DNA from: Platanthera guangdongensis
Lineage: Eukaryota > Streptophyta > Magnoliopsida > Asparagales > Orchidaceae
Length of the DNA stretch: 64,000 bases
Assembly: GCA_039583875.1 (NCBI GenBank)
Contig: CM077165.1
Span: 73,210,757-73,274,756 of the forward strand
Direction of reading: 5' to 3'
Part shown: positions 1-64,000 of the stretch, piece after piece
Position numbering within the stretch: position 1 is the stretch's first letter
Layout of the letters: each line of letters starts with the position of its first letter
Translations under genes and position numbers: made by a program
Notes under the pieces: model-generated
Told to the model about the DNA's origin: nothing
The model's database searches: none
Seen by the model: only the letters and a program-made list of their open reading frames with translations

Positions 1-1
1 C

Positions 2-493
2 ATCTCTGAAGCAAAGTTGAAGAGGCACATATTCCGCGGGTTGCAGAAGGAATATGTGGCCTTTGTGACTTCCGTGCAAGGGTGGACAACCCAACCTTCT
101 CTGCTGGAGCTGGAAAACTTGTTAGCGTCATAGGAGAGCTTGGCCAGGCAGATGACCGGTGTGTATATCTTTGAAGGAGGTAATGAAGCTCTCATCACTG
201 AGAAGAAGAAGAGATTGAAGAAGAAGAAGCCTGCTACTAAAGAAGGGCCTTTAACCTCTTATCAGCAAGAGAAGAGATCTGCTCCTAAGAAGAATTGGAA
301 GAAAGAGTTGAAGTGTTACAGATGTAATCAGGCAAGCCACTTCAAGCGCGACTGCAAGGTCAAGTTGCAACCTGGGCATGTTGCAGGCAAGGAGGGAGCT
401 TGTTCCAGTTCTGAGGAAGCCCGGTGGGGAGGAGCTTTCTTGATAAGCACGTGTGTTCATGCTCTTGCCACCGTTGACTACCAAGATGACTAG
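2..493 (+). pseudogene. copia 1 gag, C-terminal part with zinc knuckle
   Basis: The frame is open from base 2 and reads as the end of a copia Gag, the RNA-binding capsid protein. It includes a segment typical of plant copia Gag around the words RGLQKEY and LLELENLL. An in-frame TAG at 131-133 sits where Gln (CAG) is expected. A lysine-rich stretch precedes a CCHC zinc knuckle (CYRCNQASHFKRDC, about 314-358), which would bind genomic RNA. The frame ends at TAG 491-493, where a Trp codon before the protease DSG motif is expected, so gag and pol were probably one frame originally. The N-terminus is outside the window. Confidence 0.85.
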
Positions 494-3400
494 ATAGTCG
501 ACTCGGGGTGTGGTCATCACCTCACTGGAGACGAGTCGAAGTTCTCATCTCTGCAACCATTCACAAGTAACGAAGCAATTATTACAGTTGATGATTCTAT
601 TCATTTTGTAGAGAAGGAGGGCGTTGTTTCTTTGGAGAGTGCTCAGGGTCCGCTTACTCTAAGGACTGTGTATCACGTACCCGACATGAAGAAGAACCTC
701 TTCTCGGTGACCGATGCGGTCAATGTGGGCTTTCATGTTCTGTTTGGCCCAACAGAAGTAAGGTTTCTCCGTAATGTATCAGCGGTAAAGGTTGATGTTG
801 CTCATATAGGGAGAATAGTAAGAAACTTGTTTGTTCTATCAACAAGCTCTTATGTTGATCGGATGAGAGCCAATGATAGCGCGACTATCTGACATGAGAG
901 ACTAGGGCACGTGGGGATGTACAAGCTCAAGGCTATGTCAATGAGGAGCCTGGTGAGAGGCTTGCCGAAGTTGTCCTCATACGGAGATGGCCACATTTGT
1001 GCGGGATGTCAGTACGGTAAGACTCATCGCCTTCCGTTTGATAAGTCTCAAACGAGGAGCAATGCACCATTGAAATGCATTCATGGTGACTTGATGGGGC
1101 GAACAACAACCGTTAGTCTTAGAGGCAGCAGAGATATGGTTGTGTTGATTGATGATTACTCAAGATACACTTGGGTGTATTTCATGGCGGAGAAGTTGAC
1201 AGCTTTCCAATTGTTTGTGAAGTTCAAGGAGCTGGTGGAGGGCCGGCTTGGCTTGAGCATCAAGAAGTTCAGATCAGACAACGGTGGTGAGTTTGTCTCA
1301 TCCGAGTTCTCTAGTTTCTGCAGGAAGCACGGGATTCAGAGGGAGCTTACTTGTGCTCATACTCCACAATAAAATGGAGTACCAGAGAGGAAGATCCGTC
1401 ACTTGACGGAAACTTGCAAATGATGGTTTCATGTAAAGGGCATTCCCAGGTCCTTCTGGGCGGAAGGAATGACCTGCGCAACGTATGTCATCAATCGGAT
1501 GCCTCTAAGTTCGATCAACATGAAGTTTCTGATTGAAATGATGTTCAAGGAGAAGCCGAGTGTGGAACATCTTTGGGTGTTCGGATCAACCTGCTATGCT
1601 CATATCCCAAATGCTCAGAGGACCAAGCTTGATGCAAAGACAAATAAGCTTGTCTTTGTGAGCTATGATGATCGGAAGAAGGGGTGGAAGTGCATGGATC
1701 CTGCGACAAAGAAGTTTTTTGTTTCAAGAGACGTTGTCTTTGATGAGCTGACATCATATGGAGGTGACACCGTTGAACTGCAGGAGAGCAGGGTTGATGA
1801 AGGGCATGTGGAAGCTGCTGAAGATCTTCAGGTGGAGCTGCCCGTGTCACCAGGAGCTCCAGGTGTTTCAAACTATGGGGCTGAAGCTTCTGGTTCGGGA
1901 AGCAGGGGGAGCGATGCTCCAATTGTGCCTGGGAATAGAGTTGGTGCTGAAGAAGCAGCAGAGGTGGTGAGCAAGGAGAAGCCTCTTCAGAGATCAAAGA
2001 GGATCATTAAGCAACCAGCTCGGTACTGCGAAGGAAACACTGTGAGCTTTGTTACTTGTTTCTTCGCAGGCCCCTTTAATGAGTGAGAGTCTTCAAAGTT
2101 TGAAGAAGCTGCTGGAGTAAAGGAGTAGGTTGATGCCATTGATGAGGAGATGACTGCCCTCAGGAAGAATGAAACTTGAGACTTGGTGCCCAAGGTGAAT
2201 GTCGTTATTCCTGTTACTTGCAAGTGGGTCTACAAGCTCAAGAAGAAGGCGGATGGAAGCATCGAGCGGTACAAGGCTCGACTTGTAGCTCGGTGGTTTT
2301 CACAACAGTAAGACGAGGATTATGAGGAGATGTTTAGTCCAGTGGCAAAGATGACTTCAGTACGAGTGGTGATCTCTTTGGCGCCTTGCCATGGTGTGAA
2401 GATGTGGCAGCTGGACATAAAGAACGCTTTTCTTTACGGGGAGATTGACAAAGACATCTTCATAGATCAGCCGCTCGGGTACATATCTGAAGAACATCCG
2501 GACTACGTCTACAAGCTCCGGAAGGCGCTCTATGGGTTGAAGCAGGCTCCTCGAGCCTAGTATGGGAAGATTGCAGAATATCTTCAGTTCTTCGGGTATC
2601 TGTCTTCAAACTCAGATTCGAGTCTCTTCGTAGAGAAGAAGGGGGAGCTTCTAGTCCTGATGCTGTTGTACGTGGATGACATGATCATCACGGGGAACTC
2701 CAAGGAGGAAGTAGCTAGACTCAGGGCAGAGCTAGCTATCAGGTTCGAGATGAAGGATCTGGGTGAACTCCACCATTTCCTTGGACTTGAGGTGGAGAGG
2801 AAGGTGAGCGGAATTCTCGTGTCCCAGAAGGGCTATGCGGAATGGATCGTTCAGCAATTCGACATGCAAGAGGGGAAGAGTAGCGCTACTCCATTTGATT
2901 CTGGCATCAAACTTCGACGAGATGAGGGGAGGATATTTCCAGATCCTTTGGTGTTTCTGGCTCTAGTTGGGAGTTTGATTTACCTGACGATTACAAGGCC
3001 AGACATTGCTTATGCGGTTGGCCGAGTAAGTCGGTATATGGCGGAGCCCAGGAAGCCTCATCTAATGGCGGCTAGAAATTTCTTGAAGTACGTGAAGGCC
3101 ACTTCTGACATGGGTTTCCTGTATAGGAGAGGCACAGAGTTTGTTCTTCAAGGGTACTCGGATGCTGATTACGGGGGAGATTCAGACGACTGGAAGTCGA
3201 CATCCGGTTACATCTTCACTTGTGGATCAGGGAGTATTTCTTGGTGCAGCAAGAAGCAAGACTCGGTGTCCGTCTCTACTATGGAAGCGGAATACAAGGC
3301 CTCAGCCTTGGCAGCTCGGGAAGCCATCTGGCTCAGGAGACTAGTAGATGACGTCTATGAAGAAGTGCGTGGTCCTACTATGCTGAGCGGTGAAAATGAG

Positions 3401-3634
3401 AGTGCCCTGAAACTGGTAAATAATTCAGTTTATCACGCTCGGACCAAGCACATCGAGATTGAGCACCACTTCATACGGGAGAAGGTTTTGGAGGGATCTC
3501 TGATGGTGCAGCATGTGCGGAGTGAGGATAATGTCGCGGACATTTTCACGAAGCCGTTGTCGAAGGTGTCGTTTACTCAGTTACGAGGATTGCTGGGCTT
3601 GATCACCACTTCTCACTTCAAGGGGGAGTGTTGA
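494..3634 (+). pseudogene. copia 1 pol: protease, integrase, RT, RNase H (decayed)
   Basis: Continues the gag frame. The aspartic protease motif DSGCGHHLTG starts at about 500. The integrase HHCC finger is at about 894-1030. The DDE residues are an Asp in HGDL (1088), an Asp in RSDNGGEF (about 1276), and the Glu of NGVPERK (about 1384). RT has YVDD at 2669-2680 and RNase H the motifs YSDADYGG and TMEAEY; the end ADIFTKPL is typical of copia pol. Stops occur at 890-892 (TGG to TGA), 1370-1372 (CAA to TAA), 2084-2086, 2177-2179 (TGG to TGA), 2309-2311 and 2558-2560 (TGG to TAG). A frameshift lies between about 1400 and 1470. The last, RT/RNase H stretch (2660-3634) is still open for 324 codons. 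The final stop overlaps the start of the LTR. Confidence 0.9.
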
Positions 3635-3659
3635 AAATTTTGAAGTGAAAGTGGGTGAT

Positions 3660-4330
3660 GGAGCAGACCGTGCGGTCTGGGCGGTCTGAGTCCGCAGCCT
3701 GGGCGGATTGGTGTTGCGGCCTGGGTGGTCAGTGGCCAGAGTAGTCTTGGTGGCTTGGGCGTCTAGTGGAGCGGCCTGGGCGATCTGTCTTCAACGGTCT
3801 GATGGCGGTGCTCAGCTCAGCCTGTGGTTCTGCAGATCTTGCTCTTGAAGTAACCGGGCGGATTGGAGTTCAAATCCGCGGAGATGTGGCGGACTCGGTT
3901 AGAGTCCGCGGAGTCCGCTATTGCGGACTAGTTTTGGAAATCAGCATTGGTCCTTGCCAAGTTCTCCGGTGTTGCGGTTGATGAGCCGCATTCATGGTGG
4001 CAGACTGTCCATGGAGTTGGCGGTCTGGGTTTTGTGTCCGCCAAGCTCGCGCCAGTTGTTTGATGGTGTGCTGGACTTGGTCACACACTGTGACAAGTGC
4101 AGGGTGTCCGCAGTGTCCGCAGAGTCCGTTGTTGACCGGGCGGTCTGCCTGTTGGTCGTGGACTCATGTAGCGGGCTGAGGCGTTGTTCTCGAGCTTTGC
4201 GGACTGTCTTCATGTCCGCGTATGGAGTGCGTACTGATGCAGTATGGGCTGTGGCTATGTCTGTGTGCTGTAGTGTGGCGGACTGGTGCTTGTGCTTGCG
4301 GGCTATGCGGGTTGTTTCCTTGTCCGCATA
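3660..4330 (+). repeat. GCGGACT / AGTCCGC motif cluster in copia 1 U3
   Basis: The heptamer GCGGACT and its reverse complement AGTCCGC, with variants such as GCGGTCTG, recur many times, often as facing pairs (for example around 3890-3930 and 4100-4135). The cluster ends about 170 bp before the TATA box. This is where enhancer-like sequence of an LTR is expected, so the motifs may be factor-binding sites; no function is shown by the sequence. Confidence 0.65.
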
Positions 4331-4504
4331 GTGTGTGAGGACTGGCATGGTGTCCTGGTGGTCGACTGACCTTGTCTTGGCACCCTGGTGGGTTGGTTGA
4401 AGTCCGGCTAAGTCCTTGAGGACTTGGCGGACTGGGCTTTGCTAGCTGTGAGCTGGGGTTGTGACTCTATTCATTAGGGCGGAGACCACACTCCTCACCC
4501 CGCC

Positions 4505-4512
4505 TATAAATA
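4505..4512 (+). promoter_or_regulatory. TATA box of copia 1 LTR
   Basis: TATAAATA in the LTR, downstream of the motif cluster and before a GC-poor leader. It has the usual plant form and position for RNA polymerase II start at the U3/R border, which would lie about 30 bp downstream. Confidence 0.7.
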
Positions 4513-5217
4513 GACCCCCCAACACGTCTATAGTAACAGAGTGAACAGTAAGTTAAGCGTAGATCAATTTTTTGCGGACTCGGTTTTCCAGGTCGCGCGG
4601 TTTGAGATTTAATTGGTTGTTGTTTGCAGGTTGTGCGGCTAGCACTGTGTAGCCGGGCGTCTGGTTCCGATCAAGCTCAGGAAGCAGTGAAACTTGCGGT
4701 TTACAATCAGCAGTTGCACCAGGTCTCAGGTGGCGGCCAACCAGTTTCTCTCCTCAATTTGATCTAAATTCAATAACTAGGTCGCCGGTCTAGGCAGACT
4801 TGACGGTTTGTTCATTTAGTTCGGTGGAGGCTTGTAGAGCAGATGTCAGCAGAATAACGGGTTGTCTGTGCGGTTTGTGTGGACTCCGTAGAATCAGAGT
4901 AGCAACAACGGTCTCGGCGGACTCAGCGGTCTTGGAGGCAGTCCGCCCGGCTTGGAGTTTCCTCATGCTTGTTTTCTTCTCTTTGTACTTGGCGAAATCA
5001 TGTCTCGCCCTGTATACCTTGCTTTGTAAAGTTGATAGTGGATTAATGCAAGATCTGTGTTTGCTCTTCATTGTCACTGATATATAGCTCAGTTTATGGT
5101 TAGAGTGTTCCTGCGCCTAGTTCTCGTTTCCGTTTGATCAAGTGATTAGCTTGATAGTTTTGGAAGTGTTTACTTGATATCAGAACTACCAGTTGATTGA
5201 CTTGTGAAATTTCAACA

Positions 5218-6184
5218 GAATCTTGACCGTTTTTGCCCCCTCACTAGTACATATGTAGAGGTAGAAGGCTCTAAAGAGAGGCATTGAAAGTTGAGTGCAA
5301 AAGCCCTCTTTTGATCATTTCAGTGTCGAAGCCAGACTCGTGTGTGCGAAGCTCCTTCACCTTCGGTCAGCCCCTCCGTCTCCCTTCCTCACTCCCTTGG
5401 CCGACCACCAATAGAGTTCCCACTTGTCGTGGAACCACCCCTCTCCTCCAACCCCTTAACATCCCCCTTGTTGTGGAATCACCTCCTTCCCCCCCCCCCC
5501 CCCCCCCCCCCCCGCACAAACACACACACACACACACATAGTCAACCACCTCCATAATTCTCTTCCTCCAAACACCACCCAAAACAACCTCCAAAATCTC
5601 CCCTCATCCACCTTCTTCGATAACTGAAAAACCATCTCCGGTAACCCCTCTTCTGATTATATTTTCTTCCACTGTAGCATAAACCATGGCATTCAAGAAC
5701 ATTAAACCTGCAACATTCACATAATTTTAGTGTGTTCTTGTTGTTTGTATATTTAATCTGGATATTAGAACTTTAGTTGTTTATTACTTTTCCTCTTATA
5801 TTTAATCTGGATTTGAAACTAGGCATTTTTTTATCCAGTGTGCTCTCTAGCCAAGCAATAAACACTATTTAAACCTAAATAAAAACTTTAGTCACTGCTA
5901 CCATTGGCAGGTGCTTCAAAGAAGTTTTATTCCGTAGGTGTTTTAGGATTGATTATTTGTGGAAATAAATTTCTATGTCAAAATCAATACAGTCCAAATA
6001 ATCAGAACCGTTTGCCATCTTCTCTCAAGATCAAGCTTTTTTACAGTTTTATTAACATTGCATCTTAATTATTATGAACTTGAAATGTATTAGATCAAAC
6101 TACATGTAAACAAATTTAAATCAGAATTGTAAACAGAGTTATGTCTAACCATAGCTTAAAATGCTCTAACTCTCTACATAATTA
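5218..6184. other. Non-coding interval between two retrotransposons
   Basis: No convincing gene or known repeat was recognised here. The left third is C/T-rich and holds the C-run and CA microsatellite; the rest is AT-rich. The last five bases, AATTA, are the target-site duplicate of element C. Confidence 0.6.
5489..5541. repeat. Poly-C run followed by CA microsatellite
   Basis: About 25 C in a row (5489-5513), then an imperfect CA repeat to about 5540. The proline- and valine-rich frames across it come from the repeat itself. Confidence 0.9.
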
Positions 6185-6576
6185 TGTGGGTGTCGCTCTA
6201 AGTATCCGAGTGTTGATCAAAGTGGAATCCCCTACCCGTTGCCCCTAGGTGGGTATAAATAGGCAAACTCATGGAGTTTTTACGGATATCAGATCTACAC
6301 ACTACTTGAAAATAGACTTTTAACCTGGGTAAATTGTCGTGGCTAAAAGTCTAAAATCGTGGCAAAAGGCTTTTAGCCACGGTCTGCCGTGGAAAATTGG
6401 CGTGGGCAATGCGAGCATGGCAAAAAAGTATTTGCCACGATAATATGTCTTTTAGCCACGGAAAATGGGCGTGGGCAATACAAGCGTGGCTAAAAGTCAC
6501 TTTTCTAGTAGTGACATGTGTCCGAACTGACCCTTTATGCTTCTGAACCCGTTATTTGTCCAAATATACACTGACA
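6185..6576 (-). repeat. Element C 3' LTR, split by a MITE
   Basis: On the + strand it starts TGTGGGTGTC and ends ATACACTGACA. It matches the right LTR at 28202-28380 along its whole length except for the 214-bp MITE and its 3-bp duplication. It is preceded by AATTA, the element's target-site duplicate. Confidence 0.88.
6300..6513. mobile_element. CACTA-type MITE
   Basis: Starts CACTACTTGAAAA and ends TTTTCTAGTAGTG, 13-bp terminal inverted repeats of CACTA type with one mismatch. It is flanked by the 3-bp duplicate ACA (6297-6299 and 6514-6516), the duplication size of the CACTA superfamily. Inside, GTGGCTAAAAG and its complement CTTTTAGCCAC recur as sub-terminal repeats. The related LTR at 28202-28380 lacks it and gives the empty site. 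At 214 bp it is non-autonomous. Confidence 0.9.
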
Positions 6577-7382
6577 ATCTACTCATATATTTGTGACAAA
6601 TAACATGTACGTTTTAGAGTGCAGAAAGTTGAGAGTATCACAAATAGGTTTCCGACTTTACACATTCCATAAGAGTTAGCACAATTTAATATAAAACATA
6701 AACATAAGTTTTAAACAATAACATAAAACATCCTTAAAAAATATAAATGTGATACTCCATAACAAGTTAGTCTGGAAAAACAAAATGACAATGGATAAAC
6801 GTGTAACAATTCTACTCAGAGAGTAGATCATCATCATTCAAGTCAAAATCCACTTTCTCTCCTCCATCTTCATCAGTGCATGCAAGGAATTTCATGAGTC
6901 AGACTTTATGAATTCATAAACATATGCATTGACGTATCAAAGTAAACTAGCTCTACCTAAATAAGCTTAACACTTTTAGCAGTAGTGAAGTAACACTGTC
7001 AACATCTCTATCCAGTCTAGCTAGGATCAGTCAAGTTTTGATTTTAATAAATCAAACGTTGTTATCTTACTCATTAGTGATCACTATGTACCTCATCATA
7101 TGACTTGACACACCGTCATTTGTAACATTATCAAATGTGGAATAATGTGCTATTATCACTAATGTTAGATTAACTCATACAACAACTTTCTATTCTCAGT
7201 TGAATAATTCTCAAATAAGCTTACAACGAGAAAGATGTTAAGTCATCAGGTGTGGAATGACTAGCATCTAACCATCTTGGGCTTTCATCAAGAAATTATT
7301 TGAGATTTTCAGTCTGTTATTAGATGCTTGAATGTTGCGACTATAGGTTCTTACTATCAAAACATAAACATAGGAGGAAGTT

Positions 7383-8132
7383 TCATATCTCTATGAACTT
7401 TAATCTCATCTCTCCCGATATTTTAATTGTGAAAAATCTATTTAAGCACTTTGTCAAGGCGTCTGCAACATTATCTTTTGACCTCACATCAACGAGATTC
7501 ACAGTCCTTTGACTCGTAAGGGAGGTCAACCAGGCTTGTTTCATCCGTAGTTGCATTCTTTTGCTATTGAACAAAATGTTCGCATCAATCGTTTTAGTAG
7601 TCTGATTGTTATAATAAATTGCAACAGAACTCAACTTCAGGAACGATAGTAGAATGTTCATCACCAAATCTCTTATCCACTCTACTTCTTCGCCCGCTGA
7701 AGCTAGAGCATAGAGTTCAGATTCCATAGAAGACATTGCAACATATGATTGTCTCTTGGACTTCCATGCTACAGCTGCTCCTCCTAGTGTGAATATAAAT
7801 CCACTAGTGGACTTGCTGTCATTTAATTCTGAGCACCATGATGCATCAGAATATCCTTCCAAAACTGGAGGATGACCATGGTAACATAAAACATACTTTT
7901 GGGTGTGCTTTAGATATCGCATCAGCCTATCGAGAGCATCCCAATGGTCTTGGCTATGATTACTATTGAATCTGCTTAACATACCGACCGTAAAGGCTAT
8001 GTAAGGTCTTGTGCAGATCATAACATACATGAGACTACCAATCAGTTTAGCATAATCTAACTGTCTAACCGCAGCTCCATCATTGAGCTTCAAACGATTA
8101 TTGTAATCATAAGGTGTCTCCACTGCTCTACG
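7383..8132 (-). pseudogene. Element C pol: end of RT and RNase H
   Basis: The - strand reads the end of a copia RT (LDYAKLIGSLMY) and the RNase H domain, with EGYSDASW (first Asp) and SMESELYAL (catalytic Glu), ending near ADALTK. The domain would degrade the RNA strand during reverse transcription. The upstream end is cut at 8132 by a solo LTR; the coding sequence resumes at about 9139 with the preceding part of RT. The residue after TRP in the block that normally reads TRPDIA is altered (TRPYIA). Confidence 0.88.
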
Positions 8133-9133
8133 TGTAACACTCCAAATCTCAATTTGGGTTCAGGTTGGGTGACACGGCCTGGGACACGGCCTGGGACACG
8201 GCCGTGTCCCAGGGCGTGTCGTGCTCGGGTTGAGCAGCCTCTCGAGTGCTCGACGAAATGCACTCGAGAAGTTCTCAAGAGGGAACACACCCTGCGACGC
8301 GGGCGTGTCAGGGGGCGTGTCCTCCTCTGGTCGACGAACTGCGCTCGATGATCGTCGAGCTGCAAGTCAAGTTGAGTACACGGCCTGTGACACGGGCGTG
8401 TCCTCTGAATGATGTGTGTTGGTGGACACGGGTTTGTCCTGGGACACACGCCCTGGGACACGGGCGTGTCACAGGCCGTGTCCCGCTCGGGTTGAGTTGG
8501 TATGCTGTTTGAGGTACACGACTCCTAGACACGGGCGTGTCGGACGTGAAACAGGCGTGTAGGATATGACACAGCCATGTCTCATGGCCGTGTACTGTTC
8601 TGGATTTGAGTCGGTTGTGTGCCTCTTAAGGGACACGGCCTGTGATACGGGCGTATCACAGGGCGTGTCAGGCGAAAAATGGATATTTCTTGCAAATCAA
8701 GGCCGTTCATTTCCTTCATCCTGGATCCAAGGGTTCAGGCCCTTCCCTGCTATTATAAGGCTGAGGATAGATGGATTATTCTCATTCCATCTTAGCCTTT
8801 CTCTTTCTAAAGGGCTAGAGAGAGAGGAGAGCAAGGAAGGAGGAAGGAGAAGGAAGCCGGCCGTCAGAGTAGCTTCAGCATGCGGAATCGTGAGCCGAGT
8901 TTAGATTCGTGGAGGCAAAACCGTGGCGGTGATTTCCATCCGGCTAGTTCATGGCTCCAAAACGATCGTCAAGGGTAACAATATCCTTCTTGGACATGTG
9001 AAGTCCTTTCTTTATGCATAGCATGGAATCCTCCACCAATAGGTGGAAAGCACAAGTGATTCCCAGTTGAATATGGCGTGGGGCTCCGACTAGACCCACC
9101 GTTATATTCCATATGACGAATGAAGGCGTTACA
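8133..9133 (+). mobile_element. Solo LTR, gypsy Tekay-like, in element C RT
   Basis: Starts TGTAACACTCC and ends GCGTTACA (inverted repeat TGTAAC/GTTACA), 1001 bp. It is flanked by CTACG (8128-8132) and ATACG (9134-9138), a 5-bp duplication with one change. Its right half matches the LTRs at 38539 and 58584 (the shared block starting CAAGGGTAAC at about 8969), and its U3 is packed with GACACGGGCGTGTC-like palindromes (about 8171-8670). The frames inside it are spurious. It splits the RT gene of element C. Confidence 0.85.
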
Positions 9134-9138
9134 ATACG

Positions 9139-10068
9139 TTAACTGTATCCCAACGTATCCAACGTGGACTTTATAAAGTGGCTTTGACTTAGGGTAATGC
9201 CATTTTTTCCCAAAACTCACTTGCATGCCTAGTATAGTCTCAGCTACACCTAGGTCTTTAATGTTAAACTCCTTCATTAGTTTTGACTTAACGTCATCCA
9301 CTACGGATTGATCAGAACCAAGAATCAACATATCGTCAACATATAAGCATATTATAGCGACTTTGTTCGCTCTATGACGTATGTAAAGACATTTGTCCGA
9401 AAGACTCGACATGAATCCCATGTTCCTCACACTATAGTCAAACTTCTCATGCCAAAATTTTGGTGCTTATTTTAGTCAGTATAGCGACTTAATTAACTTA
9501 CAGACCTTACTTTCGTGACCGTCTACTACGAAGCTTTCAGGTTGGCTCATGTATATTTATTCGGTCAGATCTCCGTTCAAAAACGCAGCCTTAACATCCA
9601 TTTAATGAACAATAAGGTTCTCAATAGACGCAATAGCAAGGAGTATCTTAATGGTTGCTAAGTGACACACTAGTGAATATACATCAAAGTAATCCACCTC
9701 ACTAACTTGTGTGAAACCTTTAGCCACCAGACGTGCTTTATACTTGGCTACGCTATCATCAGTGTTGAGCTTCTTTTTCAGAACCCACTTACACCCTATA
9801 GTTTTAGCTACTTTTGGCTTATCAACCAACGTCCAGGTGTTGTTCTGAATCAAAGAGTTCATCTCTTCATCAATGACCTCTTTCTATAGTAGGGAATCCC
9901 TTGATCTCATCTTGTCCTTATATGTGGATGGATCAGCCTCAACGTGATACGTGACAAAGTCACTACCAAAGGTTCTGGGAGTTCGCTCTCTCACCGAAGT
10001 TCGTCTAGACTCTAGGACATTATTATCTACCGTGACTGAATAGGAGGTGCTCGGTACTGATTTATGTG
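9139..10068 (-). pseudogene. Element C pol: integrase tail and RT N-terminal and catalytic part
   Basis: Read right to left: an integrase C-terminal tail (10068 to about 9884), the RT start with GCKWVLKKK and [10 protein letters not shown] (9862-9602), then a degenerate stretch and the catalytic block CLYVDDMLILG (about 9328-9345). It ends at the solo LTR (9133). Stops and frame changes fall at about 9431-9600 and near 9880. At its right end it is cut by element A2; the matching upstream coding sequence starts again at 25156. Confidence 0.87.
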
Positions 10069-12025
10069 TGAAAGAAATAGTGACTAACCACCTAGAGGGG
10101 GGGTGAATATGTGAACTTTTTCTTTTTACTTTAAAGGCAGACAAACTGTTATGAACTTTTAGTAGCAAATGCAATTCTACAGCTATCACAACATAGCAAC
10201 CACAAAAACAAACATTCACAGAGTGCACACAGTGTTTATAGTGGTTCCCCAAGGTCTGGGTACATCCACTTTCCGCCTTCGCCTATCTAGTAGTGTACTA
10301 GATTCGGCCTAACTTCAGCACTTCTCCTCAGATCCTCAGATCTTACAGCTCAGAACCTCAAACAGGTTCCTACAACTTAGAGTGTCCCCACTCCTACAAC
10401 TCAGACACAAAGCCCTACCACTCAGTCTTCAACAAGACCTACACTCAGGCTAAACAGCCCTACCTCAGCCCTCAACAAGGCCTACACTCAGAGAATTGAT
10501 TCTCTTACACTCAGGCTCAAAAGCCCTAACTCAGCCTTTATAGATTTAGGCTTACAACTCAGATCCCTTAGGATACTACAAAAATATAATAGAAAAGTTT
10601 TTAGATCACCACTCAGTTTTTGAGAGAATGAAGACGACAATCTTCTTGATCAGTTCTTGATAGCACTGATTCCTGAGATCAAATTTGTCTTTGCTTTCTT
10701 CAAGACTTCTTGAGTCTGAACTCAGTAAAGATGATCTTCTTGAAGTAGACCGACTGACAACTTCCTTCTTAGGATGGAGAATTAAATCTGGATCCTACTT
10801 TGCATTCTTGTTCATAATCTGCTTCTTAAGAGATTTGATTAACAAGTCTCTTTCTTGACTTCAATTACAGGAGTTCTCTCTCTCCAAGTAAATCTGAAGT
10901 TTCTTCAAAATACTGATTTACAGTTTTCTCTGGATCTGTACTGATCTTCTTAATCTTCTGATTAATTCTTTAATAGTGTTCTCTCTTCTGATTGTAATCG
11001 ATTCCTCCTGTTGAAGGAGAAAGGCCTTTATATAGTCTTCCTCCAAGGTAACCGGTTGATCCAGTTTCTAACGAACTTCTGACAGCTCTGACAGTTGCAG
11101 TAGACCGGCTGAAATGGCAGCTGTCAAGTCATCCAGTCACTTCTTGAAATCACTATCTCTGTCTGAAAGTGTCGAGACTGATCTTCATTATGTGTCGACA
11201 CAAATAGACCAAGTGTCGACACAAGTGAACTAAGTGTCGACACTAGCCTTGATGGTGTCGACACAACTCCTTATGTTGTTGTAACAGCTTCTCGACACTT
11301 CTTCTTCAGAATGTGTCGACACTGATTCTGTGTGTCGACACAAGCCTCCTATAGAATGTGTCGACACTGATTGAGTGTGTCGACACTGATTGAGTGTGTC
11401 GACACAAGTACTTCTTCTTTAACACTTAGCTGAATTCTGCTGTGTGTCAACACATCTCCCTTGTGTCGACACATCTTCTTTTGTTGTTGATACTTGCTGT
11501 GTGTCGACACATCTCCTTTGTGTCGACACATGCCTTCATGTGTTGAAACTTGCTGAGTGTTGAGACATCTCCTTTGTGTCGACACAAGTACTTTAACTTT
11601 GTTGAAGCTTGCTGATTGTCGACACAGCCTCCTGGTGTCGACACATTTGATGTCGACAAAGCTTCTCTGGGTGTCGACAGTGCCTCTAAGTGTCGACACA
11701 GATTATGTTGACAATTCTTCACAGTGTGTCGACACTGCCTGTATGTGTCGACACTTTTCTTCTGATGTTGACTCTGCCTTTCCTGGTGTCGACACAAATA
11801 CTCCAAGTGTCGACACAACTTCTCTAGGTGTCGACACAAGCCTTCATAAGTGTCGACATTTCACCTCTAGGTGTCGACACATGGACTTAGAAACTTTTCT
11901 GCATTTCCTGAAAATACTTAACCTGCACATATAAACTCAAAGCACATCAAATACACCTTGATGTATATCATTGAGTAGGGTGAAGCTTCTTCAAATCTGG
12001 TACACATTCTCCAATGTACCCAACA
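10069..12025 (-). repeat. A2 3' LTR
   Basis: 1957 bp; on the + strand it starts TGAAAGAAATAG and ends TGTACCCAACA. The CCCCCTATTT at 12029-12038 just inside is the complement of the polypurine tract. Moving along the - strand it holds the GTGTCGACAC array (11880-11169), a TATA box (TATATAAA, 11034-11027), then a long R/U5 with ACACTCAG repeats and a G-run near its end. The frames across the array (rich in CRH, VST and VDT) are repeat artefacts. Confidence 0.92.
11169..11880. repeat. GTGTCGACAC palindrome array, A2 3' LTR
   Basis: The 10-bp palindrome GTGTCGACAC (with a SalI site at its core) and one- or two-base variants recur every 15-40 bp. Many variants have the central CG changed to TG or CA, as expected of deaminated methyl-cytosine. 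It lies in U3, upstream of the LTR TATA box. Confidence 0.92.
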
Positions 12026-12289
12026 ATCTCCCCCTATTTGGAGAAGTCATAACCCTTAGTCAATGATATACACCATACATAACAAATACTCAATATGATG
12101 TATAACAGTATTATATGACAGGGTAAATACTAATCAAAACATGTATAAATAATCATTACAGAATAAAAATGTAACAGATTGAACATCAAACATTGTTTTG
12201 TTATAACTTCCAATAGTTTCATTAATCAAAAGTTTACATAGATTTTAATGCAAAAGATTACAGAGTAGTAAACTTAAGAAAATTCTATT

Positions 12290-15089
12290 CTATGGCTGCT
12301 CTGGCTCCTTGATGACAATGCACTTTCCAGATTGAATCTTGGCTTTAATTGGAGCATCAGTGTCATCAGCAGGCTTTTTTCCCTTAAGATCTTTCTTCTT
12401 CTGTTCTTCAGCCCTTATCTTCTGTCTCTCAAAATAATGATAAGGCTTAGGAAAATACTTGCTAGGCTCCTGTGCATTAGGAGGTAGCTTCCCTAGTTTA
12501 GCCTTTCTTCTGTACTGTACAATGGCCTCTTGCCTAGCTTCATGTTTTCTCCATTCTTGGTTAGAGTACCATTTACCCCTCTCTAGGAAATTATCCTTTG
12601 CAGCCTTCCAAGCAGTCAATATGATATTCCTACAAAGTTGGGCTCCACTGTTCAAAATCTGGCTTTAACTCTGCCTGTTCTCTGAACCTCTTCTTAGATA
12701 ATTGAGCTTCTTGCTCTTTTAATACTGCCTCTAGCACAGGCTGTACTACTTTCTCAATGATCACATTTTGAGCACCTTCTGGAGGACTATACATAGATTG
12801 TATATCTTGATGTATCATGTCAAAATATGCTGGAGGGTAGATCACTTGAGCCACTTCAGCTTGCTCACCTCCAAAATATGCAGGATTTATCCCAGATTCT
12901 GCTACATTATCATCATCACATAAAGGTGGATATCCAAGGGTAGCTCTGATGCTGTTTGAAATCCATTTAGCATGGTCAGAGCCTGCTTTGACTAATACCC
13001 TCTCCCCCTTTATGACTTCTCTTTCTATATGATCCCTAAGATCATCCTTCTGAAATCTAATCTGAGCATTCAAATAGTTAACACCATCTTTATAAAAATG
13101 TTTTAACTTTTGGAGCTGTTCAGTAATAGTCTTTTGAGAATCTTCAATGACAGTTTAAACAACAGTTAAACTTTCTTGTAATTGCTTATCAAATGCTTCT
13201 TTGGCAGTAGCACTTACTGCAGTCTGGGCAGTAGCTATATTTTTCATTTCACTTACAATGGCATTATGAGAGGCAGTCAGATTATCATTCATCCTAATCT
13301 GATTTTTTAGGACATATCCTTGTTTCACTGACATATCATCAACCTGTGTCTTGATCTTCTCTTGATGAGTAGCCAGATATACTACTACATTGCCTCTTTT
13401 ATGAAAAGTGTCAGTCATTTTCTTCTTATTTTGATTAACTTCAAATCTAATAGATTTGATGTCCTGAGCCAGATCAAATTGAAGGGATTTATGTCCTTCA
13501 TCCATATAAGTTTCTAAAGCCTTCCTTTGCTCATCTATCTTGATCTACAAAGCCACCGACAAAGAACTATAATCAGCAGTTGGAGCTTGTTGTGGAACAA
13601 TGGTTTGCAGTGCTTTCTTATAGGTCTGGCTTCTCCTTTTGAAGACCATATGCTTTCTCTTCTTAGCTCTAGCAACCTCTTCATCCTCAGAAGCAGAAGT
13701 AGTGGCAATGTCTACTCTATCTTGTGGAGTAGGTGGCAATTCCTTTTCTGCTCTTGGTAGCTCCTCAGCACTCCTTTGCTCCTCAGTTTCTTTTCTAGCA
13801 GTCTCCTCATGAAACTCTACATGCTCCCCCTCAAGGTTAGCTGACTTCCCCTCAACAGTTGCTTTCTCTCCCTCAAAATCAATCTGTAGTAAATCAGGGA
13901 ACATCTCTTGTAGTGTAAACTCCTGTTGAGGATGGACTGGAGAATCTCTTATCTCAAGAGCATTTCTGCAACTGATGTGTCTTCCATGACAACATCTTGT
14001 TGTTGACTATGTATCTGAGTTTGCTGATTAACATCAAGTAATGATTCAGTCAATACTTCATCCTCAATATTGAAAATAGATTGATTAACTTCATTGATTA
14101 CCTTAAGAATTGTTTGGGTTGCCCTTTCACTATCTAAGTGAGTTGGCTCATCCACATGTTGAGGCTCCCCCTAGAGTGAATCCAGGTGAATGGGGCTAGC
14201 AGATTGTAGCTCCCCTGCCTCTGGGCATCTTCATTTCTTGCTAGTGACTGTCCAGCATTTCCAGCCTTTCCATCATCAGAACTAAAAACTACTTGCTCCT
14301 CTGAGCTACTTGAGGATTCAGGAGCCACAATGTCTTTCTTCTTCTTCTTCTGTTGAGGAACTTCCTTCTCTTGTGTAGGCATTTCCTTGGTTAACACTCT
14401 ATCCCACCTTGAGATAATTCTAACATCCATTCTCCTCATATGGTTTATCTAAGAACCTGCAGCTTGGTTCATCACTTCTGGAATACGTACAGCTAAGTAT
14501 AAACTCATAATCCTACCCAGATTGGCTTCATCAGACTTTCCTTTATCTTGTCAAACATTACTGCTGACCAATCAATTTTCAATTTGAAAGTGATCCTTGT
14601 CATTAAATTGAACATGTGAGCTGATATTCTATCATGCGCACCTGGCTTGCTCAGAATTATCTTTCCAACTACTTTAGATAAAAACTTTCCTTGTATGCTC
14701 ATCCCTTTCCTGTTAAAAACTGATCCAATCTTCATGCTTGAATCAAGTCCACACCATTGTAGTGCATCCCTTATCTTTGATGCAGGTACATCTTCCTCTT
14801 CTTTAGTTTTAGGGAGATGTAGAACTTCTCTTAGACTTTTCTGGGTGACCTTGACTTTTGCCCCATGGACTTTGGACTTAATCTTGAGTCCAGTTTCATC
14901 AAGGGTAGCTGCACAAAAGAATTCGAGGACCTATTTCTTCCAAATCTTGATTGGCTCTGAAACTAGATACTCTAACCCAGTCTCTGCAACTAGGGTTACA
15001 ACACCTTGAATTTCTGGTTCCGCATCGTCAAAGGCATGTCGCACTAACTCATAACCTTCATTGATGTTCTCTTCTAGCTTGGACGCCAT
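12290..15089 (-). pseudogene. A2 ORF3 (third ORF of SIRE-type element), decayed
   Basis: Starts at ATG 15089, with MASKLEENINEGYELVRHAF matching the A1 ORF3 start, and can be followed through several frames to about 12290, where the end matches A1 (NIILTAWKA, QEAIVQYRRKAKLG). It contains a basic stretch followed by serine and acidic residues (KKKKKDIVAPESSSSSEEQ) and glutamine/lysine-rich helical parts. Stops or frame changes occur near 14935, 14450, 14160, 13545, 13155 and 12660. Its function is unknown: it is positioned like the envelope-like ORF of Sireviruses, but I see no signal peptide or membrane segment. Confidence 0.8.
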
Positions 15090-15126
15090 TAGGGTTTGGA
15101 GAAATTTTGAATTTAGAGAAGAGAGA

Positions 15127-15529
15127 TGTCGACACACAAGTTTGGTCTCGAAACTATGGTGAGCATGTCGACAAATAATGGTGAAGACCTATTTATACCT
15201 TTCTAAAATCGAAGGTGAAAAGGCGCGTCAAAATACTTGAAATGTGTCGACACTGTTGAAAAGTGTCGACACTTACTTCTAATGTCTCGACAACTATGTG
15301 TCGACACTTAAACATCTGCGCTCGACGATTAGTCGATACTTCACTCGACGAATTCTGTGTTAATCCTAAGTGTCGACACCACCCTGGATGTGTCGACACC
15401 TACACTAGATGTATCGACACTACTTCTCTGAAGTGGCGACACAGACTTTCTAGATGTGTCAACACCATTTCTCTGAAATGTCGACACCACTTCTATGTGT
15501 CGATACAGACAACTTCATGTGTCGACACC
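15127..15529 (-). promoter_or_regulatory. A2 internal palindrome array plus TATA box before ORF3
   Basis: Between the pol stop (15553) and the ORF3 ATG (15089) the GTGTCGACAC motif of this family's LTR recurs about a dozen times, many copies mutated. On the - strand GGTATAAATAGG (TATA core 15197-15190) lies about 100 bp before the ATG. The same arrangement is found in A1 and, with a different palindrome, in B. An internal promoter for ORF3 is inferred. Confidence 0.7.
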
Positions 15530-15552
15530 ATTTTACTTAGCCAATTTTTAAA

Positions 15553-18500
15553 CTATTCTAAGTTTAACATTTCTAATTCAATTTTAAAATTATTGAATTT
15601 GGTTTCATCTATGGGCTTAGTAAACATATCAGTTATCTGATTATCTATTTTAACATATTCTAGGGAAATGTCCTCTTTTTCTACATGTTCTCTAAGAAAA
15701 TGGTATCTAATTTGTATGTGCTTAGTCCTACTATGTAAGACAGGATTATTTGCAATAGAAATGACACTTGTAGAATCACAAAACAAAGGTGTTCTACTTA
15801 CCTGGATACCATAGTCTTTTAGCTGATGTTGTATCCACAAAAGTTGTGCACAGCAACTTCCTGCTACCATATATTCTGACTCAGCTGTGGAGATAGCCAC
15901 ACTGGTCTGCTTCTTACTGCTCCATGACACCAGCCTTCCTCCTAGAAATTGACAGGTTCCTGTAGTACTCTTTCTATCTTTCTTACAACCTGCAAAATCT
16001 ACATCTGAATATCCTGTTAGTAGAAAATCTCTATTCGTAGGGTACCAAAGTTCTAGATATGGTGTGCCCTTAAGATATCTCAAAATTCTTTTAACTGCAG
16101 TCAGATGAGATTCTTTAGGGCATGCTTGGTACCTAGCACAGACACATGTAACATACATGATATCTGCTCTACTAGCAGTCAAATACAGTAGGGAGCCAAC
16201 TATCCCTCTATACAAAGTTTCATCTACATGTTTCCCTGCATCATCTTTGCTTAGAGACATGCTTGACCCCATAAGAGTTTTCATGGTAGTGGATGATTCC
16301 ATACCATACTTCTTTATCAATTCTAGGGTGAACTTAGACTGGCATATGAACAAGCTATCTTCAGTCTGTCTAACTTCGAGACCCAAGAAGAACTTAAGTT
16401 CCCCCATACTGCTCAGTTCAAATTTTCCTTGTATAAGTTTTGCAAACTTCCTGCAAAGATTACTTTCTGTAGGCCCAAATATTATGTCATCTACATATAT
16501 TTGGACTAAGATAATCTTGCCTTTAGATTCCCTAAGGAATAGAGTTTTGTCTATTTTCCCTCTTGAGAATTTGTTCTCAATGAGGAAACTAGACAGAGTT
16601 TCATACCAAGCCCTTGGGGCTTGTTTCAACCCATACAAAGCCTTCCTAAGTCTATATACATAATCAGGTTTAAGAGAATCAACAAAACATGATGGCTGCT
16701 TTACATAGACTTCTTCCTTCAGATTTCCATTCAGAAAAGCTGACTTTACATCCATTTGATATACCTTAAACCCTTGAAATGTTGCATAAGCAAGGAACAT
16801 CCTGATTGCCTCCAGTCTTGCTACTAGAGCAAATGTTTGATCAAAATCAATACCTTCTTCCTGCCTATATCCCTTTGCAATAAGTCTAGCTTTATTCTTT
16901 ATGATGATTCCATTCTCATCCAATTTGTTCCTGAAGATCCACTTAGTTCCAATAATGTTGTGGTCCTTGGGTTTAGGAACTAGCTCTCAGACCTTGCATC
17001 TTTTGAACTGATTCACCTCCTCTTGCATGACATCAATCCAATGAGAGTCTATAACTGCTTCTTCAAACTTCTTTGGTTCCACTTGGGATAGGAAGATGGA
17101 GTAAAGAACTGTACTCAGATTCCTGCTTCTTGTTTGCACTCCTTGTTTGGGATCTCCAATTATTTGATTGCCTGGATGATCCTTTAAGTATTATCATGGA
17201 TGATCCTTTAAGTGCCTATTTGCTGGAGGTAGTCTGTCTTCAGGTTGTACATCTCCAGCATCTTCAATATGCTGCATCTCTTGGTCTTCTTCAGCATCAG
17301 GAGTATCTTGTACTCCCCCTGGACAGCAGCCACCATCTTTCACTTGCTGACTTGTAGAAGAACCTTCTGTTATGGTAAGTTGTCCATCCTCTCAGTTACA
17401 CCTGTAGAGCTGCAAACACTACTTGGCAATTCACAGTTAATGAGTCTTGTTTCATCAAAAACTACATGTACAGTCTCTTCTACAACTTGAGTAATCAAGT
17501 TGTAGACTCTATAAGCCTTACTATTATTGTTGTACCCAACAAATATCCCCTCTTGGGATTTGACAGCAAACTTGGTTAGATAAGACTTTCCATTGTTAAG
17601 TATATTACACTTGCAACCAAAGATCCTGAAATACGATAAATTTGATTTTCTGCCCTTCATAATCTCATAGGGGGTCTTCTTGTGGCTCTTGGTGATAGTA
17701 GCCCTATTGATCACATGACAAGCAGTATTTACTGCCTCAGGCCAGAAATATTCTGGGAGAGAAGTGTCACTCAATAAGGTTCTACCAACCTCTATCAATG
17801 TTCTATTCTTCCTTTCAGCAATACCATTTTGCTGAGGTGTTCTTGGTGAGGAAAATTCCTGAAAAATCTCAAACTCTTCACACAGTTTTGTCATACTTTC
17901 AGACTGAAATTCATTACCATGGTCACTTCTGATTTTGACCACTGTACTGTCTAACTCATTCTAAATTTGTTAACAAAACTATATAAGATACTTGAGGTTT
18001 CAGATTTTTGTCTTAGGAAGAACACCCAGGAATATCTTGAATAATCATTTACTACCACAAATGTGTAGACCTTCCTACCTAGGCTGTGAACTGGCATATG
18101 ATCAAAAAGATCCATATGCAAGAGGTATAGACACCTCACAGAATCCTTGTTCTCAAGGCTATGAAAGGTGGATTTGGTCTGCTTGCCTTTTTGACAAGCT
18201 GAGCATATCCCACCATTTATACACTTAACTTGAGGATCATTCTTCACTAACTCTTTGCTAAAGAGTTGTCCAATTGTCTTATAGTTAAGATGAGCCACCC
18301 TCTTGTGCCACTTAACACAATGTGACTCTCTCATCAGCTACAAGAAAAATATGAGAAATATTGTTCTCACATACAAAGTCAAGACAATAAACATTCTTCT
18401 TCCTATATCCTGTCAGAATGATCTTTTGATCACTTGACCTTTTGATATGACAACCATTCTTGATAAATGAGATGTCATATCCTAAATCACTCAGCTGACT

Positions 18501-18740
18501 TATGCTAATGAGGTTATGTTTCAAACCCTTTACATAAGCCACTTGAGTAATTATAATTTGGTTACTAGAAATGTTACCAAAGCCTTTGATGATTCCTTTT
18601 TCTGAACCCCCAAAGGTAACTTTAGGGCCATCCTTGATAGGTGTATAGTCCTTCAGCAACCCCCTAGTTCTAGTCATGTGCCTGGAACATCCACTGTCCA
18701 AGTACCATATAGGGGCATGACCACTTGGACTCACCTGCAA
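15553..18740 (-). pseudogene. A2 pol: protease, integrase, RT, RNase H, with frame breaks
   Basis: Follows A1 pol closely: protease [12 protein letters not shown] (about 18710-18670), integrase finger with CSACQKGKQ (about 18190), DDE residues in LHMDLF, RSDHGNEF and [10 protein letters not shown] with YVDDIIFG (about 16500), and RNase H with YSDVDFAG and AESEYM. The RT/RNase H part is open for 456 codons (16923-15553). A stop near 16988 replaces the Trp of a [13 protein letters not shown] block (TGG to TGA). Frame breaks lie near 17945, 17360 and 18320. The protease frame is joined to gag by an in-frame stop, as in A1. Confidence 0.9.
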
Positions 18741-19692
18741 AACAGATTACTTAACCTTAGAACCCAAATAACTCTTGGGTCCTTGGTGCAGGTTAGTCTG
18801 GCTTTTAACAAAACTACCTGTAGCTCTTCTAGCAGGCAGTTTGCTACTCTCCTTGACACTTGAATTGTGTCAAGAATCTAAGGCAAAGTGGCATATCTTG
18901 TCACAACACCAATACTCAAACCTGTTGTACCTTTGTTTAGGTACTACCCTGGCTGAAGTATCTACAGCAGGCTTTATGTTTTGTGCTGGGGCTTTGCCCT
19001 TAGATTTGGACCTAGCAGTCTAGGCATGTTTTTTAAACCCTAATCCAGCTTTACCCTTTTGAGGTACAAACTCATCTATCAAGGGTAAAATAGATTTAGG
19101 TTTAGAAAAACTTGCTACTATCTCTCTCCTTCTGAAGTCTAACCTCCAGATTTCTAATTTGATCATTCTTAAATGTAATAGTACCCATCTGAATAACATT
19201 AATGTTCTTCAGTCTGGCTATCTCATTTAGTTTCTGATCTGACAACTTGTCTGAATCAGCAGCAACCAATTTAAGACTAGCAATCTCATTTGCCTGAGTT
19301 TTGGCCAAGGTTTTGATTTTCTTCAAAGCCTGCAACAAGTCCATATATTCATCAATTAACTGATGAATATCTCTTTCAGATTCAGACCCACCCACATCAC
19401 TTGATGCAGATGTATCTGATTCTGACTCAGTACTATAAATTGAACTAGAAGAACAACTTTGAACCTTACTTGGTCCAGGCTGATCCTGGTTCTTGTCTCC
19501 TTCAGATAAAGCCATCAGTCCCTTGCACTGATGATCTTCATGCTCATTGTTGGGTACATTGGTCAAATGTACCTGATTTGAAGAAGCCTCACCCAACTCA
19601 ATGATATACATTATAATGTATTTGATGTATGTTTGAGTTACTTGTGCAGGTTAGGTATTCACTGGACTGAAGCTAAAACTTTCTAAGTCCAT

Positions 19693-20623
19693 GTGTCGAC
19701 ACCCAAAAGGAAAGTGTCGACACTTGAGAAAGCTTGTGTCGACACCCAGACAAGCAGTGTCGACACTTGGAGTCATTGTGTCGACACCTGAGATGCAGAG
19801 TCGACACCAGACAGAAAGTGTCGACACAAGGAGCTGTGTCGACACTCAGTGAAGAAGAATGCAGAGAAGCAGTGTCGACACTTAGCAGAAGTGTCGACAC
19901 CTAGAAGAGCTGTGTCTACACCAGAAAGTGTCGACACTTGGAGTTGTGTCGACACTCAGCAAAATTCTGCAGAGACTAAGTGCAAGTGTTGACACCTATC
20001 ACAATGTGTCGACACTTAACCAGAAGAGTCAACATATTAAGTATGTGTCGACACTCAGCACAATGTGTCGACACACAACCATAAGAGTCAACACTTGAAG
20101 TATGTGTCGACACTCAACACAATGTGTCGACACACAACCAGAAGAGTCAACACTTGAAGAAAGTGTCGACACCCAGCACAATGTGTCGACACTCAGTTGA
20201 AGACTCAAAGAAAGTGTCGACACAAGGAGCTGTGTCGACACTTAGCAAAGAACAGAAATATATACAAAAATATTCTAAGTAAAAGTGTCGACACTAAGGG
20301 AATGTGTCGACACTCAGCTGAAGAATCTATACTGAAGACTTGTGTCGACACCAAGAAGCAGTGTCGACACTTGACAGTTTCAACACATGAAGATGTGTCG
20401 ACACAAAGGAGATGTGTCGACACTTAGAAGAATTTAACAAGTTACAGAAGATCAAGTACTTGTGTCGACACTCAATTCCAAGTGTCGACACCTGAATAAG
20501 AATCTGTGTCGAGACATACAAGGAGTTGTGTCGACACCTTGTAGACTTGTGTCGACACTTACACAGCATGTGTCGACACTTGGTCTATAAGTGTCGACAC
20601 TTAAGAACAGAAAGTCTCGACAC
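19693..20623. repeat. GTGTCGACAC palindrome array in solo LTR
   Basis: About 930 bp with the palindrome and variants every 15-40 bp, in U3 upstream of the TATA box at 20757. It is one of the longest arrays in the window. Confidence 0.92.
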
Positions 20624-21056
20624 TATCTGACAGTTAGAGAATTTCAAGAATTGACTGGATGACATGACAGCTGCCGTTCCAGCCGGTCTACAGCACTTGT
20701 CAGAGATCTCAGAAGTCAGTTATGAACCGGACCAGCCGGTTACCATGAAGAAAGCCTATAAATAGACACAGACTGTTTACAGAAAATGTTGTTGTTGAAG
20801 GGATTAATCTAAGAGATTTGTTCAAGTGGTTGCTGATCAAGTTATCCAAGTGATACAAATCAAGAAGATCGTGCTGTCCAACGGCAGATCTAAGAAGTTG
20901 GAGAGAGAGAGAGCTCCAATCAAGAATTCAGTCTTTGGAACTAGACTGAGAAGAAGGATTCAGAAGCATCTGGATCTTAAGAAGCAGAGGTCAAGGAACA
21001 ACTGCAGAGGATTCAGACTTATTCAGTTCTACTCAAGAAGCTTTGAAGGAAGCTAA

Positions 21057-21276
21057 GGCTTCATTTGTTTTAGCGGTGGCGGATCGATCCGGCGGGTGGA
21101 AACGGAGAGTTCGAACCGGAGGGGGGAGGTGGCTGCTCCAAACGGAGCTTTTTGGGGTGTTTCTCAAGGCGTGTGGGTGGAAACGGAGCAAACGCCGCCG
21201 GAGGTTCATTTGTTTACCCTCCTTCCGGCGGCGTTTGCCCAAAACGGAGTTGCGAAATGCCCAAACAAATAAAGCC
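21057..21276. mobile_element. PIF/Harbinger-type (Tourist-like) MITE in solo LTR
   Basis: GGCTTCATTTGTTT at the left end and AAACAAATAAAGCC at the right form inverted repeats with one mismatch. TAA at 21054-21056 and 21277-21279 is the 3-bp duplication typical of Harbinger elements. The related LTRs of A1 and A2 lack this segment. GC-rich centre, 220 bp, no coding capacity. Confidence 0.88.
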
Positions 21277-23190
21277 TAAGTCAGTTTGGATCTATCTGAG
21301 TTCTTCCAATAACTCAGCAAGAAACTCTCAACTCCTCTCTTATTTTCTGAGTTGTTGAGTTATTTGTTGTAATACTATTTTAACTTGTAGGATCTTTGGA
21401 TCTGAGTGCATTGTAAGCCTAAATTTATAAAGGCTGAGGGTAGGGCTTGATAGCCTGAGTGTAGGAGTTAAAGAACTCTGAGTGTAGGCCTTGATTGGCT
21501 GAGTGTAGGCCTGGGTGGCTGAGTGTAGGCCTTTGTGGCTGAGTGTAGGCTTTGGAGAAAGCTGAGGTGTAAGGCTTTGGGCCTGAGGTAGGAGCCAATT
21601 TGGGTTCTGAGACAGTGGAGAAGTTAGGCCGAATCTAGTACACTGCTAGATAGGCGAAGGGGGAAAGTGGATGTACCCAAAGATTGGGGAACCACTATAA
21701 ATCACTGTGTTTGTGCTGTGAATGTGCTGTGTATGTTTGATTATTGCTGATTGCTGTAATAGACTACTTAGAAATCTGTGATATAACTGTTTGGCTGCCA
21801 ACAAAGTTAGAAAAGGATTAGGTCACCTATTCACCCCCCCCCCTCTAGGTGTTTAGGTACCATATCTTACACTCATAAATTGAGTTCATTAGCTGCATGA
21901 ACTCATCTTCTTCCTCTTCAGCAAATAATTCAATGTAGGCTTCAGCTTCTGATTCTGTTTCTGAAGATGACTTATCAGTCAGACTCTTGTCTTTCTTATC
22001 AACAAAGGACCTTTCCTTTTTGCCCTTAAACTGAGTCTTCTTTTTGTCAGCTGACTCCTTCCTCTTTTCAGGACAGTCAGCCACTACATGTCTCTGTCTA
22101 TTGCAGCAATAACACACAATCTTTGAGAATGTAACTTTGCTTGGATTGGACCTGCTTCCGTCATTCCTTGATGACTTCCTTTTCTAATAGTAGTCATCTT
22201 TTGACTGAGAAGTGGAAGGCTTAGACCTCCACTGTTTCTTCTTCAGAAACTTTTGAAAATGCCTAGTAAAAGCAACAAAGTCTTCATCACTTTCACTGCT
22301 ATCTGAATTCTTTCTATCTGAATTATCTGTGATAGCCTCAGCAATTAATTGAGGTGGAGATGGAGACTTGCTTCTATACTTCTTAGTGACTTCAGTGTTG
22401 AAGGCCACAGATCTTTCCTTGTGCTCCACTCTAGTAGTCTTCTCTTCCTCCTTTCTAGCCATTAATTGCATCTCATAAGATAACAGTTTTCCAAACAAAG
22501 TTGGAGGAGGAATATCAGCTAGTTTGACCACTTCCCTAATGGCACAAATCTTGGTGTCTCAGTCCTTAGTCAGAGATCTTAAGAACTTGTCATTCAGCTC
22601 ATAGTTGCTGAACTCTCTTCCATAGGACATCAATTCATTAACTATCCTATAGAACTTCTTGTAACATTCTTTAATGCTATCAGACTTTCCTTGTCTGAAG
22701 CTTTCATATTCCTGATTTAACAAGGACTTCCTATCTTGTCTTACTTCTTCTGATCCCTCCATATAAACTATTAATGTGTCCCACATTTCTTTAGAGGTTT
22801 TACAATGAATTAAGTTCTGAAATGTTGCATCATCAATGACACTAACAATTATATTCCGGGCTCTCTTGTCCATAGTGGCTAGAATGATTTCATCTTTAGT
22901 CATTTCAGAGAAATCCTTGGGAGTTTTCTGATTTGCATCCAGAATGGATATCTTCATTGGCATATATGGGTCTTCTTTGACTGTAATGTATATACTTGGG
23001 TCAGAAGCTTCCATAAAGAGTCTAACCCTCTCTTTCCATATGTCAAATATCTCTTTTCTACATATTGGCAATTTCATGGACCCCAGCTCTTTGTGATTCT
23101 CACTAGAACACATTTTCTTGATTCTTGTTTGTTCTGAATCTGCCTACAGGATCTTACTCAGACTGTTAAGTCTCTTTTAGAGAAACCTCC

Positions 23191-23201
23191 CTCTGATACC
23201 A
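23191..23201 (-). other. A2 primer-binding site
   Basis: On the - strand TGGTATCAGAG starts two bases inside the 5' LTR. It is complementary to the 3' end of initiator methionine tRNA, the usual copia primer for minus-strand DNA synthesis. Confidence 0.88.
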
Positions 23202-23203
23202 CT

Positions 23204-25150
23204 TGAAAGAAATAGTTCCTAACCTCCTAGAGGGGGGGGGGGAGGGTGAATAGGTGAACTTTTTCTTTTTACTTTAAAGACAGACAAACTGTTATGAACT
23301 TTAAGCAGCAAATGCAATTTTACAGCTATCACAACACAGCAACCACAAAAACAAACATTCATAGAGTGCACACAGTGTTTATAGTTGTTCCCCAAGGTCT
23401 GGGTACATCCACTTTCCCCCTTCACCTATCTAGTAGTGTACTAGATTCGGCCTAACTTCAGCACTTCTCCTCAGATCCTCAGATCTTACACTCAGAACCC
23501 CAAACAGGTTCCTACAAATCAGAGTGTCCCCACTCCTACAACTCAGGCACAAAGCCCTACCACTCAGTCTTCAACAAGACCTACACTCAGGCTAAACAAC
23601 CCTACCTCAGCCCTCAACAAGGCCTACACTCAGAGAATTGATTCTCCTACACTCAGTCTCAAAAGCCCTACCTCAGCTTTTATAGATTTAGGCTTACAAC
23701 TCAGATTCCTTATGATCCTACACAAATATAATAGAAAAGTTTTTAGATCACCACTCAGTTTTTGAGAGAATGAAGAGGGCAATCTTCTTGATCAGTTCTT
23801 GATAGCACTGATTCCTGAGATCAACTTTGCCTTTGCTTTCTTCAAGGCTTCTTGAGTCTGAACTCAGTAAAGATGATCTTCTTGAAGTAGACCGGCTGAC
23901 AACTTCCTTCTTAGGATGAAGAATTAAATCTGGATCCTACTTTGCAGTCTGGTTCAGAATCTACTTCTTAAGAGATTTGATTAACAAGTCTCTTTCTTGA
24001 CTTCAATTACTGGAGTTCTCTCTCTCCAAGTAAATCTGAAGTTTCTTCAAAATACTGATTTACAGTTTTCTCTATATCTGTATTGATCTTCTTAATCTTC
24101 TGATTAATTCTTTAATAGTGTTCTCTCTTCTGATTGTAATCGATTCCTCCTGTTGAAGGAGAAAGGCCTTTATATAGTCTTCCTCCAAGGTAACCGGCTG
24201 ATCCGGTTTCTAACGAACTTCTGACAGCTCTGACAGTTGCAGTAGACCGGCTGAAATGACAGCTTTCAAGTCATCTAGTCACTTCTTGAAATCACTGTCT
24301 CTGTCTGAAAGTGTCGAGAATGATCTTCATTATGTGTCGACACAAATAGACCAAGTGTCGACACAAGTGAACTAAGTGTCGACACTAGCCTTGATGGTGT
24401 CGACACAACTCCTTGTATTGTTGTAACAGCTTCTCGACACTGCTTCTTCAGAATGTGTCGACACTGATTCTGTGTGTCGACATAAGCCTCCTGTAGAATG
24501 TGTCCTGACACTGAATGAGTGTGTCGACACAAGTACTTCTTCTTTAACACTTAGCTGAATTCTGTTGTGTGTCGACACATCTCCCTTGTGTCGACACATC
24601 TTCTTTTGTTGTTGATACTTGCTGAGTGTCGAAACATCTCCTTTGTGTCGACACATGCCTTCATGTGTTGAAACTTGATGAGTGTCGACACATCTCCTTT
24701 GTGTCGACACAAGTACTTTAACTTTGTTGAAGCTTGCTGATTATCGACACAGCCTCCTGGTGTCGACATATTTGATGTCGACAAAGCTTCTCTGGGTGTC
24801 GACACTGCCTCTAAGTGTTGATACAGATTATATTGACAATTCTTCACAGTGTGTCGACACTGTCTGTATGTGTCGACACTTTTCTTCTGGTGTCGACTCT
24901 GGCTTTCCTGGTGTTGACACAAATACTCCAAGTGTCGACACAGCTTCTCTAGGTGTCGACACAAGCCTTCATAAGTGTCGACACATCACCTCTAGGTGTC
25001 GACACATGAACTTAGAAACTTTTCTGTATTTCCTGCAAATACTTAACCTGCACATTTAAACTCAAAGCACATCAAATACACCTTGATGTATATCATTGAG
25101 TAGGGTGAGGCTTCTTCAAATCTGGTACACATTTTCCAATGTACCCAACA
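23204..25150 (-). repeat. A2 5' LTR
   Basis: 1947 bp, + strand TGAAAGAAATAG to TGTACCCAACA, followed by the target duplicate ATGTG. The GTGTCGACAC array is at 24311-25005 and the TATA box (TATATAAA on -) at 24176-24169. It would drive A2 transcription leftward into gag. Confidence 0.92.
24311..25005. repeat. GTGTCGACAC palindrome array, A2 5' LTR
   Basis: Copy of the array at 11169-11880. The two have drifted apart, with motif copies lost independently on each side, often at the central CG. Confidence 0.9.
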
Positions 25151-25155
25151 ATGTG

Positions 25156-26363
25156 CTTCATCAGTAATAGTTGCTTGCATACTTGGAATTGTCAGGTTCT
25201 TATCCTTAAGCAACTTATCCTCAAAGAACACAACATCCATATATTCAATAATTATATTATTAGACAAGTCTAAGAATCTATCTGGAGCACTATCTTCAGC
25301 ACAACCTAAGTAAACACACGTGTTGGTCCTAGGTCCAAGTTTAGACCGTTTAGGGTCAGAGAGCCTGACATAGGCTATGCAACCACAGGTCTTAAGTTTA
25401 GTTAATGTCGGGGTTCTCTTAAACCAAAGCTCGTAGGGTGTGACATCTAACTTAACATGAGAGACTTTATTTAGAATATTGTTTGCAGTTAAAACTGCTT
25501 CTCCACAATAGGCAGTAGGCATGCTAGCAGTGAACAACATATAATTCAACATCTTTGTTAACGTTCAATTCTTTCTTTCGGCTATACCATTTGATTGGGG
25601 TGAGTAAAGAGCAGTGGTTTCTGCTATGATCCCTTGAGAGGCAAGGAAACTTCGGAACTCACTGGACATGTATTCTCCTCCTCTATCACTTATAAACCTT
25701 TTTATTTTCATGTCTAGTTGGTTCTTTACCCTAGTTTTAAAAAGACAATTTTTCAAACGCTTCATCTTTAGTTTTAAGAAAGTAGACATGAAAGAATTTA
25801 GAGCAGTCATCTATTAATGTGATCATATACTTCCTTCCTCCCCTTATGACAAAACTTTTAAAGTCATATATATCGGAATGTATAAGCTCTAGGGGTGTTG
25901 TGCTCCTAGTAACAACACTAAATGGTTTCCTAGTGATCTTAGTTTGAGCCCACACGTCACATTTCTCAGGCGGTGACTTAGTGTCTAATGTGATCTGGTG
26001 AGTTCTAGATATTTGCAACATTTTCCTATAGTTCACGTGTCCTACTCTCTCATGTAGAGTCTTAGGGCTAACTAAGTTTGTTTGAACTTGTTGAACTAAT
26101 TCGTTTGCTAGACTTAGTCGGTACGTCCTATTTTGGACGTAGACACATCCAAAATAGTGTGAGTTAACTGACAGTGTTACTTTACCGCTATAAAAAGTAA
26201 ATGACATACCAGCATCACACAATAAACTTATAGACACTAAGTTAGCAGCTAACGAAGGAATACATTTGATGTTCTTTAAAATTAAAAACTTACCTGAGGA
26301 TTGCAGCAAGGTTGCGTTCCCCACCTTCAGCACGTCAGTTGTCTCGCCATTGGCCACCATCAC
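25156..26363 (-). pseudogene. Element C pol: protease remnant and integrase
   Basis: The - strand reads the C-terminal part of protease (MMVANGETTDVLKVG), then the integrase finger with LHERVGHVNY. The usual CxxC is CDVW, so one zinc ligand is lost. The DDE residues are present in HSDIYDF, SDRGGEY and NGIAERKN, split by a frame change near 25745 and a break near 25555. The integrase C-terminal part ends at 25156, where A2 was inserted; it continues at 10068. The protease active-site DSG was not found between the zinc knuckle and this piece, so a short deletion there is likely. Confidence 0.85.
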
Positions 26364-26433
26364 AGACTCTTTCTCTCTGAACTATTAGCGTTTCTAACCA
26401 TTGCAACAAAGTTGGAAGGCTCAGCATGGCTAA

Positions 26434-27270
26434 TCATATTGGCTTGGTTGCCATCCTGTGGTGCTTTGGTTCTTTCCATTTTAGGGTGTCTGCAATCAGA
26501 TGCGCTGTGTCCCAACTTGTTGCAGTTAAAACACCTGCCCTTGAACTTTTTAGTGCGTTTGTTAGGGCTGCAACTTGGGAGCTACCATGAGAGGGTCTGG
26601 TTCTTTTAGGGTTCAGCACGCGTTTAGAACTAAGGTCCATGTTAGCAGCAGCCTTCTGCTTGGTAACAGTTTCTAAAGTGTGTTGAATCCTATTTTCATC
26701 CTCAATGCGAATAAATCACTTGAGGTCATTAAGACCGACCTGCATCTTCTTACGGTACATTTCAGTTTTAAAGTTGTACCACGTAGAGGGCATCTTATAG
26801 ATGATTGTGCCAACAACAAAGCTGTCTGACATGAAAATATTCTCACTATGTAAAGAATCTACTAATGCTTCAAAACCCGATACCTGAGAGAGAATCGTTT
26901 TCTCATCGTCGAACATGAAGGAGTGGAATTTGTCCACCAGATGCGTCTTGGACAGATCCTCCTCTTGCCTGAAGTGATCCTCCAGTGTCTCCCAGATTTC
27001 CTTGGCAGTCTTCATCTTGATGTACGTATTCGCCAGGCTGGAGGACAAGCAGTTCAGCAGGTAATCGCGGCAGAAGTCCTCATCAGCGATCCACTGTGCC
27101 TCATCGTCAGTCCCCATAACGTCAGCACGATCAGACTGAACTGTGTAGAACACGTTCATGTATTTCATCCCGAACTGGGTATTCAACTTCCAATCGTTGA
27201 ACTCGGTCTCCGTAAATTTCTCCAGTTTTATCATCGGGATCGGAGAGGAGAAATTTGTTCCTTTCATCAT
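26434..27270 (-). pseudogene. Element C gag
   Basis: Starts at ATG 27270 (MMKGTNFSSPIPMIKLEKF) and reads as plant copia Gag for 184 codons, with NDWKLNTQFGMKYM and the block IWETLEDHF. A stop at about 26716 is followed in another frame by the zinc knuckle CFNCNKLGHSASDC (about 26545-26505). Gag would form the virus-like particle; this copy is broken. Confidence 0.87.
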
Positions 27271-28201
27271 CGTGCCTTTTCAAAAATTATTTGCTCCTCC
27301 TCTTCAATTGAACATGGTCGCCAAAGACTTGATCTGATTGCCAAACTCAAATCTGGAATGTTTTCGAAGAGGGCAACACCAATGTTCTCTCATATATCCA
27401 GCTTTAGTCCACCACTCTTCCAGTTCTAAATATCGCCCACGGATTATTGTCTGGCGATGTTGGGAAGCGACCTAGATGCCAGTCCAGGGTGTGGCGACAA
27501 TGGAGATTCCAATGGCATTTAGATCTGGCCTCTGGACAACCAAGAGGAAGAAAAAACAGGCGGGACTACAAACTCCAAGCAGTGGAAGAACGTCTTCCCG
27601 ATCCGCGACCACAGCAACAACGATGTCTGAAATCTCATGCAGGCAGGGGGGCCAAAATCGGCGAGAGCAACGACAGCGGTGAGAGCGTGATGCAGGAGGC
27701 CTCTCCCCTTCACTCTTCCCGATCACGGTTAGACGATCGACGTTGGGCAAAAAAAGAAACGATAACAAACGACGAGATTTTTTCTTTGTGTCCCTGTACA
27801 AATCGAGAACGACAACCGACAGAAAATGGGAGCGGTTTTCCTCTACCTTCGATTCCGGCTGCGGCTTCCCTTGACCTGTGGAAGAACGGCGGTTTTCCAC
27901 TCCTTTGCAGGCGGCGGGGCTCTTCCCTATTCTGGCGTGTTTGATTTCTCCCTGATTTCTTCTGTTTCTCTATTAGCAGCGGGATTCCTTCTCGCGATCG
28001 AAACGCCGGACAAGAAGTGGCGGTAAAGAAAATTTTTCCTTCCGCTCTTCTTCTCCCGATCAGCAACAAAGAGCGAAAATTTGTGTTTCGATCTGCCGAA
28101 AACGGAAGCAGCGGCGCAGGAAATCGCAGAGAAGAAGAAATTCGGGGGCAGTTACGGGACAGACGGGACGAACCGAGCGGCAGGGATTAGTGCTTTGAGA
28201 A
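27271..28201 (-). other. Element C leader, non-coding
   Basis: About 930 bp between gag and the 5' LTR of element C. GC-rich with several overlapping frames on both strands, none with a recognised domain or steady codon use. No TGGTATCAGAG-type primer site is seen at the LTR edge. Confidence 0.6.
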
Positions 28202-28380
28202 TGTGGGTGTCGCTCGAAGCATCCGAGTGATGATCAAAGTGGAATCCCCTACCCGTTGCCCTTAGGTGGGTATAAATAGGCAAATCCAAGGAGTTTCTAC
28301 GGGTATCGTATCTACGTACACGTGTCCGAACTAACCCGTTATGCCTCCGAACCCGTTATTCGTCCAAATATACACTAACA
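28202..28380 (-). repeat. Element C 5' LTR
   Basis: 179 bp, + strand TGTGGGTGTC to ATACACTAACA, followed by the target duplicate AATTA (28381-28385). It matches the left LTR without the MITE. TATTTATA on the - strand (28277-28270) is a candidate TATA box in the element's direction. Confidence 0.88.
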
Positions 28381-28719
28381 AATTAAACAATGTCAATAAA
28401 CATTCAAAGAACATAACTTCTGCATTGCGTCCAGTAACTTCACGAGAAAGAATAAGAAGCAGAAGCAAAAGCAAAAGCAAAAAACCAGAAGAAAAAAACT
28501 CAAAACAAGAGCCACAGAAAAGGGACTTACGAATTAGAAGAGAATCAAACCAGGAAAACGCGGCCCGGCGGGAGTAGGCTGGCGTTCGATCGTCCCTTTT
28601 GATGATGACATGAAGATTAGGAGTAACGGAGGTCGGAGAACAACCCCGATCATCTTCCTCGTGCCGGCTCGTTCCGGTAGAAACTGAGCAGCGGGAGTGC
28701 GGTATGCCGGGACTGCGTT

Positions 28720-29365
28720 CAGTGACGGAGCCAGGAATATTGGATCATGGGGGCACAATACACTTAGAATATGATATTCACCTACAATTACTTGAAACTA
28801 GAGTAGTTTGACCCCAATAAGACAGCAGCTTTTATAAGTCAACATGACAAACATAGTACTCCTGAAATGAGACAGCAGCTTTTAGATAGTTGAAGTGGTT
28901 CTATATTCTAATTTCTGAACAATACTACAAATAAAATATATCCAAGGCTACAACATCTAACTAGCTAATCATTAGCATTTGTTTGCCTTAGGTTAGGTTA
29001 GATGCTTCATGTTTGGATGAAGAATTCCAAAAGTCCATCAAATGATCAAATTAAATGAAGCAAACTTGGAAAAACTCAGCAAACAACTCACAGAAGCCAC
29101 AAATGGAAGAAAAAGTGAGAACAATAGGTTTTACCTTACCTAAAACCCTAAAAGTTCAGGCCTCCGACTCCGGCGGCCCGGCCTCCCGCAGTCCGGCCTT
29201 CGGACCAAGCAGCCTATAGCGGCGACAGGGGACAGGCAGGCAACGGACGGTGGTTGTTGGATCGAGCGGCAACCGGGCGTCGGCAGCTTGCGCAAGGGGC
29301 GGAGGTATCGGTGTATAACGCGTGGGGGCACGGGCCCCCACAGGTCCCTAGATACATCCGCCCCA
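28720..29365. mobile_element. Mutator-like non-autonomous element (probable)
   Basis: The 9-bp direct repeat GACTGCGTT flanks the segment (28711-28719 and 29366-29374), the duplication size of Mutator-like elements. The ends are only loosely inverted (CAGTGACGGAGCCAGG against GGGGCGGATGTATC on the other strand), with GTGCCCCC/GGGGGCAC nearby on both sides. 646 bp, no transposase. The left end resembles a widespread plant repeat beginning CAGTGRCGGA, which I know only from memory. Confidence 0.6.
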
Positions 29366-29374
29366 GACTGCGTT

Positions 29375-30150
29375 AAGTGCCGGAATCGGGAATACCTAGG
29401 GTTTTTAGGCGGAAAAATCGGTCGGGCACGTGCCCTACCGTGCCTTACTGTAGATCCTCCCCTGGGTGATCCTTAACAAATGGCGTTTGAACTCATGCGT
29501 TTATGACCGCAACCAAATGCCAAACGGAGCCTTACTCTTCCATAAAAATAACTCAAAATGAATTTTCCCCCACACAGCACCAGAGCCTCAAGATAAAAAT
29601 CATTCAAACACTTACATTTCTCCAATATCATCCATGGCAGTCAAAAACACATTTTATAATAGAAATATCTTCCTCTCCTGGTGCTTATTCGATCTCCAAT
29701 CATATTTATATTTCAATTATTCATTGGTAGAACTCTCATAGCTTTATTAGGCCATCACATGCAGTAACTAAATTTTGTTTTATAGATTATTAATTCATGT
29801 TTCTAAAATTTAGGAATGTCTTTTTGAGATATATTTAGGATATTTGGGTTGGTATTGATCATCAAAAATATTTAGGATATTTAGGATTACATGTGTTAGC
29901 ATCGCGCCCTGTGCCTATCACTTGTGTATTAATAAAAAGTAAAATTTTTTAACGGTTAATAATAATAACAAAAGTATTTTTTTAACACACTTTTATCATA
30001 ATTGAAAATAGAGCATTAATTACCATTGTTCCAATGCCCAATGAAACATAGATAACAAGAGTTCTGGCCTTGCGTTGCTCTTTGGAATGTCTCTAACATG
30101 TTTGCAAGACACAATCTAGAAGCTTCAATTTAAAAATATATGGCTCATAT
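29375..30150. other. AT-rich interval, no gene seen
   Basis: No supported coding region. A stretch at about 29465-29540 (ending AAACGGAGCC then TTA) looks like one end of a Harbinger-type MITE, but its partner end was not found. Confidence 0.5.
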
Positions 30151-30158
30151 TTATTTTA

Positions 30159-30571
30159 GGGCGCTGCTATCCGCACCGCAGTTTTGCTTATTCATACCGC
30201 ACTTTCTCCTAATTTTTTATATCTTTTGAAAGTACGTTTTGTACATGCATTTTTAGGAAAAATGTTCAACACGAAAGTTGTAGATCTCGACGTGATCTAC
30301 AACTTTCATGTTGAACATTTTTCCTGAAAATGTATGTACAAAGTGTATTTTCAAAAGACGCGAAACTTGCACGTATTTCTCAAGTACGTCCTGTACATGC
30401 ATTTTTAGGAAAAATGTTCAACACGAAAGTTGTAGAACTCGTCGAGATCTTCAACTTTTGTGGTGAACACGTTTCCTAAAAATGAATGTACAAGACGTAT
30501 TTTCAAAAGACATAAAAAATTAAGAGAATGTGATGCGAATAGCCAAAACTACTGTACGGATAGCAGCGCCC
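30159..30571. mobile_element. Hairpin MITE with long inverted repeats
   Basis: The left end GGGCGCTGCTATCC pairs with the right end GGATAGCAGCGCCC; with mismatches the inverted repeat extends for about 40 bp. The 8-bp duplicate TTATTTTA flanks it (30151-30158 and 30572-30579). Inside are two copies of a nearly perfect hairpin whose arms contain GTTCAACACGAAAGTTGTAG and its complement (about 30236-30345 and 30390-30500). 413 bp, no coding capacity. The 8-bp duplication fits hAT, but the ends could also be Mutator-like, so the superfamily is left open. Confidence 0.85.
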
Positions 30572-30871
30572 TTATTTTATATTCCTGATTAACCTTTCTT
30601 TATTGATTGGTTGGGAGAAAAATTGTAATATTATTAATTTATTTTGTCTAATCAAAATAATATAATAATAATCATGAGATTAATGTCACCCACGGGCTAA
30701 AGGAGAAGTGATATCTACCCTTTCACACATACCTTTCCATTAACTGCTTGATCCGTGAAAATAATTCTCTCCAAACAAGAGCCTAATTCATTTTGAAGAG
30801 GAAGAAATAAAGGGCAAGCATAAATAAGGGCCTAAAAGAACATTTTTTTCTCTGTTTATTCAATACAACAG

Positions 30872-31583
30872 GTACTTCGGCGATAACCGTCACATGCTGG
30901 TGACGAACTGCATCTTCCGCGTCGGCACTGCCGCGGCTCTCCTAACAAGCAATCCCGCTTGCCGCGATTCGGCCAAGTATGAGCTCCTCAAGTCCCTCCG
31001 GACCCACCACGGCTCGGAGGACACGGCCTACAACGCCGCCATGCAGGCTGACGACGGCAAAGGCGGCATCGGCGTCGCCCTCACCAAAGACCTCGTTCGC
31101 GTAGCCGGCTCCAGCCTCCGCTCTCACATTTCCAGCCTGGCCCCACGCGTCCTCCCCGTCTCAGAGCTCGCCCGCTACGCTTGGCGCGTGGTCCGCTCCG
31201 TCGTCAAGGGCGAGCGCAAGGCCGCCGCAGCACACGTGCCGGATTTCACCACTGCGTTCGAGCACATGTGCATCCACGCGGGGGGCAAGGCTGTGATCGA
31301 CGCTGTCGGACGGATCATGGGGTTTGACGACTGGGTGATCGAGCCGGCCCGGATGTGCCTGCACCGGTTTGGGAATACGTCGAGCAGCCTTGTTTTTTAC
31401 GAGCTGGGTTACTTTGAGGCGACGAGCCGGGTCAGGAGAGGTGACCGGGTCTGGATCCTGGCTTTTGGAACCGGGTTCAAAGCTTGCAGCGTCGTGTGCC
31501 GCGCACTCCGGGATGTGCGCATGGCGCCAGACAACCCATGGAAGGATAGTGTGCATAGATTCCCCTTGAAGTTGCGCGTGTAG
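30872..31583 (+). CDS. KCS: 3-ketoacyl-CoA synthase, C-terminal half (exon or gene fragment)
   Basis: The frame is in register from 30872 (YFGDNRHM...) and includes an ATG at 30894 that gives 229 residues; the ATG is internal to the family, not the true start. Known family role: KCS enzymes condense acyl-CoA with malonyl-CoA in the endoplasmic reticulum, the first step of very-long-chain fatty acid elongation for waxes and seed lipids. Visible, counted from ATG 30894: active-site His128 (CIHAGG), His157 and Asn161 (LHRFGNTSSS), and the closing fold RVWILAFGTGFK. The active-site Cys and the N-terminal membrane helices (about half of a normal ~500-residue protein) are absent. Upstream, a pyrimidine-rich stretch ends CAATACAACAG at 30871, a good splice acceptor, so this may be exon 2; no exon 1 was found in the AT-rich, repeat-filled upstream DNA. 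No stops in the frame; GC content far above its surroundings. It is the only host gene sequence recognised. Confidence 0.85.
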
Positions 31584-32447
31584 CGCGATTTCTATATAGG
31601 GGGTACCGGGCACGTATCTACCCGATGAGTGAGGGCGTGTTTAGCGGTTTTTATGTGACGGCATAATGGTTAGCGAGAAGTACCACTGTTTGTGTGCATC
31701 AAACTCGGTTGCTTTATCTCTGCCGTGGCCCAAGTGCAGAAGATACCACCATGCTGGCAGGAGATGGGCATGACTGCGACCGGCCGAAGTGTTATACTAT
31801 TCCATGCATAAGCGGATCCGATTTGCTTATTATTCAAACTAAAATTTCAAAGGGCGCGTTTTTATCTTTCGTTTGTAGAAGAAAATACCATTTAATCCAA
31901 AGGTTGTAATTGGAGGAGACTTTGATTGGATTTATTGCCACCATTTAATACCATTTAGCTTATTTCACAGGTTTCATTCTTTTTATGCAAGTTGTGAATG
32001 ATTATAACTGTTGTGATGACAAGTGCAAGGCTTATCGGTCTATTTCTTGATTAAGGGTCCGACCTCACTATTGAAACTCCATTAACTTTTGTTGTCAAAA
32101 TTAGTATTTTTTTCATTGACATTCGTAATTATTGTCATGTCAGAATATATATTTTATGATAGTGAAATTTTTATCCAAACTCAATAGAATAAAAATACTA
32201 CACCAAATAGACCGTAAAATTTTTGAGTGTCAGAGAGCTTTGGCCATATAAATGTTTTCACTAGATATGCGTCAGTGGAAATAATTTGTGCGATAATCAT
32301 GCAATATTTTTTGTTGTCGGAAAATTGTTATAAAAATCATTCACTAGCAGGTCGTAATGTTTTTATCATTGGAAGCTCTTTTAATAAGGATTGGTTTTGA
32401 CTCTAAATTCACTGAGGCACCTAGATGCAATGAAACTAAATGTGCTC
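31584..32447. other. 3' flank of KCS, no gene seen
   Basis: AT-rich, without a supported gene. It may hold the KCS 3' UTR; no poly(A) signal could be chosen with confidence. Confidence 0.5.
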
Positions 32448-32455
32448 GACATGAT

Positions 32456-33583
32456 TAGGGTTCTAACGGTTCGGTTTGGTTCGGTTTTGTTAGAGTTGGG
32501 GAACACTTCCGGCTCTCTTGTTTCTCACACCGGGTTAGCCCACGTGAGCTTAGAGACGTCGGAGCGTGCCCACGTGAGCAATATTTATAGGCGTGTAACC
32601 CGAATTTTAGGGTTATGTGTTTTTCTAAGGGGTTTCGGCTGAGGAGTTTTGGAAGCGCCTTTTGGAGATCCCTTAGAGAGGTGTTTTCCGGCGGCGATGC
32701 TCCTTTCATTTCTTGTCCAAATAGAGAGGTGCGAGGTAGGATCGGTTTGATCCTTGTAACTTTGTAATCTTTATTTTGCTTGGTGAATACAAGAAGGAAG
32801 GGGAGAATGGGAGAGAGGATCTAGCCCGGTTTTGGGTGAACCTCTGTATATCTTTATGTTTGTGTTGTGTTTTTTTTTTATTTTCGGTCTTCGTTCGAAT
32901 CTCTCTTCTCGGCACCCCGAATTTCTACAAGTTTTTTATCAAAATCGCTAACAGAGTCACCTACACGTGCTTTCAAAAATCCGAAATCGAACCGAACCGC
33001 AAATACCATTGGAATCGAATCGAACCGTTTGTTTTGGTTCGGTTCGAGTGGTTTAATAATTAAAAGAATAGAAGTTAGCTCATTAATAATTGTTATACTT
33101 ATAAAGGAAAATCGAACAATTTGCTTATCTTTCAATTGAAGGGAATGTTTAAAACAACATAAATTGAAGAATATTAGGTTTTTTAAATAACTTAAATGTT
33201 ATTGTTTATAAAGTTCTGAAAATAATTAAGTGATTTTGGGTAATTGCATCACTAAAGGATGCTATCAAATTTTGTATAAAGTTAAGAAAGGAATATGAAC
33301 CCCTATCTCGCTGGACGCTCAATCATAACTCATAAGTAATAACGTTTAGTTTTAATAATCTATATATCGTTTTTTAATAACTTTGGATTAGCTAATCTTA
33401 TGAAATAACTGATCTCTAATGAAATAGTATTAAATCTAATATGGTTCGTTCGGTTTGACATTCCGAACCGTGAACCGAACCGAAGCACTTGATTTTTCAA
33501 AAAATGAAACCGTGACTGAACAATGTGGTTTAGTTTGATGCGGTTCGGTTTGGAGGTTCGATTGGTTCCGACTTACAACCCCA
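32456..33583. mobile_element. hAT-like non-autonomous element
   Basis: The ends TAGGGTTCTAA and (other strand) TGGGGTTGTAA form short inverted repeats. GACATGAT (32448-32455) and GACATGAC (33584-33591) are an 8-bp duplication with one change, the size made by hAT transposases. Sub-terminal GGTTCGGTTTGG repeats lie inside each end, in inverted orientation near 32990-33050 and 33440-33560. No transposase is encoded. A small solo LTR seems to sit inside. Confidence 0.75.
32488..32929 (+). mobile_element. Possible small solo LTR inside the hAT-like element
   Basis: TGTTAGAGTTGGGG at the left and CCCCGAATTTCTACA at the right give TG...CA ends with partial inverted symmetry. Flanks are GGTTT and AGTTT (5 bp, one change). 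It contains two CCCACGTGAGC motifs, a TATTTATA-like box near 32580 and a CT/T-rich 3' part, as an LTR would. No second copy is present here to prove it. Confidence 0.5.
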
Positions 33584-33786
33584 GACATGACAACAGTTAT
33601 GACTGTAATTAAGAGGGAAAAAATCAATTTTGAAAATAAAAGTGGATGAATTTCTTTGGTGAGATCAAATATTCAAAAAATGACAGTTCATCACAATTAC
33701 ATTCACGATTTCCTACCGTCAAACAAAACGAACCCTAAGTCATAAAAATTGTAATACTAAAATACAATCTTAAGGAAGAACATTTA

Positions 33787-33914
33787 GGCTTCTTTTGGAG
33801 GGACTTATTTTCACCGGTCAAGCGGTTACGACCGCATGAAGTGAATTTTAATTAAGGTCCGGCTCATGCGATCGTAATAACTTGACCGGTGAAATAAGTC
33901 GACCAAACGGAGCC
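33787..33914. mobile_element. PIF/Harbinger-type MITE
   Basis: 128 bp, flanked by TTA (33784-33786 and 33915-33917). The ends GGCTTCTTTTGG and (complement) GGCTCCGTTTGG, followed by ACTTATTT and CACCGG on both arms, make a hairpin of about 30 bp per arm. Confidence 0.85.
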
Positions 33915-33917
33915 TTA

Positions 33918-34258
33918 GTCCTCCTTAAATCTTAAGAATTTAGGGGCGGGGCATCTAGCTCAAGAATTGTTTATGTTCATTGACTAGAAAATTACTTAAT
34001 TACGATTCAAACAGTAAAAAAATATCTAAATAGATTAAATTTGAAATATGTTTCTTAAATTATTTATTTTTTCTCTTATTGTAATACAATTTGAGACTGT
34101 TTGAAATAAATGTTTGAATTAATTTTAGTTAATTTTGTCATGTTTTTAAATGATGCGATATTACTCAGGAGGTTATGCGTGCTGAAAATTATTATTTAGT
34201 AGTGTCATAGGTCACTTAGCGCTCCCGTTCCAAAATAATTATACTGGCTTAGTGAAAG
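33918..34258. other. AT-rich interval, nothing recognised
   Basis: No gene or repeat structure could be supported between the MITE and the LTR of element B. Confidence 0.5.
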
Positions 34259-35819
34259 TGTCCAATTGTCTACTTAAATCATCTACAGGGGATGAATAAG
34301 TGAGTTCTGTGTCTTTTTACGGAATAAAAATTGTACAAGAGATGCGCAAAAAATAAACAAGCAATCCACAGACGACACCAAAGATTATAGTGGTTCCCCA
34401 ATCTTGGGTACATCCACTCTCCACCTCACCGATCTAGCACCACGCTAGACTCGACTACTTCACTATTCTCTCGGATTGGAAAACAATCCTAAAACTCGGA
34501 ACAACGTTCCTACAACTCGGAGTAAAACCACTACTAAAATAACTCGGAGAACAACTCCTACAACTCGGAGAATAACTCCTACAATCTCGGAGAATAACTC
34601 ATACAAGAATAAAAATGGATTTACAATGAAATACACAAACTTGTCTTCACAGATCTGACTGATTCTCGGCCTCGTCCTTCTTGAGAAATTGTAAAGCCCC
34701 GTCAGAAAAGACGAGGAAGAAATCTGGGAACACTTCGATTTGAGAACGTAGGATCACCATGATCAGGAGAAGATTTGCAGATGTTGAAAAGCTTGATCAG
34801 TTGAAACCTTCTTGTCTGAATTTCTGGAACGAGAAGTTTGGCGATGAAGAACACGTCTAGTCGGCGGCGACGCTTCCCGATTTAGAATCTTGAAAAATGA
34901 TTCAGAATACTGTAAAATTCTTCTTAGGGTTTGTCGATTCTGACGTGACCCTTTATATGTCTTACATAACGGTCTGATTTCATTATTTACAATCCATGTG
35001 AACCAATCAAGAGTTAATCACATTTGAAATCAAAACCCGTCAGACACTTAGCGAAATTCAGATTCAGAACTATGTTTCTCGAGAGAAATAAGAATTACTC
35101 AAGTACAAGTTTCGTTTCTCGAGAAAGGATATAAGATTCTCGAGAAGAAACACTTGAGGAAAATATAGAAGATGAGTTCTGGTTTCTTGAGAATAGATAG
35201 ACTTACTCGAGAATAATTTTTCTGTTACTCGAGAACAAGAAAGCAGCTCGACAAAAGATTTCTATTTATCGAGTAAGAACATTTGGTTCCCGAGAACTAA
35301 CATTAGCTTTCTCGAGAAATGTCTTTGACTTTCTTGAGAAAGAGACTTAGAAAATTTCTGAGCTTAATTTTAAGGTTGCTCGAGAAAGTTAAGACCTACT
35401 CGAGTACTTCATGGTTTTCTTGAGAACTACACTCGACTTTCTCGAGAAAAAGACTTCTGCTATTCGAGTACCTGACTTAGGTAACTCGAGAAAAATACTT
35501 AAAAAAAATTTGTTAACTGAAAAATGATTTTCTTCTAAGAAACCAACAACAAGCCTTTTTCCCATAACCTTAGTACTTGAAAATGAAGTGTGTCCCAATA
35601 GAGAGGTTACATACGAGTCAACACCACAGATCACACAATGAGAGATTACATTGTGCGGCCCTTTGTTTGGTGACCCATTGTAAACTGACATTGGTCTACA
35701 CTTGACAATTATAACCTGCAAGCACTCAATTTGAAAAGGCATCAAATACAAACTTAATTTATCTTAGTTCAAGGGTGACTTCGTACAAATTTACGTTATT
35801 GTGGATACAATACCCAACA
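34259..35819 (-). repeat. Element B 3' LTR
   Basis: On the + strand it ends ATACAATACCCAACA at 35819. The left end TGTCCAATTG is chosen by comparison with the end of the related LTR at 38451 and is less certain. U3 holds the CTCGAG array (35076-35491); CATATAAA on - (about 34958) is a candidate TATA box. R/U5 has ACTCGGAG repeats and the block TGGTTCCCCAATCTTGGGTA, shared in form with the A-family LTRs. Confidence 0.7.
35076..35491. repeat. TTCTCGAGAA palindrome array, element B LTR
   Basis: CTCGAG-centred 10-bp palindromes and variants (TTCTTGAGAA, TACTCGAGTA, AACTCGAGAA) recur about 17 times in 415 bp. Several copies have the central CG changed to TG. Position in U3 is the same as that of the GTGTCGACAC array in A elements. 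Confidence 0.88.
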
Positions 35820-36141
35820 ATCTTCGCTTATTTATAGAAGTCAGAACCCTCCAAACTAAGGTGAATTACATCAAGATCAACAAACAGAATAATTGGTAGA
35901 AATGCTATGAAATAGAAGATTTATATCATCAAAATTTAAAGATTTATATATATAGACATTGTCAAGGAAAAGTCCTATTCCACAAAATCTCATATAGGAA
36001 ACTTATGATCATCTTCAATTATTTCTTGCTATGTTGTTGATGCTGCCTCTGATATTTCTCTTCTTGTTTTTTGAAGAACATGAACGAATTTGGAAAGTAC
36101 TTGGGTGGTCTGGGGGGAGTAGTAGGGTATTCACGACCATA
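35820..36141 (-). other. Element B 3' non-coding part
   Basis: Between the LTR and the end of ORF3. The polypurine tract expected at the LTR edge is eroded (complement of ATCTTCGCTTATT). Nothing else recognised. Confidence 0.6.
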
Positions 36142-36935
36142 CTATCTATCATGAAGCCTTCTTAGAGTCATAGATTTTTCATACCGCATCCATTCAGAGT
36201 GAGAGTAATATGTATCCTTGTTTCCACTGAATTCTACCACTATTCTTAAAGTATCCAGAATATTTGATTTAGATGTAGGGCTCCAGACTTCAACATGTTC
36301 CCTCTCTGCATATTCTGGCATAGGATTGGACCTGCTTGCCGAAGCACCTTCACCATACTTTCTTCTCTTGGGTATCTGTACTTTAGGAGGTATTTGTTGA
36401 GGCACATCAGTTTGTTCAGAATTCCAGACTTGTGAATAAGTTTCAGGAGGTGGAGCTTCATAAAATTCAGGCCTTGGAGAGAATATAGGCCTTTGAGCAT
36501 TGACATCCAGACTAGCAGGAGGGGCTGCAGCAGGATCAACTGAGAAGTTAGGGAAGATATGATTATGCATCCACACTGTAATGTCATAAGTATAAAGTTT
36601 TGTACTCTTAGTTTCATGTAACACTGATGTTTAAATCTCTTTAATTCGATTGTCTCATAGATCTTTTATCTTTTTGACTTTATTATCTAGCTGTTCCTTT
36701 ACTTTTTCCTCCCCCTTCTGACTTCTACAGAGAGGGTGCCTATGGCTTCATTTTTGAATTTGCCAACTTCCTCATAAGTCTTGAAGTTGTGCACTTGAGC
36801 TTTCTTTTCCAACTAAATCTGGTTGTTTGCGAGAGTGACAGATTGATCCATTATCTCACCAATACTAGTAATAGTGTGGTCTAGAGCTTTGCCTCCAATT
36901 AGTAGCAGCCTTTTGAATTCATCAGTATTGCTCTG
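36142..36935 (-). pseudogene. Element B ORF3, C-terminal part
   Basis: The end (SEWMRYEKSMTLRRLHD at about 36190-36142) aligns with the ORF3 end of A1 and A2 (EAEWRKHEIRQEAIVQHRRK). Upstream, toward 36935, the frame reads QSNTDEFKRLLLIGG and matches the helical middle region of the A1 protein. Stops occur at about 36625 and 36815. It is cut at 36935 by a solo LTR and continues at 38452. Confidence 0.75.
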
Positions 36936-38451
36936 TGTTGGGTATTGTATCCACAATTACCTGGATATGAGGAAGCCACCTGTCAAGCTAAGATGAATTC
37001 ACAATGTATTTGATGAAATCTTTTAAGTTGTGCTTGCAGTTATTCCACGCTAAGTACACACCAATGTCAGGGTGCAGTAGGTCAATATACACGGGTCTGC
37101 GCGACGTAATCCATCGTTGAGCAGATCAGTGTGTTGGCCTACATGTACTCTCTCTATTGGAGTGTACTTATTTTCAAGTACAGGGCTGTGATAATGCAAG
37201 AGCAGACAAGGAGCAAGGATGAGTCAAAGAGCAGCTCATGGGCGGAAAGACGAAAATTCGCCTAAGTAATAATCGACGAGAATCACCAAGTGATTCTCGC
37301 CGATTCTGCGAGAATCACTAGTGATTCTCGCCGAATCGTCGAGAATCACTGGCTGATTCTCGCCGACTCTATCCGGCTAAATCAGAGCGTGCAAATCTGT
37401 CGCTAAGTCAAAATCGTCGAGAATCACTGGCTGATTCTCGCCGATTCGACGAGAATCACCTTCGATTCTCGCCGATTTTGACTTAGGCGAATTTCTGGAA
37501 CCCGCTGGACCGGACTAAGCCGCTGGCGCTGTTTTGAACCGGGCTTGGGGTTTCTTGTTAGTGGGGCCCACAACGGTCATCTTGAAGACCTAATGTATAA
37601 ATACTCGCGTATTTGTGAACAGTGAATCAAGAATTTTAAAAAGAAGAAGCCGAGCCGCCGACGTGACCTAGATCGGAAAACTCGCTCCGCCGCCGTCGCC
37701 GCTCGTGCTTGTTGATCGCCGTCTTTGATCGTGGTTCCTTCCAGATCTCCCGGCGACAGAAGCTCAGCCAAGCGCTGCGTCTCACGCGTCTAACCAGAGA
37801 TCATTTGTCTCTTGATTCGTTGATCGGGAAAACCTTCCCCTTCCGAATCGATCGAGACGATCGATCCTAGTGTGACCGTTGGAAGACCTTGCTAGCTTTG
37901 CTACGAAAGTTGAATCTCCAAAGTACAACAGCAGCACTCCGTTGTCGCCGCCGATCCCGAGAACCAAGCCGCCGCCTTTCTTGCCGCCGCCGGTTTCGGG
38001 AGAGATTCTCTCCAAGTGAGATCTAGGGTTGTGGACTCTTCATTGACTTCAAGAACACGCCGTCGAACGAAGAGGGACACCTTAGTCTCCATAAATTGTT
38101 TGTATTTCTTATACAATCTATTTTCAATTTTGTTGTAAAGGAACGTTGGTTCCTAGTTGTAAGGGTTGGGTACAACCCGTGTTGTGGGAGTGGTGACTCC
38201 TACGTGTGGAAGGGTTCCTTCCGTTAGTGCAAGGATTGGATTTCAATCCTGTTGGTGAAGTGACCGAGTCGTCCCTGGTTGGGAGATAGGTCGAAGGGGG
38301 AAAGTGGATGTACCCAAATCGGGGAACCACTATAAATTGCTTGTGTCCTTTCTGTGCTGTGTTGTTTTGTTTTCGTGTGCAGGTACGATTTTAATTCCGC
38401 AAAAATGCTGCAAGACACCTATTCCCCCCCCATAGGTGAAGGTAGTTGACA
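36936..38451 (+). mobile_element. Solo LTR of a third SIRE-type family in ORF3 of B
   Basis: Starts TGTTGGGTATTGTATCC, like the B LTR read from its 5' end, and ends GGTAGTTGACA; 1516 bp on +. The flanks CTCTG (36931-36935) and CTAAG (38452-38456) would be a 5-bp duplication with two changes, so the edges rest mainly on LTR structure and on ORF3 of B continuing across it. U3 holds the hairpin array at 37254-37494. Near the end is a block with GTGGATGTACCCAAATCGGG, shared with the other SIRE-type LTRs, and a run of C. Confidence 0.78.
37254..37494. repeat. Inverted motif array forming one long hairpin
   Basis: AAATTCGCCTAAGT (37254-37267) and ACTTAGGCGAATTT (37481-37494) are perfect complements at the two ends. 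Between them CGAGAATCAC and GTGATTCTCG alternate at least six times, with GAGAATCACTAGTGATTCTC at about 37309-37328 a perfect palindrome. It lies in U3 of the solo LTR, where the other families carry their palindrome arrays. Confidence 0.9.
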
Positions 38452-38538
38452 CTAAGTGGACTTTCACTATGGATTTCTGCAAATCCTCGACTCATTTCCT
38501 TTTCTAAAGTAGAGACCTTATCTGTGATAACTTGAATA
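38452..38538 (-). pseudogene. Element B ORF3, middle fragment between two insertions
   Basis: 29 codons (QVITDKVSTLEKEMSRGF and following) that fit between the fragments at 36935 and 60553. Similar in place and helical character to the middle of A1 ORF3. Confidence 0.75.
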
Positions 38539-40495
38539 TGTAACGCCCCGAATATCGTATCGAGTTGGTCGTGTCCAAGAGTATTTTTGGTGCCTGTATA
38601 TGGGTACATGGCCTAGGACACGGGCGTGTCCAAGGCCGTGTGTTTGTTTGTGTTGGTCGGCTGTGTCCAGAGAAGGACACGGCAGGAAACACGACACGTG
38701 ACACGGGCTTTTCAAATGACACGGGCATGTGCATACCCGTGTCACCACTCGTGTTCCCAAGAGTCGTGTCGATTGGCGTGGCGGTTACTGGTGACACGAC
38801 CCTAGAGCACGGGCGTGTCGGAAACCGACACGGGCTTGTTAGGTTGAGACACGGGCGTGTTTAGACCCGTATTAGTTTCTGTGCTCGACGATCGTGCCTG
38901 GATCGAGGCACACAACCTGGGACACGACCGTGTGCGAGGCCGTGTTCAGCCTAGGTTTGATGATTTTTGGGCGGATCTTAGCCATTCGTTTTCTTTAATT
39001 AAGATCCAACAGCCCAGATGTGTTCCTTCTCTGATAAGGCCGGGAATGGAGGTTTAATTCCTCATTTTCTTCAAAGTTTTCTCTTTCCAAGGAGTTAGAG
39101 CAAGGAGGAAGAAAGAGGAGGATTCCGGCCGCCGGCGGAGCATCGTAGCACCGTTTTGAGAACAGAGAGCGAATCCGCGGAGGAAATTCCATTGCGAAGC
39201 CTTCTATCCGTATAGTTTTTCCATGGCGCAGAAGTGTATTACAAGGGTAACAATTCTCTACTTGGGCATGTGAAGCTCTCCTTCTTTTGCATAGGGAAAC
39301 CCGCTCCCGCGAGTGTGCGGTGTACCTTGGGGTTGACAGGAATAGTCCCCCTTGTGTTGCATATAGAGTACGGAAGCGAGGTACGGACATAGGAATTGTG
39401 TGTGAAGCCTACCCGGACATGTTGGTCTGGATCGGTGATGTTGCATTTTGTATGATTTGTTGGAGAAGACTCCGTGTTTTGTATTTTTCGGGTTTCTACA
39501 CGGTAGATTGCAGTAGGGATCCTTGGGGATTAACTCCAAGTCTTACCCGGAAAACTGAGTAGAAACGTAATTCTGCTAATTTGGCGGCCTGAGAGACGGC
39601 CTTGTACATAACTGGTTATGTGTTGTTTGTATTTTTGCGGGATCCGAGAGAAGCTTGGATCGTGCATACGTCTTAAAGTGAACTACGCATTGTGAGCAAG
39701 AGGTAAGTGGAATCGGACCCGGGCTATGTGGTTCGGTGCGAGAGACCCAAAGAGGGACTGGCCGTTAGCATAGTCGGGAGCCTTAGATAGTGGTCAGAAA
39801 GGCTAAAATGCTCACGTTGTTGCCATCCCGGTGATGGTGGTGAAGCCACGGAATAGACCGGATTCACCGATAATGTGCCTTGAGTGCACGGGATGTTTGG
39901 GCCGTGAGAGCCTACACCTGTGGCGTAGTATATTCGCACTTTTATTGTTTAGCTGGTCTAATGAATTGTAGGGAAGGAGCACTGCCGTCCCGAGTAAGGG
40001 GCAGGGTCGTTATAATTTGGTCGACTTTGGCTGACCGTTGCTTTATTTGTCACCGTGCAGTGGAATGTTGCTTGCAGGTGCTGCGGAGCTGAGTGCTAAA
40101 TAGCGGGCTGAAGCCCAAGTTGCCGAGCTGGCCCCCGAAGGCCAAAACGAATAGTTGTATTTTATTTTGTCATGTGTGGCCGGCCTGCGAGCCGATGTAT
40201 GGAAAACACTACTTTGTTAAGTGAAACTCTTGTAAGGCCATAAAGCCAAATACTTTCTTCGTATTTGTTATTTCATTCCTGTGGTAGTTGTGGACATTCA
40301 TGTTAGTTGATATTTCAATTATGGGTTCTTTATAACTGTTTAAAAGCTTTTGCTAGAATGCTCTTTTTAGGACGAGTCGTTATAGTTGTATAGTTTTGGT
40401 ATTCTTATGTAACCCTTCCAACTATCCGTGGTATATGGCGTCGGGTTCCAGCAGGATCTTCTTTTATATGTCATACGACGGATTGAGGTGTTATA
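38539..40495 (+). repeat. Tekay element 5' LTR
   Basis: 1957 bp from TGTAACGCCCC to GTGTTATA (originally GTTACA). U3 contains GACACGGGCGTGTC-type palindromes between about 38617 and 38945. The many short frames across it on both strands are not genes. Confidence 0.92.
38617..38945. repeat. GACACGxxCGTGTC palindrome array, Tekay 5' LTR
   Basis: Full or half copies of GACACGGGCGTGTC recur about every 20-40 bp: ACACGGGCGTGTCC, GACACGGGCTT, ACACGACCGTGTG and others. The same array is at about 58660-58990 in the 3' LTR and about 8171-8670 in the solo LTR. Confidence 0.85.
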
Positions 40496-40498
40496 ATT

Positions 40499-40510
40499 TG
40501 GTATTAGACT
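40499..40510 (+). other. Tekay primer-binding site (mutated)
   Basis: TGGTATTAGACT, three bases after the 5' LTR, is close to TGGTATCAGAGC, the complement of initiator Met tRNA. The changes are a C to T, a G to C and the final C to T. Confidence 0.7.
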
Positions 40511-40756
40511 TTTGGTTCCAGTCAACTTAAATGAATTTGTGACGAATTCTTTTAAGGGGTGGTGAGCACATGTGTGCGTCATCGTTATAACATCAAAAAG
40601 AACCCATGAATGTCCACTTAGGAATGAAAATACACTTATTTTGTGGAATCTGAGTGTTCCAATGATTGTTTTAAGCAATCTGTTTGTCATCTAATGAAGG
40701 GTCTTTGCTATTATAGGCGGCTAGGAGCGGTGTTGGGCAATCGAAATGCCCGCAAT

Positions 40757-42854
40757 TGAAAGATATGGTACCTAAACACCTAGAGGGGGGGGGGTGAATA
40801 GGTGACCTAATCCTTTTCTAACTTTGTTGGCAGCCAAACAGTTATATCACAGATTTCTAACTAGTTTATTACAGCAATCAGCAATAATCAAACAAACACA
40901 GATCATCCACAGCACAAACACAGCACAACACACAGTGTTTTATAGTGGTTCCCCAAGATATGGGTACATCCACTTTCCCCCTTCGCCTATCTAGCAGTGT
41001 ACTAGATTCGGCCTAACTTCTCCACTGTCTCAGAACCCAAATTGGTTCCTACCTCAGGCCCAAAGCCTTACACTCAGCTTTATCCCAAAGCCTACACTCA
41101 GCCAATCAAGGCCTACACTCAGCCAATCCAAGGCCTACACTCAGAGATCTATATCTCCTACACTCAGGCTAACAAGCCCTACCCTCAGCCTTTATAAATA
41201 TAGGCTTACAATCACTCAGATCCAATGGATCCTACAAGTTACAAATGTAATACAGATAATGACTCTACAACTCAGAATTACAGGAGGGGAGTTGAGAGAT
41301 TCTTGATGAGTTCTTGGAAGAACTCAGCTGGATTCACCCTGACTTAGCTTTCTTCAAAGCTTCTTAAGTAGAACTGAATAAGGCTGAATCCTCCGCAGTT
41401 GTTCCTTGACCTCTGCTACTTAAGATCCAGAATTGATTCTGAATCCTTCTTCTCAGCCTAGTTCCTGAGGCTGATTTCTTGGAAGGAGCCCTCTCTCTCC
41501 AACTTCTTAGATCTGCAAATGGAATGCAAGATCTTCTTGTGTTGATACTTTGTGTACCACTTTTCTGATTACTTGAATAATCTGTACCACTTGTTAATCA
41601 CTTGATCAATTCTTTCAACAACAGTTTCTGTAAACTGTGGGTGCCTATTTATAGCCCTTCTTCATGGTAACCGGCTGGTCCGGTTCATAACTGACTTCTG
41701 ACATCTCTGACAGTTGCTGTAGACCGGCTGGATCGGCAGCTGTCATGTCAACCAGTCACTTCTTGAAAATCTCTAACTGTTTATAAGTGTCGAGACTTTC
41801 TGTCTTTAAGTGTCGACACTTATAGTCCAAGTGTCGACACATGTTGTATAAGTGTCGACACAAGTCTACAAGGTGTCGACACAATTCCTTGTATGTCTCA
41901 ACACAGATTCTTCTGCATGTGTCGACACTGAAATTGAGTGTCGACACAAGTACTTGTTCTTCTAGCTTATGCTGTATTCTTCTAAGTGTCGACACATCTC
42001 CTTTGTGTCGACACAACTTCTTGTGTTGAATCTGTCTAGTGTCGACACTGCTTCTTGGTGTCGACACATAGTCTTCTATGTTGAATCTTGCTGAGTGTCG
42101 ACACAGCTCCTTGTGTCGACACACAGTCTTGTCGTTGAGACTTCAGCTGAGTGTCGACACATTCCTTTAGTGTCGACACTTGTACTTAGAATAATTTGTT
42201 GCTCTTTCTATTCTTTGCTAAGTGTCGACACAGCTCCTTGTGTCGACACTTTCTTCCAGTGTTGAGTCTTCAGCTGTGTGTCGACACATTGTTCTGACAC
42301 ATACTTCAAATGTTGACTCTTCTGCATAGTGTCGACACTTTGTGTTGAGTGTCGACACTTACTTCAAGTGCTGACTCTTCTGCATAGTGTCGACACATTA
42401 TGTTGAGTGTCGACACTTGTACTTAGACTCTGCAGACTTTTGCTGAGTGTCGACACAGATCCAAGTGTCGACACTTTCTGGTGTAGACACAGCTTCACTG
42501 ACTGTCGACACAGCTCCTTGTGTCGACACTTTCTGTCTGCACTTTTCTTCACTGAGTGTCGACACAGCTCCTAGTGTCGACACTTTCTGTCTGGTGTCGA
42601 CTCTGCTTCCCAGGTGTCGACACAATGACTCCAAGTGTCGACACTGCTTGTCTGGGTGTCGACACATAGTCTTCTCAAGTGTCGACACTTTCCCTCTGGG
42701 TGTCGACACATGGACTTAGAAACTTTTTGCTTCAGTTCAGTACTTTCTTAACCTGCACAAGTAACTCAAACATACATCAAATACATTATGATGTATATCA
42801 TTGAGATGGGTGAGGCTTCTTCAAATCAGGTACATTTGACCAATGTACCCAACA
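40757..42854 (-). repeat. A1 3' LTR
   Basis: On the + strand TGAAAGATATGG to TGTACCCAACA. Reading along -: palindrome array 42709-41787, TATA box (TATAAATA, 41653-41646), then about 890 bp of R/U5 with ACACTCAGCC repeats (about 41070-41190), the conserved block around 40944-40994 and a G-run. Confidence 0.95.
41787..42709. repeat. GTGTCGACAC palindrome array, A1 3' LTR
   Basis: About 920 bp with tens of copies of GTGTCGACAC or close variants, spaced 10-40 bp apart with no fixed period. Spacers are short and partly repeated (for example CAGCTCCTTG). Directly upstream of the LTR TATA box on the - strand. Confidence 0.94.
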
Positions 42855-42866
42855 ATCTCCCCCTAT
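42855..42866 (-). other. A1 polypurine tract
   Basis: On the - strand TAGGGGGAGAT abuts the 3' LTR. It is the expected RNase H-resistant primer for plus-strand DNA synthesis. A2 has the same tract at 12026-12037. Confidence 0.88.
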
Positions 42867-43150
42867 TTGGAGAAGTCATAACCCTTAGTCAATGATATAC
42901 ACCATTCATAATTAAAAATTACAAAATGATGTAAAGCAGATTATAATCAGCAGGGTTAACATGAACATGTAAAACTTCACATATACACATTCAATATTGC
43001 AGAATGAACAAGAAATAGACACATACTCAGAACAATCATGAAAATATATTTATCATAAATTGTTGTAACATTTTTCTAATACATCTTTAATGATTTACAA
43101 AAATGTTTCTCATACAAAAGATTACAACAATCTTCAAATTAATTCCTAAT

Positions 43151-46000
43151 CTATTTCTGATTAGGTTCTTTGATAACAATTCCTTTGCCAGATTTGACTT
43201 TAGCCTTGACAGCAGCAGCAGCAGTAGGCTCAGCATCAGCAGGATTCTTGCCTTTTGAGTCCTTCTTCTTTTGTTCTTCAGCCTTGATTTTCTGTCTCTC
43301 AAAATAGTGGTATGGCTTGGGGAAGTACTTGCTAGGCTCCACAGCTGTAGGAGGTAGCTTTCCCATCTTAGCCTTCCTTCTGTGCTGAACAATGGCTTCT
43401 TGCCTGATCTCATGCTTCCTCCATTCTGCTTCAGAGAACCACTTGTTTCTATCAGTAGTGTTGTCTTTAACAGCTTTCCAGGCAGTAAGAATTATGTTTC
43501 TAGAGGTAGGACTCCATTGTTCAAAGTCTGGCTTTAGTTCAGCTTGTTCCCTAAACCTTTTCTTTGACAACCTTGCCTCTACTTCTTTGTCTAAGGCCTC
43601 TTACATAGCTTCTGTGATAGGTTGAACAACCTTTTCTAAATGGACATTGTCCTTGCCCTCAGGTGGGCTATACATTGTGCTCACCTCTGCTTGAATCATT
43701 TCAAAATTTGGAGGTGGATAAATGACTTGAGCTACTTCTTGTGGCTCACCTCCAAAATATGCAAGGTTCAGTCCATATTCAGCAACTTCATTGTCATCAT
43801 ACAGGGGAGGATATCCAAGTGTAGCCCTGATGGAATTGGATATCCACTTAGCATGTTCAGAACTAGCCTTGACTAACACTCTCTCCCCCTTTATGACTTC
43901 TTGGGCAACATGATCTCTTACATCATCCTTCTGGAATCGGATTTGACCATCCAAGTACCTGATTCCATCTTTAAAATAAGGTCTAAGCTTTGTAAGTTGT
44001 TCAGAGATTGCTTTCTGGGAATTTTGTATTGCAGTTTTGACAGCAGTAATCTCAGCTTGGAATATTTTATCAAAGTCAGCCTTTGCAGCAGCAGCAGATG
44101 TAGAAGGTTCAGCAGACTTATTCTTCAACTCAGTGACTATAGCATTGTGGGAGGCAGTCAAATTATCATTCATTCTTAACTGATTCTCCAGCACATATCC
44201 TTGCTTTAATGCTACATCATCTACCTGAGCCTTGATCTTCTCTTGGTGAGTTGCCAAATAGACTACTGCATTCCCACCCTTGTGGAAGCAGTCAGTCATC
44301 TCCTTCTTGTTCAGGTTCATTTCAAACCTTATTGACTTGATATCTTGTGCAAGGTCAAACTGTAGGGACTTGTGCCCTTCATCCACATAAGCCTCTATTG
44401 CCTTCCTTTGCTCATCCAACTTGATCTGCATGGCAATCATCATAGCACTATAATCAACTGTTGGAGCTTGTTGAACTATAGGCTGTGGGGCAATGGATTG
44501 CAAGGCTTTCTTGTAATTCTGACTTCTTCTTTTAAAAACATAGATTTTCTTCTTCTTGGCCCTAGCACTCTCCTCATCCTCAGAGGCAGAAGTGCTGGCA
44601 ATATCAACTCTATTCTTAGGGCTCTCAGGTTTGTCTGCTTGCACATCAAGTGCCTTCTCAGTCTCTGGCCTTAAAGGCTCATCCTGAACTGATATGTGCT
44701 CCCCCTCAGCAGCAGCACTCTTATCTTCAGCAGCAACCTTGTCCATATCAAAATCCTCTTGATCTAAATTCAGAAAGAGGTCTTCCATTGTGTATTCAGG
44801 AGGTGACTGTGCAGGAGAAGTACTTGGTTCTTCAACTACTTGAGTAGTATCTGGAACATTTTGCACAACAGCAGATGTGTCTTCAAGAACAACATCTGGA
44901 GCTTGGCTAGGTAGCTGAGTTTGCTGAGGAACATCAGACAAATCAGCATCTTCTATAAGATATTCTAAAGTTTTTAAGTCAGTGAGTACCTCTTGAATAA
45001 TGATGGTGGCTTGCTCACTGTCCAGAGTAGATGGTTCTTCTACTACTGGAAGCTCCCCCTGGCTGGGATCCCTATGGATGAGGCTAGCTTGAGGCAGCTC
45101 CCCCTGGATCTCAGCTACATCTTGAGGAGCAGGAGTCTTTACCACTGTCTCTTCCTCCTGATCATCAGGTGTGAACACCACCTGTTCTTCACTTTCAGAA
45201 CTGCTGGAGGACTCTTGTGCCACAGCAGCAGTTTTTCTCTTCTTCCTGGGAGGAGTGATTTTCTTAGTAACTTGCTTCTCAGGGGTAGGCATATCCTTTG
45301 ACAGCACCCTTTCCCACCTAGAAAATATCCTGGAATCCATCTTTCTCATATGATTGATCTTGCTTCCAGCAGCTATGCTCATTACCTCTGGTATTGTACC
45401 AGCCAGGTAGAGACTTATAATTCTGCCCAAATTGGGCTTCTTCAGACTTTCCTTGATCTTCTCATAGATTACCATTGACCAATCTGTTCTTATGGTGAAG
45501 ATAATTCTTGTCATGACATTGAACATTGAGGCTGACACCCTGTCATGCCCTCCAGGCTTACTGAGAATGACCTTTCCCACAATTTCAGACAGAAATTTTC
45601 CTTGACTGTTCATGCCTTTCCTGTTAAAGACAGAACCTATCTTCAGCTTTGGATCAAGTCCACACCAGGTAAGAGCTTCCCTGGTCTTGGATGTAGAAAC
45701 TTCTTCTTCATCTTGAGTCTTAGGTAGCTGGAGTACCTTCCTTACACTTTTTGGTGAGACCTTGTCTTTGGATCCATGCACTCTGGATTTGATTCTATAT
45801 CCAGAGTCATCAACTGTAGCTCCAGTAAGGAATTCAAGAACTTCCTTCTTCCAAATCTTGGTTGGTTCTGAAACCAAATATTCTAGTCCAGAATCGCTGA
45901 CTAGGGTTACCACCGATTGGATTTCTTGATCTCCATCATCGAATGCGCCGCGCACAAGTTCATAGCCTTCGTTAACGTTCTCCTCGAGCTTGGGAGACAT
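43151..46000 (-). pseudogene. A1 ORF3, about 950 codons with one in-frame stop
   Basis: Start chosen at ATG 46000 (MSPKLEENVNEGYELVRG) because A2 and B have an ATG at the same place and because the frame upstream runs only through the palindrome array. 799 codons are open to TAA 43603-43601; the same frame then continues for 149 codons to 43151, and A2 shows coding similarity across the break, so the stop is probably a mutation. The N-terminal 240 residues look folded, with KIGSVFNRKGM and NLGRIISLYL. Next comes a basic cluster (PPRKKRKTA) followed by Ser/Glu-rich acidic sequence, a second basic cluster (RAKKKKIYVFKRRSQ), a long helical part likely to form coiled coils, and a basic tail (RRKAKMGK). 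No signal peptide or membrane segment is apparent. Function unknown; a nuclear, DNA-binding role is only inferred. Confidence 0.8.
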
Positions 46001-46034
46001 TAGGGTTTGGAGAATTAGTCTTGAGAAAAGAGAA

Positions 46035-46481
46035 ATGTCGACACAATAGTTGTGGTCTCGAAACTTTGAAAGCGTGTCGACAATCAGAGACATAACCCTA
46101 TTTATACCTTTTTGATTTTGAAGGTGAACAGGCGGGACAGCTAGCTTAACATGTGTCGACACTGGCAATAAGTGTCGACACTGACTTATAATGTCTCGAC
46201 ACGCATGTGTCGACACAAGTTTAGTCAACAGATATTATGTGTCGACACTTGGTTATGTGTCGACACAACATAACTCGATACATCGTCGAGACTTTACTTA
46301 GAAAATTCTGAGTAAAACATAAGTGTCGACACCATATTGGATGTGTCGACACCTACTTGACATGTGTCGACACTAACATTCTGAAGTGTCGACACTACAT
46401 TCCTAGATGTGTCGACACGTTTTTCCTGAAGTGCCGACACCACTATTCTGTGTCGACATAGACTTGTCTATGTGTCGACAC
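46035..46481 (-). promoter_or_regulatory. A1 internal palindrome array plus TATA box before ORF3
   Basis: The interval between the pol stop (46515) and the ORF3 ATG (46000) holds about 15 GTGTCGACAC-type palindromes, the same motif as the LTR array. On the - strand GGTATAAATAGG (core 46106-46099) lies 99 bp before the ATG, with most palindromes upstream of it, as in the LTR. Inferred role: promoter and enhancer for a separate ORF3 mRNA. Confidence 0.75.
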
Positions 46482-46514
46482 CTTTTTACTTAGTCAATTT
46501 TCTAGTCTGTAAAC

Positions 46515-49500
46515 TTAGTCTAAGTTTATCATACCTAGGTCAATTTTGAATCTATTGAACTTAGCTTCTTCTAGTGGCTTAGTAAACATATCAGCTACTT
46601 GTTCATCTGTTTTAACATATTCAAGTGAAATATCTTCTCTTTCTACATGTTCTCTAAGAAAGTGATATTTAATCTCAATATGTTTTGTCCTACTATGAGA
46701 TACAGGGTTATTAGCTATTGAAATAACACTTGTAGAATCACAGTAAAGTGGAGTTCTACTTACCTGAAATCCATAGTCCTCTAGCTGATGTTGAATCCAC
46801 AGAAGTTGAGCACAACAACTTCCTGCAGCCACATACTCTGACTCAGCTGTGGAGATAGCCACACTAGTCTGCTTTTTGCTGCTCCATGAAATTAGAATTC
46901 CACCTAGGAATTGACAGGTTCCAGTAGTGCTCTTTCTATCCTCTTTGCATCCTGCAAAGTCTGCATCTGAATATCCTATTAGATCAAAGTCTCCATTCCT
47001 AGGGTACCAGAGGCCTAGATAGGGAGTGCCCTTTAGATATCTCAAAATTCTCTTGACTGCAGTCAAGTGAGACTCTTTGGGGCAGGCTTGATACCTGGCA
47101 CAAACACATGTAGCATACATGATGTCTGGTCTACTAGCAGTTAAGTACAATAGGGAGCCAACTATCCCTCTATACAAGGTTTCATCCACAGGTTTCCCTG
47201 CATCATCCTTGCTAAGAGACATACTTGACCCCATAGGAGTCTTCATGGTGCTGGATGAATCCATACCATACTTCCTTATGAGTTCTAGGGTGAACTTGGA
47301 CTGACAAATGGACAAACCACTTTCAGTCTGTTTAACTTGGAGACCCAAGAAAAACTTCAGCTCTCCCATACTACTCATTTCAAACTGACCTTGCATAAGT
47401 TTTGCAAACTTTTTGCAAAGGCTGCTTTCAGTAGACCCAAATATAATGTCATCTACATATATTTGGACAAGTATGACTTTGCCTCTAGATTCCCTAAGGA
47501 ATAGAGTCTTATCTATTTTCCCCCTTGAGAACTTGTTCTCAATGAGGAAACTAGATAGGGTTTCATACCAAGCTCTAGGAGCTTGCTTTAACCCATATAA
47601 AGCTTTCCTAAGTCTATAGACATAATGAGGTAGAGTTGGATCAACAAAACCTGAAGGCTGCTCCACATAGACTTCTTCTTTAAGATTACCATTTAAGAAT
47701 GCTGACTTGACATCCATCTGGTAAACCTTGAATCCTTGATAGGTTGCATAGGCCAAGAACATCCTTATGGCCTCCAGTCTGGCTACTGGGGCAAAGGTTT
47801 GATCAAAATCAATACCTTCTTCTTGCCTATATCCTTTTGCAACCAGTCTTGCTTTATTCTTTATGATGACCCCTTGTTCATCCATCTTATTTCTGTAGAT
47901 CCACTTAACTCCTATTACATTGTGGTCTTTAGGTTTTGGAACCAATTCCCAGACCTTGCATCTCTTGAACTGATTTATCTCTTCTTGCATAGCTTCAGTC
48001 CATTGTGGATCTTGTATTGCTTCTTCAAATCTTTTAGGTTCAACTTGAGACAAAAAGCTGGAATAAATTACAGCATTCTGATATCTGCTCCTTGTTTGAA
48101 CTCCTTGTCTTGGATCCCCAATAATCAGCTCTACTGGATGATCTCTAAGATGCCTGTGGGCTGGAGGCATCCTAGCTTCAGGTTGAACCTCTTCAGCATC
48201 TGCATCATGCTGTATACCTTGGATTTCTTCAGCAACTGGCACATGTAGTTCTCCCCCTGGACAGCAGCTACTTTCCTCTCCTTGCTGTCTAGCAGCTGGC
48301 ACTTCTTCTATAGTAAGCTTGTCCAATTTCTTTGTCAAACCTGTGGGGCTACATACATTGCTAGACAACTCATTGTTAATTAGTTTTGTCTCATCAAAAA
48401 CTACATGCACTGATTCTTCTACAACTTGTGTAGTCAAGTTGTAGACTCTATAAGCCTTACTATTATTGCTGTACCCAACAAATATTCCCTCTTGGGACTT
48501 GGCAGCAAACTTTGTTAAGTAAGACTTCCCATTGTTAAGTATGAAGCATTTACAACCAAAGATCCTAAAATAGGATAGGTTTGGTTTCCTGCCTTTCACT
48601 ACTTCATAGGGGGTCTTGTTTAGCCTTTTAGTGATGGTAGCCCTATTTATCACATGACATGCAGTGTTAACTGCTTCAGCCCAGAAATATTCTGGCAGTA
48701 ATGTATCACTAAGTAGGGTTCTACCAGCCTCTATCAAGGTCCTATTCTTCCTTTCAGCAATGCCATTTTGCTGATGTGTTCTAGGTGAAGAGAATTCTTG
48801 AAATATCCCAAAGTCTTCATATAGTTTTGTCATGCTTTCAGACTGAAACTCAGTATCATGGTCACTTCTAATTTTGACCACAGTACTATTTAGTTCATTC
48901 TGAATTTGCTTGACAAAGCTGGAGAAGACACTAGGTGTTTCAGATTTCTGCCTTAAGAAGAACACCCAGGAAAACCTTGAGTAGTCATCAACAACTACAA
49001 AGGTATAGACCTTCCTACCTAAGCTGTGAACTGGCATTGGACCAAATAGATCCATATGCAAGAGGTATAAACACCTCACAGCATCTTTGTTATCTATGCT
49101 TCTAAAGGTGGATTTAGTCTGCTTGCCCTTTTGACAAGCTGAGCAAATACCATCTTTGACACACTTAACTTGAGGACCATTCCTCACTAACTCTTTGCTA
49201 AAGAGTTTGCTAATAGTCTTGTAGTTAAGATGAGCTAGCCTCTTGTGCCACTTGACACAATGAGAGACTGTCTCATCAGCTATAAGACAAACAGGAGAAC
49301 CATTGTTCTCAATCATAATGTCTAGACAGTAGACATTCCTCTTTCTATATCCTGTCAAAATGATCTCTTGATCACTTGACCTCTTGATATGACAACCATT
49401 TTTAACAAATGAGATGTCATACCCTACATCACTTAACTGACTTATACTTATAAGGTTGTGTTTCAACCCTTTAACATAAGCCACTTGAGTAATGGTAACA

Positions 49501-49682
49501 AGGTTTGAAGAAATGTTACCAAACCCTTTGATGATTCCTTTTTCAGAACCACCAAAGGTCACTTTAGGACCATTTTTGATTGGAATATAGTCCTTCAGTA
49601 GTCCCCTTGTTCCAGTCATATGTCTGGAACATCCACTATCCAAGTACCATGTTGAGGTATGGCCACTTGGATTCACCTGCAA
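46515..49682 (-). CDS. pol: A1 pol: protease, integrase, RT, RNase H (intact)
   Basis: 1055 codons without a stop. The aspartic protease [13 protein letters not shown] has Asp at residue 15. The integrase HHCC finger is at about 145-180 (CSACQKGKQ); the DDE residues are in [15 protein letters not shown] and [10 protein letters not shown] has [20 protein letters not shown] and the catalytic YVDDIIFG near residue 740. RNase H has [16 protein letters not shown] and ends [13 protein letters not shown]. All catalytic residues looked for are present. The protease signature and the third ORF place it in the SIRE lineage. The frame is the same as gag, with a single TAA between them at 49691-49689. 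The products would cut Gag, copy the RNA and insert the DNA. Confidence 0.95.
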
Positions 49683-49688
49683 AACAAA

Positions 49689-51731
49689 TTAATGAACCTT
49701 AGAACCCAAAGTAATCTTGGGTCCTTGGTGATTGTTAGTTTGCAACTTGACAATGCTACCTACTGGCTTTCCACCAGGTAACTTGCTACTCACCTTGGCA
49801 CTGGCATTGTGCCAACAATCCATTGCAAAATGGCCAATCTTGCCACAACACCAGCATTCAAACTTGTTGTACCTTTGCTTAGGTACAACCTTTGCTGTCT
49901 TGACTACAGCAGGCTTGTTGAATGTTGGGGCTTTGCCCTTGGACTTAAACTTGGACTGCTCAGTCCCTGCAGGTCTAACAAAACCCAGTCCAGCCTTGCC
50001 TTTATGATGAACAAATTCATCAATTAAAGGTAGCACTGATTTAGGTTTTGAAAACCTAGCAACCAAGTCCTTCTCCTTCTGAAGATTGTTCTCCAGACAC
50101 TTAATTTGATCATTCTTAAAAGTGATAGTTCCCATCTGAATCACAGTAATGTGTTTCAGCCTGGCTACCTCATTCAGTTTTTGATCAAATTGCTTCTCAA
50201 AATCAGTTGCAGCAGCTTTAAGTTCAGCAATTTCCTTTGCCTGACTTTTGGCAAGGGATTTGCTTTTCTTATAAGCCTGTAACAGCACCTTATATTCATC
50301 TATGAGCTGATGAATATCCTCCTCAGACTCAGATATATTCTCATCACTTGATGAAGAAAAATTTGATTCTGAACTTGAACAAGAAACTGAACTTGAACAT
50401 GAACCTTGTACCTGACTGGGTCCTGGCTGCTCCAGGATTTTGGCACTGTCTGTCAAAGCCATTAGTCCTTGGCAATGACTGTCTTCTTGTTCATAAATTG
50501 ACTCCAAGATCTGCATGAATTCTTCCTCTTCTTCTTCAGCAAATAGCCCTATGTAGGCTTCAGCATCAGTATCAGTGTCTGAAGAAGAAATATCTGAAAG
50601 AGTCTTCTCATTCTTGGCAACAAAAGACTTCTCTTTCTTCCCTTTGAAGTGAGTCTTTTTCCTGTCACTGGATTCTTTTCTTTTCTCAGGACAATCTGCA
50701 ATAACATGACCCTGTCTATTGCAGCAGTAGCACACAATCTTTGATCCAGTTGCCTTGCTTGTCTTTGTCTTTTTCCTGTCCTTCTTTGAAGGCTTTTTCT
50801 CCTGATACAAGACTTCTTTTCCCTTGTAAGTAGATGGTCTGGACCTCCACTGTTTCTTCTTCAGGAATTTCTGAAAGTGTCTAGTGAAGGCAGCAAAGTC
50901 TTCATCACTTTCACTGCTTGTAGACTTTGTACTGACAGACTCTTCTGACTCAGATTCAACTACCTCTGGAGGTGGAGTTGATGACTTAGTCATGCATTTT
51001 CTGGGAACTTCTGTCTTGAAAGCAACAGTCCTTTCCTTGTGCTCAGTCCTAGTAGATTTCTCCTCCTCTTTCCTCACTGTCAGCTGCATCTCATATGACA
51101 ATAACTTGCCAAACAGTGTAGGAGGTGGAATTTCTCCCAACTTTGCCATTTCTCTTATGACACAGATCTTGGTGTCCCAATCTTTGGTTAGGGACCTTAG
51201 GAATTTGTCATTCAGTTCATAGTTGCTGAACTCTCTTCCATAAGACATGAGTTCATTAACTATTCTATAGAACTTCTTGTAGCATTCAGTGATGCTATCT
51301 CCCTTTCCTTGCCTAAAGCTCTCATACTCTTGATTAAGCAAGGACTTCCTATCTTGCCTAACTTCTTCAGATCCTTCCATATATACTATAAGAGTGTCCC
51401 ACATCTCTTTTGCTGTCTTACAGTGAATTAAGTTCTGAAAAGTGGCATCATCAATGGCACTCACTATTATGTTCTGAGCCCTCTTGTCCATGGTGGCTAG
51501 GACAATTTCATCCTTGGTCATCTCAGAGAAATCCTTTGGAGTCCTCTGATTTGCATCCAATACTGAAATCTTCATTGGCACAAAAAGCCCTTCCTTTACT
51601 GTGATGTATATTCTGGGGTCAGAGGCTTCCATAAATAGCCTTACCCTCTCTTTCCAGATTCCAAAGATCTCCTTCCTGCATATGGGTAACTTCATGGAAC
51701 CCAACTCTTTGTGATTCTCATAAGAACCCAT
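49689..51731 (-). CDS. gag: A1 gag, 680 codons with two zinc knuckles
   Basis: Starts at ATG 51731 (MGSYENHKELGSMKLPICRK), about 110 bp inside the primer-binding site; A2 starts at the same place. The capsid-like N-terminal third includes EMWDTLIVYMEGSEEVRQ and NELMSYGREFSNYELNDK. Zinc knuckle CYCCNRQGHVIADC is near residues 332-345, an acidic/serine-rich part at about 390-460, a coiled-coil-like part at about 480-560, and a second knuckle CWCCGKIGHFAMDC near 624-637. It ends at TAA 49691-49689, in frame with pol. A stop at the same place in A2 suggests it is a feature of the family. Confidence 0.94.
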   Translation of the reverse strand: MGSYENHKELGSMKLPICRKEIFGIWKERVRLFMEASDPRIYITVKEGLFVPMKISVLDANQRTPKDFSEMTKDEIVLATMDKRAQNIIVSAIDDATFQNLIHCKTAKEMWDTLIVYMEGSEEVRQDRKSLLNQEYESFRQGKGDSITECYKKFYRIVNELMSYGREFSNYELNDKFLRSLTKDWDTKICVIREMAKLGEIPPPTLFGKLLSYEMQLTVRKEEEKSTRTEHKERTVAFKTEVPRKCMTKSSTPPPEVVESESEESVSTKSTSSESDEDFAAFTRHFQKFLKKKQWRSRPSTYKGKEVLYQEKKPSKKDRKKTKTSKATGSKIVCYCCNRQGHVIADCPEKRKESSDRKKTHFKGKKEKSFVAKNEKTLSDISSSDTDTDAEAYIGLFAEEEEEEFMQILESIYEQEDSHCQGLMALTDSAKILEQPGPSQVQGSCSSSVSCSSSESNFSSSSDENISESEEDIHQLIDEYKVLLQAYKKSKSLAKSQAKEIAELKAAATDFEKQFDQKLNEVARLKHITVIQMGTITFKNDQIKCLENNLQKEKDLVARFSKPKSVLPLIDEFVHHKGKAGLGFVRPAGTEQSKFKSKGKAPTFNKPAVVKTAKVVPKQRYNKFECWCCGKIGHFAMDCWHNASAKVSSKLPGGKPVGSIVKLQTNNHQGPKITLGSKVH

Positions 51732-51842
51732 GTTTCTTGAAGTTCTTGAATTTCTTGAATTTCTTGAATCTGTTTTCTGACTTAGACTGTTTCTGCCAAA
51801 CAGGATCTCCTTAGACTGTTAGTCCTTGTTTTGAGGAACCTG

Positions 51843-51854
51843 GCTCTGATACCA
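51843..51854 (-). other. A1 primer-binding site
   Basis: On the - strand TGGTATCAGAGC lies two bases inside the 5' LTR and is fully complementary to the 3' end of initiator Met tRNA. Confidence 0.92.
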
Positions 51855-51856
51855 CT

Positions 51857-53955
51857 TGAATGATATGGTACCTAAACACCTAGAGGGGGGGGGGGTGAAT
51901 AGGTGACCTAATCCTTTTCTAACTTTGTTGGCAGCCAAACAGTTATATCACAGATTTCTAACTAGTTTATTACAGCAATCAACAATAATCAAACAAACAC
52001 AGATCATCCACAGCACAAACACAGCACAGCACACAGTGTTTTATAGTGGTTCCCCAAGATATGGGTACATCCACTTTCCCCCTTCGCCTATCTAGCAGTG
52101 TACTAGATTCGGCCTAACTTCTCCACTGTCTCAGAACCCAAATTGGTTCCTACCTCAGGCCCAAAGCCTTACACTCAGCTTTATCCCAAAGCCTACACTC
52201 AGCCAATCAAGGCCTACACTCAGCCAATCCAAGGCCTACACTCAGAGATCTATATCTCCTACACTCAGGCTAACAAGCCCTACCCTCAGCCTTTATAAAT
52301 ATAGGCTTACAATCACTCAGATCCAATGGATCCTACAAGTTACAAATGTAATACAGATAATGACTCTACAACTCAGAATTACAGGAGGGGAGTTGAGAGA
52401 TTCTTGATGAGTTCTTGGAAGAACTCAGCTGGATTCACCCTGACTTAGCTTTCTTCAAAGCTTCTTGAGTAGAACTGAATAAGGCTGAATCCTCTGCAGT
52501 TGTTCCTTGACCTCTGCTACTTAAGATCCAGAATTGATTCTGAATCCTTCTTCTCAGCCTAGTTCCTGAGGCTGATTTCTTGGAAGGAGCCCTCTCTCTC
52601 CAACTTCTTAGATCTGCAAATGGAATGCAAGATCTTCTTGTGTTGATACTTTGTGTACCACTTTTCTGATTACTTGAATAATCTGTACCACTTGTTAATC
52701 ACTTGATCAATTCTTTCAACAACAGTTTCTGTAAACTGTGGGTGCCTATTTATAGCCCTTCTTCATGGTAACCGGCTGGTCCGGTTCATAACTGACTTCT
52801 GACATCTCTGACAGTTGCTGTAGACCGGCTGGATCGACAGCTGTCATGTCAACCAGTCACTTCTTGAAAATCTCTAACTGTTTATAAGTGTCGAGACTTT
52901 CTGTCTTTAAGTGTCGACACTTATAGTCCAAGTGTCGACACATGTTGTATAAGTGTCGACACAAGTCTACAAGGTGTCGACACAATTCCTTGTATGTCTC
53001 AACACAGATTCTTCTGCATGTGTCGACACTGAAATTGAGTGTCGAGACAAGTACTTGTTCTTCTAGCTTATGCTGTATTCTTCTAAGTGTCGACACATCT
53101 CCTTTGTGTCGACTCAACTTCTTGTGTTGAATCTGTCTAGTGTCGACACTGCTTCTTGGTGTCGACACATAGTCTTCTATGTTGAATCTTGCTGAGTGTC
53201 GACACAGCTCCTTGTGTCGACACACAGTCTTGTCATTGAGACTTCAGCTGAGTGTCGACACATTCCTTTAGTGTCGACACTTGTACTTAGAATAATTTGT
53301 TGCTCTTTCTGTTCTTTGCTAAGTGTCGACACAGCTCCTTGTGTCGACACTTTCTTCCAGTGTTGAGTCTTCAGCTGTGTGTCGACACATTGTTCTGACA
53401 CATACTTCAAATGTTGACTCTTCTGCATAGTGTCGACACTTTGTGTTGAGTGTCGACACTTACTTCAAGTGCTGACTCTTCTGCATAGTGTCGACACATT
53501 GTGTTGAGTGTCGACACTTGTACTTAGACTCTGCAGACTTTTGCTGAGTGTCGACACAGCTCCAAGTGTCGACACTTTCTGGTGTAGACACAGCTTCACT
53601 GACTGTCGACACAGCTCCTTGTGTCGACACTTTCTGTCTGTACTTTTCTTCACTGAGTGTCGACACAGCTCCTAGTGTCGACACTTTCTGTCTGGTGTCG
53701 ACTCTGCTTCCCAGGTGTCGACACAATGACTCCAAGTGTCGACACTGCTTGTCTGGGTGTCGACACATAGTCTTCTCAAGTGTCGACACTTTCCCTCTGG
53801 GTGTCGACACATGGACTTAGAAACTTTTTGCTTCAGTTCAGTACTTTCTTAACCTGCACAAGTAACTCAAACATACATCAAATACATTATGATGTATATC
53901 ATTGAGATGGGTGAGGCTTCTTCAAATCAGGTACATTTGACCAATGTACCCAACA
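51857..53955 (-). repeat. A1 5' LTR
   Basis: 2099 bp, + strand TGAATGATATGG to TGTACCCAACA. Array at 52888-53810, TATA box (TATAAATA on -) at 52754-52747. Transcription would run leftward through the primer-binding site into gag. Confidence 0.95.
52888..53810. repeat. GTGTCGACAC palindrome array, A1 5' LTR
   Basis: Near-identical to the array at 41787-42709. Of the few LTR differences, several fall in palindromes (for example GTGTCGAGAC and GTGTCGACTC here against GTGTCGACAC there). Confidence 0.94.
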
Positions 53956-53960
53956 GCAAT

Positions 53961-54976
53961 CGGCGGAAAGTAGTGCACCGAGGGACGTGCCTATAACACC
54001 TCCTTCAGCTGAAACCATCAGATTGGTTGCTAAAGTAGTCTTTGCTATGATTAATGCCCAACCTGTAGGACAAATGGACCATGTACCACCTGTTAATGAG
54101 CAAGAACAGATTAGTGCGGCAGAGCCTAGAGTGGTAGAGCGCGTGACAGTTGATCAGGTAGCACCAAGGAGAGATACGGAGAAGCAGCTCAAGCATGTAA
54201 TGAGCTTTAATCCTCCAATGTTAGACGGGATTGGAACGCCAACTCAAGCTGAGGATTGACTCTCTACGATAAAGAGGGTTTTGACGACCACAGAAACTGT
54301 TGAGTGGCAGAAGACCACCATAGTGACCTTCCTATTGGATGGTGAGGTGAGGCTGTGGTGGGACGAGTTGGAGGTTCATCTCTTAGTGGGAAGGCAACTT
54401 GCGGATGTGTCTATGGAGTAATTCTCAAGGTTGTTCCTGGCTAGATATCTACCCCCTGCTCAGAAGCTGGAGATGGAGAATCAGTACCTTGGTCTGACTC
54501 AGGGAGGCAGAAGCGTGGATGAGTATCTCCACGCGTTTACGTGGTTGGGTCGTTATGCTGGTGCTATGTTTTCGGAAGAGGAGCGGAAGACCAACATATT
54601 CTATGAGGGTCTACGTGGCGACCTACAACTTCTCCTTACTGGGCCTAAGGTGCAGGGCTTCCTAGCCTTGGTCAATTCGGCCCGGTCATTGGAAAAGGTC
54701 GTGAAGAAAGTTCAAGAGAAGAAGGATCCAGGGGAAAAGAAGTCAGAGTTAAAAGTGCCAAATGCAAAGTCGGGTTTCCGTAGATGGAACAAGAAGCCGA
54801 AGACTTCGAACTCAGCCCCTTCGTCTGGTGCGGCAGGGGCGAACACAAGTCGAGTCCCAGGAGCGTGCTATAACTGCAGAAAGATGGGGCATTTTGCTCG
54901 TGAGTGTTGGAGCGAACGTGCAAAGTCCGAGAGGAAGCCTGGAGCAACCTACGAAGAAAAAAAGGGAAGGCGGTAG
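53961..54976 (+). pseudogene. Tekay gag
   Basis: Resumes in frame directly after A1; the few codons before the insertion lie left of 40756. Gypsy Gag features are the block with LLDGEVRLWWDELE, then FLARYLPPAQKLEMENQYL, and a zinc knuckle CYNCRKMGHFAREC at about 54867-54908. Stops at 54257-54259 (TGG to TGA) and 54419-54421 (probably CAA to TAA), and a one-base loss in an A-run near 54960 that shifts the frame before the protease linker. The true start codon was not identified. Confidence 0.87.
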
Positions 54977-55467
54977 AGTCAACCGCATCCCACCATGCTC
55001 CAGCCCAGCCTAGAGTTTACAACCTTGGTCTGCAAGAGGCCATAAAACAAGCTGACGTGGTGACCGGTATGAGTTAAATTATAGTAGATTAACTTTATGC
55101 GGTTGTTACCTTTTTATATGTTAGCTTACATTTGTTTGTGCTAGGCTTCGTGTTGATTTTTGATTGTCCGGCGAGAGCCCTGTTTGATACGGGAGCTTTG
55201 TATTCCTTCTTGTCCGAACGATTAGTATCGCGCATCGGAGTCTCTTCCCCGATGGCTAAAGACAAGTTGGATGTGTTGTTGCCCAATGGGTGCTCAATGC
55301 GCGTGGATAGAGTCTGTGTGGTTAAGATTCGGATTGGGGATCAGGATTTTGACTTGCAAGCATCGGTACTACCGTTTGTGGAGTTCGACGTAATGTTCGG
55401 TATGGACTTACTCTCGGAGCAGCGAGCATATATTGATTGCAACCAAAGAAAGTTAAGTTGGGGCTGA
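54977..55467 (+). pseudogene. Tekay protease region with a candidate 78-bp intron
   Basis: After the frameshift the linker reads to VVTG at 55066. From 55067 to 55144 the sequence has the form of an intron: GTATGAGT at the start, CTTAC and a T-rich stretch, then TTTGTGCTAG. Beyond it the frame resumes in register into the aspartic protease, LFDTGALYSF (Asp at about 55189) and DVMFGMDLL, ending at a stop at 55465-55467 after a small frameshift. The protease would cut Gag-Pol. The intron is an inference from sequence form and frame. Confidence 0.72.
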
Positions 55468-58400
55468 ATACTGATCGGGAGACTACGTTCGCGGGCATGA
55501 AGGGGTCAGGTAAGGTTTTGATGTCGGCCCTACAGTTGATCAAGGCAGTTCGGTCTGGGGCAAAGCTGTTTGTCACATTAGTGCAGACTTCAATGCCTAA
55601 GCCAAGTTTGAGCAGTATTCCAGTTGTGTCCGAATATCCTTATGTGTTTCCGGATGATCTCCCAGGAGCCCCTCCTCAGTGGGAGAATGATTTTACTATT
55701 GAGCTGGTGTCGGGTGCCAAACCGGTGTCACGCTCTCCGTATCGAATAGTGCCAAGAGAGATGGCGGAGTTGAAGGTGCAACTGCAAGAGTTTTTGGAGC
55801 AATGGTATGTGCTTCCAAGTTCATCGCCTTGGAGCGCACCAGTCCTCTTCGTTAAGAAGAAAGATGGGAGCTTGCGACTCTGTATTGACTATCGAGAGTT
55901 GAACAAGCTTACGGAGAAGAATAAGTATCTGATCCCAAGGATTGACGATCTATTTGATCAGTTGGTTGGGTCTATAGTATATTCGAAGTTAGATCTGAAG
56001 TCCGGCTACTACCAATTAAGGATAAGGGAAAGCGACATCCCAAAGACAGCGTTCAACACGCGGTTTGGGCATTATGAGTTCACGGCCATGCCGTTTGGGT
56101 TGACCAATGCGCCATCCGTGTTTATGGATTTGATGAATAGGATGTTCATAGAGTACCCGGATCGTTTCGTGATAGTTTTTATCGACGATATCCTGGTGTA
56201 CTCGCAGTGTGAGGAAGATCACTACAAGCATCTGCACCTGGTGTTGGAGACGTTGAGAAGAAATCATTTGTATGCTAAGTTCTCCAAGTATGAGTTCTGG
56301 TTATCCTCGATAGCATTCCTTGGTCATGTTGTTAGTGGTGAAGGGATAGCAGTGGATCCGGCGAAGATAGTGGCGATACGGGAGTGGCCTGTATTGACTA
56401 CCGTGGCGGAAGTCCGGAACTTTCTGAGGCTTGCCGGCTACTACAGGCGCTTTGTAGAGAACTTATCGCGGATAGCACTACCACTCACGACGTTGACAAG
56501 GAAGGATCAAAAGTTTGTGTGGTCGTTGGTGTGCGAGCGGGCTTTTGAAGAATTGAAGAGGCAGTTGACCACGACGCATATCTTATGTTCGCCGAGTGGG
56601 ACTGAATGGTTCAAAATCTTTAGTGATGCTTCGGGAAATGGTTTGGGCTGTATTCTGCTACAGCATGGGAGCGTGATAGCCTATGGTTCACGATAATTGA
56701 AGGTTCATGAGCGGAATTATCCGGTCCATGACTTAGAGTTAGCGGCCGTGATATTTGCTCTAAAGCTGTGGATGCACTATCTATACGGTGTGAAGGTCGA
56801 CATCAACACCAATCATAAGAGCCTGAAGTACCTGTTGGATCAGAAGGACCTGAACATGAGGCAGCGGAGGTGGATGGAGTTCCTAGGGGACTACACCTTC
56901 GAGATACATTATGTGCCTCGGAAAGGAAATGCAGTGGCAGATGCATTGAGTTGCAGGGTTCCTGCGCGAGCCAACTGGTTGTCGGTACATGATGAGAGTT
57001 TGGTCAATGATTTGGAGGCATTGGAGATAACTTGTGTCTACAAGAAGTCTAGTGCCGAGGAGAAATTGTTTTGGACAGAGGTGCAGTATGACCTAGCTGA
57101 TAGAGTTCGGCGGGCATTGGTTCAGGATAGCAGCATGAAGCAGATCTTGGATGAATCTTTGGATGAGTCAAATTCCCAACTTGTTGTTGAAGATGGACCA
57201 CTAAGGAGGAACGGTCGCCTATGCATTCCTAGTGCGGATAATCTTCAGGAGGAGTTGATGTACGAGGCTCATCATACCAAGTACTCAATCCACCCGGGGA
57301 GCACAAAGATGTATAAAGACATGAAGAAGTTGCTCTGGTGGCCATGATTGAAGAAGGATGTAGCACTTTATGTGGCCAAGTGCCAGACGTATGCCCTGGT
57401 AAAGACGGAGTGTCAGAAGCCCGGGGGTTTCTTGAAATCCCTACCTATCCTAGAGTGGAAATTTGAAGACATTTCTATGGATTTTGTGCATGGTTTTCCA
57501 AAGTCGCAGAGGGGAAACGACGCCATCTAGGTGGTCATAGATAGATTGAAAAAGGTGTCGCATTTTATTCCGAACAGGAAGGAAGATCCGGTGGAGAAGT
57601 TAGCCAAACTCTATGTGGATAATATTGTACGATTGCATGGTATGACCCACAGTATAGTTAGTGACCGAGATGGACGCTTCACATCGAATGACTGGAGGCT
57701 GGTGCATAGTCTGTTGGGAACTAAGTTGAGTTTCAGCACAACCTTTCATCCGCAGACTGATGGTCAGACCGAGCAGGTCAACCGGACGATGGAGGATATG
57801 CTCCGTATGTGCGTCTTGGATTTCGTAAAGCAGTGAGAAGATCACCTGTACATAGTGGAGTTTGCATATAACAACAGTTATCAGGTGAGTATTGGAATGA
57901 CGCCTTTCGAGGCCTTGTATGGGAGAAAGTGCCGCACACCATTGTCTTGGTTGGAGACAGGCGAATCGAAGCTATACAAACGTCAAACGGTAGAAGACTC
58001 CACTTTAATGATACGTACAGTTCAGGAAAGGTTGAAGATCGCTCAGGACAGGCAGGCAAAATACTATAACGCCAAACATAGGAATGTGGAGTTCGGTGTT
58101 GGCGACTGGGTGTATTTGAAAATCAAGTCATTTAAGGGTGTCTCGTGGGTTCGACGCTTGAAGAAGCTGAGTCCGAGATACCTTGGACCATTTGAAATCC
58201 TGGAGCGTGTTTGCGAAGCCGCGTATCGATTGAAGCTGTCAGTGGAGTTGAGTGGGCTACATGATGTGTTCCACGTATCGGTGTTGCGGAAGGCGGTGCA
58301 AGAGCCTTCGCAAGTCATTGCGGTCGATCAAGTGCTGGTTGATTATGGGTTGACGACGAAGGTCAAGCTAGTATGCATTGAAGACTTGGAGGTTAAGCGA

Positions 58401-58500
58401 CTCCGCAATAAGGAAATCTGAATGGTTGAAGTCCGTTGGGATAACTGCAGACGTGAGGAGCTTTCTTTGGAGTGAGAGCAGACTATGATGGAAGAATACC
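55468..58500 (+). pseudogene. Tekay pol: RT, RNase H, integrase, chromodomain-like tail
   Basis: The frame used is already open from about 55437. [31 protein letters not shown] and catalytic FIDDILVYS (about 56178-56204). RNase H: FSDASGNG and DLELAA, but TNHKSLKY replaces TDHKSLKY, so a catalytic Asp is Asn. Integrase: finger HHTKYSIHPG with KCQTY where CxxC is expected (second Cys lost), DDE in MDFVHGF, SDRDGRF and GQTEQVNRTMED. The C-terminal part after FHVSVLRKAV resembles the Tekay/Del chromodomain, which in relatives directs insertion to heterochromatin. Stops: 56694-56696 (CAA to TAA), 57345-57347 (probably CGA to TGA), 57528-57530 (TGG to TAG), 57834-57836 (TGG to TGA), 58419-58421. 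Not functional. Confidence 0.9.
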
Positions 58501-58583
58501 CCGAGTTATTCCACTCAGGTAACATTTAAATTTTGTGTACCTTTACATAATTTCAGGACGAAATTCTTTAAGTGGGGGAGATT

Positions 58584-60552
58584 TGTAACGCCTCGAAAAT
58601 CGTATCGAGCTGGTCGTGTCCAAGAGTATTTTTTATTCCTGTATAGGGGTACACAGCCTAGGACACAGCCATGTCCAAGGCCGTGTGATTGTTTGTGTTG
58701 GCCGACTGTGTCCAGAGAAGGACACAGCAGGAAACACGGCAGCGTGACACGACGTGTCAAATGACACGGGCGTGTGCATACCCGTGCCACCACCCGTGTT
58801 CCCAAGAGTCGTGTCGGTTGGCGTGGCGGTTACTAGTGACACGACCCTAATGCACGGGCGTGCCGGAAACTGACACGGGGGTGTCAGGTTGAGACACAGG
58901 CGTGTCTTGAACCGTGTCAATTTCTGTGCTCGACAATCGTTCCTGGATCAAGGCACACGGCCTGGGACACAGCTATGTGCGAGGCCGTGTTCGGCCCAGG
59001 TTTGATGATTTTTGGGCGGATCTGAGCCGTTCGTTTTCTTTAATTAAGATCCAACGGCCCAGATGTGTTCCTACTCTGATAAGGCCGGGAATGGAGGTCT
59101 AATTCCTCATTTTCTTCAAAGTATTCTCTTTCCAAGGAGTTAGAGCAAGGAGGAAGAAAGAGGAGGATTCCGGCCGCCGGCAGAGCATCGGAGCACCATT
59201 TTGAGAACCAAGAGCGGATCCGCTAAGGAAATTCCATTGCGAAGCCTTCTATTCGTATAGTTTTTCCATGGCGCAGAAGCGTACTACAAGGGTAACGATT
59301 CTCTACTTGGGCATGTGAAGCTCTCCTTCTTTTGCATAGGGAAACCCGCTCCCGCGAGTGTGCGGTGAGTGTGCGGTGTTCCTTGGGGTTGACAGGAATA
59401 GTCCCCCTTGTGTTGCATATAGAGTCTGGAAGAGACGTACGTACATAGGCATTGTGTGTGAAGCCTACCCGGACATGCTGGTCTGGATCGGTGATGTTGC
59501 ATTTTGTATGATTTGCCAGAGAAGACTTCGTGTTTTGTGTTTTTCGGGTTTCTACACGGTAGATTGCAGTAGGGATCCTTGGGGATTAACTCCAGGGCGC
59601 ACCCGGAAAACTGAGCGGAAACGTAATTCTGCTAATTCGGCAGCCTGGGAGCCGACCTTGTATATAACTGGGTTATGTGTTGTTTGGATTGTTGCGGGAT
59701 CCGAGAGAAGCTTGGCTCGTGCGTACATCTTAAGGTGAACTACGCGTTGTGAGCAACGGGCAAGTGGAATCGGACCCGTGCTATGTGGTTCGGTGCGAGA
59801 GACCCAAAGAGGGACTGGCCATTGGCATAGTCTGGAGCCTTAGACAGTGGTCAGAAAGGCTAAAATGCTCACGTTGTTGCCATCCCGGGGATGGTGGTGA
59901 AGCCACGGAATAGAGCGGATTCACCAATAATGTGCCCTGAGTGTACAGGGTGTTTGGGCCGTGAGAACCTACACCTGTGGCGTAGTATATTCGCACTTTT
60001 ATTGTTTAGCTGGGCTAATGAATTGCAGGGAAGGAGCACCGCCGTCCCGAGTAAGGGGCGGGGTCATTATAATTTGGTCGGCTTTGGCTAACCGTTGCTT
60101 TGTTTGCCACCGTGCGGTGGAATGTTGCTTACAGGTGCTGCGGAGCCGAGTGCTAAATAGTGGGCTTAAACCCAAGTTGCTGAGCTGGCCCTCGAATGGC
60201 AAAGCGAATAGTTGTATTTTATTTTGTCATGTGTGGCCGGCCTGCGAGCCGATGTCTGGAAAACACTACTTTGTTAGGTGAAACTCTTGTAAGGCCATAA
60301 GGCCAAATACTTTCTTTGTATTTGTTATTTCATTTCTGTGGTAGTTGTGAACATTCATGTTAGTTGATATTTCAATTATGGGTTCTTTATAACTGTTTAA
60401 AAGCTTTCGCTAGAATGCTCTGTTTAGGACAAGTAGTTATAGTTGTATGGTTTTGGTATTCTTATGTAACCCTTCCGACTGTCCATGGTATATGGTGTCG
60501 GGTTCCAGCTGGACCTTCTGTTATATGCCATACGATCGATGGGGGTGTTACA
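58584..60552 (+). repeat. Tekay element 3' LTR
   Basis: 1969 bp from TGTAACGCCTC, directly after the polypurine tract AGTGGGGGAGATT (58571-58583), to GGTGTTACA, followed by the duplicate GAATA. It contains the GACACGxxCGTGTC array (about 58660-58990). Confidence 0.93.
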
Positions 60553-62084
60553 GAATAGAGGTATCAAAATACTCTCTTTGCTTAGCCAACATGGCTTCTA
60601 TTTTATTTAAGATAGTGTCGTCAATAATGACTCCAGTTTGAGGAGGTGGAGGACGTAGAATTTGAGCTGTCTAGGGAACTACTTCTTCAATGAGCACAGT
60701 AGATGTGGAGGTCTAATTTCTTCTAGCAGTTGTTGTTTCATCTTCAACATCTTCACCTATGATAGTGGGAATGTTGAAGTGTAGGCTTGGGAGAAGTGGT
60801 TCAACATCTTTAAGAGATAATTCTTCAGCATCAGAAATTGAAACTATCTCTTCATCTTGCTCCCCCTCAACAAGAGACCGGGGGCTGAGAAGATTCTGGT
60901 TTAGATGGATATTTTGGTTGAGATGATTTTTCTGGTTGAGAAGATTCTTCTGGTTGAGATGGATTTTCTTCAGGCAAAGGGGAGGGAGGTTCTTTAGAGG
61001 TGAGCTCCTCTATCATCTTGTCAATGTCAGCTACTGTAGATATTACTTGATTTTCTACCGGGGCATCAGTAAGAAGTTCTTGATCAGATAGGTCAGCAAC
61101 AATAAGACCTGAGCTATCTTCTTGGATAGAAGTGCCCTTTGTAGCAGCAGATGGAGTTGTAGCTTCTTTTATGACTATATGTTTAGCAGCTAGTGGAGTT
61201 GTGACTTGGGCTTGAATATCAGATAGGACTATGGCTGGAACTGGAACTTGAGCAGACTGCACTGTCACTTATATAGATGGAGCAGGCTCCCCCTCAATAA
61301 CTGCACCATCTGTGCCAGTTATTTGATGAGAGTGGGGAGATGGGGTCCCGACTTCATCTACAACTGTCCTTGTAGCTGGAGGGGATTGGCCTGGCCTTTG
61401 GAGTTTGATTTCCCATCTCTGTATGGAGGTTATTGAAATCTTCTTCATGTGATGAATGTCCATTCCCTTGGCTAAGGTAAAGACATCTGGCCTCAACTGA
61501 TTTAGATAGAGGGACAGAATTCTTCCATAGTTGGGGCTTTTTATACTCTCTTTGATCTTGTCAAATATCATCATCCCCCATTGAAATATCTTTCTACAGA
61601 TTATTGCTGTCATCATGCCAAAGAAATCAGTGGTGATATAACTTATTGAACTGGTGCAATATAGGAGAACCTTTCCCAGAATGTCGGCAAGTAGCTTGCT
61701 CTCTGCATTCATATGCTGTCGGCGAGTTGTGAGGGTTGAGTCGAGAAGGACACAAAAGCTGTAAGCCCTCTCATAGTCTGGACCATCTAAGTCATCTTCC
61801 TCATCAATCACCGGCAGCCGTAGAAGTTGAGAAACAGAGGTTGATGTCATCTTGACCTTGATGTCGCCTACCTTGGTTTTTAGAACTTTGCCATTACGCT
61901 TGACCTTGGCATTCTAGAAGAACTCTTCCACATCATAAATAAGAACTTTGCATGGGTGTTGAAGATCAAAGGTCAGTCCAGCGGTGTCGAGCAATATAAG
62001 AACATTTCTGAAGTCGTCAGAAATATCGATGATTCTAGTTGAAATGAGTTCACTACTGATGCCTATCTTTGATGCGGGAGCCAT
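60553..62084 (-). pseudogene. Element B ORF3, N-terminal part
   Basis: Starts at ATG 62084 (MAPASKIGISSELISTRI) and aligns with the N-terminal region of A1 ORF3: VEEFF against VLEFL, then FDKIKESIKSPNYGRILSLY against YEKIKESLKKPNLGRIISLY, and MKKISITSIQRWE against MRKMDSRIFSRWE. An in-frame TAG near 61915, a stop at 61269 and another near 60867 break it. The middle is Ser/Glu/Pro-rich with SQPEKSSQPKYPSKPE-type repeats (60870-60960). It reads into the insertion site of the Tekay element and continues at 38538. Confidence 0.8.
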
Positions 62085-62173
62085 TGAATGAAGAATTGAA
62101 AGTCTGCTAGCCGGAGAGAAGAGAAACAGGGTTGTTTGCCGGAGGAGCGGTGGAGACGAAGAAGATGAAGGGT

Positions 62174-62465
62174 TTTCTCGAGAAGGAGATTTTAAAATCC
62201 GAGATTTGGATTTTTCAGGACTTATTCTATTTATATAAACCCTAAATCTTGATGATTAAGGAAAGAAATAATAATAAAATACCTGAAGTATGGTGGTTGG
62301 AGTGCCCGGGTGCAAATTTCAAAATTTGAACTTTGAGAAAACTCTGCATCTGATTTCTCGAGTGAAAGAAATTTCTCGAGAATAAGCTCTCATGTTCTTG
62401 AGTAGAGATATCATTTCCGAGAAGCAAACCTGATGTTCTCGAGAATAAACTAAGTACTCGAGTAA
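62174..62465 (-). promoter_or_regulatory. Element B internal palindrome array plus TATA box before ORF3
   Basis: Between the end of pol and the ORF3 ATG lie about seven TTCTCGAGAA-type palindromes (62174, 62355, 62371, 62436, 62456 and degenerate ones), the motif of this element's own LTR rather than that of the A family. On the - strand TATATAAATA (core 62235-62228) lies 144 bp before the ATG. Same layout as A1 and A2. Confidence 0.7.
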
Positions 62466-62579
62466 TGAAGTTGTTCTAGATAAGTGAAATCCTGACTTAG
62501 AATTTTCTTGATTTTGAAGGGTATTCTGATTCTTGAAATTTACTGTGAGGCCATTTTCTTCAGCATTTCTTATTGAGCA

Positions 62580-64000
62580 TGCCAAGTTCTGTTTTGAAGA
62601 ACGAGAACTTGTCCTCGTTCAGTGGCTTCGTGAATATGTCTGCAACCTGCATGTCAGTTGGAACATACTAGAGATTGATGTCTCAATACTCCATATGCTC
62701 CCTGATGAAATGGTATCTCAGCTCTATGTTTTTTGTCTAGCTGTGAGAGACTGGGTTGTTGGCTATTGCATTTGCACTGGAGGAGGCACATAACAGTGGG
62801 ATGTCCTTGACCTTCAAGTTATAGTCTTCAAGTTGATTCTTGATCAAGAGTAATTATGCACAACAACTGCTGGCAGAAATGTATTCTGACTCGGCCGTTG
62901 AGATTGCGGCATAATTTTGCTTCTTACTGCTCCATGAGATGAGTCTCCTTCTAAGGAATTAGCAAGTCCCGGAAGTGCTCTTTCTATCATCTTTACTACT
63001 TGCAAAATCTGCATCTGAAAATCTAATTAGCTCGCTATCATTATTTCTTGGGTATCATAAGCCAAGATTTGGTATGCCCTTAAGGTATCTCAAAATCCGC
63101 TTTTCAGCTGTGTAATGAGATTTCTTAGAGTTCACCTGATATCTAGCACACACACATGTTGAAACAATGATGTCTGGCCTACTAACAGTAAGGTAGAGCA
63201 AGGATCCAATTATACTTCTGTGCTTGGTTTCATCAAAAGGTTTTCCTTTCCCATCCTTGTACAGAGACATAGCTAAACCCATTGGAGTCCTCATAGAGGT
63301 TGCATTCTCCATTCCGAATTTCTTAATCAACTCTTTGGTGAACTTCGTCTAAGAGATAAAAATTCCATCCTCAGATTGTATCACTTGAAGTCCTAAGAAA
63401 TACTTCAGCTCTCTCATACTGCTCATTTCAAACTTCCCTTGCATAAGTTTGGAAAACTTCTTGCAAAGGTTGTCATCAGTATAACCAAAAATTATGTCAT
63501 CGACATAGATTTGCACTATCAAAATCTTGCCTTTAACTTCTCTAAGAAATAATGTTTTGTTTATCTTTCCCCTTGTGAACTTGTTCTCAAGAAGAAAGTT
63601 AGACAGCGTTTCATACCAAGCTCGTAGAGCTTGTTTCAAACCATATAATGTTTTAAATAATAAATAAACAAAATAAGAATGTTCAGGGTCAACAAAACCT
63701 GGAGGTTGTTCCACATACACTTCTTCCTTTATGTCACCATTAAGGAAGGCTGACTTCATATCCATTTGGTAGACAATGAAGCCTTTGAGTGCAGTATATA
63801 CGAGGAACAACCTGATTGGCACCAGTCTTGCCACTATAGCATATGTCTGATCGAAGTCGATCCCTTCTTCTTATCTGTACCCTTTGGCGACGAGTCTGAC
63901 TTTGTTCTTTATTATGGTTCCATCTTCGCCCATCCTGTTCCAGTAGACCCACTTTTTTTAAATCACATTCTTTACTTTGGGTCTTGGCACAAGCTTCCAG
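62580..64000 (-). pseudogene. Element B pol: RT and RNase H, cut by window edge
   Basis: Read right to left: RT with QMDMKSAFLNGDI, YGLKQALRAWYE and catalytic [10 protein letters not shown] (about 63505-63480), then LTVSRPDII (normally AI or IM). RNase H has FSDADFASS and TAESEYIS and ends ADIFTKPLNEDKF near 62600. Stops near 62965 and 62860 replace Gln (CAA to TAA type), with others near 63345, 63875 and 62735. Integrase, protease and gag lie beyond the right edge. Confidence 0.87.

Follow-up and report, generated by a model that had tools for sequence, protein, structure and literature searches.

Nested Sirevirus-type elements in the window

The window, a stretch of 64 kb from the 4.25-Gb genome surveyed, carries three Sirevirus-type elements on its minus strand, termed A1, A2 and B. 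A1 (40753-53955) has LTRs at 40753-42854 and 51853-53955 that are 99.3% identical, and A2 (about 10069-25152) has an LTR identity of 94.6%. A plus-strand LTR akin to that of A1, possibly a solo LTR, is nested in A2 at 19546-21871 and holds its own array of the palindrome GTGTCGACAC. A further element, C (38536-60550), with LTRs of 91% identity and GAATA flanking both sides, is inserted in B and divides it in two, and A1 in turn sits inside C. A large inverted repeat at 30200-30532, whose 166-nt arms are 84% complementary and separated by 1 nt, lies distant from the palindrome arrays.

A1 combines a copia-type pol (RVT_2 match in Pfam, E 2.4e-75) with a large gag (a frame of 709 aa; Retrotran_gag_2, E 4.5e-20) and a zinc knuckle (zf-CCHC at 17.6 bits, under the cut-off of 20.8), the features that mark a Sirevirus (Ty1/copia). 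Its ORF3 (43604-46000, minus strand; 799 aa from the ATG) consists of a PF20167-like N-domain, an acidic middle, NLS-like clusters and a helical C-part.

The copy of B in the window is degenerate. The 3' end of its pol (RT/RNase H part; 62572-63999, minus strand) was located by tblastn with A1 pol at 68.5% identity and contains nine stops. Downstream of it lies the 5' part of ORF3 (61272-62084, minus strand), which encodes the PF20167-like N-domain, shares 27.6% identity with A1 ORF3 and is interrupted by one in-frame stop; the insertion of C lies further downstream. The 3' LTR (34252-35892, minus strand; approximate ends, given by the limits of similarity) is collinear with LTR pieces 3' of B-like ORF3s, and its assignment to B-type elements is supported by eight of the ten B-like elements fetched elsewhere in the genome, which show a homologous LTR downstream of ORF3. 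No 5' LTR of B turned up in the following 10 kb, which gave a single 50-bp match.

Palindrome arrays at the LTR and before ORF3

The first-pass annotation had claimed that each element family carries its own palindrome both in the LTR and before ORF3. In the window, TTCTCGAGAA occurs 18 times at up to one mismatch, versus 3.27 expected and a maximum of 8 in 100 shuffles. Seven copies are exact, four in the B LTR (35116, 35137, 35309 and 35439) and three before ORF3 (62175, 62373 and 62436), which agrees with the claim for B. The LTR array (35076-35491) has 12 copies at up to one mismatch. The internal array (62174-62465), which lies between pol and ORF3, is eroded in this copy, with three copies at up to one mismatch and eight at up to two, versus shuffle means of 0.02 and 0.28; one copy (62175-62184) is located between the TATA box and the ATG.

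The other palindrome, GTGTCGACAC, occurs 184 times at up to one mismatch in the window, versus 1.21 expected. In A1 it forms arrays in the 3' LTR (41787-42709; 5' LTR copy at 52888-53810) and before ORF3 (46035-46481), where a TATA box lies 106 bp ahead of the ATG. In A2 the arrays are found in the 3' LTR (11169-11880; 5' LTR copy at 24334-25005) and, by motif scan, at the internal site (15126-15528), so that both A elements likewise have the array at both sites. At up to two mismatches, GTGTCGACAC is absent from the two arrays of B; TTCTCGAGAA is absent at up to one mismatch from the four A arrays (3' LTR and internal, A1 and A2), in which one or two copies appear at two mismatches. The cores of the two families' palindromes are GTCGAC and CTCGAG.

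We surveyed 21 elements, comprising A1, A2 and B in the window and 18 hand-picked elsewhere in the genome. Ten B-like elements, which span 60-85% identity and were picked with a preference for open frames, came from 150 scored matches to B ORF3 (93,906 first-look candidates). Another eight came from 150 scored matches to the P0005-type ORF3 (102,526 first-look candidates), and for these the commonest palindromes were tallied, without a TTCTCGAGAA scan. From the A1-like matches, A1 alone entered the survey. This ORF3 type is very abundant and young-looking, with 150 scored matches at 94-100% identity from 103,657 first-look candidates.

An internal array is present in 20 of the 21 elements. The exception is L054, the ORF3 part of which is seemingly tandemly repeated, leaving a second ORF3 copy without a preceding array. 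The LTR array is visible in 18 elements, those of L052, L054 and L062 not being found in the pieces fetched. All 18 elements with both arrays visible have the identical palindrome at the two sites, in line with the claim. Among the B-like pieces, L055 and L082 each contain a single GTGTCGACAC copy at up to one mismatch.

Among the ORF3 N-domains, the nine A-type sequences share 68-93% identity with one another and the eight B-type sequences 53-83%, and identity across the two types is 29-33%; this count left out A2, B, L036 and L054. The palindrome is constant inside each ORF3 clade and differs between the two clades. The proposal that ORF3 follows motif type holds to this extent; co-evolution does not follow from it, as the two motif classes, each seen in one clade, are too few and represent a single switch.

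Promoter layout and motif spacing

The order of array, TATA box and start is alike at the LTR and internal promoters. Before ORF3, a TATA box was placed in 17 of 20 elements. In all ten A-type elements it starts 106-109 bp before the ATG, with motif copies at -83 to -86 in nine and at -44 to -47 in eight. Among the ten B-type elements scanned, it lies at -130 to -153 in seven and is absent in L044, L046 and L048, and a motif near -100 is found in nine. The internal-promoter TATA box of B, TATATAAATAG (62227-62237, minus strand), had been reported at 144 bp before the ATG; the box is present, and its TATA starts at -153/-151 from the ATG at 62084. In the LTR, a TATA box follows the last motif by 121-137 bp in seven of eight A-type and two of three B-type pieces. 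The misses are L077 and B, both with a stray last motif; in B, this motif lies further on and caused the scripted scan to overlook the TATA box TATAAAG (34951-34957, minus strand), which was found by eye about 118 bp beyond the last motif. The A1 LTR has a second TATA pattern 1 bp beyond the array. Judged from sequence, the layout before ORF3 makes an internal promoter of this gene likely, and two co-regulated promoters per element are very likely.

Both families, despite their different motifs, prefer about two helix turns between motifs. We counted gaps between neighbouring motifs at up to one mismatch, from 10 to 140 bp only, and these are descriptive counts because the elements are related and the gaps are not independent. 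Gaps of 17-23 bp make up 146 of 219 in the A LTRs (10 pieces), 73 of 118 in the A internal arrays (10 pieces), 52 of 91 in the B LTRs (9 pieces) and 15 of 37 in the B internal arrays (10 pieces), and gaps of 24-35 bp number 14, 3, 0 and 1, respectively. The long gaps of B-type arrays hold the register of the short ones, none of 2000 jittered sets being as good at the LTR and internal sites alike. The A-type long gaps do not hold it, as 1436 and 1068 of 2000 jittered sets were as good. What we claim is a preferred spacing, short of strict helical phasing.

ORF3 and its comparison with VANC

In the ORF3 of A1, NLS-like clusters of basic residues occur together with long helices predicted for the C-terminal part. 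No membrane segment is predicted, and no stretch of 19 residues exceeds a mean hydropathy of 1.45. These features bear out the earlier description of a protein with basic clusters, a coiled-coil-like part and no membrane segment. PF20167 (Transposase_32) matches A1 ORF3 at 17.6 bits, versus a cut-off of 45 bits; at E <=0.01 it is matched by 13 of 15 aligned ORF3 sequences (best 6.6e-9), and Pfam gave no match for L048. The middle of ORF3 in A1 and its relatives P0002-P0005 and P0007 contains an acidic-hydrophobic motif, E(Y/F)T(L/M)(E/D)(D/E)LF, which we take to resemble a transcription activation motif.

VANC proteins bind the motif of their own family and remove DNA methylation. Structural similarity search with a model of the A1 ORF3 N-domain gave VANC21 bound to DNA as the best solved-structure match, at weak similarity; the full-length model (mean pLDDT 46) was excluded from the search. 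In a second look, 11 other rows aligned over 47-90 residues, with titles mostly of calmodulin-kind calcium-binding proteins. Foldseek against BFVD returned 192 matches at E <=10 and none at E <=0.001. Sequence search of the PDB returned nothing with the noisy alignment A3; the clean alignment A4 gave two weak rows, and VANC was not among them. Pfam did not detect DUF1985 or DUF287 in ORF3, the domains described for VANC proteins (PMC5735166). A piece of the VANC21 chain used as query retrieved 23 proteins, 21 of which have a precomputed PF09331 (DUF1985). The genome family search, with 12 candidates scored, gave a sole DUF1985 match at E <=0.001, in L081 (1189-2052), which at 34 bits falls short of the 35.1 cut-off and also matches the plant mobile domain PMD (PF10536).

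In profile comparison, a combined PF20167 profile (SIRE and Athila) scored 25.8 against DUF1985 over 49 columns (E 0.009, probability 4.5%), with 50 column shuffles at 21.0 or below, and 25.0 against VANC alone, with shuffles up to 23.1. With DUF1985 as target, the SIRE-only profile reached 24.9, and its shuffles reached 23.3; with VANC as target it reached 24.3, a score equalled or exceeded by 3 of 50 shuffles. The Athila-only profile scored 13.2 and 16.8, respectively. When the target was only the orchid DUF1985 alignment, the combined profile reached 25.9 over 148 columns, its controls (39 column shuffles, one reversal) staying at 17.1 or below, and the SIRE-only and Athila-only profiles scored 17.4 and 14.9; adding the VANC piece to this alignment lowered the combined score to 19.8, and one control then scored 22.1. 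As a positive control, VANC against orchid DUF1985 gave a probability of 92.9%. Such shallow profiles are weak tools, since SIRE and Athila PF20167, which belong to one Pfam family, score only 22.5 against each other. These scores are suggestive of a distant relation between the PF20167-like ORF3 domain and DUF1985/VANC.

Relation to published Sirevirus boxes and to other additional-ORF elements

Palindromic RM boxes are known from 13 Sireviruses (Bousios et al. 2010, PMC2829016); in the nine that bear ENV, the linker holds additional boxes, almost all of them ahead of this gene. Because matching LTR and pre-env palindromes were thus published for nine Sireviruses in 2010, the two-site pattern is not new, and the core of our finding is a new pair of families following a published rule. 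The elements here share the RM-box architecture, in that palindromic boxes precede a TATA box in the LTR and also lie ahead of the ENV-like gene, but differ in the core, which is mostly CGG-CCG in the published boxes; Tnd-1 is likewise an exception in the table of that paper (PMC2829016). Bousios et al. found support for an internal promoter that was not conclusively identified (PMC2829016), compared with the TATA boxes placed here, and a 2012 paper counts an internal promoter among the expression mechanisms (PMC3414828). A term search of the main text of PMC2829016 gave nothing on spacing, helical register or DNA binding by the ENV protein.

Athila, which belongs to Ty3/gypsy, unlike the copia-type elements here, is described with a 3' additional ORF that likewise resembles PF20167 and carries a nuclear localisation signal (PMC11728184). 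PF20167 ORFs after a gypsy-like pol were also found in this genome. Three such Athila-like elements, L010 (930-1020), L006 and L030, have a short array of CGTCGACCGG with 2-4 exact copies 25-30 bp apart, located 300-390 bp before the PF20167 ORF. As an independent case of the two-site rule, Athila gave no support, because no CGTCGACCGG copy at up to one mismatch occurs in the 5.5 kb downstream of three elements, a stretch that should include the LTR, whose limits were set by the end of similarity; the array may be a plain tandem repeat. Retand/Grande elements resemble those here in that a long stretch between pol and the LTR contains tandem repeats as well as ORFs, of which many are predicted to bind DNA, but their additional ORFs are antisense and have other domains such as TRP28 (PMC11963269). 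For Grande, a title cited in that paper names a nuclear protein that has a promoter of its own.

A proposed family-specific reader of the arrays

We infer that the arrays are binding sites because they are palindromic, family-specific and preferentially spaced. Each family would have one sequence-specific, probably dimeric DNA-binding factor for its own palindrome, placed ahead of two promoters: the LTR promoter, which serves the whole element, and the internal promoter, which makes ORF3. One factor per family is likely on the sequence evidence. This factor would most likely be ORF3 itself, the PF20167-like N-domain recognising the palindrome in a manner similar to that of VANC with its own motif, the helical C-part pairing the subunits and the acidic part acting on transcription or silencing, so that ORF3 would switch on, or keep un-silenced, its own gene and LTR. 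ORF3 as the reader, and any anti-silencing effect, we likewise infer. We adopt the explanation as a whole tentatively, at a little under an even chance, and regard the identity of the factor with ORF3, taken by itself, as possible rather than probable.

It is plausible, at a likelihood only slightly lower than that of the explanation above, that the palindromes are read by a transcription factor of the host, or by a separate one for each motif, and that ORF3 borrows the enhancer for expression timed with the element. The four ENV-less Sireviruses (OPIE-2, PREM-2, Osr8 and Tnd-1) retain 8-9 boxes in the LTR but lack linker boxes (PMC2829016, Table 3); ORF3 cannot then be the sole possible reader, and this is the strongest fact against it in that role. 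Such elements could rely on ENV-bearing relatives, or their arrays could be read by a host factor. Comparison of the boxes with motif databases by Bousios et al. gave mainly sites of stress-related plant factors (PMC2829016), and arrays with a TATA box are an ordinary enhancer-promoter layout. A single host factor, however, leaves the family-specific words unexplained, since the motif differs between families in one host yet stays constant over the deep divergence of ORF3 within a clade.

The tandem-like appearance of the arrays, and the small-RNA hotspots formed by LTR palindromes of maize Sireviruses (PMC5311732), would also suit arrays that are mutual copies made by LTR/internal recombination or template switching, or small-RNA targets, with no dedicated protein. 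We consider this improbable. Compared by eye, the LTR and internal arrays of A1 have the 10-bp unit in common but not the spacers, an LTR-to-internal pair is absent among the 26 repeat families and pairs and the 70 longest self-matches of the window listed, and copying leaves the TATA boxes at fixed distances unexplained. Least probable, and by a low estimate, is that ORF3 has no connection with the arrays and serves as an envelope-like or particle protein, the internal array only supplying its promoter: the gene has been termed envelope-like, with transmembrane and coiled-coil domains (PMC3414828), but the hydropathy of A1 ORF3 and its nuclear-type basic clusters argue against this.

The reading with ORF3 as the factor resembles the VANDAL/VANC system, in which an element-encoded protein is paired with family-specific arrays of short, fast-changing motifs in non-coding regions (Hosaka et al. 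2017, PMC5735166). VANDALs, however, are Mutator-like DNA transposons, whereas the elements here are copia elements with LTRs and RT, and the VANC21 motif YAGTATTAY is non-palindromic, unlike the words here. A broader proposal, which we rate as rather unlikely, is that the Sirevirus env-like gene is a distant VANC-type DNA reader, with PF20167 and DUF1985 both belonging to a single superfamily of DNA-binding domains carried by transposons. In that case the same kind of anti-silencing or activation switch, with family-specific arrays at the element's own promoters, would serve LTR retrotransposons and Mutator-like transposons alike. The portions of PMC12844716, PMC13317346, PMC11728184 and PMC3414828 covered contain no link between the Sirevirus env-like gene and VANC, and our literature search, which lay mostly outside subscription papers and preprints, found no paper on the VANC21 structure.

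What the env-like gene of Sireviruses does was unproven in PMC2829016 and PMC3414828. If ORF3 reads the DNA of the arrays and is not an envelope protein, the gene and the arrays, two puzzles, would be explained together, and the VANC principle would reach very abundant plant retrotransposons.
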